In this document: positions 1-41,084 of the stretch, piece by piece
Layout: each line of letters begins with the position of its first letter
Position numbering within the stretch: position 1 is the first letter of the stretch
NCBI GenBank assembly: GCA_003164715.1
Contig: PLTZ01000061.1
Location: 1-41,084, forward strand
Source: Opitutaceae bacterium
Lineage (GTDB): Bacteria > Verrucomicrobiota > Verrucomicrobiia > Opitutales > Opitutaceae
DNA length: 41,084 nt
Direction: 5' to 3'
Notes under the pieces: model-generated
Told to the model about the DNA's origin: nothing
Seen by the model: only the letters and a program-made list of their open reading frames with translations
The model's database searches: none
Program-made: the position numbers and the translations under genes

Positions 1-768
1 CCTTTTGAGGCCTTCATGTCCCCAACCTTTGAGAGAGAGCCAAAATGTCTGGAAGCCCGTTCTGGAAGAGCGATTGCAATCCATGCTCGGAGTTCCAGCA
101 ACAGAGACCGGATGGCTGACCAACAGGTTTGATGAAGCCAGCCGGTCGCCAGTCCTGCTTTTCGCCTATCCGGAGGTGGTCTCGATCGAGACGTGACCCA
201 TGAGTTCCCGCAGCGCCTCGATCGATTCCCTCGAATGGGTAGCGAAGGCGTACCGCCTATGCCGAGCTCGGCATAGGCAATTGTGTCGTGTGTGAGGCAC
301 TTAAACCCGTTTGTATTTAGTTAATTGCAATATTAATTATATGATGATATTTTTACACTTAGGAATGTTATGACATGTTTACTATGGTGTCAGCGGCACT
401 CTGAGCGTGCACGAAAACTGCTGACCCATGCATCAGCAACTGGCGGGAGCAATTACCGAGTGATCAGGGCGCGCTGCGTGGAAACGGGATTTTCCCACGA
501 AATGATTTCGGCGGATCACAATTATTTCGGCAGTTTGTCTATTCGTCTCACTTGCATACGCAAGTATCGGAAGAATACGTCCTCTATAATGCGGCGAAAA
601 ATCAGACCCTTTAGCTATGCTTATGTCCATGGGGTTGAGACAGAGACATTGCATGAAGACACGATGCGGAAGAAGGCGCGGCATATGACGGAGGATTCGG
701 GGACAGCTGGCAGGGAAGAGACAGGACAAAATCTGGGTGCAAGACACAAGGAAGGTTGAGTGTGATCA
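1..768. other. Leader region without a confident gene; contains a perfect palindrome and an AT-rich stretch
   Basis: I see no recognisable gene here. Two short open frames (5-196 and 370-759, both +) have no domain I recognise and an unconvincing composition, so I do not call them. The region holds a perfect 24-bp palindrome at 255-278, then an AT-rich stretch at about 305-370 with a TTAAT/ATTAA inverted repeat at 321-339. That stretch stands out from the GC-rich surroundings and is the most likely place for a promoter serving the signalling cluster that starts at 769. The boundaries are only those of the window edge and the next gene. Confidence 0.4.
255..278. repeat. Perfect 24-bp palindrome
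   Basis: The 12 bases at 255-266 (GCCTATGCCGAG) are followed directly by their exact reverse complement at 267-278, with no spacer. There is no T-run on either side, so it does not look like an ordinary terminator. It could be a binding site for a dimeric protein or a remnant of a mobile-element end. Confidence 0.8.
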
Positions 769-3700
769 ATGTTTGAGAACTCATCAAAGTTCGCTCGTCA
801 AGATGCGCACACCGCGGAGTGGGTGCTCGGTCTAATCTTTGCTTGCTTGGCCGCGGGCATCGTTGGAACCGGCTACTTCTATTACAGGAATTACGAGAAG
901 ATTTATCGTGCCGCTGTCGAGCGCCAGCTCACGAGCATTGCCGACCTTAAGGTGAGCGACTTGGTGCAATGGCGTAACGAACGCTTGGGCGACGGCTCGA
1001 TATTTTTTCAGAACGCCTCCTTCACCGCCTTGGTGCGGCGCTTTCTGGAAAAGCCGGAGGACTTGGACTCGAAACAACAGCTCCAGGTCTGGCTCAGCAA
1101 ATGTCAGGCCCACAATTGGTATGACCAGACCCGCCTGCTGGATGCCCAAGGCGTTACCCGCCTGTCGTTGCCCGCCGCACTGCCGGCAGTTTCCACCTCC
1201 GTGGCAAGGAGCGTTTCAGAAGGCACGCGGTTGGGCCGGGTGACGCTTCACGATCTTTATCGCAGTGAACAGGATCAGCAGATCTACATGGGGGTCTTAG
1301 TCCCGATTTTCGACGAACAGAACGCAAACCGGCTGCTGGGCACTATCTTTCTTCGAATCGACCCCAGCACCTACCTCTATCCCATGATCCAGCGCTGGCC
1401 CACGCCCAGCTCGACCGCCGAGACGCTGATCGTCCGCCGGGAAGGCAATGAGGTTGTCTTCTTGAATAATCTCCGGTTTCAAAGAAACACCGCACTCACG
1501 CTGCGCGAATCTCTTGACGGAACATTACTGCCGGCGGCTCAGGCCGCCTTGGGAAAGGAAGGCATCATGGAGGGCATTGACTATCGGGGCGTGCCGGTGG
1601 TGGCGGCCCTGCGTACCATTCCCGATTCGCCATGGTCTTTGGTTGCTCGCATCGATGCCTCAGAAGTGTATGCGCCGCTGCACTCGCAGCTAAGAATCAT
1701 TGTTGGACTCTTCAGTGCACTGCTATTTGGCGCTGGAGCCGGCGTAGGCTTCATTTGGAGGGGACAGCGGGCGCTTCTTTCGCGGACTGAACATTCACTC
1801 GAAAGCAACCGGGGGAAGCTCGTGGCCATCATTGAATCCTCCGACAACGCCATTTACAGCAAGACCATCGACGGCGCGCTCATAACCAGTTGGAACGAAG
1901 GCGCGGAGCGCCTTTTCGGCTACAAGGCTGCGGAAATGATTGGCCAGTCCGGTGTAAGCATAATCCCTCAGGCCTTTCTAGCTGAGGAGAATGAATTCCG
2001 GGGACGAGTAGGGAAAGGTGAGCATATCAGGAGCCACGAAACCGTGCGCATCGCCAAAGGCGGTAGGCCCATTGCTGTGTCCATGACTGTTTCGCCAATC
2101 CGCGACTCAGCCGGCAGGATCATAGAAGAGTCCGCGATTGTCAGCGACATCACTGAACGAAGGCGGGCGGAAGAAAGTCGCTCAAGACTCGCCGCCATTA
2201 TCGAATCCTCTGACGATGCCATAATCAGCAAGAAACTCGACGGCACGATCACCAGCTGGAACGCAGGCGCGGAAAAACTCTTCGGTTACCAAGTTGCAGA
2301 AATGATTGGACAGCCCATTACGCGTATCATTCCACCTGAGCTCCAAGCCGACGAGAAAGAGATCCTGGACCGTCTGAAAAATGGCGGACGCATCAGGTCC
2401 TACGAAACCGTTCGTATCGCGAAGGACGGCCGGCGCGTCAACACGTCCTTGACCATTTCCCCAATCTTCGATGGGGAAGGGAAAATTATAGGCGCGTCCA
2501 AGATATGCCGCGATATCAGCGAACGGAAAAGGGACGAGGTCGCGTTGCGTGAAAGCGAGAAGAGGTTCTCCGAAATGTTCAACTCCAGCCCGGTGGCCAC
2601 ATCCCTTTCCACCGTCCGGGAAGGCCGCTATCTTGACGTGAACGACGCTTGGGCGAAAATGTATGAGCGGCCCCGCGACGACGTTGTTGGACGCACCGTC
2701 TTCGATTTGAACATCTGGGTGGATCTGGATCGGCGGGCAGCGTTGTTTGCGAAGCTCCAGGAGCGAGGCATCGTGCGCGATTTCGAAATGGAACTGCGCT
2801 CGAAGTCTGGCCGGGTAGTCCAAATATCATGGTCGGGTACGAAGGTGGTCATCGGTGGTGAGAGCTGTTTGCTAGGCTCGGCACTGGACATCACCGAGCG
2901 CAAGTTGGCGGAGGAGATGCTGCGGGCGAGCGAGGCCAAGTTCCGGACCCTCGTCGAGAACATACCGCAGAAGATTCTAATGAAGGACCGGAATTGTAGG
3001 TGGATCTCGATAAGCAAGAACCTCGCCCGCGATTTCGGCTTTCGACCCGAGGATGTGGTTGGCAAGACGGATTCCCAACTGTTCACGCCCGAATTGGCCG
3101 CCAAGTACCATGCCGACGACGTCAGGATCATGGAGACCGGACATGTCGAGGAGCTTGAGGAGAAATACCTCGCGGAAGGCAAAGAGACCTGGGTCAACAC
3201 GATCAAGACGCCAGTCAGAAACGCGAATGGGGAAATCGTGGGCGTGTTGGGGATCTTCTGGGACATCACGGAGCGCAAGCAGGCGCAAGAGGCTTTGCGC
3301 ACGCTCAATGCTGAATTGGAGCAGCGGGTCCGCGACCGAACCACCGCACTTGAGGCGTCCAACAAGGAGCTGGAGGCATTCAGCTACTCGGTTTCGCATG
3401 ACTTGCGCGCGCCGCTGCGGGCCATGGACGGCTTCAGCATGGCGCTGTTGGACGACAACGCCGGCAAGCTGGACGAAACGGCCCAGGGCTACCTGCGCCG
3501 CATAAGGGCTGGCAGCCAGCGGATGGCAACGCTGATCGACGATCTGCTGAACCTGTCCCGGGTAACGCGGGCGAAACTGCTGCGCGAAAGTGTGGATCTG
3601 ACGGCGATGGCGGAGGAGATTGGCGGGGAATTCCAGAAATCTCAGCCGGAACGCCAGGTCGCGCTGATCGTGGCCCCGGGCTTGGCGGTCTACGCTGACA

Positions 3701-4044
3701 GGTCAACGTTGCGGGTGGTGCTGAACAACCTTCTGGGCAATGCCTGGAAGTTCACGGGCCGGTGTGCGCAGGCACGCATCGAGGTCGGAGCGCAGGAGCG
3801 GGACGGCCAGCGTATCTTCTTTGTGCGCGACAACGGGGCTGGCTTCGACATGGCCTATGTCGACAAGCTCTTTGGCGCCTTCCAGCGCCTGCACAGCACC
3901 CAGGAGTTCGAAGGCACTGGCATCGGGCTGGCCCTTGTGCAGAGGATCATAAATCGGCACGGGGGCCGCGCATGGGCCGAGGGTGCTGTCGGGCGTGGCG
4001 CCACCGTCTATTTCACGCTGGAAGAAAAAGGAACTGACTCATGA
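769..4044 (+). CDS. Membrane-bound multi-PAS sensor histidine kinase
   Basis: Sensor kinase of 1091 residues. A membrane segment at about 17-38 and another at about 309-331 bracket an extracytoplasmic sensing region of about 270 residues. Four PAS domains follow, at about 350-465, 474-590, 597-712 and 721-845. PAS1 and PAS2 are clearly alike (both begin AIIESSD and share ETVRIAK), so they look like a tandem duplication. The dimerisation/phosphoacceptor domain has the SVSHDLRAPLRAM motif with H877. The ATPase domain shows an N box (about 985), DNGAG (D1021) and a GTGIGLALV box. This HisKA type is common among phytochrome-like kinases, but no GAF/PHY region is visible. The stop overlaps the next gene's start as ATGA, so the receiver at 4041 is the obvious partner. 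The ligand cannot be read from sequence. Confidence 0.93.
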   Translation: MFENSSKFARQDAHTAEWVLGLIFACLAAGIVGTGYFYYRNYEKIYRAAVERQLTSIADLKVSDLVQWRNERLGDGSIFFQNASFTALVRRFLEKPEDLDSKQQLQVWLSKCQAHNWYDQTRLLDAQGVTRLSLPAALPAVSTSVARSVSEGTRLGRVTLHDLYRSEQDQQIYMGVLVPIFDEQNANRLLGTIFLRIDPSTYLYPMIQRWPTPSSTAETLIVRREGNEVVFLNNLRFQRNTALTLRESLDGTLLPAAQAALGKEGIMEGIDYRGVPVVAALRTIPDSPWSLVARIDASEVYAPLHSQLRIIVGLFSALLFGAGAGVGFIWRGQRALLSRTEHSLESNRGKLVAIIESSDNAIYSKTIDGALITSWNEGAERLFGYKAAEMIGQSGVSIIPQAFLAEENEFRGRVGKGEHIRSHETVRIAKGGRPIAVSMTVSPIRDSAGRIIEESAIVSDITERRRAEESRSRLAAIIESSDDAIISKKLDGTITSWNAGAEKLFGYQVAEMIGQPITRIIPPELQADEKEILDRLKNGGRIRSYETVRIAKDGRRVNTSLTISPIFDGEGKIIGASKICRDISERKRDEVALRESEKRFSEMFNSSPVATSLSTVREGRYLDVNDAWAKMYERPRDDVVGRTVFDLNIWVDLDRRAALFAKLQERGIVRDFEMELRSKSGRVVQISWSGTKVVIGGESCLLGSALDITERKLAEEMLRASEAKFRTLVENIPQKILMKDRNCRWISISKNLARDFGFRPEDVVGKTDSQLFTPELAAKYHADDVRIMETGHVEELEEKYLAEGKETWVNTIKTPVRNANGEIVGVLGIFWDITERKQAQEALRTLNAELEQRVRDRTTALEASNKELEAFSYSVSHDLRAPLRAMDGFSMALLDDNAGKLDETAQGYLRRIRAGSQRMATLIDDLLNLSRVTRAKLLRESVDLTAMAEEIGGEFQKSQPERQVALIVAPGLAVYADRSTLRVVLNNLLGNAWKFTGRCAQARIEVGAQERDGQRIFFVRDNGAGFDMAYVDKLFGAFQRLHSTQEFEGTGIGLALVQRIINRHGGRAWAEGAVGRGATVYFTLEEKGTDS

Positions 4045-4496
4045 ATGGACTTAAAACCATCCTGATAGTTGAAGATAACCCGGACGACTTGGCGCTTACG
4101 CTCCGGGCGCTGAAGGGCCACAACGTCGCAAACAAAATCGTGGAGGCCCATGACGGCGTTGAGGCGCTCGATTACCTGTTTGGCACCGGAGCGCACGCCG
4201 GCCGCGACCTACGCGAACAACCCCAGCTCGTCCTATTGGACCTGAAGCTGCCGAAGGTGGACGGTCTGGAGGTGCTGCGCCGAATGCGCAGCGATCCGCG
4301 AACCAGGCTGCTGTCTGTCGTCATCCTCACATCGTCAGATGAGGAGAAGGACGTCGTGAACGGGTACGCCCTGGGCGCCAACAGCTTCGTGCGCAAGCCT
4401 GTGGATTTTAACCAGTTTGCCGAGTCTGTCCGCCAGTTGGGATGCTACTGGCTGTTGATCAACGAACCTCCGCCGCCGTGCGCAGGGATTCCATGA
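4041..4496 (+). CDS. Single-domain response regulator (CheY/Rcp1-like)
   Basis: A 151-residue receiver with no output domain. The acidic pair is in VEDNPDD near the N-terminus, the phosphoacceptor is D67 in LLDLKLPK, the conserved Thr/Ser is in ILTSS, and the Lys is in VRKPVDF. The spacing and the LPKVDG motif resemble the Rcp1-type regulators that pair with phytochrome-like kinases. Its start overlaps the stop of the upstream kinase by 4 bp, and its own stop overlaps the start of the next kinase by 4 bp, so all three should be co-translated. With no DNA-binding domain it presumably acts by protein contact or passes phosphate along the cluster. Its target is unknown. Confidence 0.92.
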   Translation: MNGLKTILIVEDNPDDLALTLRALKGHNVANKIVEAHDGVEALDYLFGTGAHAGRDLREQPQLVLLDLKLPKVDGLEVLRRMRSDPRTRLLSVVILTSSDEEKDVVNGYALGANSFVRKPVDFNQFAESVRQLGCYWLLINEPPPPCAGIP

Positions 4497-6844
4497 ACAA
4501 GCCGCTTCGCTGCCTGATCATCGAGGACTCGGAAGACGACGCATTGCTGGTGCTTCGGCAGTTGCGCGGCGGCGGCTACGACGTGACGAGCGAGCGCGTG
4601 GAAACGGCCGAGGCGATGCGCGCAGCGCTAGACCGCCAGCAGTGGGACATTGTCATCTCCGACTACAAGCTGCCGCACTTCAGTGGACTAGCTGCGCTGG
4701 AGCTGCTCAAGTCGACCAACAGGGATCTGCCTTTCATCATCGTGTCTGGCACAATCGGCGAGGATGTGGCCGTGGCGGCCATGAAAGCTGGCGCCCATGA
4801 TTACATCATGAAAGCCAGGCTCGAGCGCCTGGTTCCCGCGACGGAGCGCGAGTTGCATGACGCGATGGAGAGGCGCGAGCGCAAGCAGGCGGTGGAAGCT
4901 CTGGGTGTCACCCAAGCCCGACTGTCGAACGCCATGAGAATCGCCCACCTCGGCGCTTGGGAATATGATGTGGCTAGCGACCGATTCACCTTCGACGACC
5001 TCTTCTATTCGACGCTGCGGACGACAGCCGAGCGAGAAGGCGGCTATGCCATGTCACTCGCCCGCTATATTGAGCGATTCGTCTATCCCGATGACCGTGC
5101 CTTGGTGGGCCCGGGAATTCGCGAGGCGATCGAAACGAGCAATCCCCGTTACACTAGGCGGTTGGAGCACCGGATGAAATATGCCGACGGTGAAATGGGC
5201 TATGTGGCAGTGCGCTTTTACATCGAGAAAGATAAACAGGGCTGCACCGTCAAACTCTATGGTGTCAACCAGGATATTACGGAGCGGATCACAGCGTTTG
5301 CCCGCATTCGCGAACAAGCCGAGGTTATAAACCAAGCGCCGGTGGCTGTCCTCATTACCGACCGCTCCAATGTGGTAACATATTGCAACGAAGGGGCCGT
5401 ACGCCTCCATGGTTGCAAGAAGGAGGACCTGCTGGGCCATACGGCCGAAAGCGTTTTCTCTCCCGAAGCGATGAAAGCCTACGGGCACGCCCGCAGCGCA
5501 ACTTGGGAAACCGGATCTTGGGAGGGCGAGGTGCCTATTCTTACACGCGATGGACGCGAAATCATAGCCATGTACCACATGAGCGTCATCCGCGACGAGG
5601 CTGGCCGTCCGAAGGCGCGGCTCACCATCGCTACCGACATCACCGAGAAGAGGCGGTTAGAGGAGGAGTCCCTGCGTGCGCAACGCCTCGAAAACCTTGG
5701 GATGCTCGCTGCAGGAATCGCACACGACTTCAACAATGCCCTTGCTCCGATCACCATGGCAGGACCGCTGCTGCGGCAGCAAGTTCGCGATCCGGCCGGT
5801 TTGCGCATGCTCGACATCATCGAACAATGCTCGGGCCGCGGCGCAGCCCTCGTCCGCCAGATGCTTTCCTTTGCCCGTGGGACAACCGGCGGGAAACAGC
5901 TTACGCAGATGAAGCACGTGCTGCGGGAGGCGGTCGAGCTTTCCCGGTCCAGTTTTCCGAAATCCATCCAGATCGAGGCCCATCTACCCAATGACCTTTG
6001 GCCCATAATTGCCGATCCGACGCAGATGCATCAGGTTTTCCTAAACCTGTTCGTCAACGCACGGGATGCCATGCCGGAAGGCGGCATAATCACGGTAGCT
6101 GCTGAGAATCGCGTGCTCAATGACGCCGAGGCTGCAAAGATCGAGGGCGGAAGGGTTGGCAATTTTCTCGCAGTCGACGTGCGCGACACCGGCACGGGTA
6201 TCTCGCCCGAGGTGCTGGAGAAGATGTGGGCCCCATTTTTCACCACCAAGGGCGAGGGCACCGGCACCGGCCTTGGTCTATCAACCGTGCGCGCTATTGT
6301 GAGTCATCACGAGGGTTTCTTGGCTGTTCATACCTCCATCCAAGAGCTTCACGACCATGGCACCGTGTTCACCATCTACCTGCCAGCGGCGGAGGGAGAA
6401 TCTACAAATATCACGGCGGCAAGCGATGGCCCATTGCCACGAGGCCACGGCGAACTTATCCTTCTTGTCGACGACGAGGCAACCGTCGTCAGTATAGCGA
6501 CAAAAATCCTTACCAACATCGGTGGCTATCGGGTAATCACAGAGACCAACGGAGCGGATGCGATCACGGCCTTTATGCGTCGCATTCCTGATGTGCGACT
6601 CCTTGTCACGGATTTAGATATGCCAATTATGGGGGGCCTGGATTTGGCCGGCGCTCTCCGGGAAATTAAACCCGCTTTGCCTATAGTAATTATGACCGGC
6701 TTAGCGCCGAAATTAGATGAGCACATCCGCACGATTCCAGCCCTGTTTCTTGCCAAGCCGTTCGAAGCCCAGAGCCTATTGAAGCTCGTGCAACGTGCCC
6801 TCGCCGGAACCGGGTCAGGCTCCACATTCCCACCTAGAACCTGA
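4493..6844 (+). CDS. Hybrid sensor histidine kinase: receiver-PAS-PAS-HisKA-ATPase-receiver
   Basis: A 783-residue soluble hybrid kinase with no membrane segment. It starts with a receiver domain (phosphoacceptor D57 in VISDYKLPH). Two PAS domains follow at about 145-270 and 275-395. The HisKA domain has H411 in IAHDFNNALAPI, the NtrB/FixL-like type. The ATPase domain shows NLFVNARDAM, DTGTGI and GTGTGLGLS. A C-terminal receiver at about 660-775 has D707 in VTDLDMPIMGG. I chose the ATG at 4493 because it gives a 4-bp ATGA overlap with the preceding receiver and begins exactly at the receiver fold; a longer frame from 4442 is possible but less natural. Receivers at both ends suggest a phosphorelay with the neighbouring proteins. 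Confidence 0.92.
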   Translation: MNKPLRCLIIEDSEDDALLVLRQLRGGGYDVTSERVETAEAMRAALDRQQWDIVISDYKLPHFSGLAALELLKSTNRDLPFIIVSGTIGEDVAVAAMKAGAHDYIMKARLERLVPATERELHDAMERRERKQAVEALGVTQARLSNAMRIAHLGAWEYDVASDRFTFDDLFYSTLRTTAEREGGYAMSLARYIERFVYPDDRALVGPGIREAIETSNPRYTRRLEHRMKYADGEMGYVAVRFYIEKDKQGCTVKLYGVNQDITERITAFARIREQAEVINQAPVAVLITDRSNVVTYCNEGAVRLHGCKKEDLLGHTAESVFSPEAMKAYGHARSATWETGSWEGEVPILTRDGREIIAMYHMSVIRDEAGRPKARLTIATDITEKRRLEEESLRAQRLENLGMLAAGIAHDFNNALAPITMAGPLLRQQVRDPAGLRMLDIIEQCSGRGAALVRQMLSFARGTTGGKQLTQMKHVLREAVELSRSSFPKSIQIEAHLPNDLWPIIADPTQMHQVFLNLFVNARDAMPEGGIITVAAENRVLNDAEAAKIEGGRVGNFLAVDVRDTGTGISPEVLEKMWAPFFTTKGEGTGTGLGLSTVRAIVSHHEGFLAVHTSIQELHDHGTVFTIYLPAAEGESTNITAASDGPLPRGHGELILLVDDEATVVSIATKILTNIGGYRVITETNGADAITAFMRRIPDVRLLVTDLDMPIMGGLDLAGALREIKPALPIVIMTGLAPKLDEHIRTIPALFLAKPFEAQSLLKLVQRALAGTGSGSTFPPRT

Positions 6845-6852
6845 TTCTCCTT

Positions 6853-7272
6853 ATGGCCTCCATCTTGCTAGTCGACGACGACGACAATCTTCGCATTGTG
6901 ACGGCCGAGTTGCTGCGTGCGGGCGGTTACACAGTGGACACGGCTAATGACGGCAAGACTGGACTCGTGCTTTATAAGAGCAAAATGCACGACCTAGTCA
7001 TCACCGACCTCGTGATGTTTGGAATGAGTGGCTTGGAACTGATCGAGGAGTTGCGACACACGGAGCCCAGGCCCCGCATCATCGCTATTTCGGGCGGCAC
7101 CAAATGCAGCATTCCAGTCTTCTTGCCAGCAGCGAAACGCCTAGGAGCTGAACGAATCCTTGCCAAGCCAGTCCTTCCCGACGTGTTGCTGCAGACTGTG
7201 GCCGATTTGCTTACCCAACCGGCGCCTGCTATGATTCACGGCGCCGTTGGCAAAGGCTCGAATCCCGCGTGA
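6853..7272 (+). CDS. Single-domain response regulator
   Basis: A 139-residue receiver starting 8 nt after the hybrid kinase, so it ends the same operon. It has the acidic cluster VDDDDN at the N-terminus, phosphoacceptor D52 in VITDLVMFG, a Ser in AISGG and the Lys in LAKPV. The last 20 or so residues extend beyond the receiver and look unstructured. The stop codon lies a few bases before a tRNA-like fragment (7275-7334), so the last codons may be new sequence created when the region was integrated. No output domain is present; its partner is probably one of the two kinases upstream. Confidence 0.88.
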   Translation: MASILLVDDDDNLRIVTAELLRAGGYTVDTANDGKTGLVLYKSKMHDLVITDLVMFGMSGLELIEELRHTEPRPRIIAISGGTKCSIPVFLPAAKRLGAERILAKPVLPDVLLQTVADLLTQPAPAMIHGAVGKGSNPA

Positions 7273-7274
7273 AT

Positions 7275-7334
7275 CTTGATGCGGGACGGGTGAAACCATA
7301 CCGGAGGTTCGAATCCCTCCCTCCCTCTCTCCGC
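7275..7334 (+). other. Possible tRNA-Ser 3'-half remnant (att-like)
   Basis: From the anticodon-loop-like CTTGAT the sequence runs through GCGGG, a variable-arm-like ACGGGTGAAACC, a T-arm-like GGAGG-TTCGAAT-CCCTCC and an acceptor-like CTCTCCGC, in the order expected for tRNA-Ser. The 5' half is missing: the bases before 7275 do not pair with GCGGG as an anticodon stem and belong to the end of the preceding gene. The T-stem pairing is imperfect and CCA is absent, so this is not a working tRNA. A 3' half beginning in the anticodon loop is what many tyrosine integrases leave behind. Confidence 0.42.
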
Positions 7335-7344
7335 TAGGCAGTTT

Positions 7345-7364
7345 AGTGAACGCTTGAGTGAACG
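7345..7364 (+). repeat. Short direct repeat agtgaacg x2
   Basis: Two copies of AGTGAACG, at 7345-7352 and 7357-7364, separated by 4 bases, directly after the tRNA-Ser-like fragment. Short direct repeats beside an attachment core can be integrase arm sites; here that is only an inference from position. Confidence 0.45.
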
Positions 7365-7420
7365 TTTGGCAGGGGAAAGGAAGGGGCTACTTACGCTGCC
7401 CGGAGGGGAAAATCCCCTTT

Positions 7421-7461
7421 AAGTGACGTGCACGAGGGTTCGAGTCTCTTCCTGAGCACCA
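7421..7461 (+). other. Possible second tRNA 3'-end remnant with encoded CCA
   Basis: The bases at 7423-7433 can form a small variable-arm-like hairpin (GTG/CAC). They are followed by a T-arm GAGGG-TTCGAGT-CTCTT (7434-7450), a 7-base acceptor strand CCTGAGC, an A discriminator and CCA at 7459-7461. The matching 5' acceptor strand (GCTCAGG) is not found upstream, so it is a fragment rather than a complete gene. A long variable arm with an A discriminator would fit tRNA-Leu. Confidence 0.42.
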
Positions 7462-7639
7462 AATAAGTCATTCTCCTTCAATTGGAAGCCGGTTCGGCAG
7501 CCTTACTCATGGGATCTTCCCGGGCGATACTGGGATAGCCGGACTGGCGCTTCCCAGTTGACGCAATTGCAAGCGGATGCGTGCCCCGGCCGCGGGCAGT
7601 TGACGTGGATGCCCATTGAGCCGGGCTGGGCCATGGGCG

Positions 7640-8923
7640 TCAGATTTTCTCGAAAAGCAGGATCGCATCCTCGCAACCGTGCGGCGGCGTCAACGTGTGG
7701 TTCTCCGAGGTGGTGAAAGTCCCGATCCCCTTTCTCACGCCGGTCACGGGATCTATCCACCAGCCCGCGGCTGAGCAGGAGGCGCTGATCCCATGCAGGT
7801 CGAGGGTGACTGGGCCGTCGCCGGTCACGTACGCCAGGATCCAGTCTCCGCCTTCCGACCGCGCTGCGACATCCCTCTTGTTCCCGATTGTAATGATCGC
7901 CCGGTCCGGCACGAGCTTCCACCACTCAATCGACCTGAAGACGTCGCCGAGCACCTTCATCTGCGAGGCGCCGGGAGTATCCCACCATTTTCGCCAGGTG
8001 GGCGGGGACATCCAGTTGCCTGCGTGCCCAAACGAATAGAACCCGCCTGCAAGGCATGCCCAGTACCCGGCGCGGCGGCACTGAAGGGGTGTCGTGCCGT
8101 CCTCCTGCTCGTACCGGGCTTCGCCGCTGACCACCGGCTTTGCGGGGGTCTTTTTGTAATCGGCCGCCACCATGCCATAATTCAAGAGTTCGGAGCTCCA
8201 AGTCTGGATCGTGTTGAACGAAAGCCACGGCTCGGAGTGCATGAAGCTCGATGACTTGGGGCCCGGGTCCGGGTGCATGGTGATCAGGTGGGCGCCCCCG
8301 TCGCCGTCGAGCAGGCCCTGCACAATGGCGTGGATCACCTCCTCGGAATCCGGGGCCGCGTGCGGGTACATGTCCCAGACGATGTTCGTTGCATGCTTGT
8401 AGCGTTGTGCCAGCCATCTGGCCCATGGCCTTGCATTCTGAAGCGTTATCCGGCCCTTTTCCTGGTCCGCCGCGTGGTACACCCCGATGACGAGCACCAT
8501 ATTGTACCTTGCCGCCATCGCGACGACCTCGTCCACCCGCTTGAAGTATTCCTCATTGGGAGTCAGCGGATTGTCGTCGAGCCAGGCTGGCGCCGCCTTC
8601 CAGGGCTTCAGCCCCTTCGTGGCTTCCCATTCGGCAAAATAAAGCCCGGTGATCATGACCTGAACGACGTTGAATCCCTGGGAGCGTCGATTCTGGAGCA
8701 TCGTCTCGGCGTCCTGCGCTGTGAAAAGATGGAAAAGCTCCCATTCTGTGTCTGCCTGCCAGAAAAGCGGCTTGCCATTCTGGTCCACGAAATACCGGCC
8801 GTTGCCGCTGACGTTGATTGTCGAGCTCTTGCGGACTTCTGCGGCCCCGCAGGAAATCGAGACCATGAAGGTCGATAGCAATGCAACCTTACAAAAGGCT
8901 TGAAGGACGCTGTGGTTCCTCAT
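7640..8923 (-). CDS. Secreted DUF4038 (apiosidase-like) glycoside hydrolase
   Basis: A 427-residue exported protein with an N-terminal signal peptide (about 1-27, ending near SISCGAA). It has the DUF4038/apiosidase-like (beta/alpha)8 pattern: ISVNG-type start with NGKPLFWQADTEWELFHL, RRSQGFNVVQVMI, NIVWDMYP and HPDPGPKSSSF. A C-terminal beta domain (about 345-427) of the putative collagen-binding type found in these proteins follows. Family members in GH140 act on plant polysaccharide side chains such as rhamnogalacturonan II, but many relatives are uncharacterised, so the substrate is open. It is transcribed away from the FG-GAP protein gene. None of the LacI-like operators found elsewhere in the window is seen upstream of it, so it probably does not belong to the beta-1,2-glucan regulon. 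Confidence 0.85.
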   Translation of the reverse strand: MRNHSVLQAFCKVALLSTFMVSISCGAAEVRKSSTINVSGNGRYFVDQNGKPLFWQADTEWELFHLFTAQDAETMLQNRRSQGFNVVQVMITGLYFAEWEATKGLKPWKAAPAWLDDNPLTPNEEYFKRVDEVVAMAARYNMVLVIGVYHAADQEKGRITLQNARPWARWLAQRYKHATNIVWDMYPHAAPDSEEVIHAIVQGLLDGDGGAHLITMHPDPGPKSSSFMHSEPWLSFNTIQTWSSELLNYGMVAADYKKTPAKPVVSGEARYEQEDGTTPLQCRRAGYWACLAGGFYSFGHAGNWMSPPTWRKWWDTPGASQMKVLGDVFRSIEWWKLVPDRAIITIGNKRDVAARSEGGDWILAYVTGDGPVTLDLHGISASCSAAGWWIDPVTGVRKGIGTFTTSENHTLTPPHGCEDAILLFEKI

Positions 8924-9274
8924 CCCCGTCTCGATACGCGTTCAATCCGGTTGCGTCAATGGCCCCAACTCCAAGCAGGGCCCGTCGGCACCATCGCGAC
9001 GACGGTCCCGCTTGGGGGCTCAAATCGGGCGGCCTTTATGCTCGAATGCGCATGAGCGAGAGGGCCCAGAGTGGCGCACCTTGGAAACGGAAGCGGCAAG
9101 CATGGCCGGCGCAAAATCCGTCCTTTCGTGGCGTGTAAGCCATGATCTTCGCCGTTTTGAGTGGTTCCCTACGGCCGTTCTGGAGCCCGTGAAAGCAAGA
9201 GACCCCTAGAAGGGTTGGGAAGGCAGCTCCATGTCAGTGTTGATTGCCCGGTTGCCATCGCATACGCAGGAGGC
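8924..9274. other. Divergent intergenic region
   Basis: This lies between the DUF4038 gene (-) and the FG-GAP protein gene (+) and must hold both promoters. I see no clear operator, hairpin or small gene. A GTG at 9161 could start the rightward gene earlier, which would shorten this region. Confidence 0.4.
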
Positions 9275-12200
9275 TTGCCGAACGACGCACTCTTTAACCG
9301 CCGCGAATTCATTCGCTCAGCCCTTGTGCTTTCGGCGGCCGCGGCAGCCTCGAGGAGGCTAGGCGCCGCTCCGGGGGCCGAGAATGGCCTTTCGGCCGAC
9401 TTGGCCTCGGTTCCGTTGGCCGCCCGGTCCGGTCCGCGGGGTTCGACCCTCTTTGCCACGTTGCCGCCGGCGCAAACCGGCCTTAAGGGCAGGAATGCGT
9501 ACGACGACCCGGCGATGTGGGGGCAATACTACAACGAGTTCATGTCCGGCTCGATCGGCACGGGCATCGCCATCGGCGACTACGATGGTGACGGGCGGCC
9601 GGACATCTTCATGGCGAGCAAGACGGGCCCGAACCGGCTCTTCCGCAATCTTGGTGGCTTCCGGTTCGAGGATGTCACCGAGCGAGCCGGCGTCGCCGGC
9701 CCGACGGACGCCTGGAAGCAGGGTGCGGCCTTTGCCGACGTCAACAACGACGGCCTGCTCGACATTTTTGTCTGCCGGTTCAACGCCCCGAACCTGCTCT
9801 ATATCAACCAGGGGGACGGAACCTTCAAGGAGATGGCTCACGCCTACGGGCTCGACGTCACCGACGCGTGCGTGATGGCGGCCTTCTGTGACTACGACCG
9901 AGACGGCTGGCTCGACGTGTACATCACAACCAATCTGCTCAACAAGGCGGCGCACCCCGACGGCCAGCGCGGCTACCTTTTCCGCAACAATCGCGATGGC
10001 ACCTTCACAAACGTGACCGAGCGTGCCGGGATTTCCGGAGAGCTGCAGAGCCATTCGGCCACGTGGTGGGACTATGACGAGGACGGCTGGCCTGACCTTT
10101 ACGTCGCGGCCGATTTTTGGAAGCCCGACCAGCTCTACCGCAACAACCGTGACGGCACCTTTACCGATGTGATCTCCTCGGTCGTCCCGCACATGCCTCA
10201 CTTCTCGATGGGCGCGGACCTGGGCGACCTGAACAATGACGGCCATCTGAGCCTGCTCGTCGCCGATATGGCGGCCAGGACGCGCTACAAGGACCATCGC
10301 GGCATGGCCAAACTCAGGGCCGCGCTTCCGGACGACCAGCAGTATCCCAGAGCCGCACCGCAGTACATGCAGAATGCACTGCTCATCAACACCGGCACCG
10401 GGCGCATGCTCGAGGCCGCGCACTTGGCCGGCCTGCATGCGACCGACTGGACCTTCAGCGTCCGCTTGGAGGATCTCGATCTGGACGGCCGGCTCGACGC
10501 CTATTTCACCAACGGCATGGTGCGCGAGTTCACCAATGCCGACTTGGTGCAGCGTTCCTTGTCCGCGGAGAGCCAGGCGGAGAGCATCCGGGTGATGAAG
10601 GCGAGCCCACGGCTGGCCGAGCGGCACCTGGCATTCCGCAACCTCGGCGACCTGCGCTTTGAGGAGGTCAGCGCGGCATGGGGGCTTGATCATGTCGGGG
10701 TCGGCTTTGGCGCGGCGTTTGGCGACCTCGACGGCGATGGGGACCTCGACCTGGTCTTCGCCAGCTACGACGGCGAGCTCACCCTCTGCCGCAACGACGT
10801 CGACACCGGCCACGCGGTTGTGCTCGAGTTGCGCGGCACGGCATCGAACCGCTTCGGAATCGGTGCCACGGTGCGGATCGTTACCGCGGACGCGACGCAG
10901 ATGCGCACGCTCACCCTCGCCCGCGGCTACAGCTCCACGAGCGAGCCGATCGTGCACTTTGGCCTCGGCAGCAATGCCGTCATTGAGCGGCTCACCGTCG
11001 AGTGGCCGAGCGGCCGCGTCCAGACGTTCAGCAACCTTGCGGCCGACCGGCGCTACACCATCACGGAGCCATCAAATGCGCCGGCGGCGGCACAGCCCGC
11101 GCGGCCCGCCGCGCAGTTCACCGAGGCCGGCCATGCTGCGCATCTCGATATCGCCAACCATGAGGTTCCGCTGAATGAACCGGCTCAGCAGCCGCTCTTT
11201 CCGTTTCGATTCAACAGGCCGGGGCCCGCGGCGGCTTTCGCGGACTTTGATGGCGACGGGGAGGACGATCTCGCTTTGGGCGGAGTGTCGGGTGAGGCAG
11301 GTCATCTGATGTCCAATCTAGGTGGCGGCCTGTTTCTTCTCTACGGGGCGAACGTGTTTAATGAGAATGTGGAAGTGGCTGACGGACCAATTCTTGCGTT
11401 TGATGCGGACGCGGATGGAAGGATGGACTTGCTCGTCACCAAGGCTGGCGTCGCGGCGCCTGCCGATTCACCGGCTTACCAACCGCGTCTCCTGCTCAAT
11501 GACGGCCGAGGCCAGTTCACGGTCGCGCCAGTCGGGGTCATTCCTGCGCTTCCCATCAGCGTGGGGGCCGTGGCGGCCGCCGACTTCGAGCGATCCGGCC
11601 GGCTCGGCATATTCATCGGCGGTCGCATCGTGCCGGGGCGCTATCCCCAGGCGCCGCGCAGCGCACTGCTCGCGTGGCGCGACGGCCGCTATGTCAATGT
11701 GATCGGCGAACTGGCGCCCTCGCTCGAGACGCGCGGCATGGTCACAGCCGCGCTCTGGAGCGATGTGGACGGCGATGGCTGGCCCGATCTGCTGGTCACG
11801 TACGACTGGGGTCCGGTCGCATGCTATCGAAATGTGAATGGAAAGCGTTTTGAGGACGTGACGGAGAAACTCGGCTTCGCTTCCGCCGGAAACGGCTGGT
11901 GGCGCTCGCTGGCGGTAGCGGACTTCAACGGCGACGGCCGGCCTGACTTTGTGGCGGGCAACATAGGGCTTAACACGCGCTATCGCGCCTCCGCCACGGA
12001 GCCGGCCGTGCTTTACGCAAACGTGGTGCTTGACGGCTCGGCTCCACAGCTTGTCGAGGCGCAGGCCGACGGCGGCAGTTGGTATCCTCTGCGCACGCGC
12101 GAGACGCTGGCGAGCGCATTCCCCTCGCTGGGGCGCCGTTTCCCCACGGCCGAGTCCTATGCGAAGGCCACGCTTGAGGAGGTGTTTCCAGCGGCTTCCC

Positions 12201-12886
12201 TGGCGGCAGCCACCAAGTATGTAGCGACCGAACTGCGCAGCGGGGTGTTTCTTTCGCAACCGGACGGCACCTACCGCTTTTCGCCGCTGCCGCGGCTCGC
12301 CCAGATCGCGCCGGTCCACGGCGTCGTGGCCGGCGATTTCGACGGTGACGGCCGCACCGACATCATGCTGGTCGGCAACTCCTATGCGCCGATTCCCGAG
12401 ACGGGCCGGTTCGATGGCGGCTTGGGATGGCTGCTTCGCGGCGACGGCGCGGGAGGATTCACCCCCGTGCCCGCGGCCGAGAGCGGGATCATCGTGCCCG
12501 GCGACGCCCGGGCGCTGGCGGTGGCGGATTTGAACCAGGATGGCTGGCCGGATGTCTTCGTGACCCGCAGCAACGACGTCCCGCTGACCTTTCTGAACGG
12601 CGGCCTTCCCGGCCGGAACAGTTTCGGAGTGGCGCTGCGCGGTGCGCCGGGAAACCCGACGGCTGTCGGGGCCCGACTCACGCTGCTCCTTGGCAACGGC
12701 TCGACCCAGACCGCCGAGGTCAGCGCCGGCTCGGGGTATCTGTCGCAGTCGAGCGCGACGACGTTCTTCGGATACCCGGTCTCGGCTCCGCCCGTTCGCC
12801 TGCGGATTCGCTGGCCCGATGGTCGCGAAACAGAGCACACCTTTACCACGCCTCCGCCGAAACTGCTGCGGCTTTCACGGACTTAG
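9275..12886 (+). CDS. Tat-exported FG-GAP/VCBS repeat protein with two UnbV/ASPIC-like domains (CRTAC1-like)
   Basis: About 1203 residues. The start has a twin-arginine signal (NRREFIRS followed by an Ala-rich core, residues 8-27). I prefer the TTG at 9275 because it gives a normal Tat n-region, although AGGAGG at 9268 sits too close; an in-frame GTG at 9161 is the alternative. The body is a chain of calcium-binding FG-GAP repeats of the form DYDGDGRPDIF, DVNNDGLLDIF and DFDGDGRTDIM, predicted to form beta-propellers. It falls into two halves, each ending in a UnbV/ASPIC-like domain (about 525-598 and 1127-1203). Such proteins are cell-surface or periplasmic and often sit next to TonB receptors. 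The function is unknown; binding of glycans or other proteins is a reasonable guess. Confidence 0.85.
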   Translation: MPNDALFNRREFIRSALVLSAAAAASRRLGAAPGAENGLSADLASVPLAARSGPRGSTLFATLPPAQTGLKGRNAYDDPAMWGQYYNEFMSGSIGTGIAIGDYDGDGRPDIFMASKTGPNRLFRNLGGFRFEDVTERAGVAGPTDAWKQGAAFADVNNDGLLDIFVCRFNAPNLLYINQGDGTFKEMAHAYGLDVTDACVMAAFCDYDRDGWLDVYITTNLLNKAAHPDGQRGYLFRNNRDGTFTNVTERAGISGELQSHSATWWDYDEDGWPDLYVAADFWKPDQLYRNNRDGTFTDVISSVVPHMPHFSMGADLGDLNNDGHLSLLVADMAARTRYKDHRGMAKLRAALPDDQQYPRAAPQYMQNALLINTGTGRMLEAAHLAGLHATDWTFSVRLEDLDLDGRLDAYFTNGMVREFTNADLVQRSLSAESQAESIRVMKASPRLAERHLAFRNLGDLRFEEVSAAWGLDHVGVGFGAAFGDLDGDGDLDLVFASYDGELTLCRNDVDTGHAVVLELRGTASNRFGIGATVRIVTADATQMRTLTLARGYSSTSEPIVHFGLGSNAVIERLTVEWPSGRVQTFSNLAADRRYTITEPSNAPAAAQPARPAAQFTEAGHAAHLDIANHEVPLNEPAQQPLFPFRFNRPGPAAAFADFDGDGEDDLALGGVSGEAGHLMSNLGGGLFLLYGANVFNENVEVADGPILAFDADADGRMDLLVTKAGVAAPADSPAYQPRLLLNDGRGQFTVAPVGVIPALPISVGAVAAADFERSGRLGIFIGGRIVPGRYPQAPRSALLAWRDGRYVNVIGELAPSLETRGMVTAALWSDVDGDGWPDLLVTYDWGPVACYRNVNGKRFEDVTEKLGFASAGNGWWRSLAVADFNGDGRPDFVAGNIGLNTRYRASATEPAVLYANVVLDGSAPQLVEAQADGGSWYPLRTRETLASAFPSLGRRFPTAESYAKATLEEVFPAASLAAATKYVATELRSGVFLSQPDGTYRFSPLPRLAQIAPVHGVVAGDFDGDGRTDIMLVGNSYAPIPETGRFDGGLGWLLRGDGAGGFTPVPAAESGIIVPGDARALAVADLNQDGWPDVFVTRSNDVPLTFLNGGLPGRNSFGVALRGAPGNPTAVGARLTLLLGNGSTQTAEVSAGSGYLSQSSATTFFGYPVSAPPVRLRIRWPDGRETEHTFTTPPPKLLRLSRT

Positions 12887-12973
12887 GGCCCGCGTCCTCC
12901 CTCTCCAACAATCCGCGAAAGGGGTAGCGGACAAAGGCCCGAAAACGCCGCTACGGCCCCTGACGAGTCGCCC

Positions 12974-13013
12974 AAACAAAAACGCCATCCGGCGCGAAGC
13001 GCAGGATGGCGTT
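12974..13013 (-). terminator. Intrinsic terminator of the TonB-dependent receptor gene
   Basis: Read on the minus strand, a perfect 10-bp stem (AACGCCATCC at 13013-13004, pairing with 12990-12981) with a 13-base loop is followed by TTTTTGTTT. It lies about 50 bp past the receptor's stop. It could also slow rightward transcription from the FG-GAP gene, but the T-run is only on the minus-strand side. Confidence 0.85.
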
Positions 13014-13064
13014 GGATGGAGTCAGAGGCCGCGGGCTGCCGAGGCCTCTGCTCGCACGATGGCC

Positions 13065-15878
13065 TTAGAAGTATAGCGAAGCGGTGAACGTGAACTTCCT
13101 CGGCGGGTAGAAGTTCCAGTCCATCGGCGTCGTGCCGTTGTAACTCATGAATTCCAAAGTATTGCTTCCGAACAGGTTGTCCACATTGACCTGGAATCGC
13201 CAGTGCAATTTCCGGCCGAACGTGTACATGGTCCTCGAGTAGGCTAGGAGCGCCGAATAGGTCGTGATGGAGTTGGTAGAGTTGACTTGGTCAATCTGCC
13301 GAGCACCCCGCTCCGCTGCGCCGAAACCAAATTCGAGGCCCTTGAACGTCGGGTCCGAGAACGTGTACGTCGCGAACGCGTTAAAGTGGTCCTTCTCTAC
13401 TTGGGCGGCGAGGGTGGGCACCGCTGCCACCGCGTAGCCGTTCTTTGCATTGGTGAGGTCCGACGCCAGCTTCTGGTCGGCGGTCGTGGTACCCGCGGCC
13501 ACGGCGGACCACTCCGACAGGTGCGCGTTGAAGTAGTTGAGGCCGTCGATGCCGTCATTGGTGTCCTGGCCCTTGGGCCTGGCGTAGTGGACCTCCAGGC
13601 GGATGTTCTCGGTTGGGTTTGCGACCACCTCCACCTCGTAACCGGTGTACTTCACGTCATAGATCGTAGAGTACTGCATCGCCGCCCCACCGAACGCGGT
13701 GGTTCCGTTGATCTGACCGGCGGGTCCGATGTCGCGCGCCGTTCCACCGGCCACCAGATAGTCGTCCCAGATGTTCTGGAAGCCGGGGTCGAAGCCGCCG
13801 ATGACGTTTGACGCGGTGTCCTTGTAGTAGGAGAGGGAGGCGTAATACTTGCCGTCCTTCGTCGTGAGGCGGGCACCGATGTTCTGGCCCTTGCCCTTTG
13901 ACGTCCCGTACTCTTGCCCCTGCAGGCCGGGCGCGTATCCGCCGCTCGCGGGTGTGGCGTTGGTGGACTCGTTGGCGAAGAAGCCAAGCCAGTCCGTGGC
14001 GTACCCGATGAGGCCAACGGAATAGGTGTCGCTCTTTGAACTTCCGGTCACAACCGGGTTGCTGGTGCCGCGCAGGCCGACCTTGCTGTAGTCGACCTCG
14101 TCCCGCCGCGCGCCATAGGTGAGATCCAAGCGATCGCCCCAAAGGCGGGTCTGCCCAAAGGCCCCGCCGTACTTGACGGTCTGCGTCGAGTTGAAGTCAT
14201 ACCAGTTGAACGGCGCGGCAATGTACTTCACGTAGCCAGGCACGTTGAGGGTCGGCTGGGGATTGTTCCAGTAGACGCGCGCCCAGACCATGTCCATGGT
14301 CCAGTTGTTGGAGTTCCAGTTGTTCTGGTCCAATTGTGTGTCGTCCGCGAGGAACTGGCGGGCGTCGTACGCGACGGTCTGCTGGCCCATCGATACGCTG
14401 AACACCTGTTTGAGCGGCACGTTGAATAGCGACGTGTCGAAGTGGTACGAGACCTGGCCGCGGACCTCGGTCACCCAGTGGTCCTGGACCTGCTTGTCGA
14501 GAAAGTAGTCCGAGTAGAGCTGTCCGACGTTCGGGTTCGCCTGGCCGTTGGGCAGCTGATTGTTGAGGTCGCGGGACACATTGTTCGCACCTTCAAAGTT
14601 GATAGAGTACTGGTCGTCCACGTAGTGGTAGGCCGCGAGCTCAAGATCCAAGTTGTCGCTGATCTTTTGGTCGAAGGTGACCGTGAAATCGAGGGCTTGG
14701 GGCTTCAGGTAGCCGTCCGTCGGGGCGATCGTGAAATCCCTGCTCGGCAGCGCCATGATGGTCGTGCCGCCGGTCGGGGCGTAGCTGAAGGAGTCGGGCC
14801 GCAGGTAGGCGCCCCACGCGATATTGTTCGTGCCCATCGTGGTCACGCCCTTCGACCAGTTCATGATCCCCATGCCGGGGATGAGCACGTTGTAATTGGG
14901 CAGACCCCAGCCCGACATTCCCGTCACGCCAGGAGCGCCTGCGGTCGTCTGGGGGTTGGCGCCCTCGTTCGCGATGGCGGCGCCCCAGGTGGGGGCCACG
15001 GTCTTGCCATCCCAGAGCGAGACGTTGTCCTGATAGGTCGGGCCGAAGATCGCCTTCTTCTCGTTCCATCCCTGGAGCTCAACGCGCAGCTGTGAGGTGT
15101 CCTTGTTGAACTTATAGGTGCCGGCGATCGTGGCGCCCAGCTTGTGGTGGAAGTCGCCGTCCCTGAATCCCTGTTCGTCCGCTGCGACGGCGTTGAACCG
15201 GATGGCCAAGTTGCCGACGGCTTCGTTCACGTCCATGGTAAACCGATAGCCACCCCAGGAATTTCCCTGCAGCTCCACGTTCTCGAAGTTCTTGTCGAAC
15301 CGCGCGGTCTTCGTATACGCGTTCACGGAACCGCCGATGTCGCCGATGCCGAAGAGGATGGAATTCGGGCCCTCGTCGAATTCGACGCGGTCGATGTCGT
15401 AGGTGTCCTCCACGATGAAAGTCGGGAAGTAGTTCCTCGTTGGCGGAGTGCCTCCTTGCACGCTCTGGCCGCCGCGGCTGCTGATCGACCAGTAATTGAA
15501 CACGCTGCCGCCTGAGCCGCCGTTGAGACCGCTGCGGTCACTCGTCATCACGGTGTTGAGCGACCACGGAAGCAGGTCATTCAAGTTGGTCACGGACAAG
15601 TCCTCGATAAACTGCCCCGTGATCGTCGACATCGGCGCCGGCGTGTCGCGGATGGGAGCTGCGTACCGCCCGCCGGCCAGTGAATCGGTGGCGATGTAGC
15701 CATTGTCCTTGGCGGTGTCGACCGTGAACGGGTCCATTGTGACCACTGCTTGGTCAGGCGTGGGGTTCGCGGCTGCTTCGGGCTGCGCAGTCTGCGCGGT
15801 CTGCGCCTTGGCGTAGGCGCCAAGGCCGAGCGTCAGCACAAGAGCCAACGCGGATCTGCTTGATCGTAGGGTATGCAT
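13065..15878 (-). CDS. TonB-dependent outer-membrane receptor
   Basis: A 937-residue receptor. I place the start at the ATG at 15878, where a typical signal peptide begins (MHTLRSSRSALALVLTLGLG, cleaved near AKAQ); a longer frame upstream adds 44 unlikely residues. After a short linker comes a TonB-box-like MDPFTVDT, then the plug (NGYIATDSLAGGRYAAPIRD, RVEFDEGPNSILFG, GGSVNAYTK). The beta-barrel runs to a C-terminal aromatic (ASLYF), as needed for BAM insertion. This plug style, without SusD or an N-terminal CNA-B domain, is common in Opitutaceae. A LacI-like operator (16397-16410) lies in the long upstream region, so the likely cargo is beta-1,2-glucan fragments. The gene ends in a strong terminator. 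Confidence 0.93.
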   Translation of the reverse strand: MHTLRSSRSALALVLTLGLGAYAKAQTAQTAQPEAAANPTPDQAVVTMDPFTVDTAKDNGYIATDSLAGGRYAAPIRDTPAPMSTITGQFIEDLSVTNLNDLLPWSLNTVMTSDRSGLNGGSGGSVFNYWSISSRGGQSVQGGTPPTRNYFPTFIVEDTYDIDRVEFDEGPNSILFGIGDIGGSVNAYTKTARFDKNFENVELQGNSWGGYRFTMDVNEAVGNLAIRFNAVAADEQGFRDGDFHHKLGATIAGTYKFNKDTSQLRVELQGWNEKKAIFGPTYQDNVSLWDGKTVAPTWGAAIANEGANPQTTAGAPGVTGMSGWGLPNYNVLIPGMGIMNWSKGVTTMGTNNIAWGAYLRPDSFSYAPTGGTTIMALPSRDFTIAPTDGYLKPQALDFTVTFDQKISDNLDLELAAYHYVDDQYSINFEGANNVSRDLNNQLPNGQANPNVGQLYSDYFLDKQVQDHWVTEVRGQVSYHFDTSLFNVPLKQVFSVSMGQQTVAYDARQFLADDTQLDQNNWNSNNWTMDMVWARVYWNNPQPTLNVPGYVKYIAAPFNWYDFNSTQTVKYGGAFGQTRLWGDRLDLTYGARRDEVDYSKVGLRGTSNPVVTGSSKSDTYSVGLIGYATDWLGFFANESTNATPASGGYAPGLQGQEYGTSKGKGQNIGARLTTKDGKYYASLSYYKDTASNVIGGFDPGFQNIWDDYLVAGGTARDIGPAGQINGTTAFGGAAMQYSTIYDVKYTGYEVEVVANPTENIRLEVHYARPKGQDTNDGIDGLNYFNAHLSEWSAVAAGTTTADQKLASDLTNAKNGYAVAAVPTLAAQVEKDHFNAFATYTFSDPTFKGLEFGFGAAERGARQIDQVNSTNSITTYSALLAYSRTMYTFGRKLHWRFQVNVDNLFGSNTLEFMSYNGTTPMDWNFYPPRKFTFTASLYF

Positions 15879-16547
15879 GTTGTGGGGATCTAGGAATGAG
15901 GAGCGGAACCTGTCCGGAAAATGCTCCGGCTTCGGCCCGATCACGGGTAAGAGGCGGGGTAGTGCAGGTGGGGCAATCACGGTGACGTGGGTCAACCGTG
16001 CGAAGAACAATTTATGATAACGGTGTCATTGCAACCCTGAAATTACCGATTTCTCTGTCGCCCGAGAGGCCCCGGACAATCGAGGAACGGCCGCAAAACC
16101 GCTCTGGGGACCTTTTCCGCGCGAAGGTGCCTGCCAGGTCCGGACGATGCCCGTCTGCGAACGACCAGTTTCCTTGATAAGGGAAATTAGCGCATTTCTA
16201 AGTAATTGTTATATGCGTTCTAAGGCCGACCTGCACACAATCTACCGAGGCTTTATCCGCCGATTGTGCCGCGGGTACCTTGCTCAGGATCGTGCGGGCT
16301 AAGGGCGGCGGACGATGGGAGATCCGGCCAGTTTCCAAGGTCTTTCTGTCGCTGTTGCGGCAATGTGGATGCCCGTCCTCGCGCCTAGGATATAAATGCA
16401 AATGTTAGCAATGCCCTTGGTAGTCGCCCGGCGTGCGGGGTGGGCTGGCCGCGATCTTAGTTGGAGAACCTGCGCCGTTTTTTGAGAGGGCTGCCTAGGT
16501 GCGAGTACCGTGCTGGCGCCCTCGCTCAAGTCCGGAAGCAATTGAGG
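15879..16547. other. Long upstream region of the receptor gene
   Basis: This 669-bp gap separates the GH144 gene from the receptor gene, both leftward. I see no gene. The right part (16385-16412) holds one LacI-like operator in an AT-rich patch (tataaatgcaaatg), so the receptor probably has its own promoter there and a long 5' leader of up to about 500 nt. I recognise no riboswitch fold in the leader. Confidence 0.5.
16397..16410 (+). promoter_or_regulatory. LacI-like operator, copy B (receptor promoter region)
   Basis: TGCAAATGTTAGCA. This copy is close to a perfect palindrome (TGCAAA and TTAGCA around TG). It matches the other four copies at 11-13 of 14 positions. It lies about 520 bp upstream of the TonB receptor start and about 140 bp past the GH144 stop. 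Confidence 0.7.
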
Positions 16548-18749
16548 CTAGGGCGAGCCGTGCGGGTCCTTCTCGAACCCGATCGAATCGAGTGCCTCTT
16601 GAATCTCGGGATTGGCCATGAAGAGCCTCCACCCAAGGCCGGACCTGGCGTTCTCGATCATGACCACGATCTGAGCCTGGTTCAGGCCCATCCACACGGG
16701 CTGGTACCAGTCCTCAGTCTCGTTGAAGCCGTCATGAAAGCCGTAGATGCCCCATGCCTTTGCTCCAAGATCTCGGTAGAAATGCTTGAGGGCCGCCATG
16801 GATTCCGCGGGCGTGTAAGGGAATTCGCCCAGCGAGGCGGAGCAGCAGATCGTTCCGTTGTCGGCATTCGGTTGGGGCATGCCTCCTCCGGAATTGATTC
16901 CTGCGGATAACCCCCAGCAGTCGGGGCCGTATCCCTTGAAATGCTGCGGATTGTCCGTGCAGTACGCACGGTTGACCAGAGCCAGATTGCGGTTGTTGCG
17001 GAAGTAATTCGTGAAGCGGTCCTTCTTTCCCCTTGGATCGAAGCCAAGGAACGAAAACTGCGTGAAGAAGAGGTTGCCGCCGGTGCCCTCGCCCACGTCG
17101 AGCCGGATCCCATAGTAGTCGCGCCCATTCGCATAGTGGTCTCCTAACATCGTGTGGCTCCAGCCCCGGCGGTACTCAACGGCCAGGTCTGACTGGCCGG
17201 CCCAGCCGGAGTAGTAGAGGCTGGAGGGCACCGGATGCGTGGGGGAGGCTATCGCCAGCAGGTACACGATCATCGTTTCATTCCAGCCGACGAGCGGGTG
17301 CCCGATATACCAGCCATGGTCGGGCGACCAGTGCCAATAGAGGAAGTCACTTGTGGCGTCCCTCCGGTACCAGCTCCACTCCACGCCCTGCCAAAGCTGT
17401 GTAATCGTGTCCCGGATCTCCTTCTCCTCGGGGACATCCCGGTCGAAATAGCTGCGCGCGCAGAGCAGGCCCTGCATGAGAAAGGCCGTCTCTACCAGGT
17501 CTCCGCCGTCGTCGTATCGCCCGAAAAACGGCCAGACCCTGCCCGTGCGACCGTCCAAGAAGTGCGGCCACACCCCATGGAACCGGTCCGCCGACTTGAG
17601 GAAGTGCGCGATTTTGAGAATACGCGCGCCGCATTCGGCCCGGGTGATGAAGCCCCGCTCAGCGCCGACCAGGATAGCCATGGTCCCGAAACCCGAGGCC
17701 CCGAGGGCGACGAGGTTCGGATCTCCGGGCGTAACTTCCAGGGCCATGCCCGCGTTTGGGTGCCCGTGCTCCCAGTAGTACCTGAAGCAGCCCTCCTGGG
17801 CCATCGTCAGCAGCTCGTCGTCCGTGAAGGCCCGGGTCCGTCCGGAGACGGGCGCCGACAGCCCCGACTCGGTGCCGCCTACCGCCTCGGCGCTCACCTT
17901 GTAGTATGCCGTGCGGGGCGGTTCGCCGACAAAGTCGCAGTAGCGGTTGAGATCGCCCCTCTGAACCCCAACGGGCTCGTAGGCGACGCCGTCCCAGGAC
18001 CTGTAGACCCTGTAGCGAAGCACGCTGCCGTCCCGGTCCGCGTCCCAGGTAATGTCGAAATGGCGCTCGCCCGCGGTAAGTGACAACGACGTGGGGACAG
18101 CCGGCTGCGTGGCGGGTTTCGGGTGCGCCCAACCGACCTGCACGTCGTCGACGTACAGCGTGTGCCGCTTCAGGTCGTCAAGGCCCTGCTCAAAGACAAC
18201 GAGCGAAAGCTTGTTAAGCGCAAAGGAGTTGTCGTCCGTGCCCCGATAGATCGTCCGGAACGCGGGCAGCGGAAGTTCAAGCCTGACCCACTGGCCTGCG
18301 GGGAGCGCCCCGTGCCCCGACAGCAGGTTAATCGAGGTTGTGCCGGCTTTGCGTTGGTCCTCGAGATGTATCCAAGGCGCTTCGTCGGGCGTGAGGCCGG
18401 TGCCCGACAGGCACCACAGGGTCAGTGTGTCGCCGTCAAAATCTTCATTAACTCCGTACTGCCTGCGAGCCTTGAGCACGGCCTGCCAGTCTCCGCCCGT
18501 AATGGACCTCCACGTCAGCCTGAGGCTGTTCGGCGGCGCGACAGAATGGGCCGGATCGAGCGGAATGCGCCCGTCCAAAAGCTCAAGCGAGCTGGGAGCA
18601 GTCGCGGTCCCCTCGCTCCCGAAGTAGCTCGAAGCTGCGGCGCTCTGGTCGAACACGACGTGCCGGTCATAGGCCGCGCTTACGGTTCCGCGCTCTGCGG
18701 CCGCGAGGGTGCTGCTTGAAAGAAGCATGGCGATCAGGCTTGCGCGCAT
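16548..18749 (-). CDS. Secreted GH144-like endo-beta-1,2-glucanase (PF10091 glycoamylase fold)
   Basis: A 733-residue exported enzyme. The ATG at 18749 starts a signal peptide (MRASLIAMLLSSSTLAAAERG); an upstream in-frame start adds 41 residues that overlap the operator and is unlikely. An N-terminal beta-sandwich (about 20-190) and a fibronectin-III-like domain (about 195-300) precede the (alpha/alpha)6 catalytic domain (about 305-725). Catalytic-domain hallmarks are CFRYYWEHGHPNAGMA, GASGFGTMAILVGAERG, VGWNETMIVYLLAIASPTHP, GGNLFFTQFSFLGFDP and CWGLSAG. These fit GH144, whose characterised members are endo-beta-1,2-glucanases that yield sophoro-oligosaccharides. The neighbouring GH3, GH94, LacI and ABC genes support that activity. 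Older annotation calls this family 'glucoamylase', which would mislead. Transcription runs leftward from a region with operator A. Confidence 0.88.
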   Translation of the reverse strand: MRASLIAMLLSSSTLAAAERGTVSAAYDRHVVFDQSAAASSYFGSEGTATAPSSLELLDGRIPLDPAHSVAPPNSLRLTWRSITGGDWQAVLKARRQYGVNEDFDGDTLTLWCLSGTGLTPDEAPWIHLEDQRKAGTTSINLLSGHGALPAGQWVRLELPLPAFRTIYRGTDDNSFALNKLSLVVFEQGLDDLKRHTLYVDDVQVGWAHPKPATQPAVPTSLSLTAGERHFDITWDADRDGSVLRYRVYRSWDGVAYEPVGVQRGDLNRYCDFVGEPPRTAYYKVSAEAVGGTESGLSAPVSGRTRAFTDDELLTMAQEGCFRYYWEHGHPNAGMALEVTPGDPNLVALGASGFGTMAILVGAERGFITRAECGARILKIAHFLKSADRFHGVWPHFLDGRTGRVWPFFGRYDDGGDLVETAFLMQGLLCARSYFDRDVPEEKEIRDTITQLWQGVEWSWYRRDATSDFLYWHWSPDHGWYIGHPLVGWNETMIVYLLAIASPTHPVPSSLYYSGWAGQSDLAVEYRRGWSHTMLGDHYANGRDYYGIRLDVGEGTGGNLFFTQFSFLGFDPRGKKDRFTNYFRNNRNLALVNRAYCTDNPQHFKGYGPDCWGLSAGINSGGGMPQPNADNGTICCSASLGEFPYTPAESMAALKHFYRDLGAKAWGIYGFHDGFNETEDWYQPVWMGLNQAQIVVMIENARSGLGWRLFMANPEIQEALDSIGFEKDPHGSP

Positions 18750-18802
18750 CGAGGGGTGGGGCGGCGGGATCCAAGAACCGGCGAACTTCTTTTTGGTTGC
18801 AA

Positions 18803-18816
18803 TGCAAATGTTGTCA
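18803..18816 (+). promoter_or_regulatory. LacI-like operator, copy A (GH144/GH3 divergent region)
   Basis: TGCAAATGTTGTCA, identical to copy E. It lies 54-67 bp upstream of the GH144 start (leftward) and 131-144 bp upstream of the GH3 start (rightward), so one bound repressor could control both. Read leftward, it overlaps a TTGACA that could be a -35 element. Confidence 0.75.
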
Positions 18817-18946
18817 AAGGGAGACTTTGGGAGGCGGATCCACTCCTCAGGGGGCCGGTTGATGGTTGGCACGCCGCCTTGCGAGTGTGTCGGCCGTTGC
18901 TATGGCTCCCGGGCCGTTCTCTCCTGCCGATTTGAGCTGAATCGAT

Positions 18947-21256
18947 ATGAAACACCACCGAATCCGCCCCTCGTCCTTCCTCATTGGCACGCTTCTCGTC
19001 GGCGCGGCCCTGTTGTGCGAGCCTTCTGTCAGCGGCGACGAACCGGTATCAGCCGGCGTGGACGCCCGAGTTGACGCGCTGCTTGGCCAAATGTCGCTTG
19101 AAGAGAAGGCGGGCCAGCTCAACCAGCTTTCGGCGGGCTCGCTCACCGGGCCGGCGAGGATCGTTACCAACGGGGATGAGCTTATCAGGGAGGGGCGAGT
19201 TGGCAGCCTCTTCAATGCGGTGACGGCCCGCGAAACCAACGACTACCAACGAATGGCGATCGAGGGATCCCGGCTCCACATACCCATGCTGTTCGGTTTC
19301 GACGTGATCCACGGCTTCCGCACGGTCTTCCCGATTCCCCTGGGCCTGTCCGCGAGCTGGGACCCCGACCTGGTGGAGCAGACGGCGCGAAGGGCCGCGG
19401 TCGAGGCGTCCAGCCAGGGAATTCGGTGGACCTTCTCACCGATGGTCGACATCGCCCGCGACCCGCGCTGGGGGCGGATCGCCGAGGGCGCCGGAGAGGA
19501 TCCTTTTCTGGGCGCCGCTTTCGCGCGGGCCTACGTGCGGGGCTACCAGGGGGCGCGGCTTGACGATCCGTCCTCGATCATCGCGTGCGCGAAGCACTTT
19601 GTCGGCTACGGCGCGGCGGAGGGCGGCCGCGACTACAATACGACCGAGATTTCCGAGCGCACCCTCAGGGACGTCTATCTTCCCCCTTTCCACGCGGCGG
19701 TCGACGCGGGCACGGGAACGCTGATGTCGGCCTTCAACTCGCTGGATGGCGTACCCTCGAGCGCCAATGCCTTCACGCTCACGCAGGTGCTAAAGACCGA
19801 GTGGGGTTTCCGGGGCATGGTCGTGAGCGATTGGACCTCGATCCGCGAGATCATGCTCCATGGCATTGCCAACGACGAGGCGACGGCGGCGCGCAGGAGC
19901 TTTCTTGCGGGGGTCGACATGGATATGCAGAGCAACCTCTATCTGCCGTTCCTTCCGGATCTCGTCCGTTCGGGCCTGGTGCCGGTCGGGCGTCTCGACG
20001 ACGCGGTTCGCAGGGTTCTGCGCCTCAAGGTTTCCCTCGGCCTGATGGAGCGCCCCTACGTCGATGTTCCCGCGAATTCAAACCCGGCCGACGCCCCTGA
20101 GAGCCGGGCGCTCGCCCTTCGTGCGGCGGAGGAGTCCATCGTGCTTCTTGAGAATCGGAAGGTAGGGAAGGCGCCCCTGCTGCCGCTTTCGCGCGCCCGC
20201 GGGCTCAAGCTCGCCCTAATAGGGCCTTTGGCGGACGGCGCAGAGGACATGCTCGGATCCTGGTCGGGCCGAGGAGAATCTCGCGATGTCGTGACGCTGC
20301 GCCGGGCGCTCTCGGAGCGCGCCAAGCGCGACGGAGCGCAGTTGTCCTTAGCCCGGGGCACCGATGTGTCCGGCAATTCGGACGCGGGCTTTGCGGAGGC
20401 GGTGGCGTCAGCCAAGGGCGCCGATGTCGTGATCCTCGCCCTGGGCGAAAGCGGCAAGAGTTCGGGCGAGGCTTCGGCCCGGTCCCGGCTGGACCTCCCC
20501 GGCAACCAGCAAAGGCTGCTCGAAACGATTATGGGGACGGGGAAGCCCGTCGTCCTGATCGTCTTCAGCGGGCGACCCCTGGCCCTGACGTGGGCGTCCG
20601 AGCATGTCCCCGCGATGCTCATGGCGTGGTTCCCCGGGATTGAGGCCGGCCCGGCGCTTGTCGGAACCTTGTTCGGCGATGCGGATCCCTCTGGGCGCCT
20701 CACCGTCTCGGTCCCACGTTCGGTGGGCCAGGTGCCGATCTATTACAACTGCCTGAACACAGGCCGCCCCAGGGTCGATCCCATCGGGCTCGGGTCGACC
20801 AAGGCGGACCCCTACTATGTGACCGGCTACCTCGACGAGACGAACACCCCCCTTTATCCCTTCGGGCACGGATTGACCTACACCACGTTCTCCTACTCCC
20901 CGGTCCGTGTAGGCGCGGCGGAGATTAGCGCGGCGGCGCTTAACGGCGGGCAGGCTGCGTTGACAGTGAGCGCGGAAATCAAGAACACCGGCGCGCGTGA
21001 GGGCACCGAGACCGCACAGCTCTATATCCGCCTTCGCGGGACGAGCGTCGCCAGGCCCGTCAGGGAGCTAAAGGGGTTCCAGCGGGTGCGCCTGGCCCCG
21101 GGAGAGAGCCGGCGCGTCGAATTCAAGCTGGGCCGGGATGAACTGTCGTTCTGGAACGTGAATATGAACGATGTCGTGGAGCCCGGATCACTGTATGTAT
21201 GGGTTGCGCCGGACTGCGAGCACGGGCAGGCCGCGAAGGTCGAGATCGTACAATAG
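18947..21256 (+). CDS. bglX: GH3 beta-glucosidase (BglX-like, exported)
   Basis: A 769-residue enzyme, close to the length of Escherichia coli BglX. The signal peptide spans about 1-30. The GH3 N-terminal barrel shows EDPFLGAAFARAYVRGYQG, KHFVGYGAAEGGRDYN and the nucleophile D295 in VVSDWTS. The GH3 C-terminal domain (about 395-620) and a C-terminal fibronectin-III-like domain (LYPFGHGLTYTTFSY onward) follow. It should release glucose from the non-reducing ends of beta-gluco-oligosaccharides in the periplasm. In this locus the natural substrates would be sophorose and longer beta-1,2-linked oligomers, as for the GH3 partner (lin1840) in Listeria innocua. It diverges from the GH144 gene and shares operator A. 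Confidence 0.93.
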   Translation: MKHHRIRPSSFLIGTLLVGAALLCEPSVSGDEPVSAGVDARVDALLGQMSLEEKAGQLNQLSAGSLTGPARIVTNGDELIREGRVGSLFNAVTARETNDYQRMAIEGSRLHIPMLFGFDVIHGFRTVFPIPLGLSASWDPDLVEQTARRAAVEASSQGIRWTFSPMVDIARDPRWGRIAEGAGEDPFLGAAFARAYVRGYQGARLDDPSSIIACAKHFVGYGAAEGGRDYNTTEISERTLRDVYLPPFHAAVDAGTGTLMSAFNSLDGVPSSANAFTLTQVLKTEWGFRGMVVSDWTSIREIMLHGIANDEATAARRSFLAGVDMDMQSNLYLPFLPDLVRSGLVPVGRLDDAVRRVLRLKVSLGLMERPYVDVPANSNPADAPESRALALRAAEESIVLLENRKVGKAPLLPLSRARGLKLALIGPLADGAEDMLGSWSGRGESRDVVTLRRALSERAKRDGAQLSLARGTDVSGNSDAGFAEAVASAKGADVVILALGESGKSSGEASARSRLDLPGNQQRLLETIMGTGKPVVLIVFSGRPLALTWASEHVPAMLMAWFPGIEAGPALVGTLFGDADPSGRLTVSVPRSVGQVPIYYNCLNTGRPRVDPIGLGSTKADPYYVTGYLDETNTPLYPFGHGLTYTTFSYSPVRVGAAEISAAALNGGQAALTVSAEIKNTGAREGTETAQLYIRLRGTSVARPVRELKGFQRVRLAPGESRRVEFKLGRDELSFWNVNMNDVVEPGSLYVWVAPDCEHGQAAKVEIVQ

Positions 21257-21278
21257 GCCCGACCGCGGGAGCCGGGCC
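21256..21278. terminator. Possible shared hairpin between convergent genes
   Basis: GGCCCG at 21256-21261 pairs with CGGGCC at 21273-21278, around an 11-base loop in the 27-bp gap between the convergent GH3 and GH94 stops. There is no T-run on either side, so its strength as a terminator is doubtful. Confidence 0.3.
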
Positions 21279-21283
21279 CCGGG

Positions 21284-24200
21284 TCAAAGGTCGACGAGGA
21301 TGACGTTGTCCTTGGGCGACAGGAGCGCCTTCAGAACGTCCTCCCTAAAGCACAAGCCGCCCGCTCGGTAGGGGTTCGCCTCGCGCCGCCCGCCCGTGAG
21401 ACTCGTCCCATTCACGCTCACCGCGTTCGGAGCAAAGCATCCCTTCTTCACCCTGTAGCGCAGCTCCACCGGGCGCCCGCAAAGGGTCGCGCGCGCGACA
21501 AGCCCGTCGAGCGTGGCCGGCAGCACGGGATCGAAGACGATCTCGCCGAATGATTCGCGCAGCCCAAGCAAGCACGCCCGCACCTTGTGCACGAATATCC
21601 CCGGACCGCTCGAATAGAGCCTCCAGCCCCCGCGAACCCGGACTGTGCCCGATTTGACCTCCGGCCAACGGAGTTCTGCTTCATAGCGGTCGGCGAAGTC
21701 CGCGTCGGAGCTCGAGAAGTAGACGTTGCTCTGCCGGGGCGCCGCCCTTCCGACGACCTTGGCGAGCGCCACCGGGTTCACGACCTGGAGGGCCGTCCAA
21801 AGCCTGTCCGCCTCGCCGACCTTCGCCATGGCCTCCGCATAGCGCAGATGGGCGTGCACATACTGAAGCCCGATCTCCCGGCCCACATTGGCCGCCGTCT
21901 CCGCCCGCTTAAAGAGGTGCTCGCACCCGCCAAGGTATTTTGCGGGCTCGCTCATCAGGCGAACGCCGTCCGGGCAAAGGAGCTCCGTGTGCACGAGGGC
22001 CATGTGCCGCGACGCCTCCTCGGCTGTGAAGAGCTCAGCCAGCACCGCCCGCGTCATGGGAAGGAGGCGATAGCGGATGCCCGTCACGGTGTCGGAAGGA
22101 TGAAGCAGCGGGCGGGTGGATCCATCGGGGTTCGTGATGAGGAACCCGGCGACGACCGAGCCCGGCATGAGCCGCTCCGAGAAATCAACCCGCATGCGCG
22201 CGAGCAGTGCGTCGATCCGCGCTCCGCGCTCGCGTTCGCCGACCCTCTGCAAAACGCATGAGAGCTGGCGGAATGTGTGAAACGCCAGAGCGACAGTCCA
22301 GCTGCTGATCATGCGCGTGCGCATCGCCGGATCCGCGGGCTGCAGCGTGTCGTCCCAGTCTCCGTCTCCGTAGTTGATCAGGGCGGTGTTGGGCACAAAC
22401 CGCGCCTCGCATTGCCCTATGACCCTGTCGCAGTGCTGGAGCAGCGTCTCGGCGGGGCCGACCCTGATGTGCTCTTGTGGATCCGTGTAGCCGGTGCGCC
22501 AGCGCAGGAATTCAAGGTCGTTGCTCGCCTCCAGATAGTCGCACAGTGCCTTGACGGGCCAAAGGCACACATCCCCGTGGCTCTCGGCCTGCAGGATGGA
22601 CTGGTAGGGCGGGTGCATGAACCACTGCGGCCATGCGCCATCGGCGCTGAATTGCTGCGCGAACACGACCTCGAGCGTGCGACGGACAAGGGGCAATTCG
22701 CCTGCGGCGATAAGCCACTCGACCGATCCCTGGCAGACGTCTCGCACGCCCCACGCCGCTCCTCCCTGCTGCTCCAAGCCGTGGGGCGCGGAAAAGTGGA
22801 TCGCCGCGTTGTGGACGAACCAGGGGAGGATTTCGTCGACCCTGGAGACGGCGGCCTCGGCGTCATTGCCGTTGCCCTGAATGGCCGGAGCGGGAAGCGC
22901 GAGGCGCACTGGCGGGGGCGGCGGTGCAGACGGTTTGGGCCCATGGGTCCATTCCTTTCTGGCCGCCTGCACCTCCGCCTGGAGCGAATCCGTTCCGTTG
23001 TGGGCGCCGCAGAGGATCACACCCATTCGGCTCGCCTTGCCGGATTGCAGAACCAAGCAGGGCTGGCCGCGGGAGTGACCGTCCTTGAAGAGCAGGCCGT
23101 CGTCTCCGATCTGGATGTTCCCGTCGGCATGGACCGCGGCAATGGCAAAGCATGTCTCCGGTGAGAGGCCAGCCGCGACGCTGCCCACACCGAGCCGACA
23201 CTCCGCCCAGCACTCGTCCCTGTGGATGCGAATCTCGGCGGGATGATCAAACTCGTTTGTGTCGAGCGCCAGTGTGTGCGTCACCAAGAACTCCTCAAGC
23301 ACGGCCCCTTCCCGCACGTGAAGTTCCAGGAAAGCGCAAGAACGCTCACTCGAGCACCAGACCCGCGCCTCGATGACCTCGGCGCCAAGCCGGTACGTCC
23401 AGCGTGCGTCCCCGGTCGTCATTGCAAAGGCGGATGGCAGACCCAACTGGTGCCAGGTGCCGCTGCGCCGTAGGAAGACGCGCTGGCCCGAGGCCCGCCC
23501 TATGCCAAGCGCGCTCCGAAGAACGGGCAATAGGCGCGCGAATGTCGGATTACCGAGATAGGCCTGCGCGGAAAAGATACCGGCCGCATAACATGTCGTG
23601 CCGAACTGCTCAGGGTCGACCCAGCGCCAAGTGCCGCTGCGCAGGATGTGCCCGTGCGGGCGCGCAACCATGGCCTCCTTGTCTCGGGCTACGACGTGCG
23701 CGGAGTTTTCACTGAAGAATGCCTGAAGGCTGCCGTCGGCGCCGAATTCCTCGTGGCGGCGCTCCCCGGGGAACCATTCCGACCAGTCTCTCTGCCGCGG
23801 CCGGTCCCCGTGGAGCCAAGGCGCTGCCACGAACAGGGACGGCGCGGCAGCCTTGCCCTGAGCCGGCGAGGTCCCGGGTGCCCAGGCCACCTGGGCCCAG
23901 GCCGCGGGCAGCACCCCGCGCAGGAGCTCGAGGTCCGACGGGGACGAAGCCGCGCGGTGGTCGGGAACGAAGCGCGCCACGAAGGTCAACTCGGCTGCTC
24001 CGCCAGGCTCGAGGACGACGGGTCTGCTCTGCAGCCCCGCCATGGCCGCCTCGTATTGAAGCCTCTTGGAAGGAAGGCTCTTGGCGCGCACCGCCTCGGG
24101 TTCGCACGCGAGGCGGTGGCCCGTCCCAAAGAACTGAGTCCCGTCCGTGCAGTACGCGGCCGCTCCGTTCACGCATGCGATGGAGAGCCAGGGATGGCGG

Positions 24201-24820
24201 CCGCCGGCCATCGGCAGGTTCTGGCGCGCGAGGATTGCCCATCCGAACCGCGCATCGCTGACCGGCAGGAGGTCAATGTACTGGGACAGGAACGCCTCGC
24301 TGTTTCGCACCGCCCCCTCATCGCCCAGTCCCAAGTCCTGCGCCAGCAGGACGTCGGCCTCCACGCGGCTCCCGGAATCGTTCTTGAGGTGAACGTGCCA
24401 GGCCCATGCAGCCAGGTCCGCGTGCACGGTGAGGGTCACGCGGTTGCTGATGCCCCACGCCGCGGCTCCGGACCATCCGATCGAGCGCGGGCCAAGCCTG
24501 CGGCAGGAGACGCTTGGACCGACAAGGGGAGTCCAGCCCGAGGGACCGCCTGCGGGGCGCCATCTCAGAATCAGCCTGAAGAATCCGTCTTCGGCCGGCC
24601 CCGGGAGCGACTGGCTGATGAGCGTCCCTCCGTGCCGAATCGCGAACAAAGCGCCGGCATCAGTGATGTGCGCGGCGAGCCCGGATGCGGAAGAAAGCGT
24701 CGTCGCCGCAAATTCCGCCGCGGTTTTCGAAACCCAGAAGTCCGGGACCAGCGGCCCGGCAGCGCCGGTTGATCCTTTGCGATTGCCGATTGGGGCGTCC
24801 TTTTGGGGTGATGCTTGCAC
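21284..24820 (-). CDS. GH94 phosphorylase, probable 1,2-beta-oligoglucan phosphorylase (SOGP-like)
   Basis: An 1178-residue protein with no signal peptide, so cytoplasmic. The GTG start is the first in frame. The large N-terminal beta-rich half (about 1-640) and the (alpha/alpha)6 domain (about 660-1060) match the long GH94 type. Motifs are GGAAWGVRDVCQGSVEW and GDGDWDDTLQP; the predicted catalytic Asp is in DWDD (821-824). Short GH94 enzymes such as cellobiose phosphorylase are about 800 residues. The length and the WGVRDVCQG motif point to 1,2-beta-oligoglucan phosphorylase, which converts (beta-1,2-glucose)n plus phosphate to glucose 1-phosphate. It lacks the membrane segments of cyclic beta-1,2-glucan synthases, so it is catabolic. 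Operator C lies about 185 bp upstream. Confidence 0.85.
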   Translation of the reverse strand: MQASPQKDAPIGNRKGSTGAAGPLVPDFWVSKTAAEFAATTLSSASGLAAHITDAGALFAIRHGGTLISQSLPGPAEDGFFRLILRWRPAGGPSGWTPLVGPSVSCRRLGPRSIGWSGAAAWGISNRVTLTVHADLAAWAWHVHLKNDSGSRVEADVLLAQDLGLGDEGAVRNSEAFLSQYIDLLPVSDARFGWAILARQNLPMAGGRHPWLSIACVNGAAAYCTDGTQFFGTGHRLACEPEAVRAKSLPSKRLQYEAAMAGLQSRPVVLEPGGAAELTFVARFVPDHRAASSPSDLELLRGVLPAAWAQVAWAPGTSPAQGKAAAPSLFVAAPWLHGDRPRQRDWSEWFPGERRHEEFGADGSLQAFFSENSAHVVARDKEAMVARPHGHILRSGTWRWVDPEQFGTTCYAAGIFSAQAYLGNPTFARLLPVLRSALGIGRASGQRVFLRRSGTWHQLGLPSAFAMTTGDARWTYRLGAEVIEARVWCSSERSCAFLELHVREGAVLEEFLVTHTLALDTNEFDHPAEIRIHRDECWAECRLGVGSVAAGLSPETCFAIAAVHADGNIQIGDDGLLFKDGHSRGQPCLVLQSGKASRMGVILCGAHNGTDSLQAEVQAARKEWTHGPKPSAPPPPPVRLALPAPAIQGNGNDAEAAVSRVDEILPWFVHNAAIHFSAPHGLEQQGGAAWGVRDVCQGSVEWLIAAGELPLVRRTLEVVFAQQFSADGAWPQWFMHPPYQSILQAESHGDVCLWPVKALCDYLEASNDLEFLRWRTGYTDPQEHIRVGPAETLLQHCDRVIGQCEARFVPNTALINYGDGDWDDTLQPADPAMRTRMISSWTVALAFHTFRQLSCVLQRVGERERGARIDALLARMRVDFSERLMPGSVVAGFLITNPDGSTRPLLHPSDTVTGIRYRLLPMTRAVLAELFTAEEASRHMALVHTELLCPDGVRLMSEPAKYLGGCEHLFKRAETAANVGREIGLQYVHAHLRYAEAMAKVGEADRLWTALQVVNPVALAKVVGRAAPRQSNVYFSSSDADFADRYEAELRWPEVKSGTVRVRGGWRLYSSGPGIFVHKVRACLLGLRESFGEIVFDPVLPATLDGLVARATLCGRPVELRYRVKKGCFAPNAVSVNGTSLTGGRREANPYRAGGLCFREDVLKALLSPKDNVILVDL

Positions 24821-25190
24821 GGAGCGTTGAGCTGCGGGAATCGAAGGGGATCAGCCGGCGGGGATCGGCGAAGTGTTTCTTGTCTGATGGTTGCGGGGAG
24901 CTGACCGATACAAGCGTGCGGCCCCGTCGTCGCGGAGCCGGTGATGGTGTTCTGGGGTTCCGACAGCCAGCTTTAGGCATGCCGGGAGGGACACATCTCT
25001 GGTATGACAACCTTTGCAATGCAAACATAAATGGATGCGAGGCGCCTCCGCGGCCGGTGCCGAGTGGATTTCACTAAGGCGCGGCGGCGGCCGGAAGCCG
25101 GCTTTGCGCGCGGGACGGCCGCAGGGGCCGGGTGCCCGGGCCGCCAAGTCCAGATTACCTCTATTTCCCCGAACAATCCTTAAGACTGTC
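24821..25190. other. Upstream region of the GH94 gene
   Basis: This 370-bp gap lies between lacI (stop at 25191) and the GH94 start, both leftward. It contains operator C at 25005-25018, so GH94 probably has its own promoter here rather than depending on read-through from lacI. I see no gene in the gap. Confidence 0.5.
25005..25018 (-). promoter_or_regulatory. LacI-like operator, copy C (GH94 promoter region)
   Basis: TGCAAAGGTTGTCA on the minus strand. The match to copy A extends beyond the 14 bp: 18 of 20 bases agree when TTGCAW precedes the core. It lies about 185 bp upstream of the GH94 start. Confidence 0.72.
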
Positions 25191-26270
25191 CTAGGCGCGC
25201 GTGGGAACCTGCGTCGAATCCCTGATCACAAGTGCGGCGGGAAGGTTGCTAGGCACGACCACCGGCGCGGGTCCGGCGCGGGTCACCGCCTCGACGAGGA
25301 GGCTCACCGCGCGCTCAGCCAGGTCGGCGAGCGGCTGGCGCACGGTCGTCAGGGCCGGTCGGCATACGGTTGCCCAAAGGCCGTCGTCGAAACCCACGAT
25401 CGAAATGTCGCCCGGGCAGCTCAATCCCTCGGATCGCGCAGCGTCGATCGCCCCAAACGCAATCTCGTCGTTTGCACAGCACACACCGGTCGGACGCTCG
25501 GGCGACCGAAGGAGCGCCGTCATCCCTGCGCGGCCGGTCTCGGGGCTGAATGGGCCGTCAAAAATCCATTCCGGGCGCGGCTCGGCCCCTCCGCGCTTCA
25601 AGGTTTCGAGATAACCTTCCTTTCGCTCGCACGCGTCCCGTGAGCCCGAGGGGCCCAGCAGGAGCCCAATCCTCCTGTGGCCGAGTTGGAGCAGGAGATT
25701 GGCTGCGGAGCTCGCTCCGCCTACATTGTCAATGCCGACCACCGGCGCGCCGAGAAGCGAGGGATCGACGCTTGGCGGAAGCGCGGAACGGGTCAGGACC
25801 AGCGGGCGGCGGTAGCCTTGGATCTTTTGGACATCGGATTCGGAGAGGGGCTCGGCCAGGTAAATGATTCCGGAGGAATCGAGGCCGAGGTGCTGCAGGG
25901 CCTCACGGAAATCTGTCCGGGGGGTCTTGCGCAACGTGCAGATATGGACGTCCCAGCCCCGGGTCGCCGCGGCATGGAGCGAGCCGGCTAGGAAACGGCC
26001 GTAAAATTCAGAAAAGAAAATGTTTTCATCGAGCGGCACGACGACCGTCAACGTGGCGTTTAGCCCCTGGCGCATGATCCGGGCGCCGGGATTGGGCGTG
26101 AAGCGCAGGCGGTCGGCGAGGTCCAGAATCTCCTTTCGGCGGGCCGGGCTCACAAGATGCGCCGTCTCCTGTCGGAGCGCCCTCGACACGGTGGATGGGG
26201 AAACGCCGAGGCGGGTGGCAATCTGGACTATTCCGTCCTTCGGCTTTCTTAGACCTGAATGAAAAGACAT
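25191..26270 (-). CDS. LacI-family transcriptional regulator of the glucan locus
   Basis: A 359-residue LacI/GalR regulator. The helix-turn-helix is near the N-terminus (IATRLGVSPSTVSRALRQ, about 16-33), followed by the hinge region (RFTPNPGARIMRQG) and a periplasmic-binding-protein-like effector domain with GIDNVGGASSAANLLLQLGHRRIG and NDEIAFGAIDAARSEGLSCPGDISIVGFDD. It should bind the palindromic operators listed here and be released by a sugar from the pathway, perhaps sophorose; the effector is inferred. One operator (26318-26331) lies 48-61 bp upstream of its own start, suggesting autoregulation. The recognition helix has the S-TVSRAL pattern typical of family members that read TGnAA half sites, which agrees with the operator sequence. 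Confidence 0.93.
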   Translation of the reverse strand: MSFHSGLRKPKDGIVQIATRLGVSPSTVSRALRQETAHLVSPARRKEILDLADRLRFTPNPGARIMRQGLNATLTVVVPLDENIFFSEFYGRFLAGSLHAAATRGWDVHICTLRKTPRTDFREALQHLGLDSSGIIYLAEPLSESDVQKIQGYRRPLVLTRSALPPSVDPSLLGAPVVGIDNVGGASSAANLLLQLGHRRIGLLLGPSGSRDACERKEGYLETLKRGGAEPRPEWIFDGPFSPETGRAGMTALLRSPERPTGVCCANDEIAFGAIDAARSEGLSCPGDISIVGFDDGLWATVCRPALTTVRQPLADLAERAVSLLVEAVTRAGPAPVVVPSNLPAALVIRDSTQVPTRA

Positions 26271-26317
26271 TTTGCGTTAGGAACGACAGAGGACAATGAC
26301 CAAGAATGTCAGCGGCA

Positions 26318-26331
26318 AGCAAACATTTGCA
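26318..26331 (-). promoter_or_regulatory. LacI-like operator, copy D (lacI promoter)
   Basis: TGCAAATGTTTGCT on the minus strand. The central 12 bases (GCAAATGTTTGC) form a palindrome around TG, the most symmetrical copy in the window. It is 48-61 bp upstream of the lacI start, where it could repress lacI itself. Confidence 0.75.
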
Positions 26332-26457
26332 TTAATTTGCAGAAATGGCGGTGTGCGGATTGCGTCCGGTCGGGGGCGATCGCGCCTCGCCGGGCCCGGG
26401 CGCAGCGAGCGTCCCCATCTGCACGATTTGCGTGGATTGCAGAAATTCTTGTTGCCG

Positions 26458-26471
26458 TGACAACATTTGCA
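26458..26471 (-). promoter_or_regulatory. LacI-like operator, copy E (second PF10091 gene and transporter promoter)
   Basis: TGCAAATGTTGTCA on the minus strand, identical to copy A. It lies 83-96 bp upstream of the start of the rightward operon at 26554. With copy D it makes a two-operator divergent region of about 280 bp, so looping between them is possible. Confidence 0.75.
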
Positions 26472-26553
26472 ACGTTTAGCTTGGATGCACCCCGGTCGGC
26501 CGCCCTCAGGGGCGGGAGAACACCCTACTTGATTAGCGCAAAACACGCCTCGG

Positions 26554-29331
26554 ATGTTTCACCCACGAATTCATAAGTATCTGGTGGGAAGCAGTATAGT
26601 GCTTTTGCTCTGGATGGGAGGGCTGGGTCCTGCGCACGCCGAGAGCGCGCCGCCTGCTTGGGCAGGGGCGCGGCCTTCCGCTGTGCTTCCGCCCGAGGAC
26701 GACATTCTGCTGAACGAACTGCAGCAGGCGGCATTTCGATTCTTCGTTGAGCAGGCTGATCCGCATACGGGTTTGGTGAGGGACCGGGCGCGGTCCGATG
26801 GATCGCCGAGCGAAGGCAGGGCCAGCATCGCCGCGTCGGGTTTCGCGCTCAGCGCCTGGGCCGTCGCGACACAAAGGGGCTGGGTTGACCGGGAGACCGC
26901 CCTGGTGCAGGTGCGCAAGGCCCTGCGGTTCCTTGCGGACAAGGCTCCGCGCAAGCACGGCTTCTTCTATCACTTCATGGAGATGGACACCGGCGAGCGG
27001 GCGTGGAGGTGCGAGCTCTCCCCTATCGACACCGGGCTGTTCTTCGCGGGGGCGATCATGGCGCGCGAGTATTTCTCGGACCCGGAGATCACGCTGCTTG
27101 TCAACCGGCTGGTCCATGACGTGGACTGGGAATGGTTCCTCAACGACGGCCAGACGATCGCCATGGGGTGGCACGACGAGGAGGGGTTTTCCCGGTACCG
27201 CTGGGACAAGTACTCGGAGGCCACGATGCTCAGCTTCCTCGGCATGGGTGCGATCGAGCGGCCGCTCCCCGTCGCGTATTGGGACGCATGGACCCGGACT
27301 CCGGTGGGCACCTATGCGGGGTTCCACTTCATCGAGGGGCCGCAGCTCTTTATCCACCAGTTCACCCACGCCTACGTCGATTTTCGCGACCTGCGCGACG
27401 CCTACGCCGACTATTTCCGCAACTCGGTTCTGGCGTCCCTCGCCCAGCGCCAGTTCTGCGTCAACCTGAGGAACGAGTTTCCGAGCTGGGGGGAGAGGCT
27501 CTGGGGGCTGACCGCCTCCGACTCGGCTGACGGCTACAAGGCATGGGGCGGACCGCCCCGGACGCAGGACGCCAACGCGCTGGACGGCACGATCGTGCCC
27601 TGCGCCGCCGCGGGCTCGGTCGCGTTCGTGCCCAACGAGGCGATGACGACGCTCAGGTTCATGCGCACGGCCTATGGGTCCCGGACCTGGGGCCGTTACG
27701 GGTTCGTCGACGCCTTCAATCCAGAGACCGGCTGGGTGAACCCCGACGTCATTGGCATCGACCTGGGGATCACGCTCCTGCAGGCGGAAAACGCGAGGAC
27801 CGGGCTGGTTTGGGCGGTCTTCATGCAGGCGCCGGAGGTGCAGCGGGCCCTCGCGCGCGCGGGCTTCGTGTCGCAGAAGCGCACGCTTCCCTGGGCCGAC
27901 CAGGAGAAGCTCCATGACCTCGCGGCCCAGACGTGGAGCTCCATCGAATCCGCGCCCGTCACTGCGGACTCGCTCGGGCTGCGCCTTTCATCGGTGCTGG
28001 CTGCGACCTCCCTGGGGCTGATTCCCGAGGAGGAGGCGGTTCGGCGCGTCACCTCGATGCTCAAGTCGACTCCGGCGCCTTCGAGCGAGCGGGCAGTCGC
28101 CCTCTATGCCGCGAGCCTCGTGACGCTGCGCCATGCCATACCGAAGTTCGCTCCGGAGGCGCAGTCGCGGCTGGCGTCCATCGACTGGAGGCGAATCCCC
28201 ATCGAATCGAACCTGCTCGGCGCGGCGAGCCGGCTGGCCGTGTTCTTCCAGATCGCGACCGGGGCGAGGCCCGCCTCCGCGTGGTCCGACTTGAAGCGCG
28301 CCTCTCGGGCCGAGGGACACGTCTACGTGCTTGAGCCGGCGCAGGTCCTTGACCAGATGCTGCCGGGCCTCTGGCTCGACGAACGCTCGATCGTCACCGG
28401 TGCGTCCGCCTCGCAGCTTGCCTACGCGATCGCCGTGGAAAAGAGAAAGACGTCCACCGCGAGGTTTCCCTACGACGTGCAGAGCACCGCGCTGCTCCTT
28501 GAGCAGTACCCGGCTGAGGTCGCGGCGGGGCTCAGGACGGCTCCGATACCTCCGGGATGGCTGCTCCAGGCGACCGGTGACGACCGGGCGGTCCTGCTCA
28601 TGAGCATGGCCAATCTCCTGGCCCCCGACTGCCTGCGCGAGTGGTTCCAGCAGGACGAGCTGGTGCAAGCGGGGCGGACGGCGGTCGGCGAGTTTGCCGC
28701 CGCGGCGTTCGGCGGCGACAACTCTGTATTCGCGCGCAACGAGCTCGCGATCCCCGTGGCCGTGCCGCCCCAGCGCAGGGCCCTGGTCGTGCGCTCGAAC
28801 CTGCCCCGCGACAAGTGGCAGTGGATCCTCGTGAAGGGGATGAGCTACAAGATCTCGGAGGCCGATGTGCGGCCGGGCGACCCGGACCTTGAGCTCCGGT
28901 TCGCGCTGACCTGGGACCCGAAGGCGCTGCACTTCCACGCCGAGGTGCTCGACACGCCGCCCGGCTTCTTCCCGCCCGCGGGGCGCCGGTCCGCGGAGCT
29001 GTTCATCAACCCCAAGCGCGACGGCCTGGTCTGGCTGTCGCCCGACAACTTCCAGTTCGCCTACCAGCCCGACGGCTCGGCGATGGAATGGTTCCACAAT
29101 AGGCCCGTCAAAGCCCGCATCCAGGTGACCGAGCACGGCTACACGATCGAATCCGACATCACGTGGAAAGAGCTTGGCATAGACCCGAAGCCCGACATGG
29201 AGATCGACCTGACGGCAAACGTTACCGCGGGAGGCACCAACGAATGGGCCCCGTCGCTCGAGCTCAGCTGGCGCTACTACCAGCGCCCCAATGAGGGATT
29301 TGGTCTGGGCACCGTGCGCCTAAGCCCATAG
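26554..29331 (+). CDS. Exported PF10091 (GH144/GH189-related) enzyme with a CBM9-like C-terminus
   Basis: A 925-residue protein with a signal peptide (about 1-30, ending AHAES). The PF10091 glycoamylase-type (alpha/alpha)6 domain covers about 50-440: LQQAAFRFFVEQADPHTGLV, ELSPIDTGLFFAG, WDKYSEATMLSFLGMGA, LFIHQFTHAYVDFRD, NLRNEFPSWGERLWGLTASD. It is clearly a different subgroup from the GH144 enzyme at 16548; these motifs look closer to the glycoamylase domains near or in cyclic beta-1,2-glucan synthases. A mostly helical middle of about 300 residues is unassigned. The C-terminus (about 750-925; LRFALTWDPKALHFHAEVLD, ELFINPKRD, ITWKELG) resembles CBM9-like sugar-binding domains. It heads the operon with the ABC importer. 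It may act on cyclic or modified beta-1,2-glucans; the specificity is inferred. Confidence 0.82.
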   Translation: MFHPRIHKYLVGSSIVLLLWMGGLGPAHAESAPPAWAGARPSAVLPPEDDILLNELQQAAFRFFVEQADPHTGLVRDRARSDGSPSEGRASIAASGFALSAWAVATQRGWVDRETALVQVRKALRFLADKAPRKHGFFYHFMEMDTGERAWRCELSPIDTGLFFAGAIMAREYFSDPEITLLVNRLVHDVDWEWFLNDGQTIAMGWHDEEGFSRYRWDKYSEATMLSFLGMGAIERPLPVAYWDAWTRTPVGTYAGFHFIEGPQLFIHQFTHAYVDFRDLRDAYADYFRNSVLASLAQRQFCVNLRNEFPSWGERLWGLTASDSADGYKAWGGPPRTQDANALDGTIVPCAAAGSVAFVPNEAMTTLRFMRTAYGSRTWGRYGFVDAFNPETGWVNPDVIGIDLGITLLQAENARTGLVWAVFMQAPEVQRALARAGFVSQKRTLPWADQEKLHDLAAQTWSSIESAPVTADSLGLRLSSVLAATSLGLIPEEEAVRRVTSMLKSTPAPSSERAVALYAASLVTLRHAIPKFAPEAQSRLASIDWRRIPIESNLLGAASRLAVFFQIATGARPASAWSDLKRASRAEGHVYVLEPAQVLDQMLPGLWLDERSIVTGASASQLAYAIAVEKRKTSTARFPYDVQSTALLLEQYPAEVAAGLRTAPIPPGWLLQATGDDRAVLLMSMANLLAPDCLREWFQQDELVQAGRTAVGEFAAAAFGGDNSVFARNELAIPVAVPPQRRALVVRSNLPRDKWQWILVKGMSYKISEADVRPGDPDLELRFALTWDPKALHFHAEVLDTPPGFFPPAGRRSAELFINPKRDGLVWLSPDNFQFAYQPDGSAMEWFHNRPVKARIQVTEHGYTIESDITWKELGIDPKPDMEIDLTANVTAGGTNEWAPSLELSWRYYQRPNEGFGLGTVRLSP

Positions 29332-29359
29332 TGACTTTCGGAGCCAGGCCTCGTCCGAC

Positions 29360-30778
29360 ATGCCCGCATCAACCCCACGCAGGCTAGCTTTGGCCGCGAT
29401 CCTCGCCGCGAGCCTCGCCGGCTGCGCCCGCGGGCCCGCATCCGGAGGGCGCGTGGTCGTCGACTATTGGGAGAAATGGAGCGGGTTTGAGGCTGAATCG
29501 ATGCAGTCCGTGATCGACGACTTCAACCGCAGCCAGAACCGCATCGAGGTGAGGTTCCTCTCCGTGAGCCAGGTGGACATTAAGCTCCTCCTCGCGACCT
29601 CGAGCGGGCATCCCCCCGACGTCGCCGGACTGTGGTCGGAGAACATCCCGGACTTCTCCGAGAAGGGCGCCCTGACGCCGCTCGACGGGGGCCTCGCGAA
29701 GGCCGGCATTGGCGCCGACAGGTACACGCCTCTGTTCTGGGAGCTCTGCCGGCACCGCGGCTTCACCTGGGGCCTGCCGACCACCCCGGGGTGCGTCGCG
29801 CTGTTCTACAACAAGAAGCTGTTCCGGGCGGCCGGGCTGGATCCCGAGCGCCCCCCGAGGACCTTTGCCGAGCTGGAGGCGATGAGCCGGCGCCTCACGA
29901 TTGCGGAGGTCGAGCGCGGCGGCCGGATCGTCCGGATCCCGTTCGACGACATGACCCCGGCGGAGCGCGACGCGAGGCGCTACACCCTGGTGCAGGTCGG
30001 CCACCTCCCCCAGGACGCCGGCATGTTCCTGTCGGGCTGGGGCTGCTGGTTCGGCGCCCGGTACTACGACGGGGACCGGCGCATCCTGGCCGACGACGCC
30101 GGGAACCTGGCGGCCTATTCGTGGCTCAGGGACACGGCCCGGACCTACGGCGTGGACAACCTGCGCAGCTTCATCGACGGCTTCGGCGTCTCCCAGTCGG
30201 CCCAGACCCCGTTTCTCGGCGGCACCGAGGCCATGGTGGTCCAGGGCCCCTGGATGATGAATTTCATCGCGAGGTACGCCCCGGATCTGGAGTGGGGGGT
30301 GGCGCCGTGCCCCGCCGCGGACGGGGTCGGCGGCGGGGAGCCGGTGACCCTTGCGCAGTGCGACGTCGTGGTCGTCCCGCGCGGCGCGCGCCACCCGCGC
30401 GAGGCCCTCGAGTTCATCTGCTACCTGCAGCGCCAGGACGTCGCCGAGAAGCTCGCAAGGTCGCAGCAGAAATTCACGGCGCTGCGCCAGGTGTCCGACG
30501 GCTTCATTAAGAACCATCCCAACCCGGCGATCGGACTATTCATCAGGCTTTCGAGGAGCGCGGGCGCCCGCTATGTGCCGCGCCTGTCGATCTGGCACGA
30601 ATACGACGCGGAGCTCGCCGTGGCGCGCGAGCGGGTCCTGGACTTGAAGGAGACCCCGGCCGAGGCTCTGGCCGTGGTCCAGCAGCGCATGCAGCGCACG
30701 CTCGACCGGGTGATGCGCCGCCGGGACGCCATGGGCAGCGACCGGCTGAGGGAATGGACCTCCTATGACAAGTGGTGA
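29360..30778 (+). CDS. ABC sugar transporter, solute-binding lipoprotein
   Basis: A 472-residue family 1 extracellular solute-binding protein. The N-terminus is a lipoprotein signal with lipobox LAGC (C22). The mature part has the usual two-lobe pattern (VDYWEKWSGFEAESMQSVIDDFN, PPDVAGLWSENIPDF, ALFYNKKLFRAAGLDP, GTEAMVVQGPWMMNFIARYAPDLEWGVAPCP). It would capture oligosaccharides in the periplasm and deliver them to the two permeases downstream. In the Listeria innocua beta-1,2-glucan operon the equivalent protein (lin1841) binds sophoro-oligosaccharides, so that is the likely ligand here. The gene begins 28 bp after the PF10091 gene and overlaps the first permease gene by 14 bp, so all are one operon. 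Confidence 0.92.
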   Translation: MPASTPRRLALAAILAASLAGCARGPASGGRVVVDYWEKWSGFEAESMQSVIDDFNRSQNRIEVRFLSVSQVDIKLLLATSSGHPPDVAGLWSENIPDFSEKGALTPLDGGLAKAGIGADRYTPLFWELCRHRGFTWGLPTTPGCVALFYNKKLFRAAGLDPERPPRTFAELEAMSRRLTIAEVERGGRIVRIPFDDMTPAERDARRYTLVQVGHLPQDAGMFLSGWGCWFGARYYDGDRRILADDAGNLAAYSWLRDTARTYGVDNLRSFIDGFGVSQSAQTPFLGGTEAMVVQGPWMMNFIARYAPDLEWGVAPCPAADGVGGGEPVTLAQCDVVVVPRGARHPREALEFICYLQRQDVAEKLARSQQKFTALRQVSDGFIKNHPNPAIGLFIRLSRSAGARYVPRLSIWHEYDAELAVARERVLDLKETPAEALAVVQQRMQRTLDRVMRRRDAMGSDRLREWTSYDKW

Positions 30779-31643
30779 CCGCAAGCGCACGTGGATAGGC
30801 CTGGCGTTCGTGAGCCCCTGGCTCATCGGGTTCGCCGCGTTCACGCTCTATCCGGTGTGCGCGTCGATCTATTTCTCGTTCTGCGACTACGACGTGCTGT
30901 CGCCCCCGGTTTGGGTGGGCACCCTCAACTACCAGGACATGGTCACGGACAGCGTCTTCTGGCAGTCGGTATGGAACACGCTCTTGTTCAACCTGATGGC
31001 GCTTCCGGTGGGCCTCGTCTCCGCGCTCGCGCTGGCGCTGCTCCTCAACCAGCCCGTGCGGCTGCGCGGAATCTTCAGGGCGATCTACTATCTGCCCTCG
31101 CTTGTGCCCGCGGTGGCGAGCGCGATGGTCTGGCTGTGGATCCTTAACGGCAGGCTGGGGCTCCTCAATCAGGCGCTCGTAGCCATCGGGATCTCCCATC
31201 CCCCCCAGTGGCTCGGCGACCCGGCGTGGGCCAAGCCGTCGCTGGCGCTGGTTTCCCTCTGGGGCTGCGGGAACACGGTCGTGATCTACCTGGCCGCCCT
31301 GCAGGGCGTCCCCCGCTCGCTCCTCGAGGCGGCGATGATCGACGGCGCCTCCGCATGGAAGCGGCTGCTCAACGTCACGCTTCCCGCGATTTCTCCGGTC
31401 ATCTACTTCAACCTCCTTATCGGCATCATCGGCGGCCTGCAGGTGTTCACGACGGCGTTCGTGATGGGCGGGGCGGAGCGCTCGACGCTCTTCTACGCGA
31501 TCTACATCTACCAGAACGCATTTGAATACCGCCACATGGGTTACGCTTCGGCGATGGCATGGATCCTTTGCCTCATGATCCTGGCCCTCACCTGGATGGC
31601 ATCTCGGCTGTCGCGCAGCCGGGTGCACTACCAAGGGGACTGA
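30765..31643 (+). CDS. ABC sugar transporter permease (MalF/LacF type)
   Basis: A 292-residue membrane protein with about six transmembrane helices. It starts with the family signature (TWIGLAFVSPWLIGFAAFTLYPVCASIYFSFCDYD) and carries the EAA loop (EAAMIDGASAWKRLLNVTLPAISPV) that docks onto the ATPase. It overlaps the binding-protein gene by 14 bp and is followed 5 bp later by the second permease, with which it should form a heterodimer. No ATPase gene lies in the window, so a shared MsmK/UgpC-type ATPase from elsewhere would be needed. Confidence 0.93.
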   Translation: MTSGDRKRTWIGLAFVSPWLIGFAAFTLYPVCASIYFSFCDYDVLSPPVWVGTLNYQDMVTDSVFWQSVWNTLLFNLMALPVGLVSALALALLLNQPVRLRGIFRAIYYLPSLVPAVASAMVWLWILNGRLGLLNQALVAIGISHPPQWLGDPAWAKPSLALVSLWGCGNTVVIYLAALQGVPRSLLEAAMIDGASAWKRLLNVTLPAISPVIYFNLLIGIIGGLQVFTTAFVMGGAERSTLFYAIYIYQNAFEYRHMGYASAMAWILCLMILALTWMASRLSRSRVHYQGD

Positions 31644-31648
31644 TCCAC

Positions 31649-32761
31649 ATGCGCATCACGGCAAAGTTTTCCATCTACCTCGTCCTGGTCGCCGGGGCCG
31701 CGATGTTCATCCTGCCGTTCGCGTGGATGGTGCTCACGGCGCTCAAGCCCCTCAACCAGACGCTCCGGCAGTCCCACCTGTGGCTGCCCCGGCGCTTCGA
31801 GGCGCCGCTCGAGGGGCGAGTTCAGGAGGTGTGGCCCGGGGCCGCGGTGACGGAGCCGAGCGTCTGGGCCCGGGAGCAAGGCGCGGCTCAGCCGGTCGCG
31901 CTTCCGGAAGGCTCGATACGGGACGACGCGTGGCAGCCGGCGACGGGCGCCCCGTTGCCCATCGTAATCCTAAAGCGGATTCCCGCGTCGGCGGCTTCCC
32001 CGTGGAGGGAGATCAGCGATCTGAAGGGCCTGAGCCGCGACGTCGTCCCGGAGGCCTCGGTTCGCTCGCGGATCGTGTTCCGCTGGGAGAATTTCCCCAG
32101 CGCCGTGCATGCCATGAGGCATTTCTCGCGCTATCTGGCCAACACGCTGATCCTATGCGTGCTCAACGTCATCGGTACGGTGCTCTCGAGCGCGGCGGTC
32201 GCCTACGGGTTCTCGCGGCTGGAGTGGCGGGGGAGGGACCGCCTTTTCGGCCTGCTGCTCGGGACGATGATGATCCCGTTCCCGGTGGTCATGGTCCCCC
32301 TCTACGGGCTGTTCCGCTGGCTGGGGTGGGTCGGCACCCTGCAGCCGCTCTGGGTCGGATCGTTCTTCGCCAGCGCCTTCAATGTATTCCTGCTGAGGCA
32401 GTTCTTCAGGACGATACCGAAGGACCTTTCGGAGGCGGCGCGCATCGACGGCTGCGGCGAGTTCCGGATCTTCTGGCAGATCATCCTGCCACTGTGCAGG
32501 CCAGCGCTTGTGGTGGTGGCGCTGTTCACGTTCCTCGGGGCCTGGAACGACTTCCTCGGTCCCCTGATCTACCTGACCGACGAGAAGGACTTCACGCTCG
32601 CGCTCGGCCTCCAGGCGATGAAGACCAGCGAGTCCGGGGCGACCGAGTGGCACTACCTCATGGCGGCAAGCACGCTCGTCATCCTGCCCGTGATCACGCT
32701 CTTCTTCGTCGCGCAGCGCAGCTTCATCGAGGGAATCGCGCTCACGGGAACGAAGGCCTGA
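31649..32761 (+). CDS. ABC sugar transporter permease (MalG type) with an enlarged first periplasmic loop
   Basis: A 370-residue permease. The ATG at 31649 lies 5 bp after the previous stop with AAGGGGA upstream, and starts right before the first helix; an earlier in-frame start overlaps the preceding gene and is unlikely. It shows TALKPLNQT after helix 1, RYLANTLILCVLNVIG at helix 2 and the EAA loop EAARIDGCGEFRIFWQIILPL. Between helices 1 and 2 it carries roughly 90-100 extra residues (about 42-140; EAPLEGRVQEVWPGAAV onward) compared with the usual short loop. This extra, predicted periplasmic domain might contact the binding protein. Partner permease and binding lipoprotein are directly upstream. 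The gene ends 9 bp before the convergent GH105 gene. Confidence 0.92.
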   Translation: MRITAKFSIYLVLVAGAAMFILPFAWMVLTALKPLNQTLRQSHLWLPRRFEAPLEGRVQEVWPGAAVTEPSVWAREQGAAQPVALPEGSIRDDAWQPATGAPLPIVILKRIPASAASPWREISDLKGLSRDVVPEASVRSRIVFRWENFPSAVHAMRHFSRYLANTLILCVLNVIGTVLSSAAVAYGFSRLEWRGRDRLFGLLLGTMMIPFPVVMVPLYGLFRWLGWVGTLQPLWVGSFFASAFNVFLLRQFFRTIPKDLSEAARIDGCGEFRIFWQIILPLCRPALVVVALFTFLGAWNDFLGPLIYLTDEKDFTLALGLQAMKTSESGATEWHYLMAASTLVILPVITLFFVAQRSFIEGIALTGTKA

Positions 32762-32770
32762 GCGTTGCCG

Positions 32771-35062
32771 TCAGGGCGCCACGGAGATCTGGATCGGCGC
32801 GGCGCGTCGCTCGCAGAAACGGCGGACATAGGCCGTCCACGCCGCCTCGTTCGGGAAGTCGCCGCTGCGCGTCCAGCCCGCCCCGGCATAGTACACGAGC
32901 GGGTCGCTGACATTAATTTGCGTGATCGCCAGGCGGTTGCCGACAGCGGGCAGCCCCTCGGGGTCGGGCGCCAGCTGCTTGTCCGGGGGCACCTTCGCCA
33001 CCGTCCCGTTCTCCGTCACGAATTCGCGGATGCTGCCGGCGGGCAGGATGACGGCGCACCCGATGCTGCCCCGGTCGCGGTCGGGCGCCTGCCAGTAGGT
33101 CATCCAGCCCGCGCCCTTGTCCTCCAAGGCCGATGTGCCGGGTCCCCCCCGAAGGGCGATGCCGACGCCAATCTGGAGCGGGGACCTGTCGTCGCTCGCG
33201 AAGGCGCTTTCCATGCGGCTCATGTTCGAGCCCGCGTCGATGCTGATGCGCTTGCTCTCCGAGACCTTCCGCCCGTTGGCGTCCCAGGCATCGTAGTCGA
33301 GGACGAACTCGGAGCGGACCGGCCCCGTCGTGACGACGCGCGCGCTCCTGAAGTTGCTCGAGACGTAGAGTTTTCCGCCGCTCCAGACGCCGAGGCCGCC
33401 GCATCCGCGGCTTCGCGAAACGCGGTAGTCGTCGAGGCCGTCGCCATCGTCCTGGTGGTAGTTGGGCCTCTTGTACCATTCGTCGATGACCAGGGCACGC
33501 GTCCGCTTGGTCCACACGTCGATGCCGCTGCTGACCGTGCCCTCGGCCTTGATCAGGTCCAGGTGGTACATCCGGTGCGCGATGCGGTCGCTCTCCCAGG
33601 CGACGTCGTTGAACCTCTCGGTCACGAGCCGCGCGAAGGTCTTCACGAAGGGCTTCGGCACGGCGGGCAGGAGCGCCTCGGGGTTGAGGAGGGTGAAGCG
33701 GCGGGTCTCGCCCGGCGCCAGGTCCACCTGGAAGAGCAGCTTGCGCGCCGCCTGGGCCGGCCCGGCGCGGTAGACTTGGCTGTCCAGGATTCGCGACGAG
33801 ACTCCGTCCATGACGGCGATCCGGGACGAGGGGCCGAGGACGTCCGGGTCGATCTCCACGGTCTCTTCCTCGCGGTAAAAACCGGCGGGATTCGTGACGC
33901 TGACCTCCGCGCGGCCCCGGGGGTTCTCCCCGGCCCCGGAAAGCTCCAGCACGCGCAGCCTGTAGACCTCGCTCCCCGCCAGGAGGTAGGCGCCGACCCC
34001 GTAGACCTCGGTCGAGTGCTCCGGAAACGCCTTGGGGTCGGCCCCGATCGGCTGGACGTGCCCGAGCATCCCGTCGGGCTCCACGCAGCCGGAAAGGGCG
34101 GCCCACGCCTTCAGCACCGGGGGCTCATACCTCGACCGCTCGAGCAGACCCTGGTTCACGCCCCAGGCCAGGGCGTACGTGAAAAAGCCGGAGCCGCTCG
34201 TCTCGCGCAGGGGGTAGCTCGCGGGATCGAGCAGGCTCGCGCGCCAGAGGCCGTCAGCCTGCTGGCACTCGAGCAGCTTTGCGGCCATGTCCGTGAACAG
34301 GCGCTCGAAGCGCGCGCGGTCCGGATGGTTCGCAGGGAGGTACTGCAGCATGCGGACGAGCCCCGCGATCACCCAGCCGTTCCCGCGGCCCCAGAAGATC
34401 TTTTTCCCATTGGCCTCGTGCTGGTGAAAATAGCTGCTGTCCCGGAAATAGAGATGCTCCCCGGCGTCGTAGAGGAAGTCCGTCGTGCGCCACCAGTTCT
34501 TCACCGCGAAGTCGAGGTAGCGTGTGTCGCCCGTGGCCGCGTAGAGGCGCACCCAGGAGGGGGGCCCCATGAAGAGCGCGTCGCACCAGGACCAGTTCTC
34601 GGTCGCCTTCTCGTTGGGCTGGTCGATGTCCATGCTCGTCACGGCAGAGGGCTTCTCAAGGATCCCGTCGAAGCGCTCCCGGAGGGGCCCGATCATCCTC
34701 GGGTCCCTGAAGAGCAGGTAGAGTTCCGCGTAGGTCTGCCCGACGCAGTGGTCGTCCGCGTGGTAGACCCTGGGTCCGGGCTCCCACCGGTTGCCCTCGC
34801 CGACCGCGATCATCGCGTCCCGGTATTTCGGGTTCCCGGAAATCCCCGCGAGTGCCATGAATCCAGCATCGCCGGCGCCCTGCGTCCAGTCGGTCGGCTC
34901 ATGCGTGCTCGGATGGGCCAATTGCCAGTCCGCCGCGCGCTCCATTATGGCGAACACCGAGGCCGGCGACGGTCCCGCGGCGGCCGGTTCCGCCCGCACC
35001 TGTGCGCCGGCCATCAAGGCCGCCGCGACCGCGAACCGTGTCCAGCAGGGGAATCTGGCCAT
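32771..35062 (-). CDS. Exported GH105-DUF4861 fusion protein
   Basis: A 763-residue protein with signal peptide (about 1-24). Residues about 30-370 form a GH105-type (alpha/alpha)6 domain: TSMDIDQPN, WSWCDALFMGPPSW with D161 at the position of the catalytic Asp in YteR, and FWGRGNGWVIAGLVRML. GH105 enzymes remove unsaturated uronic acid from the ends of oligosaccharides made by polysaccharide lyases. Residues about 375-763 match DUF4861, a beta-sandwich-type domain of unknown role often found with GH105/GH88 proteins. It converges on the ABC permease operon with only 9 bp between stops. No LacI-like operator is visible upstream, so it probably belongs to a different pathway (pectin or another uronic-acid glycan) despite the closeness. 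Confidence 0.87.
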   Translation of the reverse strand: MARFPCWTRFAVAAALMAGAQVRAEPAAAGPSPASVFAIMERAADWQLAHPSTHEPTDWTQGAGDAGFMALAGISGNPKYRDAMIAVGEGNRWEPGPRVYHADDHCVGQTYAELYLLFRDPRMIGPLRERFDGILEKPSAVTSMDIDQPNEKATENWSWCDALFMGPPSWVRLYAATGDTRYLDFAVKNWWRTTDFLYDAGEHLYFRDSSYFHQHEANGKKIFWGRGNGWVIAGLVRMLQYLPANHPDRARFERLFTDMAAKLLECQQADGLWRASLLDPASYPLRETSGSGFFTYALAWGVNQGLLERSRYEPPVLKAWAALSGCVEPDGMLGHVQPIGADPKAFPEHSTEVYGVGAYLLAGSEVYRLRVLELSGAGENPRGRAEVSVTNPAGFYREEETVEIDPDVLGPSSRIAVMDGVSSRILDSQVYRAGPAQAARKLLFQVDLAPGETRRFTLLNPEALLPAVPKPFVKTFARLVTERFNDVAWESDRIAHRMYHLDLIKAEGTVSSGIDVWTKRTRALVIDEWYKRPNYHQDDGDGLDDYRVSRSRGCGGLGVWSGGKLYVSSNFRSARVVTTGPVRSEFVLDYDAWDANGRKVSESKRISIDAGSNMSRMESAFASDDRSPLQIGVGIALRGGPGTSALEDKGAGWMTYWQAPDRDRGSIGCAVILPAGSIREFVTENGTVAKVPPDKQLAPDPEGLPAVGNRLAITQINVSDPLVYYAGAGWTRSGDFPNEAAWTAYVRRFCERRAAPIQISVAP

Positions 35063-35325
35063 GCGGCGACGGTTTTGCAGGAAGCGGGCTGAGTCAAGCC
35101 GTCGCCGAGTCCCCGACGGGGTTACCTGTCAGAACCCGGCGGTTCGGGGCGGCTTTCCGGTTGCCGCGCAGCCCGCTAATGCTTTGGCGGGAGCTATGCC
35201 CGCGACGACCTCAACCATGCTCCTGGGATTCGGATGGATTCTTCACGCGCGGCGTCAGCGGATCGACGAATGGTTAGCCAAGCACCTTGACCGCTAACGC
35301 GTAGTGGGCATTTTCACCTCATCGG

Positions 35326-35559
35326 ATGCCAAAGATCTTCGAAAAGGACGGATACCGGTTCTTCTTCTACAGCAATGAACATCTCCCGATTCACGTACAT
35401 GTGTGCTACTGCGGAGGGGAGGCCGTTTTCGTCGTCGAATAGAGAATTGAACTTCGAGAATCCCAAGGTCTTAACGTTAGGGAGTTAGGGAAGGCTCAAA
35501 GCTTGGCTGAAGAGAACAAAGATCTGATAATCAAGAAGTGGTATGAACACCTTGGTTGA
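35326..35559 (+). pseudogene. DUF4160 protein gene interrupted by an in-frame amber codon
   Basis: From the ATG at 35326 the frame reads MPKIFEKDGYRFFFYSNEH, then IHVHV and GGEAVFVVE, the typical DUF4160 start. It meets TAG at 35440-35442. The same frame continues with IELRESQGLNVRELGKAQS and EENKDLIIKKWYEHLG to TGA at 35557-35559, which is the usual DUF4160 ending. Without the TAG it would encode a normal-length protein of about 77 residues. The conserved second half shows that the interruption is recent, or that the codon is read through, or that it is a sequence error. Its end overlaps the following DUF2442 gene by 17 bp, the usual arrangement for this pair. Confidence 0.82.
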
Positions 35560-35794
35560 CACGGCTCGGTCCGCATCCTTTCGCGATGGGAATATTGTGG
35601 TCGTTTTTGAAAGCGGTGTCGAAATTCGGTTCCCAATTGGGAAGAACCCGCGTTTGGCGAAGGGCAGTGCGAGCCAACTGAACAACATCGAGGTTTCGCC
35701 GTTTGGGCTGCATTGGCCGGAGTTAGACGAAGACTTGTCCTTTCGCGGTATCGTCGCAGGCAGCTTTGGTCAGCCTAAGAAGTCCGGAACTTAG
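35543..35794 (+). CDS. DUF2442 protein
   Basis: An 83-residue protein with the DUF2442 pattern: short strands with a GNIVVVFESGVEIRFPI core and the ending NIEVSPFGLHWPELDEDLSFRGIVAG. DUF2442 and DUF4160 genes are regularly adjacent and have been proposed to act as a toxin-antitoxin-like pair; that role is not proven. The base composition of this small block is lower in GC than its neighbours, which fits a mobile accessory module. With the DUF4160 partner broken, this gene may now be an orphan. Confidence 0.85.
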   Translation: MNTLVDTARSASFRDGNIVVVFESGVEIRFPIGKNPRLAKGSASQLNNIEVSPFGLHWPELDEDLSFRGIVAGSFGQPKKSGT

Positions 35795-35933
35795 TTTGAG
35801 GAACGAGGCTGTTTCGAATCCGCGATTGTCTAACCAACCACCGGATCCGACGTCTCCGTCTATCACGCATCATGCGGGTGCAAGAGTCGCGCCATCCATC
35901 GCCGCGGATCATTAGAAATCGACCCGATGCGAG

Positions 35934-37088
35934 TCAGAGCCTCAGGAAGATCCTTTGCCTGTAAAGGAACCCGCACAGTAGCATGCAGAGTACGATGCTC
36001 GTAAGGGCCAGCACCAGGGCCCCCAGGCCCGGCCACATGCCGTTCAGGCACGAGGATACCGCCCCGCCCGCGAAACGCGCGGAGAGGGCTCCGAAATCCA
36101 CGATGTTGCTGACAAGGTAGATCGTGAGGGAATTGCAGCCGAGCCATACGAAGGGCGTTAGCCCGCGGCGAAGCCTCCACACGTCGGTCACCTGGTAGAA
36201 CGCCGCGAGCAGCAGCATGCTCCAGCCGCCGGCGACGAGAACGAACGAGGACGTCCAGATTTTCTTGATCACGGGAAACTGAAGGCCCCAGAGGAAGCCG
36301 GCCGCAAGCAGTGCGCAGCCGGCGACGGCGAGAAGCCCGACCTTGGCCTGCGGGCTGCGCCCGGGACCCTTTATCCAGCGCCCGGCGAAGACGCCGAGCA
36401 GGCAGGTCCCGACCGCGGGGAAGGCGCTCAGCAGGCCCTCCGGATCGTGATCGCCGTCCCATTTGCGAAGGGGCAGGTAATGGGCGTCGATCCAGTTGGC
36501 GAGGTTGTGGCCCTCGGCGAAGTCTCCGGCGCCAAATCCCGGAACCGGGACGAAGGTCATGAGCGCCCAGTATCCGGCCAGGAGCCCGGCGAACACGGCC
36601 CAGAGGCCGCGCGGACGGAGCCAGAGGTAGAGGAGGCTCGCCCCGCAGTAGCTGAGCGCGATCCGCTGGAGGACGCCGAGGAGGCGGATCTGGTCGAGCG
36701 CCGTCGCGAAGCCCCCGTAGTAGAAGAGCCCGAGGAGGTACAGGAGCGCCGTGCGCAGGACGATGCGCCGCACGGCCGCGCCTCGGCCGCCCGAGGCCAC
36801 GATCTTGTCGAGGGAATAGGGGATCGCGACGCCCACCATGAAGACAAACAGGGGGAAGATGAGGTCGTAGCAGCGGATCCCGGCCCACGGGGAGTGGTCC
36901 AGCTGCTGCGCTGCGACCCTCGCGACGGGCCCGCCCCGGAACTGCGAGAGCGCGCTGCCGACGGCGTCGGCGCCGACGATCCACATCATGTCGAAGCCGC
37001 GCAGCGCATCGAGGGCGAAGACGCGCTCGGGGGGCGGTGGGGTCCGGACTGCACCTAGCCGTGGGGAGGGGGATTCGGTTTTTTCCAT
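35934..37088 (-). CDS. HGSNAT-like membrane acetyltransferase (heparan-alpha-glucosaminide N-acetyltransferase family)
   Basis: A 384-residue polytopic membrane protein. The start at 37088 (MEKTESPS) overlaps the GH89 gene by 34 bp; a longer frame from 37217 is possible but lies further inside GH89. The family signature is clear: ALDALRGFDMMWIVG, QQLDHSPWAGIRCYDLIFPLFVFMVGVAIPYSL, then about nine more hydrophobic helices to residue 384. H65 aligns with the catalytic His of human HGSNAT, in the region (NHATW...DLVFPWFVFIMG) that I recall. The human enzyme takes acetyl from cytosolic acetyl-CoA and transfers it across the membrane to terminal glucosamine. Here it would acetylate a periplasmic amino sugar, which the adjoining GH89 could then remove. 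The role in bacteria is inferred from family and position. Confidence 0.86.
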   Translation of the reverse strand: MEKTESPSPRLGAVRTPPPPERVFALDALRGFDMMWIVGADAVGSALSQFRGGPVARVAAQQLDHSPWAGIRCYDLIFPLFVFMVGVAIPYSLDKIVASGGRGAAVRRIVLRTALLYLLGLFYYGGFATALDQIRLLGVLQRIALSYCGASLLYLWLRPRGLWAVFAGLLAGYWALMTFVPVPGFGAGDFAEGHNLANWIDAHYLPLRKWDGDHDPEGLLSAFPAVGTCLLGVFAGRWIKGPGRSPQAKVGLLAVAGCALLAAGFLWGLQFPVIKKIWTSSFVLVAGGWSMLLLAAFYQVTDVWRLRRGLTPFVWLGCNSLTIYLVSNIVDFGALSARFAGGAVSSCLNGMWPGLGALVLALTSIVLCMLLCGFLYRQRIFLRL

Positions 37089-39322
37089 TCGAAGCGGGGG
37101 TAAATCTCGCGCATGACCGGGCGCCATTTCCCAAGGAGCCTGTGCGCCTCGAGCATCGAGTCGCCGGTCGGCTCCGACGGGAACACGCCGTGCTCGTCGC
37201 ACCAGCGGTATTCCCAATCCGAGAGCTCGCGGTAGAACGGGCTCGAGTCATTGCCGGGGCGGCCCATGACTTTCGCAAGCTGGTCGTCGCTGTAGCCCGC
37301 AGGCTGCGCGGCAAGGAACGCGAAGAACTTCTCCCAGCGGCGCAGGTAGAATCCCCGGATGAGGCCCGACCACTGGCGGCCGGCATAGTCGGACAGGAAC
37401 GCACCAGGGCTCGGCGGGCCCCACACGGTGAGGAGCAGCCTCGCATTACGCTCGTAAAGGTCGCTCTCCTGCGGCGTCGTTCCCCATTTCCTCGCGGCGG
37501 AAAGCCAGCGTCCCAGCAGGAACTCCCGGCGCGTACCGACAAGGGCGTCAAGGTCGCCGATCAGGTCAAGGAAGCCCGCCTTGGCGGCGTCGAAGCGGCG
37601 GATGTCGCCGGAGCGGTAGGCGGCGACGACGTCGGCATAGAGGGGAACCGAGAGGTCGGCCAGCGCCTGGCGCGCCACGTCGACCAGGTCGTACCGGTAC
37701 GTGTCGACCCGGGAGAGCGAGGCGGAGGCGGCCTGCAGCCGCTCCCATGCGGACCATACGTCGCCGGGCTCGTATTCGCGAACGAAGTCGCCCCAGGGCG
37801 ACGCCCGGTCCAGCGCGAGCGCGGGCCGAGCCCCGATCGGGCTCTCCATTCCCGGGGACGGATTGTGCTGCGAATAGACCGAGTCAAGGAGGAGCTTCCA
37901 GGCCTGCTGCGCGTCGGGCGAGTCGCCTCCGTAGCGCGCCGCCACGTAGCCCCGGATCCATAGCGGCAAGTCGGGCGCGGAATTCCTCCATGCGAGGTCC
38001 AGGGCCAGGTCGTAGACGACGGGATTCTGCTCGATGGCCTCCGGGAAGACGCCAAGCCCGACAAGGCGGCCGCCCTCGGGCTTGGCGAGGAGGGTCGGGG
38101 CGTTGGCCGCGATCGCCGGGAGGTTGGCGCCCGTCGAGGTGCGGCCGCCGAAGTTGTGGAGGACGCCGACAACCCACGGGCGCCCCCAGAAGGCCTGCGT
38201 CTCGCGCCATTTTTCACCGGTGAGGTCGAGGACGAGGAGGCGGTCGGCCGGGATGCCCTTCACGATGCCTTCGCGAATCGTCCAGCCCTGCATGACGATG
38301 ATCGCCGCAGGGTCGAAATCGCTCGCAATGGAAAAGAGCTTGGCGCCCACGGCGGCCAGGTAGTCCGGGGTGTCCTTGGGCGGCTCGCTCTCGTGGAAGG
38401 GATCGGCGGCGTAAAGGTGATCGGTGCCGAGAAGGCGGGTCTGCTCCTCTAGGAATGCGCGGCCAAAGCGCGCGAAAAGCGGGTCGTCGGGGTCGAGCTG
38501 GGCCGTCCCGGGGGGAACGGCGCACCAGATCTGCTTCAACTGGATCCTTGCGCCGGGGAACCTCTCCCTGAAGGCCATCGGCACGCACCCGGAAAACCCC
38601 TGGAGGATCGGCGTCATTCCAAGCTCGCGCTCCCGGTCCACGATGAAGCGGCCGAGCGCCAGATGGGAATCGATCCAGGACTGCGGCAGCGGCCCCGCCC
38701 ACTGCTCGATGTTGGTGAGAAGCTGCCAGCAGGAGAACGCCGGGCCGGCGAGGTACGTCCTAATCTCGCTGTCCTCCATCCCGAACCGGCGCAGCGTGGC
38801 CTGCATGACCGCCTCCTGGCCGGTGGTCGCCAGGGGCATGTTGATCCCGTGGAGCGCCATCCAGTCAATCTCCCGCTCCCATCGCGCCCGGTCCCACCAC
38901 GACATCGTGTAGTTGAAGGTGCAGTAGTTGAGGTAGGCCCGCCGGGAGTAGGGCGACGTGATTCTGACCTTGGACGGCACGGCGGGAAGCCTGGCGGGCA
39001 GCCCGAGGTTGTCCCCGTCCCAAGACATCTGGGCGTGGGCCACATTGGCGAGGTACCAGTTGAGCGCCGAGGCGATCGACACGCCCGTGTTGCCGCGCAG
39101 GACGAGTCGGCCGCCGCTGGTCTCCACCTCGAAGACGTCGGAACCGCCGGCCCCCGCGGGAATCTGCTCAACCCGTATCTCTGCGGCGTTGGCGGGAACC
39201 ACCCGGTGCACGAGGGCGAGCGCGGCCGATTCCACGGGGGATGCGCCGTGCGCTGCGAGGCCAAGTGAGAAAAGCGTCGCCGCCAGCGCAGAACGGCGAA
39301 CGAGAGCCTCGAACCGGGACAC
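37055..39322 (-). CDS. GH89 alpha-N-acetylglucosaminidase (NAGLU-like), exported
   Basis: A 755-residue enzyme. I chose the GTG at 39322 because AGGTGA lies 7 nt upstream (39335-39330) and translation then opens with a clean signal peptide (MSRFEALVRRSALAATLFSL, cleaved near AHG-AS). ATG starts at 39379 or further upstream give unlikely N-termini. Domains follow the NAGLU order: N-terminal (about 25-110), TIM-barrel (about 120-450; YLNYCTFNYTMSWWDRARWE, HGINMPLATTGQEAV, ADPFHESEPP) and C-terminal helical. The predicted acid/base is E311 in FHESEPP and the nucleophile is E428 in FPEAIEQN, by comparison with human NAGLU. It should cleave terminal alpha-linked GlcNAc, as in heparan sulfate or mucin-type glycans. 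It overlaps the acetyltransferase gene, so the two are co-expressed. Confidence 0.92.
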   Translation of the reverse strand: MSRFEALVRRSALAATLFSLGLAAHGASPVESAALALVHRVVPANAAEIRVEQIPAGAGGSDVFEVETSGGRLVLRGNTGVSIASALNWYLANVAHAQMSWDGDNLGLPARLPAVPSKVRITSPYSRRAYLNYCTFNYTMSWWDRARWEREIDWMALHGINMPLATTGQEAVMQATLRRFGMEDSEIRTYLAGPAFSCWQLLTNIEQWAGPLPQSWIDSHLALGRFIVDRERELGMTPILQGFSGCVPMAFRERFPGARIQLKQIWCAVPPGTAQLDPDDPLFARFGRAFLEEQTRLLGTDHLYAADPFHESEPPKDTPDYLAAVGAKLFSIASDFDPAAIIVMQGWTIREGIVKGIPADRLLVLDLTGEKWRETQAFWGRPWVVGVLHNFGGRTSTGANLPAIAANAPTLLAKPEGGRLVGLGVFPEAIEQNPVVYDLALDLAWRNSAPDLPLWIRGYVAARYGGDSPDAQQAWKLLLDSVYSQHNPSPGMESPIGARPALALDRASPWGDFVREYEPGDVWSAWERLQAASASLSRVDTYRYDLVDVARQALADLSVPLYADVVAAYRSGDIRRFDAAKAGFLDLIGDLDALVGTRREFLLGRWLSAARKWGTTPQESDLYERNARLLLTVWGPPSPGAFLSDYAGRQWSGLIRGFYLRRWEKFFAFLAAQPAGYSDDQLAKVMGRPGNDSSPFYRELSDWEYRWCDEHGVFPSEPTGDSMLEAHRLLGKWRPVMREIYPRFEWKKPNPPPHG

Positions 39323-39612
39323 CAGGGGATCACCTGCAGGTTCGACCTCGGATGGGGTTGGGGTGGGGGCTGGTCGCATGGGAGGGGGCCTCGGGTCCCG
39401 CTGGGGCAGACGGACCACGCCGTCGTCCCGGGGACTGGAAACGGGTTTCCGCTTTGTCGCACAACGGGCGGACATTATCGAGAAAGTTTGTGACGGACCG
39501 GCCGGGAGACGAGCCCGTAAGCCTGCGGAAAAATCTCCAGCGTGAGCCAAAATGAGAGAGCTTACAATTTTAGACTTGTCTTAATTCATGTGTTAACGAC
39601 GCTCGCCCGCGC

Positions 39613-41084
39613 ATGAGGATTTCGCTCCCGATACCGAGCCTGGCCTGGGCCGTTCTCGCGGTCCCCGCGGTGACGGTGGCCGCCTGGGCTCAGAGCCGCG
39701 GCGCCGTTGCCGAGATTCTGGAGCGCAGGGTCGAGGACTTCTCGGTGCAGGGCCAAGAGGCGCGGGCGGTTCTCGAGGGGATCGGCTCGGCCTACCACTT
39801 TCCCGTCGTGATCGACCCCGACGTGCAGGGAACCGTGAGCTTCGAGGTGCACGGTGCTACACTTCGGACGGTCATCGAGGCCATCTGCCAGCCCAAGGGC
39901 TGGAACTTCGAGGTCTCGGGAAGCGGGTACCTGCTCGTGCGTAGGTTCGTGACACGGATCTATCCGGTCGACTACCTGCAGATGATCCAGACCGGCTCGA
40001 GCTCGGCGAGCATCAACCTGAGCGAGAGCACCGGCGCCGCGACGACCGGGCTCACGGGTGCCCAAAACGTCGCAGGTGGGTCGTCCGTGGCGGGCTCCTC
40101 ACAAACCATGCAGGGTGTGGGCGGGGCCGTTAGCGGCGGGACGTCGACCCTGAGCGTCTCGCAGCAGAACGACGCCGATTTCTGGGGAAGGCTTGAGAGT
40201 GACCTCAAGGGAATGGTCGGCGAGGGGGAGTCGCTTGTCGTCAACCGATTCGCGGGGCTGGTGCAACTGCGCGGATCACTTCGAACGCACGCGGTGATGG
40301 AGAGCTACCTCCGCCGGGTCCTAGAAAGGGTGGGCCGCCAGGCGAGGATCTCCGTCAAGGTCATCGAGGTGGACCTGAACGACCAATCGAAGGCGGGCAT
40401 CGACTGGAGCGTCGCAGCGGCATCGCTCGGGCGGATTGGCGGCACGGCGTTGAGCCTCTCCGGTGTCTCGAGCGCGACAGGGGCGATCGCGCAGGTGGGC
40501 TCCATTACGCTGAACCCGGCCACGTTCACTGGGACAATCAGCGCCGGCGGAGTTCAGGCCGCGATCAGCGCGCTGTCCGAGCAGGGCACGGTGCGCGTGG
40601 AATCCAAGCCCGAGGTGGCCGCCCTGAACAACCAGACTGCTTTCGTCCAGGTGAGTGAGGACCAGCCGTTCTTCAGCCGCACCAGCACGACCACGATAAA
40701 CGCGGGGGGGACACCCCAGGCAGGCACGCAGCCGATCGTGAACACGAACTACTCCGAGAGCACGGTCTCGTTCGGCAACGTGCTCGAGATTACGGTCCAG
40801 ATCGCGGACGATCTCACGACGAAGCTGTCGCTTTCACCGGCGATGACCGAGTTGAAGGGCACGGTGACCTCGCCCGACGGGCAGGAGACGGCCCCTGTGA
40901 CGGACACGAAGAGGGCGCGCACCACCGTCACCCTTCGCAACCATGAGACGGCGGTCGTCGGGGGCTTCATCACGGAGACGGTTGCAGATGACCGGCGCGG
41001 CATCCCCGGGCTTTCCAGTATCCCGGTCATAGGCGGGGCGTTCACGACGTCGGCCAGGGCAAAGACGCGCACCGAGCTCGTCTT
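39613..41084 (+). CDS. Secretin, MshL/PilQ-type (partial, runs off the window)
   Basis: At least 490 residues are present; the frame is open to the window end. The ATG at 39613 opens a signal peptide (MRISLPIPSLAWAVLAVPAV, cleaved near WAQS). An STN domain (about 50-115; VIDPDVQGTVSFEVHGATL) is followed by a Ser/Gly/Thr-rich linker (about 128-180), a short N1-like segment (GLVQLRGSLRTHAVMESYLRRVLE) and the secretin core (VRVESKPEVAALNNQTAFVQV; GFITETVADDRRGIPGLSSIPVIGGAF). The short periplasmic part and the VIEVDLND motif fit MshL-type pilus or type II secretion secretins better than long GspD. The last codons (RTEL) are just before the usual C-terminal ILLTPRI, so only a little is missing. 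It is likely the first gene of a pilus or secretion operon that continues beyond the window. Confidence 0.9.
   Translation, partial: MRISLPIPSLAWAVLAVPAVTVAAWAQSRGAVAEILERRVEDFSVQGQEARAVLEGIGSAYHFPVVIDPDVQGTVSFEVHGATLRTVIEAICQPKGWNFEVSGSGYLLVRRFVTRIYPVDYLQMIQTGSSSASINLSESTGAATTGLTGAQNVAGGSSVAGSSQTMQGVGGAVSGGTSTLSVSQQNDADFWGRLESDLKGMVGEGESLVVNRFAGLVQLRGSLRTHAVMESYLRRVLERVGRQARISVKVIEVDLNDQSKAGIDWSVAAASLGRIGGTALSLSGVSSATGAIAQVGSITLNPATFTGTISAGGVQAAISALSEQGTVRVESKPEVAALNNQTAFVQVSEDQPFFSRTSTTTINAGGTPQAGTQPIVNTNYSESTVSFGNVLEITVQIADDLTTKLSLSPAMTELKGTVTSPDGQETAPVTDTKRARTTVTLRNHETAVVGGFITETVADDRRGIPGLSSIPVIGGAFTTSARAKTRTELV

Follow-up and report, generated by a model that had tools for sequence, protein, structure and literature searches.

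A probable secreted GH144-type beta-1,2-glucanase joined to a degenerate clan barrel and a CBM9-fold domain in an Opitutaceae bacterium

Within a stretch of 41,084 nucleotides from an Opitutaceae bacterium (contig PLTZ01000061.1, hereafter the window), two divergent PF10091 proteins are encoded in one gene neighbourhood, and one of them carries a helical middle of about 300 residues that Pfam does not match. What is this protein made of, and how might the two share the work on beta-1,2-glucan? The gene (26554-29331, +) is real, as first proposed: it starts with ATG, encodes 925 aa and has a coding-like third-position GC of 0.87, its neighbours ranging from 0.75 to 0.92. Considering the computed domain make-up, predicted folds, homology, kept and lost residues, gene order and operator-like sites, we conclude that the product is very probably a secreted beta-1,2-glucan cutter, joined to a sugar-binding domain and to a further, catalytically dead barrel from its own clan. 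Secretion is suggested by a signal-peptide-like N-terminus (residues 1-29, ending in AHA/ES; 26554-26640, +), read from the sequence without a predictor. The same three-part architecture is found in 19 loci (L032-L050, the window-type loci), which head the best 80 of 391 matches. Frames of the fused size (913-1015 aa) hold 29 of the 29 family matches and occur in 28 of 200 family genomes. An NCBIfam scan of the protein gave no match, and the two-barrel architecture was not found in the literature searched.

The N-terminal barrel and its place in GH144

The PF10091 match of the target covers residues 215-426 (E 1.1e-64) and lies in a region (residues about 45-441; 26686-27876, +) that is modelled as an (alpha/alpha)6 barrel with a pLDDT of 90.0 and gives Z 49.8-53.4 against GH144-type chains. 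The VIA-align of the whole-protein model covered this first domain only, and a second model was made for the remainder. The best solved relative is XcSGL, the GH144 beta-1,2-glucanase of Xanthomonas campestris (XCC2207, 8xul; E 4.2e-59, 37% identity over 391 columns, Z 52.4), followed by other GH144-type chains; 4gl3, 4qt9 and 3eu8, deposited solely as 'putative glucoamylase', are among the fold matches. By alignment, the three clan residues are all kept: E222 (27217-27219, +) at the general-acid position of XcSGL E239 and CpSGL E211, F266 (27349-27351, +) at XcSGL F286, and Y328 (27535-27537, +) at XcSGL Y367 and CpSGL Y330, in subsite -3. The acidic residue at the position of CpSGL E142 is D159 (27028-27030, +), a candidate general base; XcSGL also has Asp there and shares the complete Glu/Phe/Tyr/Asp set, the deposited 8xul chain being the E239Q mutant. 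These four residues are invariant among the aligned relatives (8/8 in alignment A1, 29/29 in alignment A2). The barrel would cut external beta-1,2-glucan, most likely in endo mode; E222 would serve as general acid by way of the 3-OH of the +2 glucose, following the mechanism put forward for the clan. That the protein only binds glucan and is no enzyme could be argued from the two modules beside this barrel, neither of which has evident catalytic residues; but the sequence-only reading had tied that outcome to a loss of the key acids, and here both E222 and D159 are retained, which leaves it highly improbable.

In the PF10091 phylogeny, the first domain falls on the GH144 side with XcSGL, CpSGL, 4gl3 and BDI_3064 (14 rows) and is split at 100/100 from the GH189, GH193-like, middle and solo barrels (28 rows), in a tree built without rows of GH162, GH192, GH194, true GH193 (SkSGL) and PgSGL4. 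Both trees flag rows of odd letter make-up, window-type middles foremost, and the larger tree also flags long branches. A place inside GH144 with the same activity had been named as the result that would speak against a distinct subgroup. The grouping with GH144 holds; the first domain joins XcSGL at 86/79, and as to nested versus sister position the AU test gives p 0.22 for grouping the characterised GH144 lineages to the exclusion of the target, most groups in these tests having been named only after the tree was seen, so that the AU p-values are too firm. The sequences suggest a third GH144 lineage, beside those of CpSGL/BDI_3064 and of XcSGL. This points to a lineage in which no characterised enzyme could be placed; activity and endo mode are therefore argued by analogy with XcSGL, to which identity is 37%. 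XcSGL itself belongs to another lineage of the tree; it is described as one barrel plus a disordered tail (PMC12102758, Table 3) and has neither a second barrel nor a CBM9 domain.

The first domain also resembles GH189 in fold (8wy1: Z 47.0, identity 17%), which speaks for a retaining transglycosylase of GH189 type. However, the column of the GH189 nucleophile (TiCGS E1442) holds Ala, the His-His of cyclic glucan synthases (CGS) is absent and the tree parts the domain from CGS at 100/100; we find this activity barely conceivable, and the suggestion of transglycosylation as in GH189 was dropped.

Only two PF10091 places were found in the genome (98.8% complete), the target and the second PF10091 protein already noticed (16548-18872, -). 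As had been said of their catalytic-domain motifs, the two differ in residue at several catalytic-site columns. Over its full length, the second one is homologous to BDI_3064 of Parabacteroides distasonis (E 6.5e-192), which we take to be the exo-acting GH144 homologue of that species. The target barrel shares family and fold with BDI_3064 (5z06; Z 49.8, 29% identity), but it lacks the N-terminal region of that type and falls in another GH144 lineage in the trees, whereas BDI_3064 lacks a C-terminal barrel and a CBM9 domain. The exo-acting P. distasonis homologue, with its extra N-terminal region, releases sophorose according to excerpts of two papers (PMC8861115, PMC11842490). A split of labour between the two divergent proteins, as first suggested, is plausible and becomes more specific, with a BDI_3064-type enzyme on one side and a member of another GH144 lineage on the other.

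A degenerate barrel in the middle

Residues 446-745 (27889-28788, +) are mostly helical in the model and, scanned alone, match nothing in Pfam. The sequence-only reading was right about this but called the region unassigned, a label that no longer applies: from hhalign and fold comparison, it is a degenerate SGL-clan (alpha/alpha)6 barrel without catalytic residues. Structure prediction and search returned a clan barrel, with Z 27.5 to the GH189 structure 8wy1 (3.0 A over 275) and 11.2 for the best non-clan row. Foldseek gave modest values (best E 2.5e-5), and direct profile comparison of the window-type middle with GH189 alone was weak (Prob 39%). The GH189 link is suggested by intermediates together with the fold. 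Five proteins of other Verrucomicrobiota have a full-size barrel at the middle position, and hhalign connects the window-type middles to these with Prob 100 and E 3.7e-38 (272 columns), against 1% for the CBM9 control. The two full-size middles that were scanned both match PF10091 and DUF3131 as well as 8wy1 (E 4.3e-30 and 1.8e-26), and a full-size middle matches 8rf9 at E 1e-26. By sequence, the middle barrel seems nearer to GH189/GH193-type barrels than to GH144, and GH189 (8wy1, 8rf9) provides the closest described relatives of the full-size middles. In GH189, helices 4 and 5 are separated by a characteristic helical insertion (PMC12102758). The middle barrels differ from GH189 in lacking this long insertion of 8wy1 (in the full-size middle of L051, nothing corresponds to the 8wy1 stretch between residues 143 and 307) and in lacking the GH189 nucleophile; the window-type middle is moreover shorter and degenerate.

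In the target middle, Ala stands in both the acid and the base column, and nothing aligns with Phe or Tyr, whose columns are gapped. The Ala of the acid column, where clan barrels have their general-acid Glu, is A558 (28225-28227, +). Read against GH189, nucleophile Glu and acid/base Glu become gap and Ala; read against GH193, general-acid Glu and base Asp are Ala and Ala. The loss of key acids therefore holds for this domain and not for the first. Glu occupies the aligned acid column in two of seven window-type middles (L035, L047). Four of the five full-size middles have Asp as the acid, and three retain the whole set of Phe, Tyr and base Asp; Asp replaces the general-acid Glu in 7/10 of the full-size members compared, middles and solo proteins together. 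The degenerate middle is under purifying selection, with dN/dS of 0.07-0.29 in seven pairs. Together with the residues kept in the full-size middles, this constraint could be taken to mean that the middle is catalytic in its own right through other residues. With alanines and gaps at all four columns of the target, however, and dN/dS higher than in the first domain in 7/7 pairs, such a role is very unlikely. We favour a non-catalytic barrel, which might serve in docking, in glucan binding or in bracing the catalytic barrel.

Two origins of the middle were considered. An internal duplication of the catalytic barrel was rejected, with AU p 4e-73 and 17% identity between target barrel and target middle over 263 columns. 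Plain membership of GH189 or GH193 found no support, with AU p 0.003 each, the GH193 case being a clade of the middles with two rows (L153, L154) called GH193-like solely for lacking the insertion; it became borderline (p 0.038) once the solo rows were added, and all these values are subject to the caution on AU groups given above. Middle barrels and five solo proteins form one clade (86/88), which points to a clan branch outside every group compared. Queried with 13 window proteins at E 1e-8, the neighbourhoods of three solo proteins (L162-L164) returned nothing, and so give no clue to function. We tentatively entertain, as a reading with a modest chance of being right, that middles and solo proteins together are a clan branch not described before, turned into a glucan-binding, lectin-like pseudo-glycosidase, which together with GH144 and CBM9 would suit foreign cyclic beta-1,2-glucans. 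The Pfam-unmatched stretch would in any case be explained by one clan having given both an apparently active and a dead barrel to a single secreted protein. Should the pseudo-barrel bind beta-1,2-glucan, it would exemplify a new way of constructing binding modules, and one could consider the protein as a tool to open or detect cyclic beta-1,2-glucans.

The C-terminal domain and the possible substrates

The CBM9-like C-terminus claimed in the sequence-only reading was borne out. Residues 741-925 (28774-29328, +) scored below the Pfam CBM9_1 cut-off in the target alone (E 0.0087, 16.4 bits against 23.4), but the relatives L051 and L053 passed it, and a profile built from the domain and ten relatives matched CBM9 structures (1i82, E 6.3e-13). 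The modelled fold gave Z 18.1 over 166 residues to 1i82, the CBM9 of Thermotoga maritima xylanase 10A, and 17.8 to 7nwn; the next hit, at 14.6, was a putative carbohydrate-binding protein. Foldseek also retrieved 1i82 (E 8.2e-10). Identity to 1i82 is just 21%. That structure has two ligand-stacking Trp residues. The target offers no equivalent of the first, the Trp preceding EQDSVE, which makes glucan binding by the end domain uncertain, and the second falls outside the aligned stretch. The domain would nevertheless probably hold glucan.

An extra barrel and a CBM9 domain could also serve to capture rings. The beta-1,2-glucan preferred by the first domain would then be a cyclic or substituted one from other bacteria, and linear chains would be left to the BDI_3064-type protein. 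Such a cyclic glucan would be foreign, since neither of the two PF10091 places of the genome lies in a frame of cyclic-glucan-synthase size; and an enzyme reported to start at the non-reducing end would presumably depend on an endo enzyme opening the ring first. Sequence and model, compared at the catalytic residues, draw no distinction between binding a ring and binding a chain, however, and we regard this preference as rather unlikely, if worth keeping in mind. The reading that we consider likely is a secreted GH144-type endo-beta-1,2-glucanase, probably inverting, that carries a pseudo-barrel and a CBM9 domain and feeds the importer encoded next to it.

Gene set, uptake and control

The target gene appears to sit in a LacI-type regulon. 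A LacI-family regulator, recognised by domain scan, lies upstream (25191-26270, -). Downstream, 28 nt after the target, begins the gene for the solute-binding protein (SBP_bac_1; 29360-30778, +; lipobox LAGC read from sequence) of an ABC importer, followed by permease 1 (30765-31643, +) and permease 2 (31559-32761, +). The set further comprises a GH94 1,2-beta-oligoglucan phosphorylase-like protein with SOGP domains (21284-24820, -), a GH3 beta-glucosidase-like protein (18947-21256, +), the BDI_3064-type GH144 and a TonB-dependent receptor (13065-16010, -; plug domain, E 2.8e-8). Among L032-L050, within the best 80 of 391 matches, the importer follows the target gene in five of six own-genus loci, the sixth contig ending there, and a TonB receptor takes its place in 11 of the 13 other loci. 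This gene order supports the proposed link to the importer. SOGP is within the fetched flanks of 13/19 window-type loci (among the best 80 of 391) and of three of the five other two-barrel loci. No SOGP was seen in L051, in L053 or in the remaining six window-type loci, some of which are truncated where the contig stops. There is a precedent for a pair of GH144 genes accompanied by SOGP, GH3 and an importer in Ignavibacterium album, where excerpts of one report (PMC8861115) describe two putative GH144, GH3, GH94, a Sopn-binding ABC protein and a proposed TonB uptake. That organism belongs to another group, and those excerpts do not mention a second barrel. By this scheme, the oligosaccharides released outside would pass the TonB receptor and then the ABC importer, the BDI_3064-type GH144, GH3 and SOGP would complete the breakdown, and the LacI regulator would control the gene set.

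The claim of a common regulon is favoured by five operator-like sites in the window, to which the regulator may bind. Two lie between lacI and the target (26318-26331 and 26458-26471, both +), one upstream of the SOGP gene (25005-25018, +), one upstream of the TonB-dependent receptor gene (16397-16410, +) and one between the divergent GH144 and GH3 genes (18803-18816, +). The last falls within the GH144 ORF in its longest listed form; further downstream in that ORF, an internal Met (about 18749) opens, as read from the sequence, a signal-like stretch. Shuffles, which cover the window only, gave a mean of 0.91 such sites, and none of 100 reached five. The operator form comes from single matches in L044 and L048; counts in the other loci followed, so these two are not independent tests. 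A search for 16-base near-palindromes found none common to the loci. In the genome of the bacterium itself, TGCAAANNTTTGCA occurs at one mismatch or fewer in five places, two of them in the window, compared with two for the backward control pattern.

GH144 placement of the first domain

The open reading frame at 26554-29331 (+) encodes a protein of 925 residues, whose AlphaFold2 model, built from 29 aligned sequences, has a mean pLDDT of 90.0 and a pTM of 0.87. Pfam recognises PF10091 at residues 215-426 (E 1.1e-64) and gives a CBM9 match below threshold; residues 446-745, scanned alone, returned no Pfam match. Only two PF10091 places were found in the genome, both inside the window, the other being a GH144 gene of the BDI_3064 type (16548-18872, -; E 6.5e-192).

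By sequence, the best solved relatives of the first domain (residues ~45-441) are XcSGL (8xul, E 4.2e-59), 4gl3, 3eu8, 4qt9, BDI_3064 (5z06) and CpSGL (5gzh, 5gzk), and the same chains lead the fold ranking with Z scores of 49.8-53.4, followed by the GH189 chain 8wy1 at 47.0. The clan residues named in PMC12102758 are all found in this domain (E222, F266, Y328 and D159); that paper was our source for the mechanism residues, and PMC10834661 for those of GH189. We then placed the domain in two trees, both of which flag rows with an odd letter make-up and the larger of which also flags long branches. In the 42-row tree it groups with XcSGL, CpSGL and BDI_3064 at 100/100; the 28 rows on the opposite side are GH189, GH193-like, middle and free-standing barrels. 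In the 80-row tree, a single branch (SH-aLRT 92) splits off the 31 first domains of the target type, separate from the CpSGL/BDI_3064 rows and from the XcSGL rows; this third lineage may be nested within the other GH144 lineages or sister to them (AU p 0.22). The target barrel is 37% identical to XcSGL, where XcSGL and CpSGL share 29%. In PMC12102758 the far side of GH144 is represented by a Phycisphaerae homologue. Because a Phycisphaeraceae protein (L052) falls in the lineage of the target in the 80-row tree, there is a hint, without proof, that this lineage is the far side described there.

A degenerate clan barrel in the middle

We read the middle (residues 446-745) as a beta-1,2-glucanase clan barrel with pieces missing, because of profile matches that pass through full-size relatives and of fold matches of the predicted structure. 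Five further proteins from the phylum have a full-size barrel in the same slot: L112 (= L051), L113, L114, L115 (= L053) and L116. The two that were scanned, L051 and L053, match PF10091 (1.5e-14 and 5.4e-9) together with DUF3131. The best solved chain is TiCGS 8wy1 for L051 (E 4.3e-30) and the cyclic glucan synthase 8rf9 for L053 (E 1e-26; 8wy1 at 1.8e-26). PMC12102758 treats an insertion as the hallmark of GH189, and the L051 middle does not carry it. In profile alignments, 16 window-type middles (those sharing the three-part architecture of the target) matched the five full-size middles over 272 columns (Prob 100, E 3.7e-38), which in turn matched cyclic glucan synthase domains (Prob 99.9, E 2.7e-32); compared directly, the window-type middle gave weak matches (cyclic glucan synthase 39%, GH144 barrel 13%, CBM9 control 1%). 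A separate model of the middle and end (pLDDT 89.4, pTM 0.66) was used as well. The modelled middle superposes on 8wy1 with a Z of 27.5 (3.0 A, 275 residues) and on the remaining clan chains with 20.5-26.3, the best row outside the clan being squalene-hopene cyclase at 11.2; Foldseek alone was modest (best E 2.5e-5).

An origin of the middle as a copy of the first domain was ruled out (AU p 4e-73). The 42-row tree unites the middles with five free-standing barrels in one clade (86/88), adjoined by a clade of cyclic glucan synthases and two GH193-like rows (99/94). The free-standing barrels (L117-L121), which group with the middle domains, are proteins of ~520-600 aa from other Verrucomicrobiota, and the surroundings of the three examined held no match to window proteins. 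On the haloarchaeal plasmid NZ_CP119799.1 (L154), a GH193-like barrel adjoins a gene annotated bglX, with a GH172-annotated gene nearby. The first domain and CBM9 also occur with no recognisable middle in L055, L075, L077, L083, L144 and L149.

In the alignment, the target middle has Ala in both the acid and the base columns, and gaps in the Phe and Tyr columns. Among seven window-type middles, the acid column holds Ala (4/7), Glu (2/7) or Gly (1/7) and the base column Ala (5/7), Glu (1/7) or Gly (1/7). Full-size middles carry Asp (4/5) or Gly (1/5) in the acid column, and three of the five retain Phe, Tyr and the base Asp together; free-standing barrels have Asp in three of five, with Gly and Glu once each. 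By a simple counting method, with several pairs near saturation at synonymous sites, dN/dS over seven pairs was 0.07-0.29 for the middle versus 0.03-0.17 for the first domain, the middle being higher in all seven. These ratios argue that the middle is under constraint despite the lost catalytic residues. Twenty-nine matches to the middle were found in 28 of 200 family genomes, every one in an open frame of 913-1015 aa, which fits the length of the fused protein; the frames were judged by their size.

The CBM9-fold end and a proposed working

The end domain (residues 741-925), as modelled, matches CBM9 chains with Z scores of 17.2-18.1, the next being a putative carbohydrate-binding protein at 14.6. 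Foldseek gave a clear CBM9 match (E 8.2e-10), and a profile built from this domain plus ten relatives matched 1i82 (E 6.3e-13). When aligned, the target has nothing to match the Trp that precedes EQDSVE in 1i82, one of the pair of stacking Trp there, so ligand binding by this domain is not assured.

We propose that beta-1,2-glucan would be cut outside the inner membrane by the target as a secreted GH144-type enzyme, while the pseudo-barrel and CBM9 domain could hold the substrate or brace the enzyme. Oligosaccharides would then be taken up by way of the TonB receptor and ABC importer, to be trimmed by an exo-type GH144 and GH3 and phosphorolysed by the GH94 1,2-beta-oligoglucan phosphorylase (SOGP). 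An exo activity within GH144 is reported in PMC11842490, and PMC8861115 describes a similar gene cluster in Ignavibacterium album. No two-barrel GH144 protein was described in the titles and abstract openings among the matches listed, a search mostly or wholly outside subscription papers and preprints.

Gene neighbourhood and operator-like sites

The window neighbours of the target encode SOGP, a LacI regulator, a solute-binding protein, two permeases, GH3 and a TonB receptor. Of 391 confirmed relatives the 80 best were kept, and 19 loci among them (L032-L050) have the window-type architecture; their fetched flanks, some cut by contig ends, contain LacI in 14, SOGP in 13 and a BDI_3064-type gene in 7. 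Directly after the target gene stands a solute-binding protein in 5 of these 19 and a TonB receptor in 11. The five all fall among the six own-genus loci, and outside the genus the TonB receptor gene, not an ABC importer, follows in L037, L038, L040-L045, L047, L048 and L050: the uptake system is swapped at a conserved place. Among two-barrel loci outside this group, SOGP lies within the fetched stretch of L165-L167 (= L113, L114, L116) and was not seen in the fetched flanks of L051 and L053.

Sites like TGCAAACGTTTGCA occur at 16397, 18803, 25005, 26318 and 26458, five against a shuffle mean of 0.91 and a number reached in 0 of 100 shuffles; for TGCAAANGTTGTCA the count was four (shuffle mean 0.32; 0/100). 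In 14 of 19 loci a site with at most three mismatches lies between -400 and +60 relative to the start of the target, a count made without control. The five LacI-operator-like sites would bring the two GH144 genes into one regulon with SOGP, GH3 and the TonB receptor.

No ABC ATPase was found among the neighbouring genes scanned around the importer (29360-32761), which perhaps uses a shared ATPase encoded elsewhere. A large ORF at 32765-35092 (+) lies opposite a GH88/DUF4861 gene, and its lower third-position GC (0.65) suggests a shadow ORF. The genome itself gave no PF10091 match in a frame near the size of cyclic glucan synthase; in the same-genus genomes G002, G004, G005, G007, G008 and G010, PF10091 lies in frames of 1925-2957 aa, near that size.
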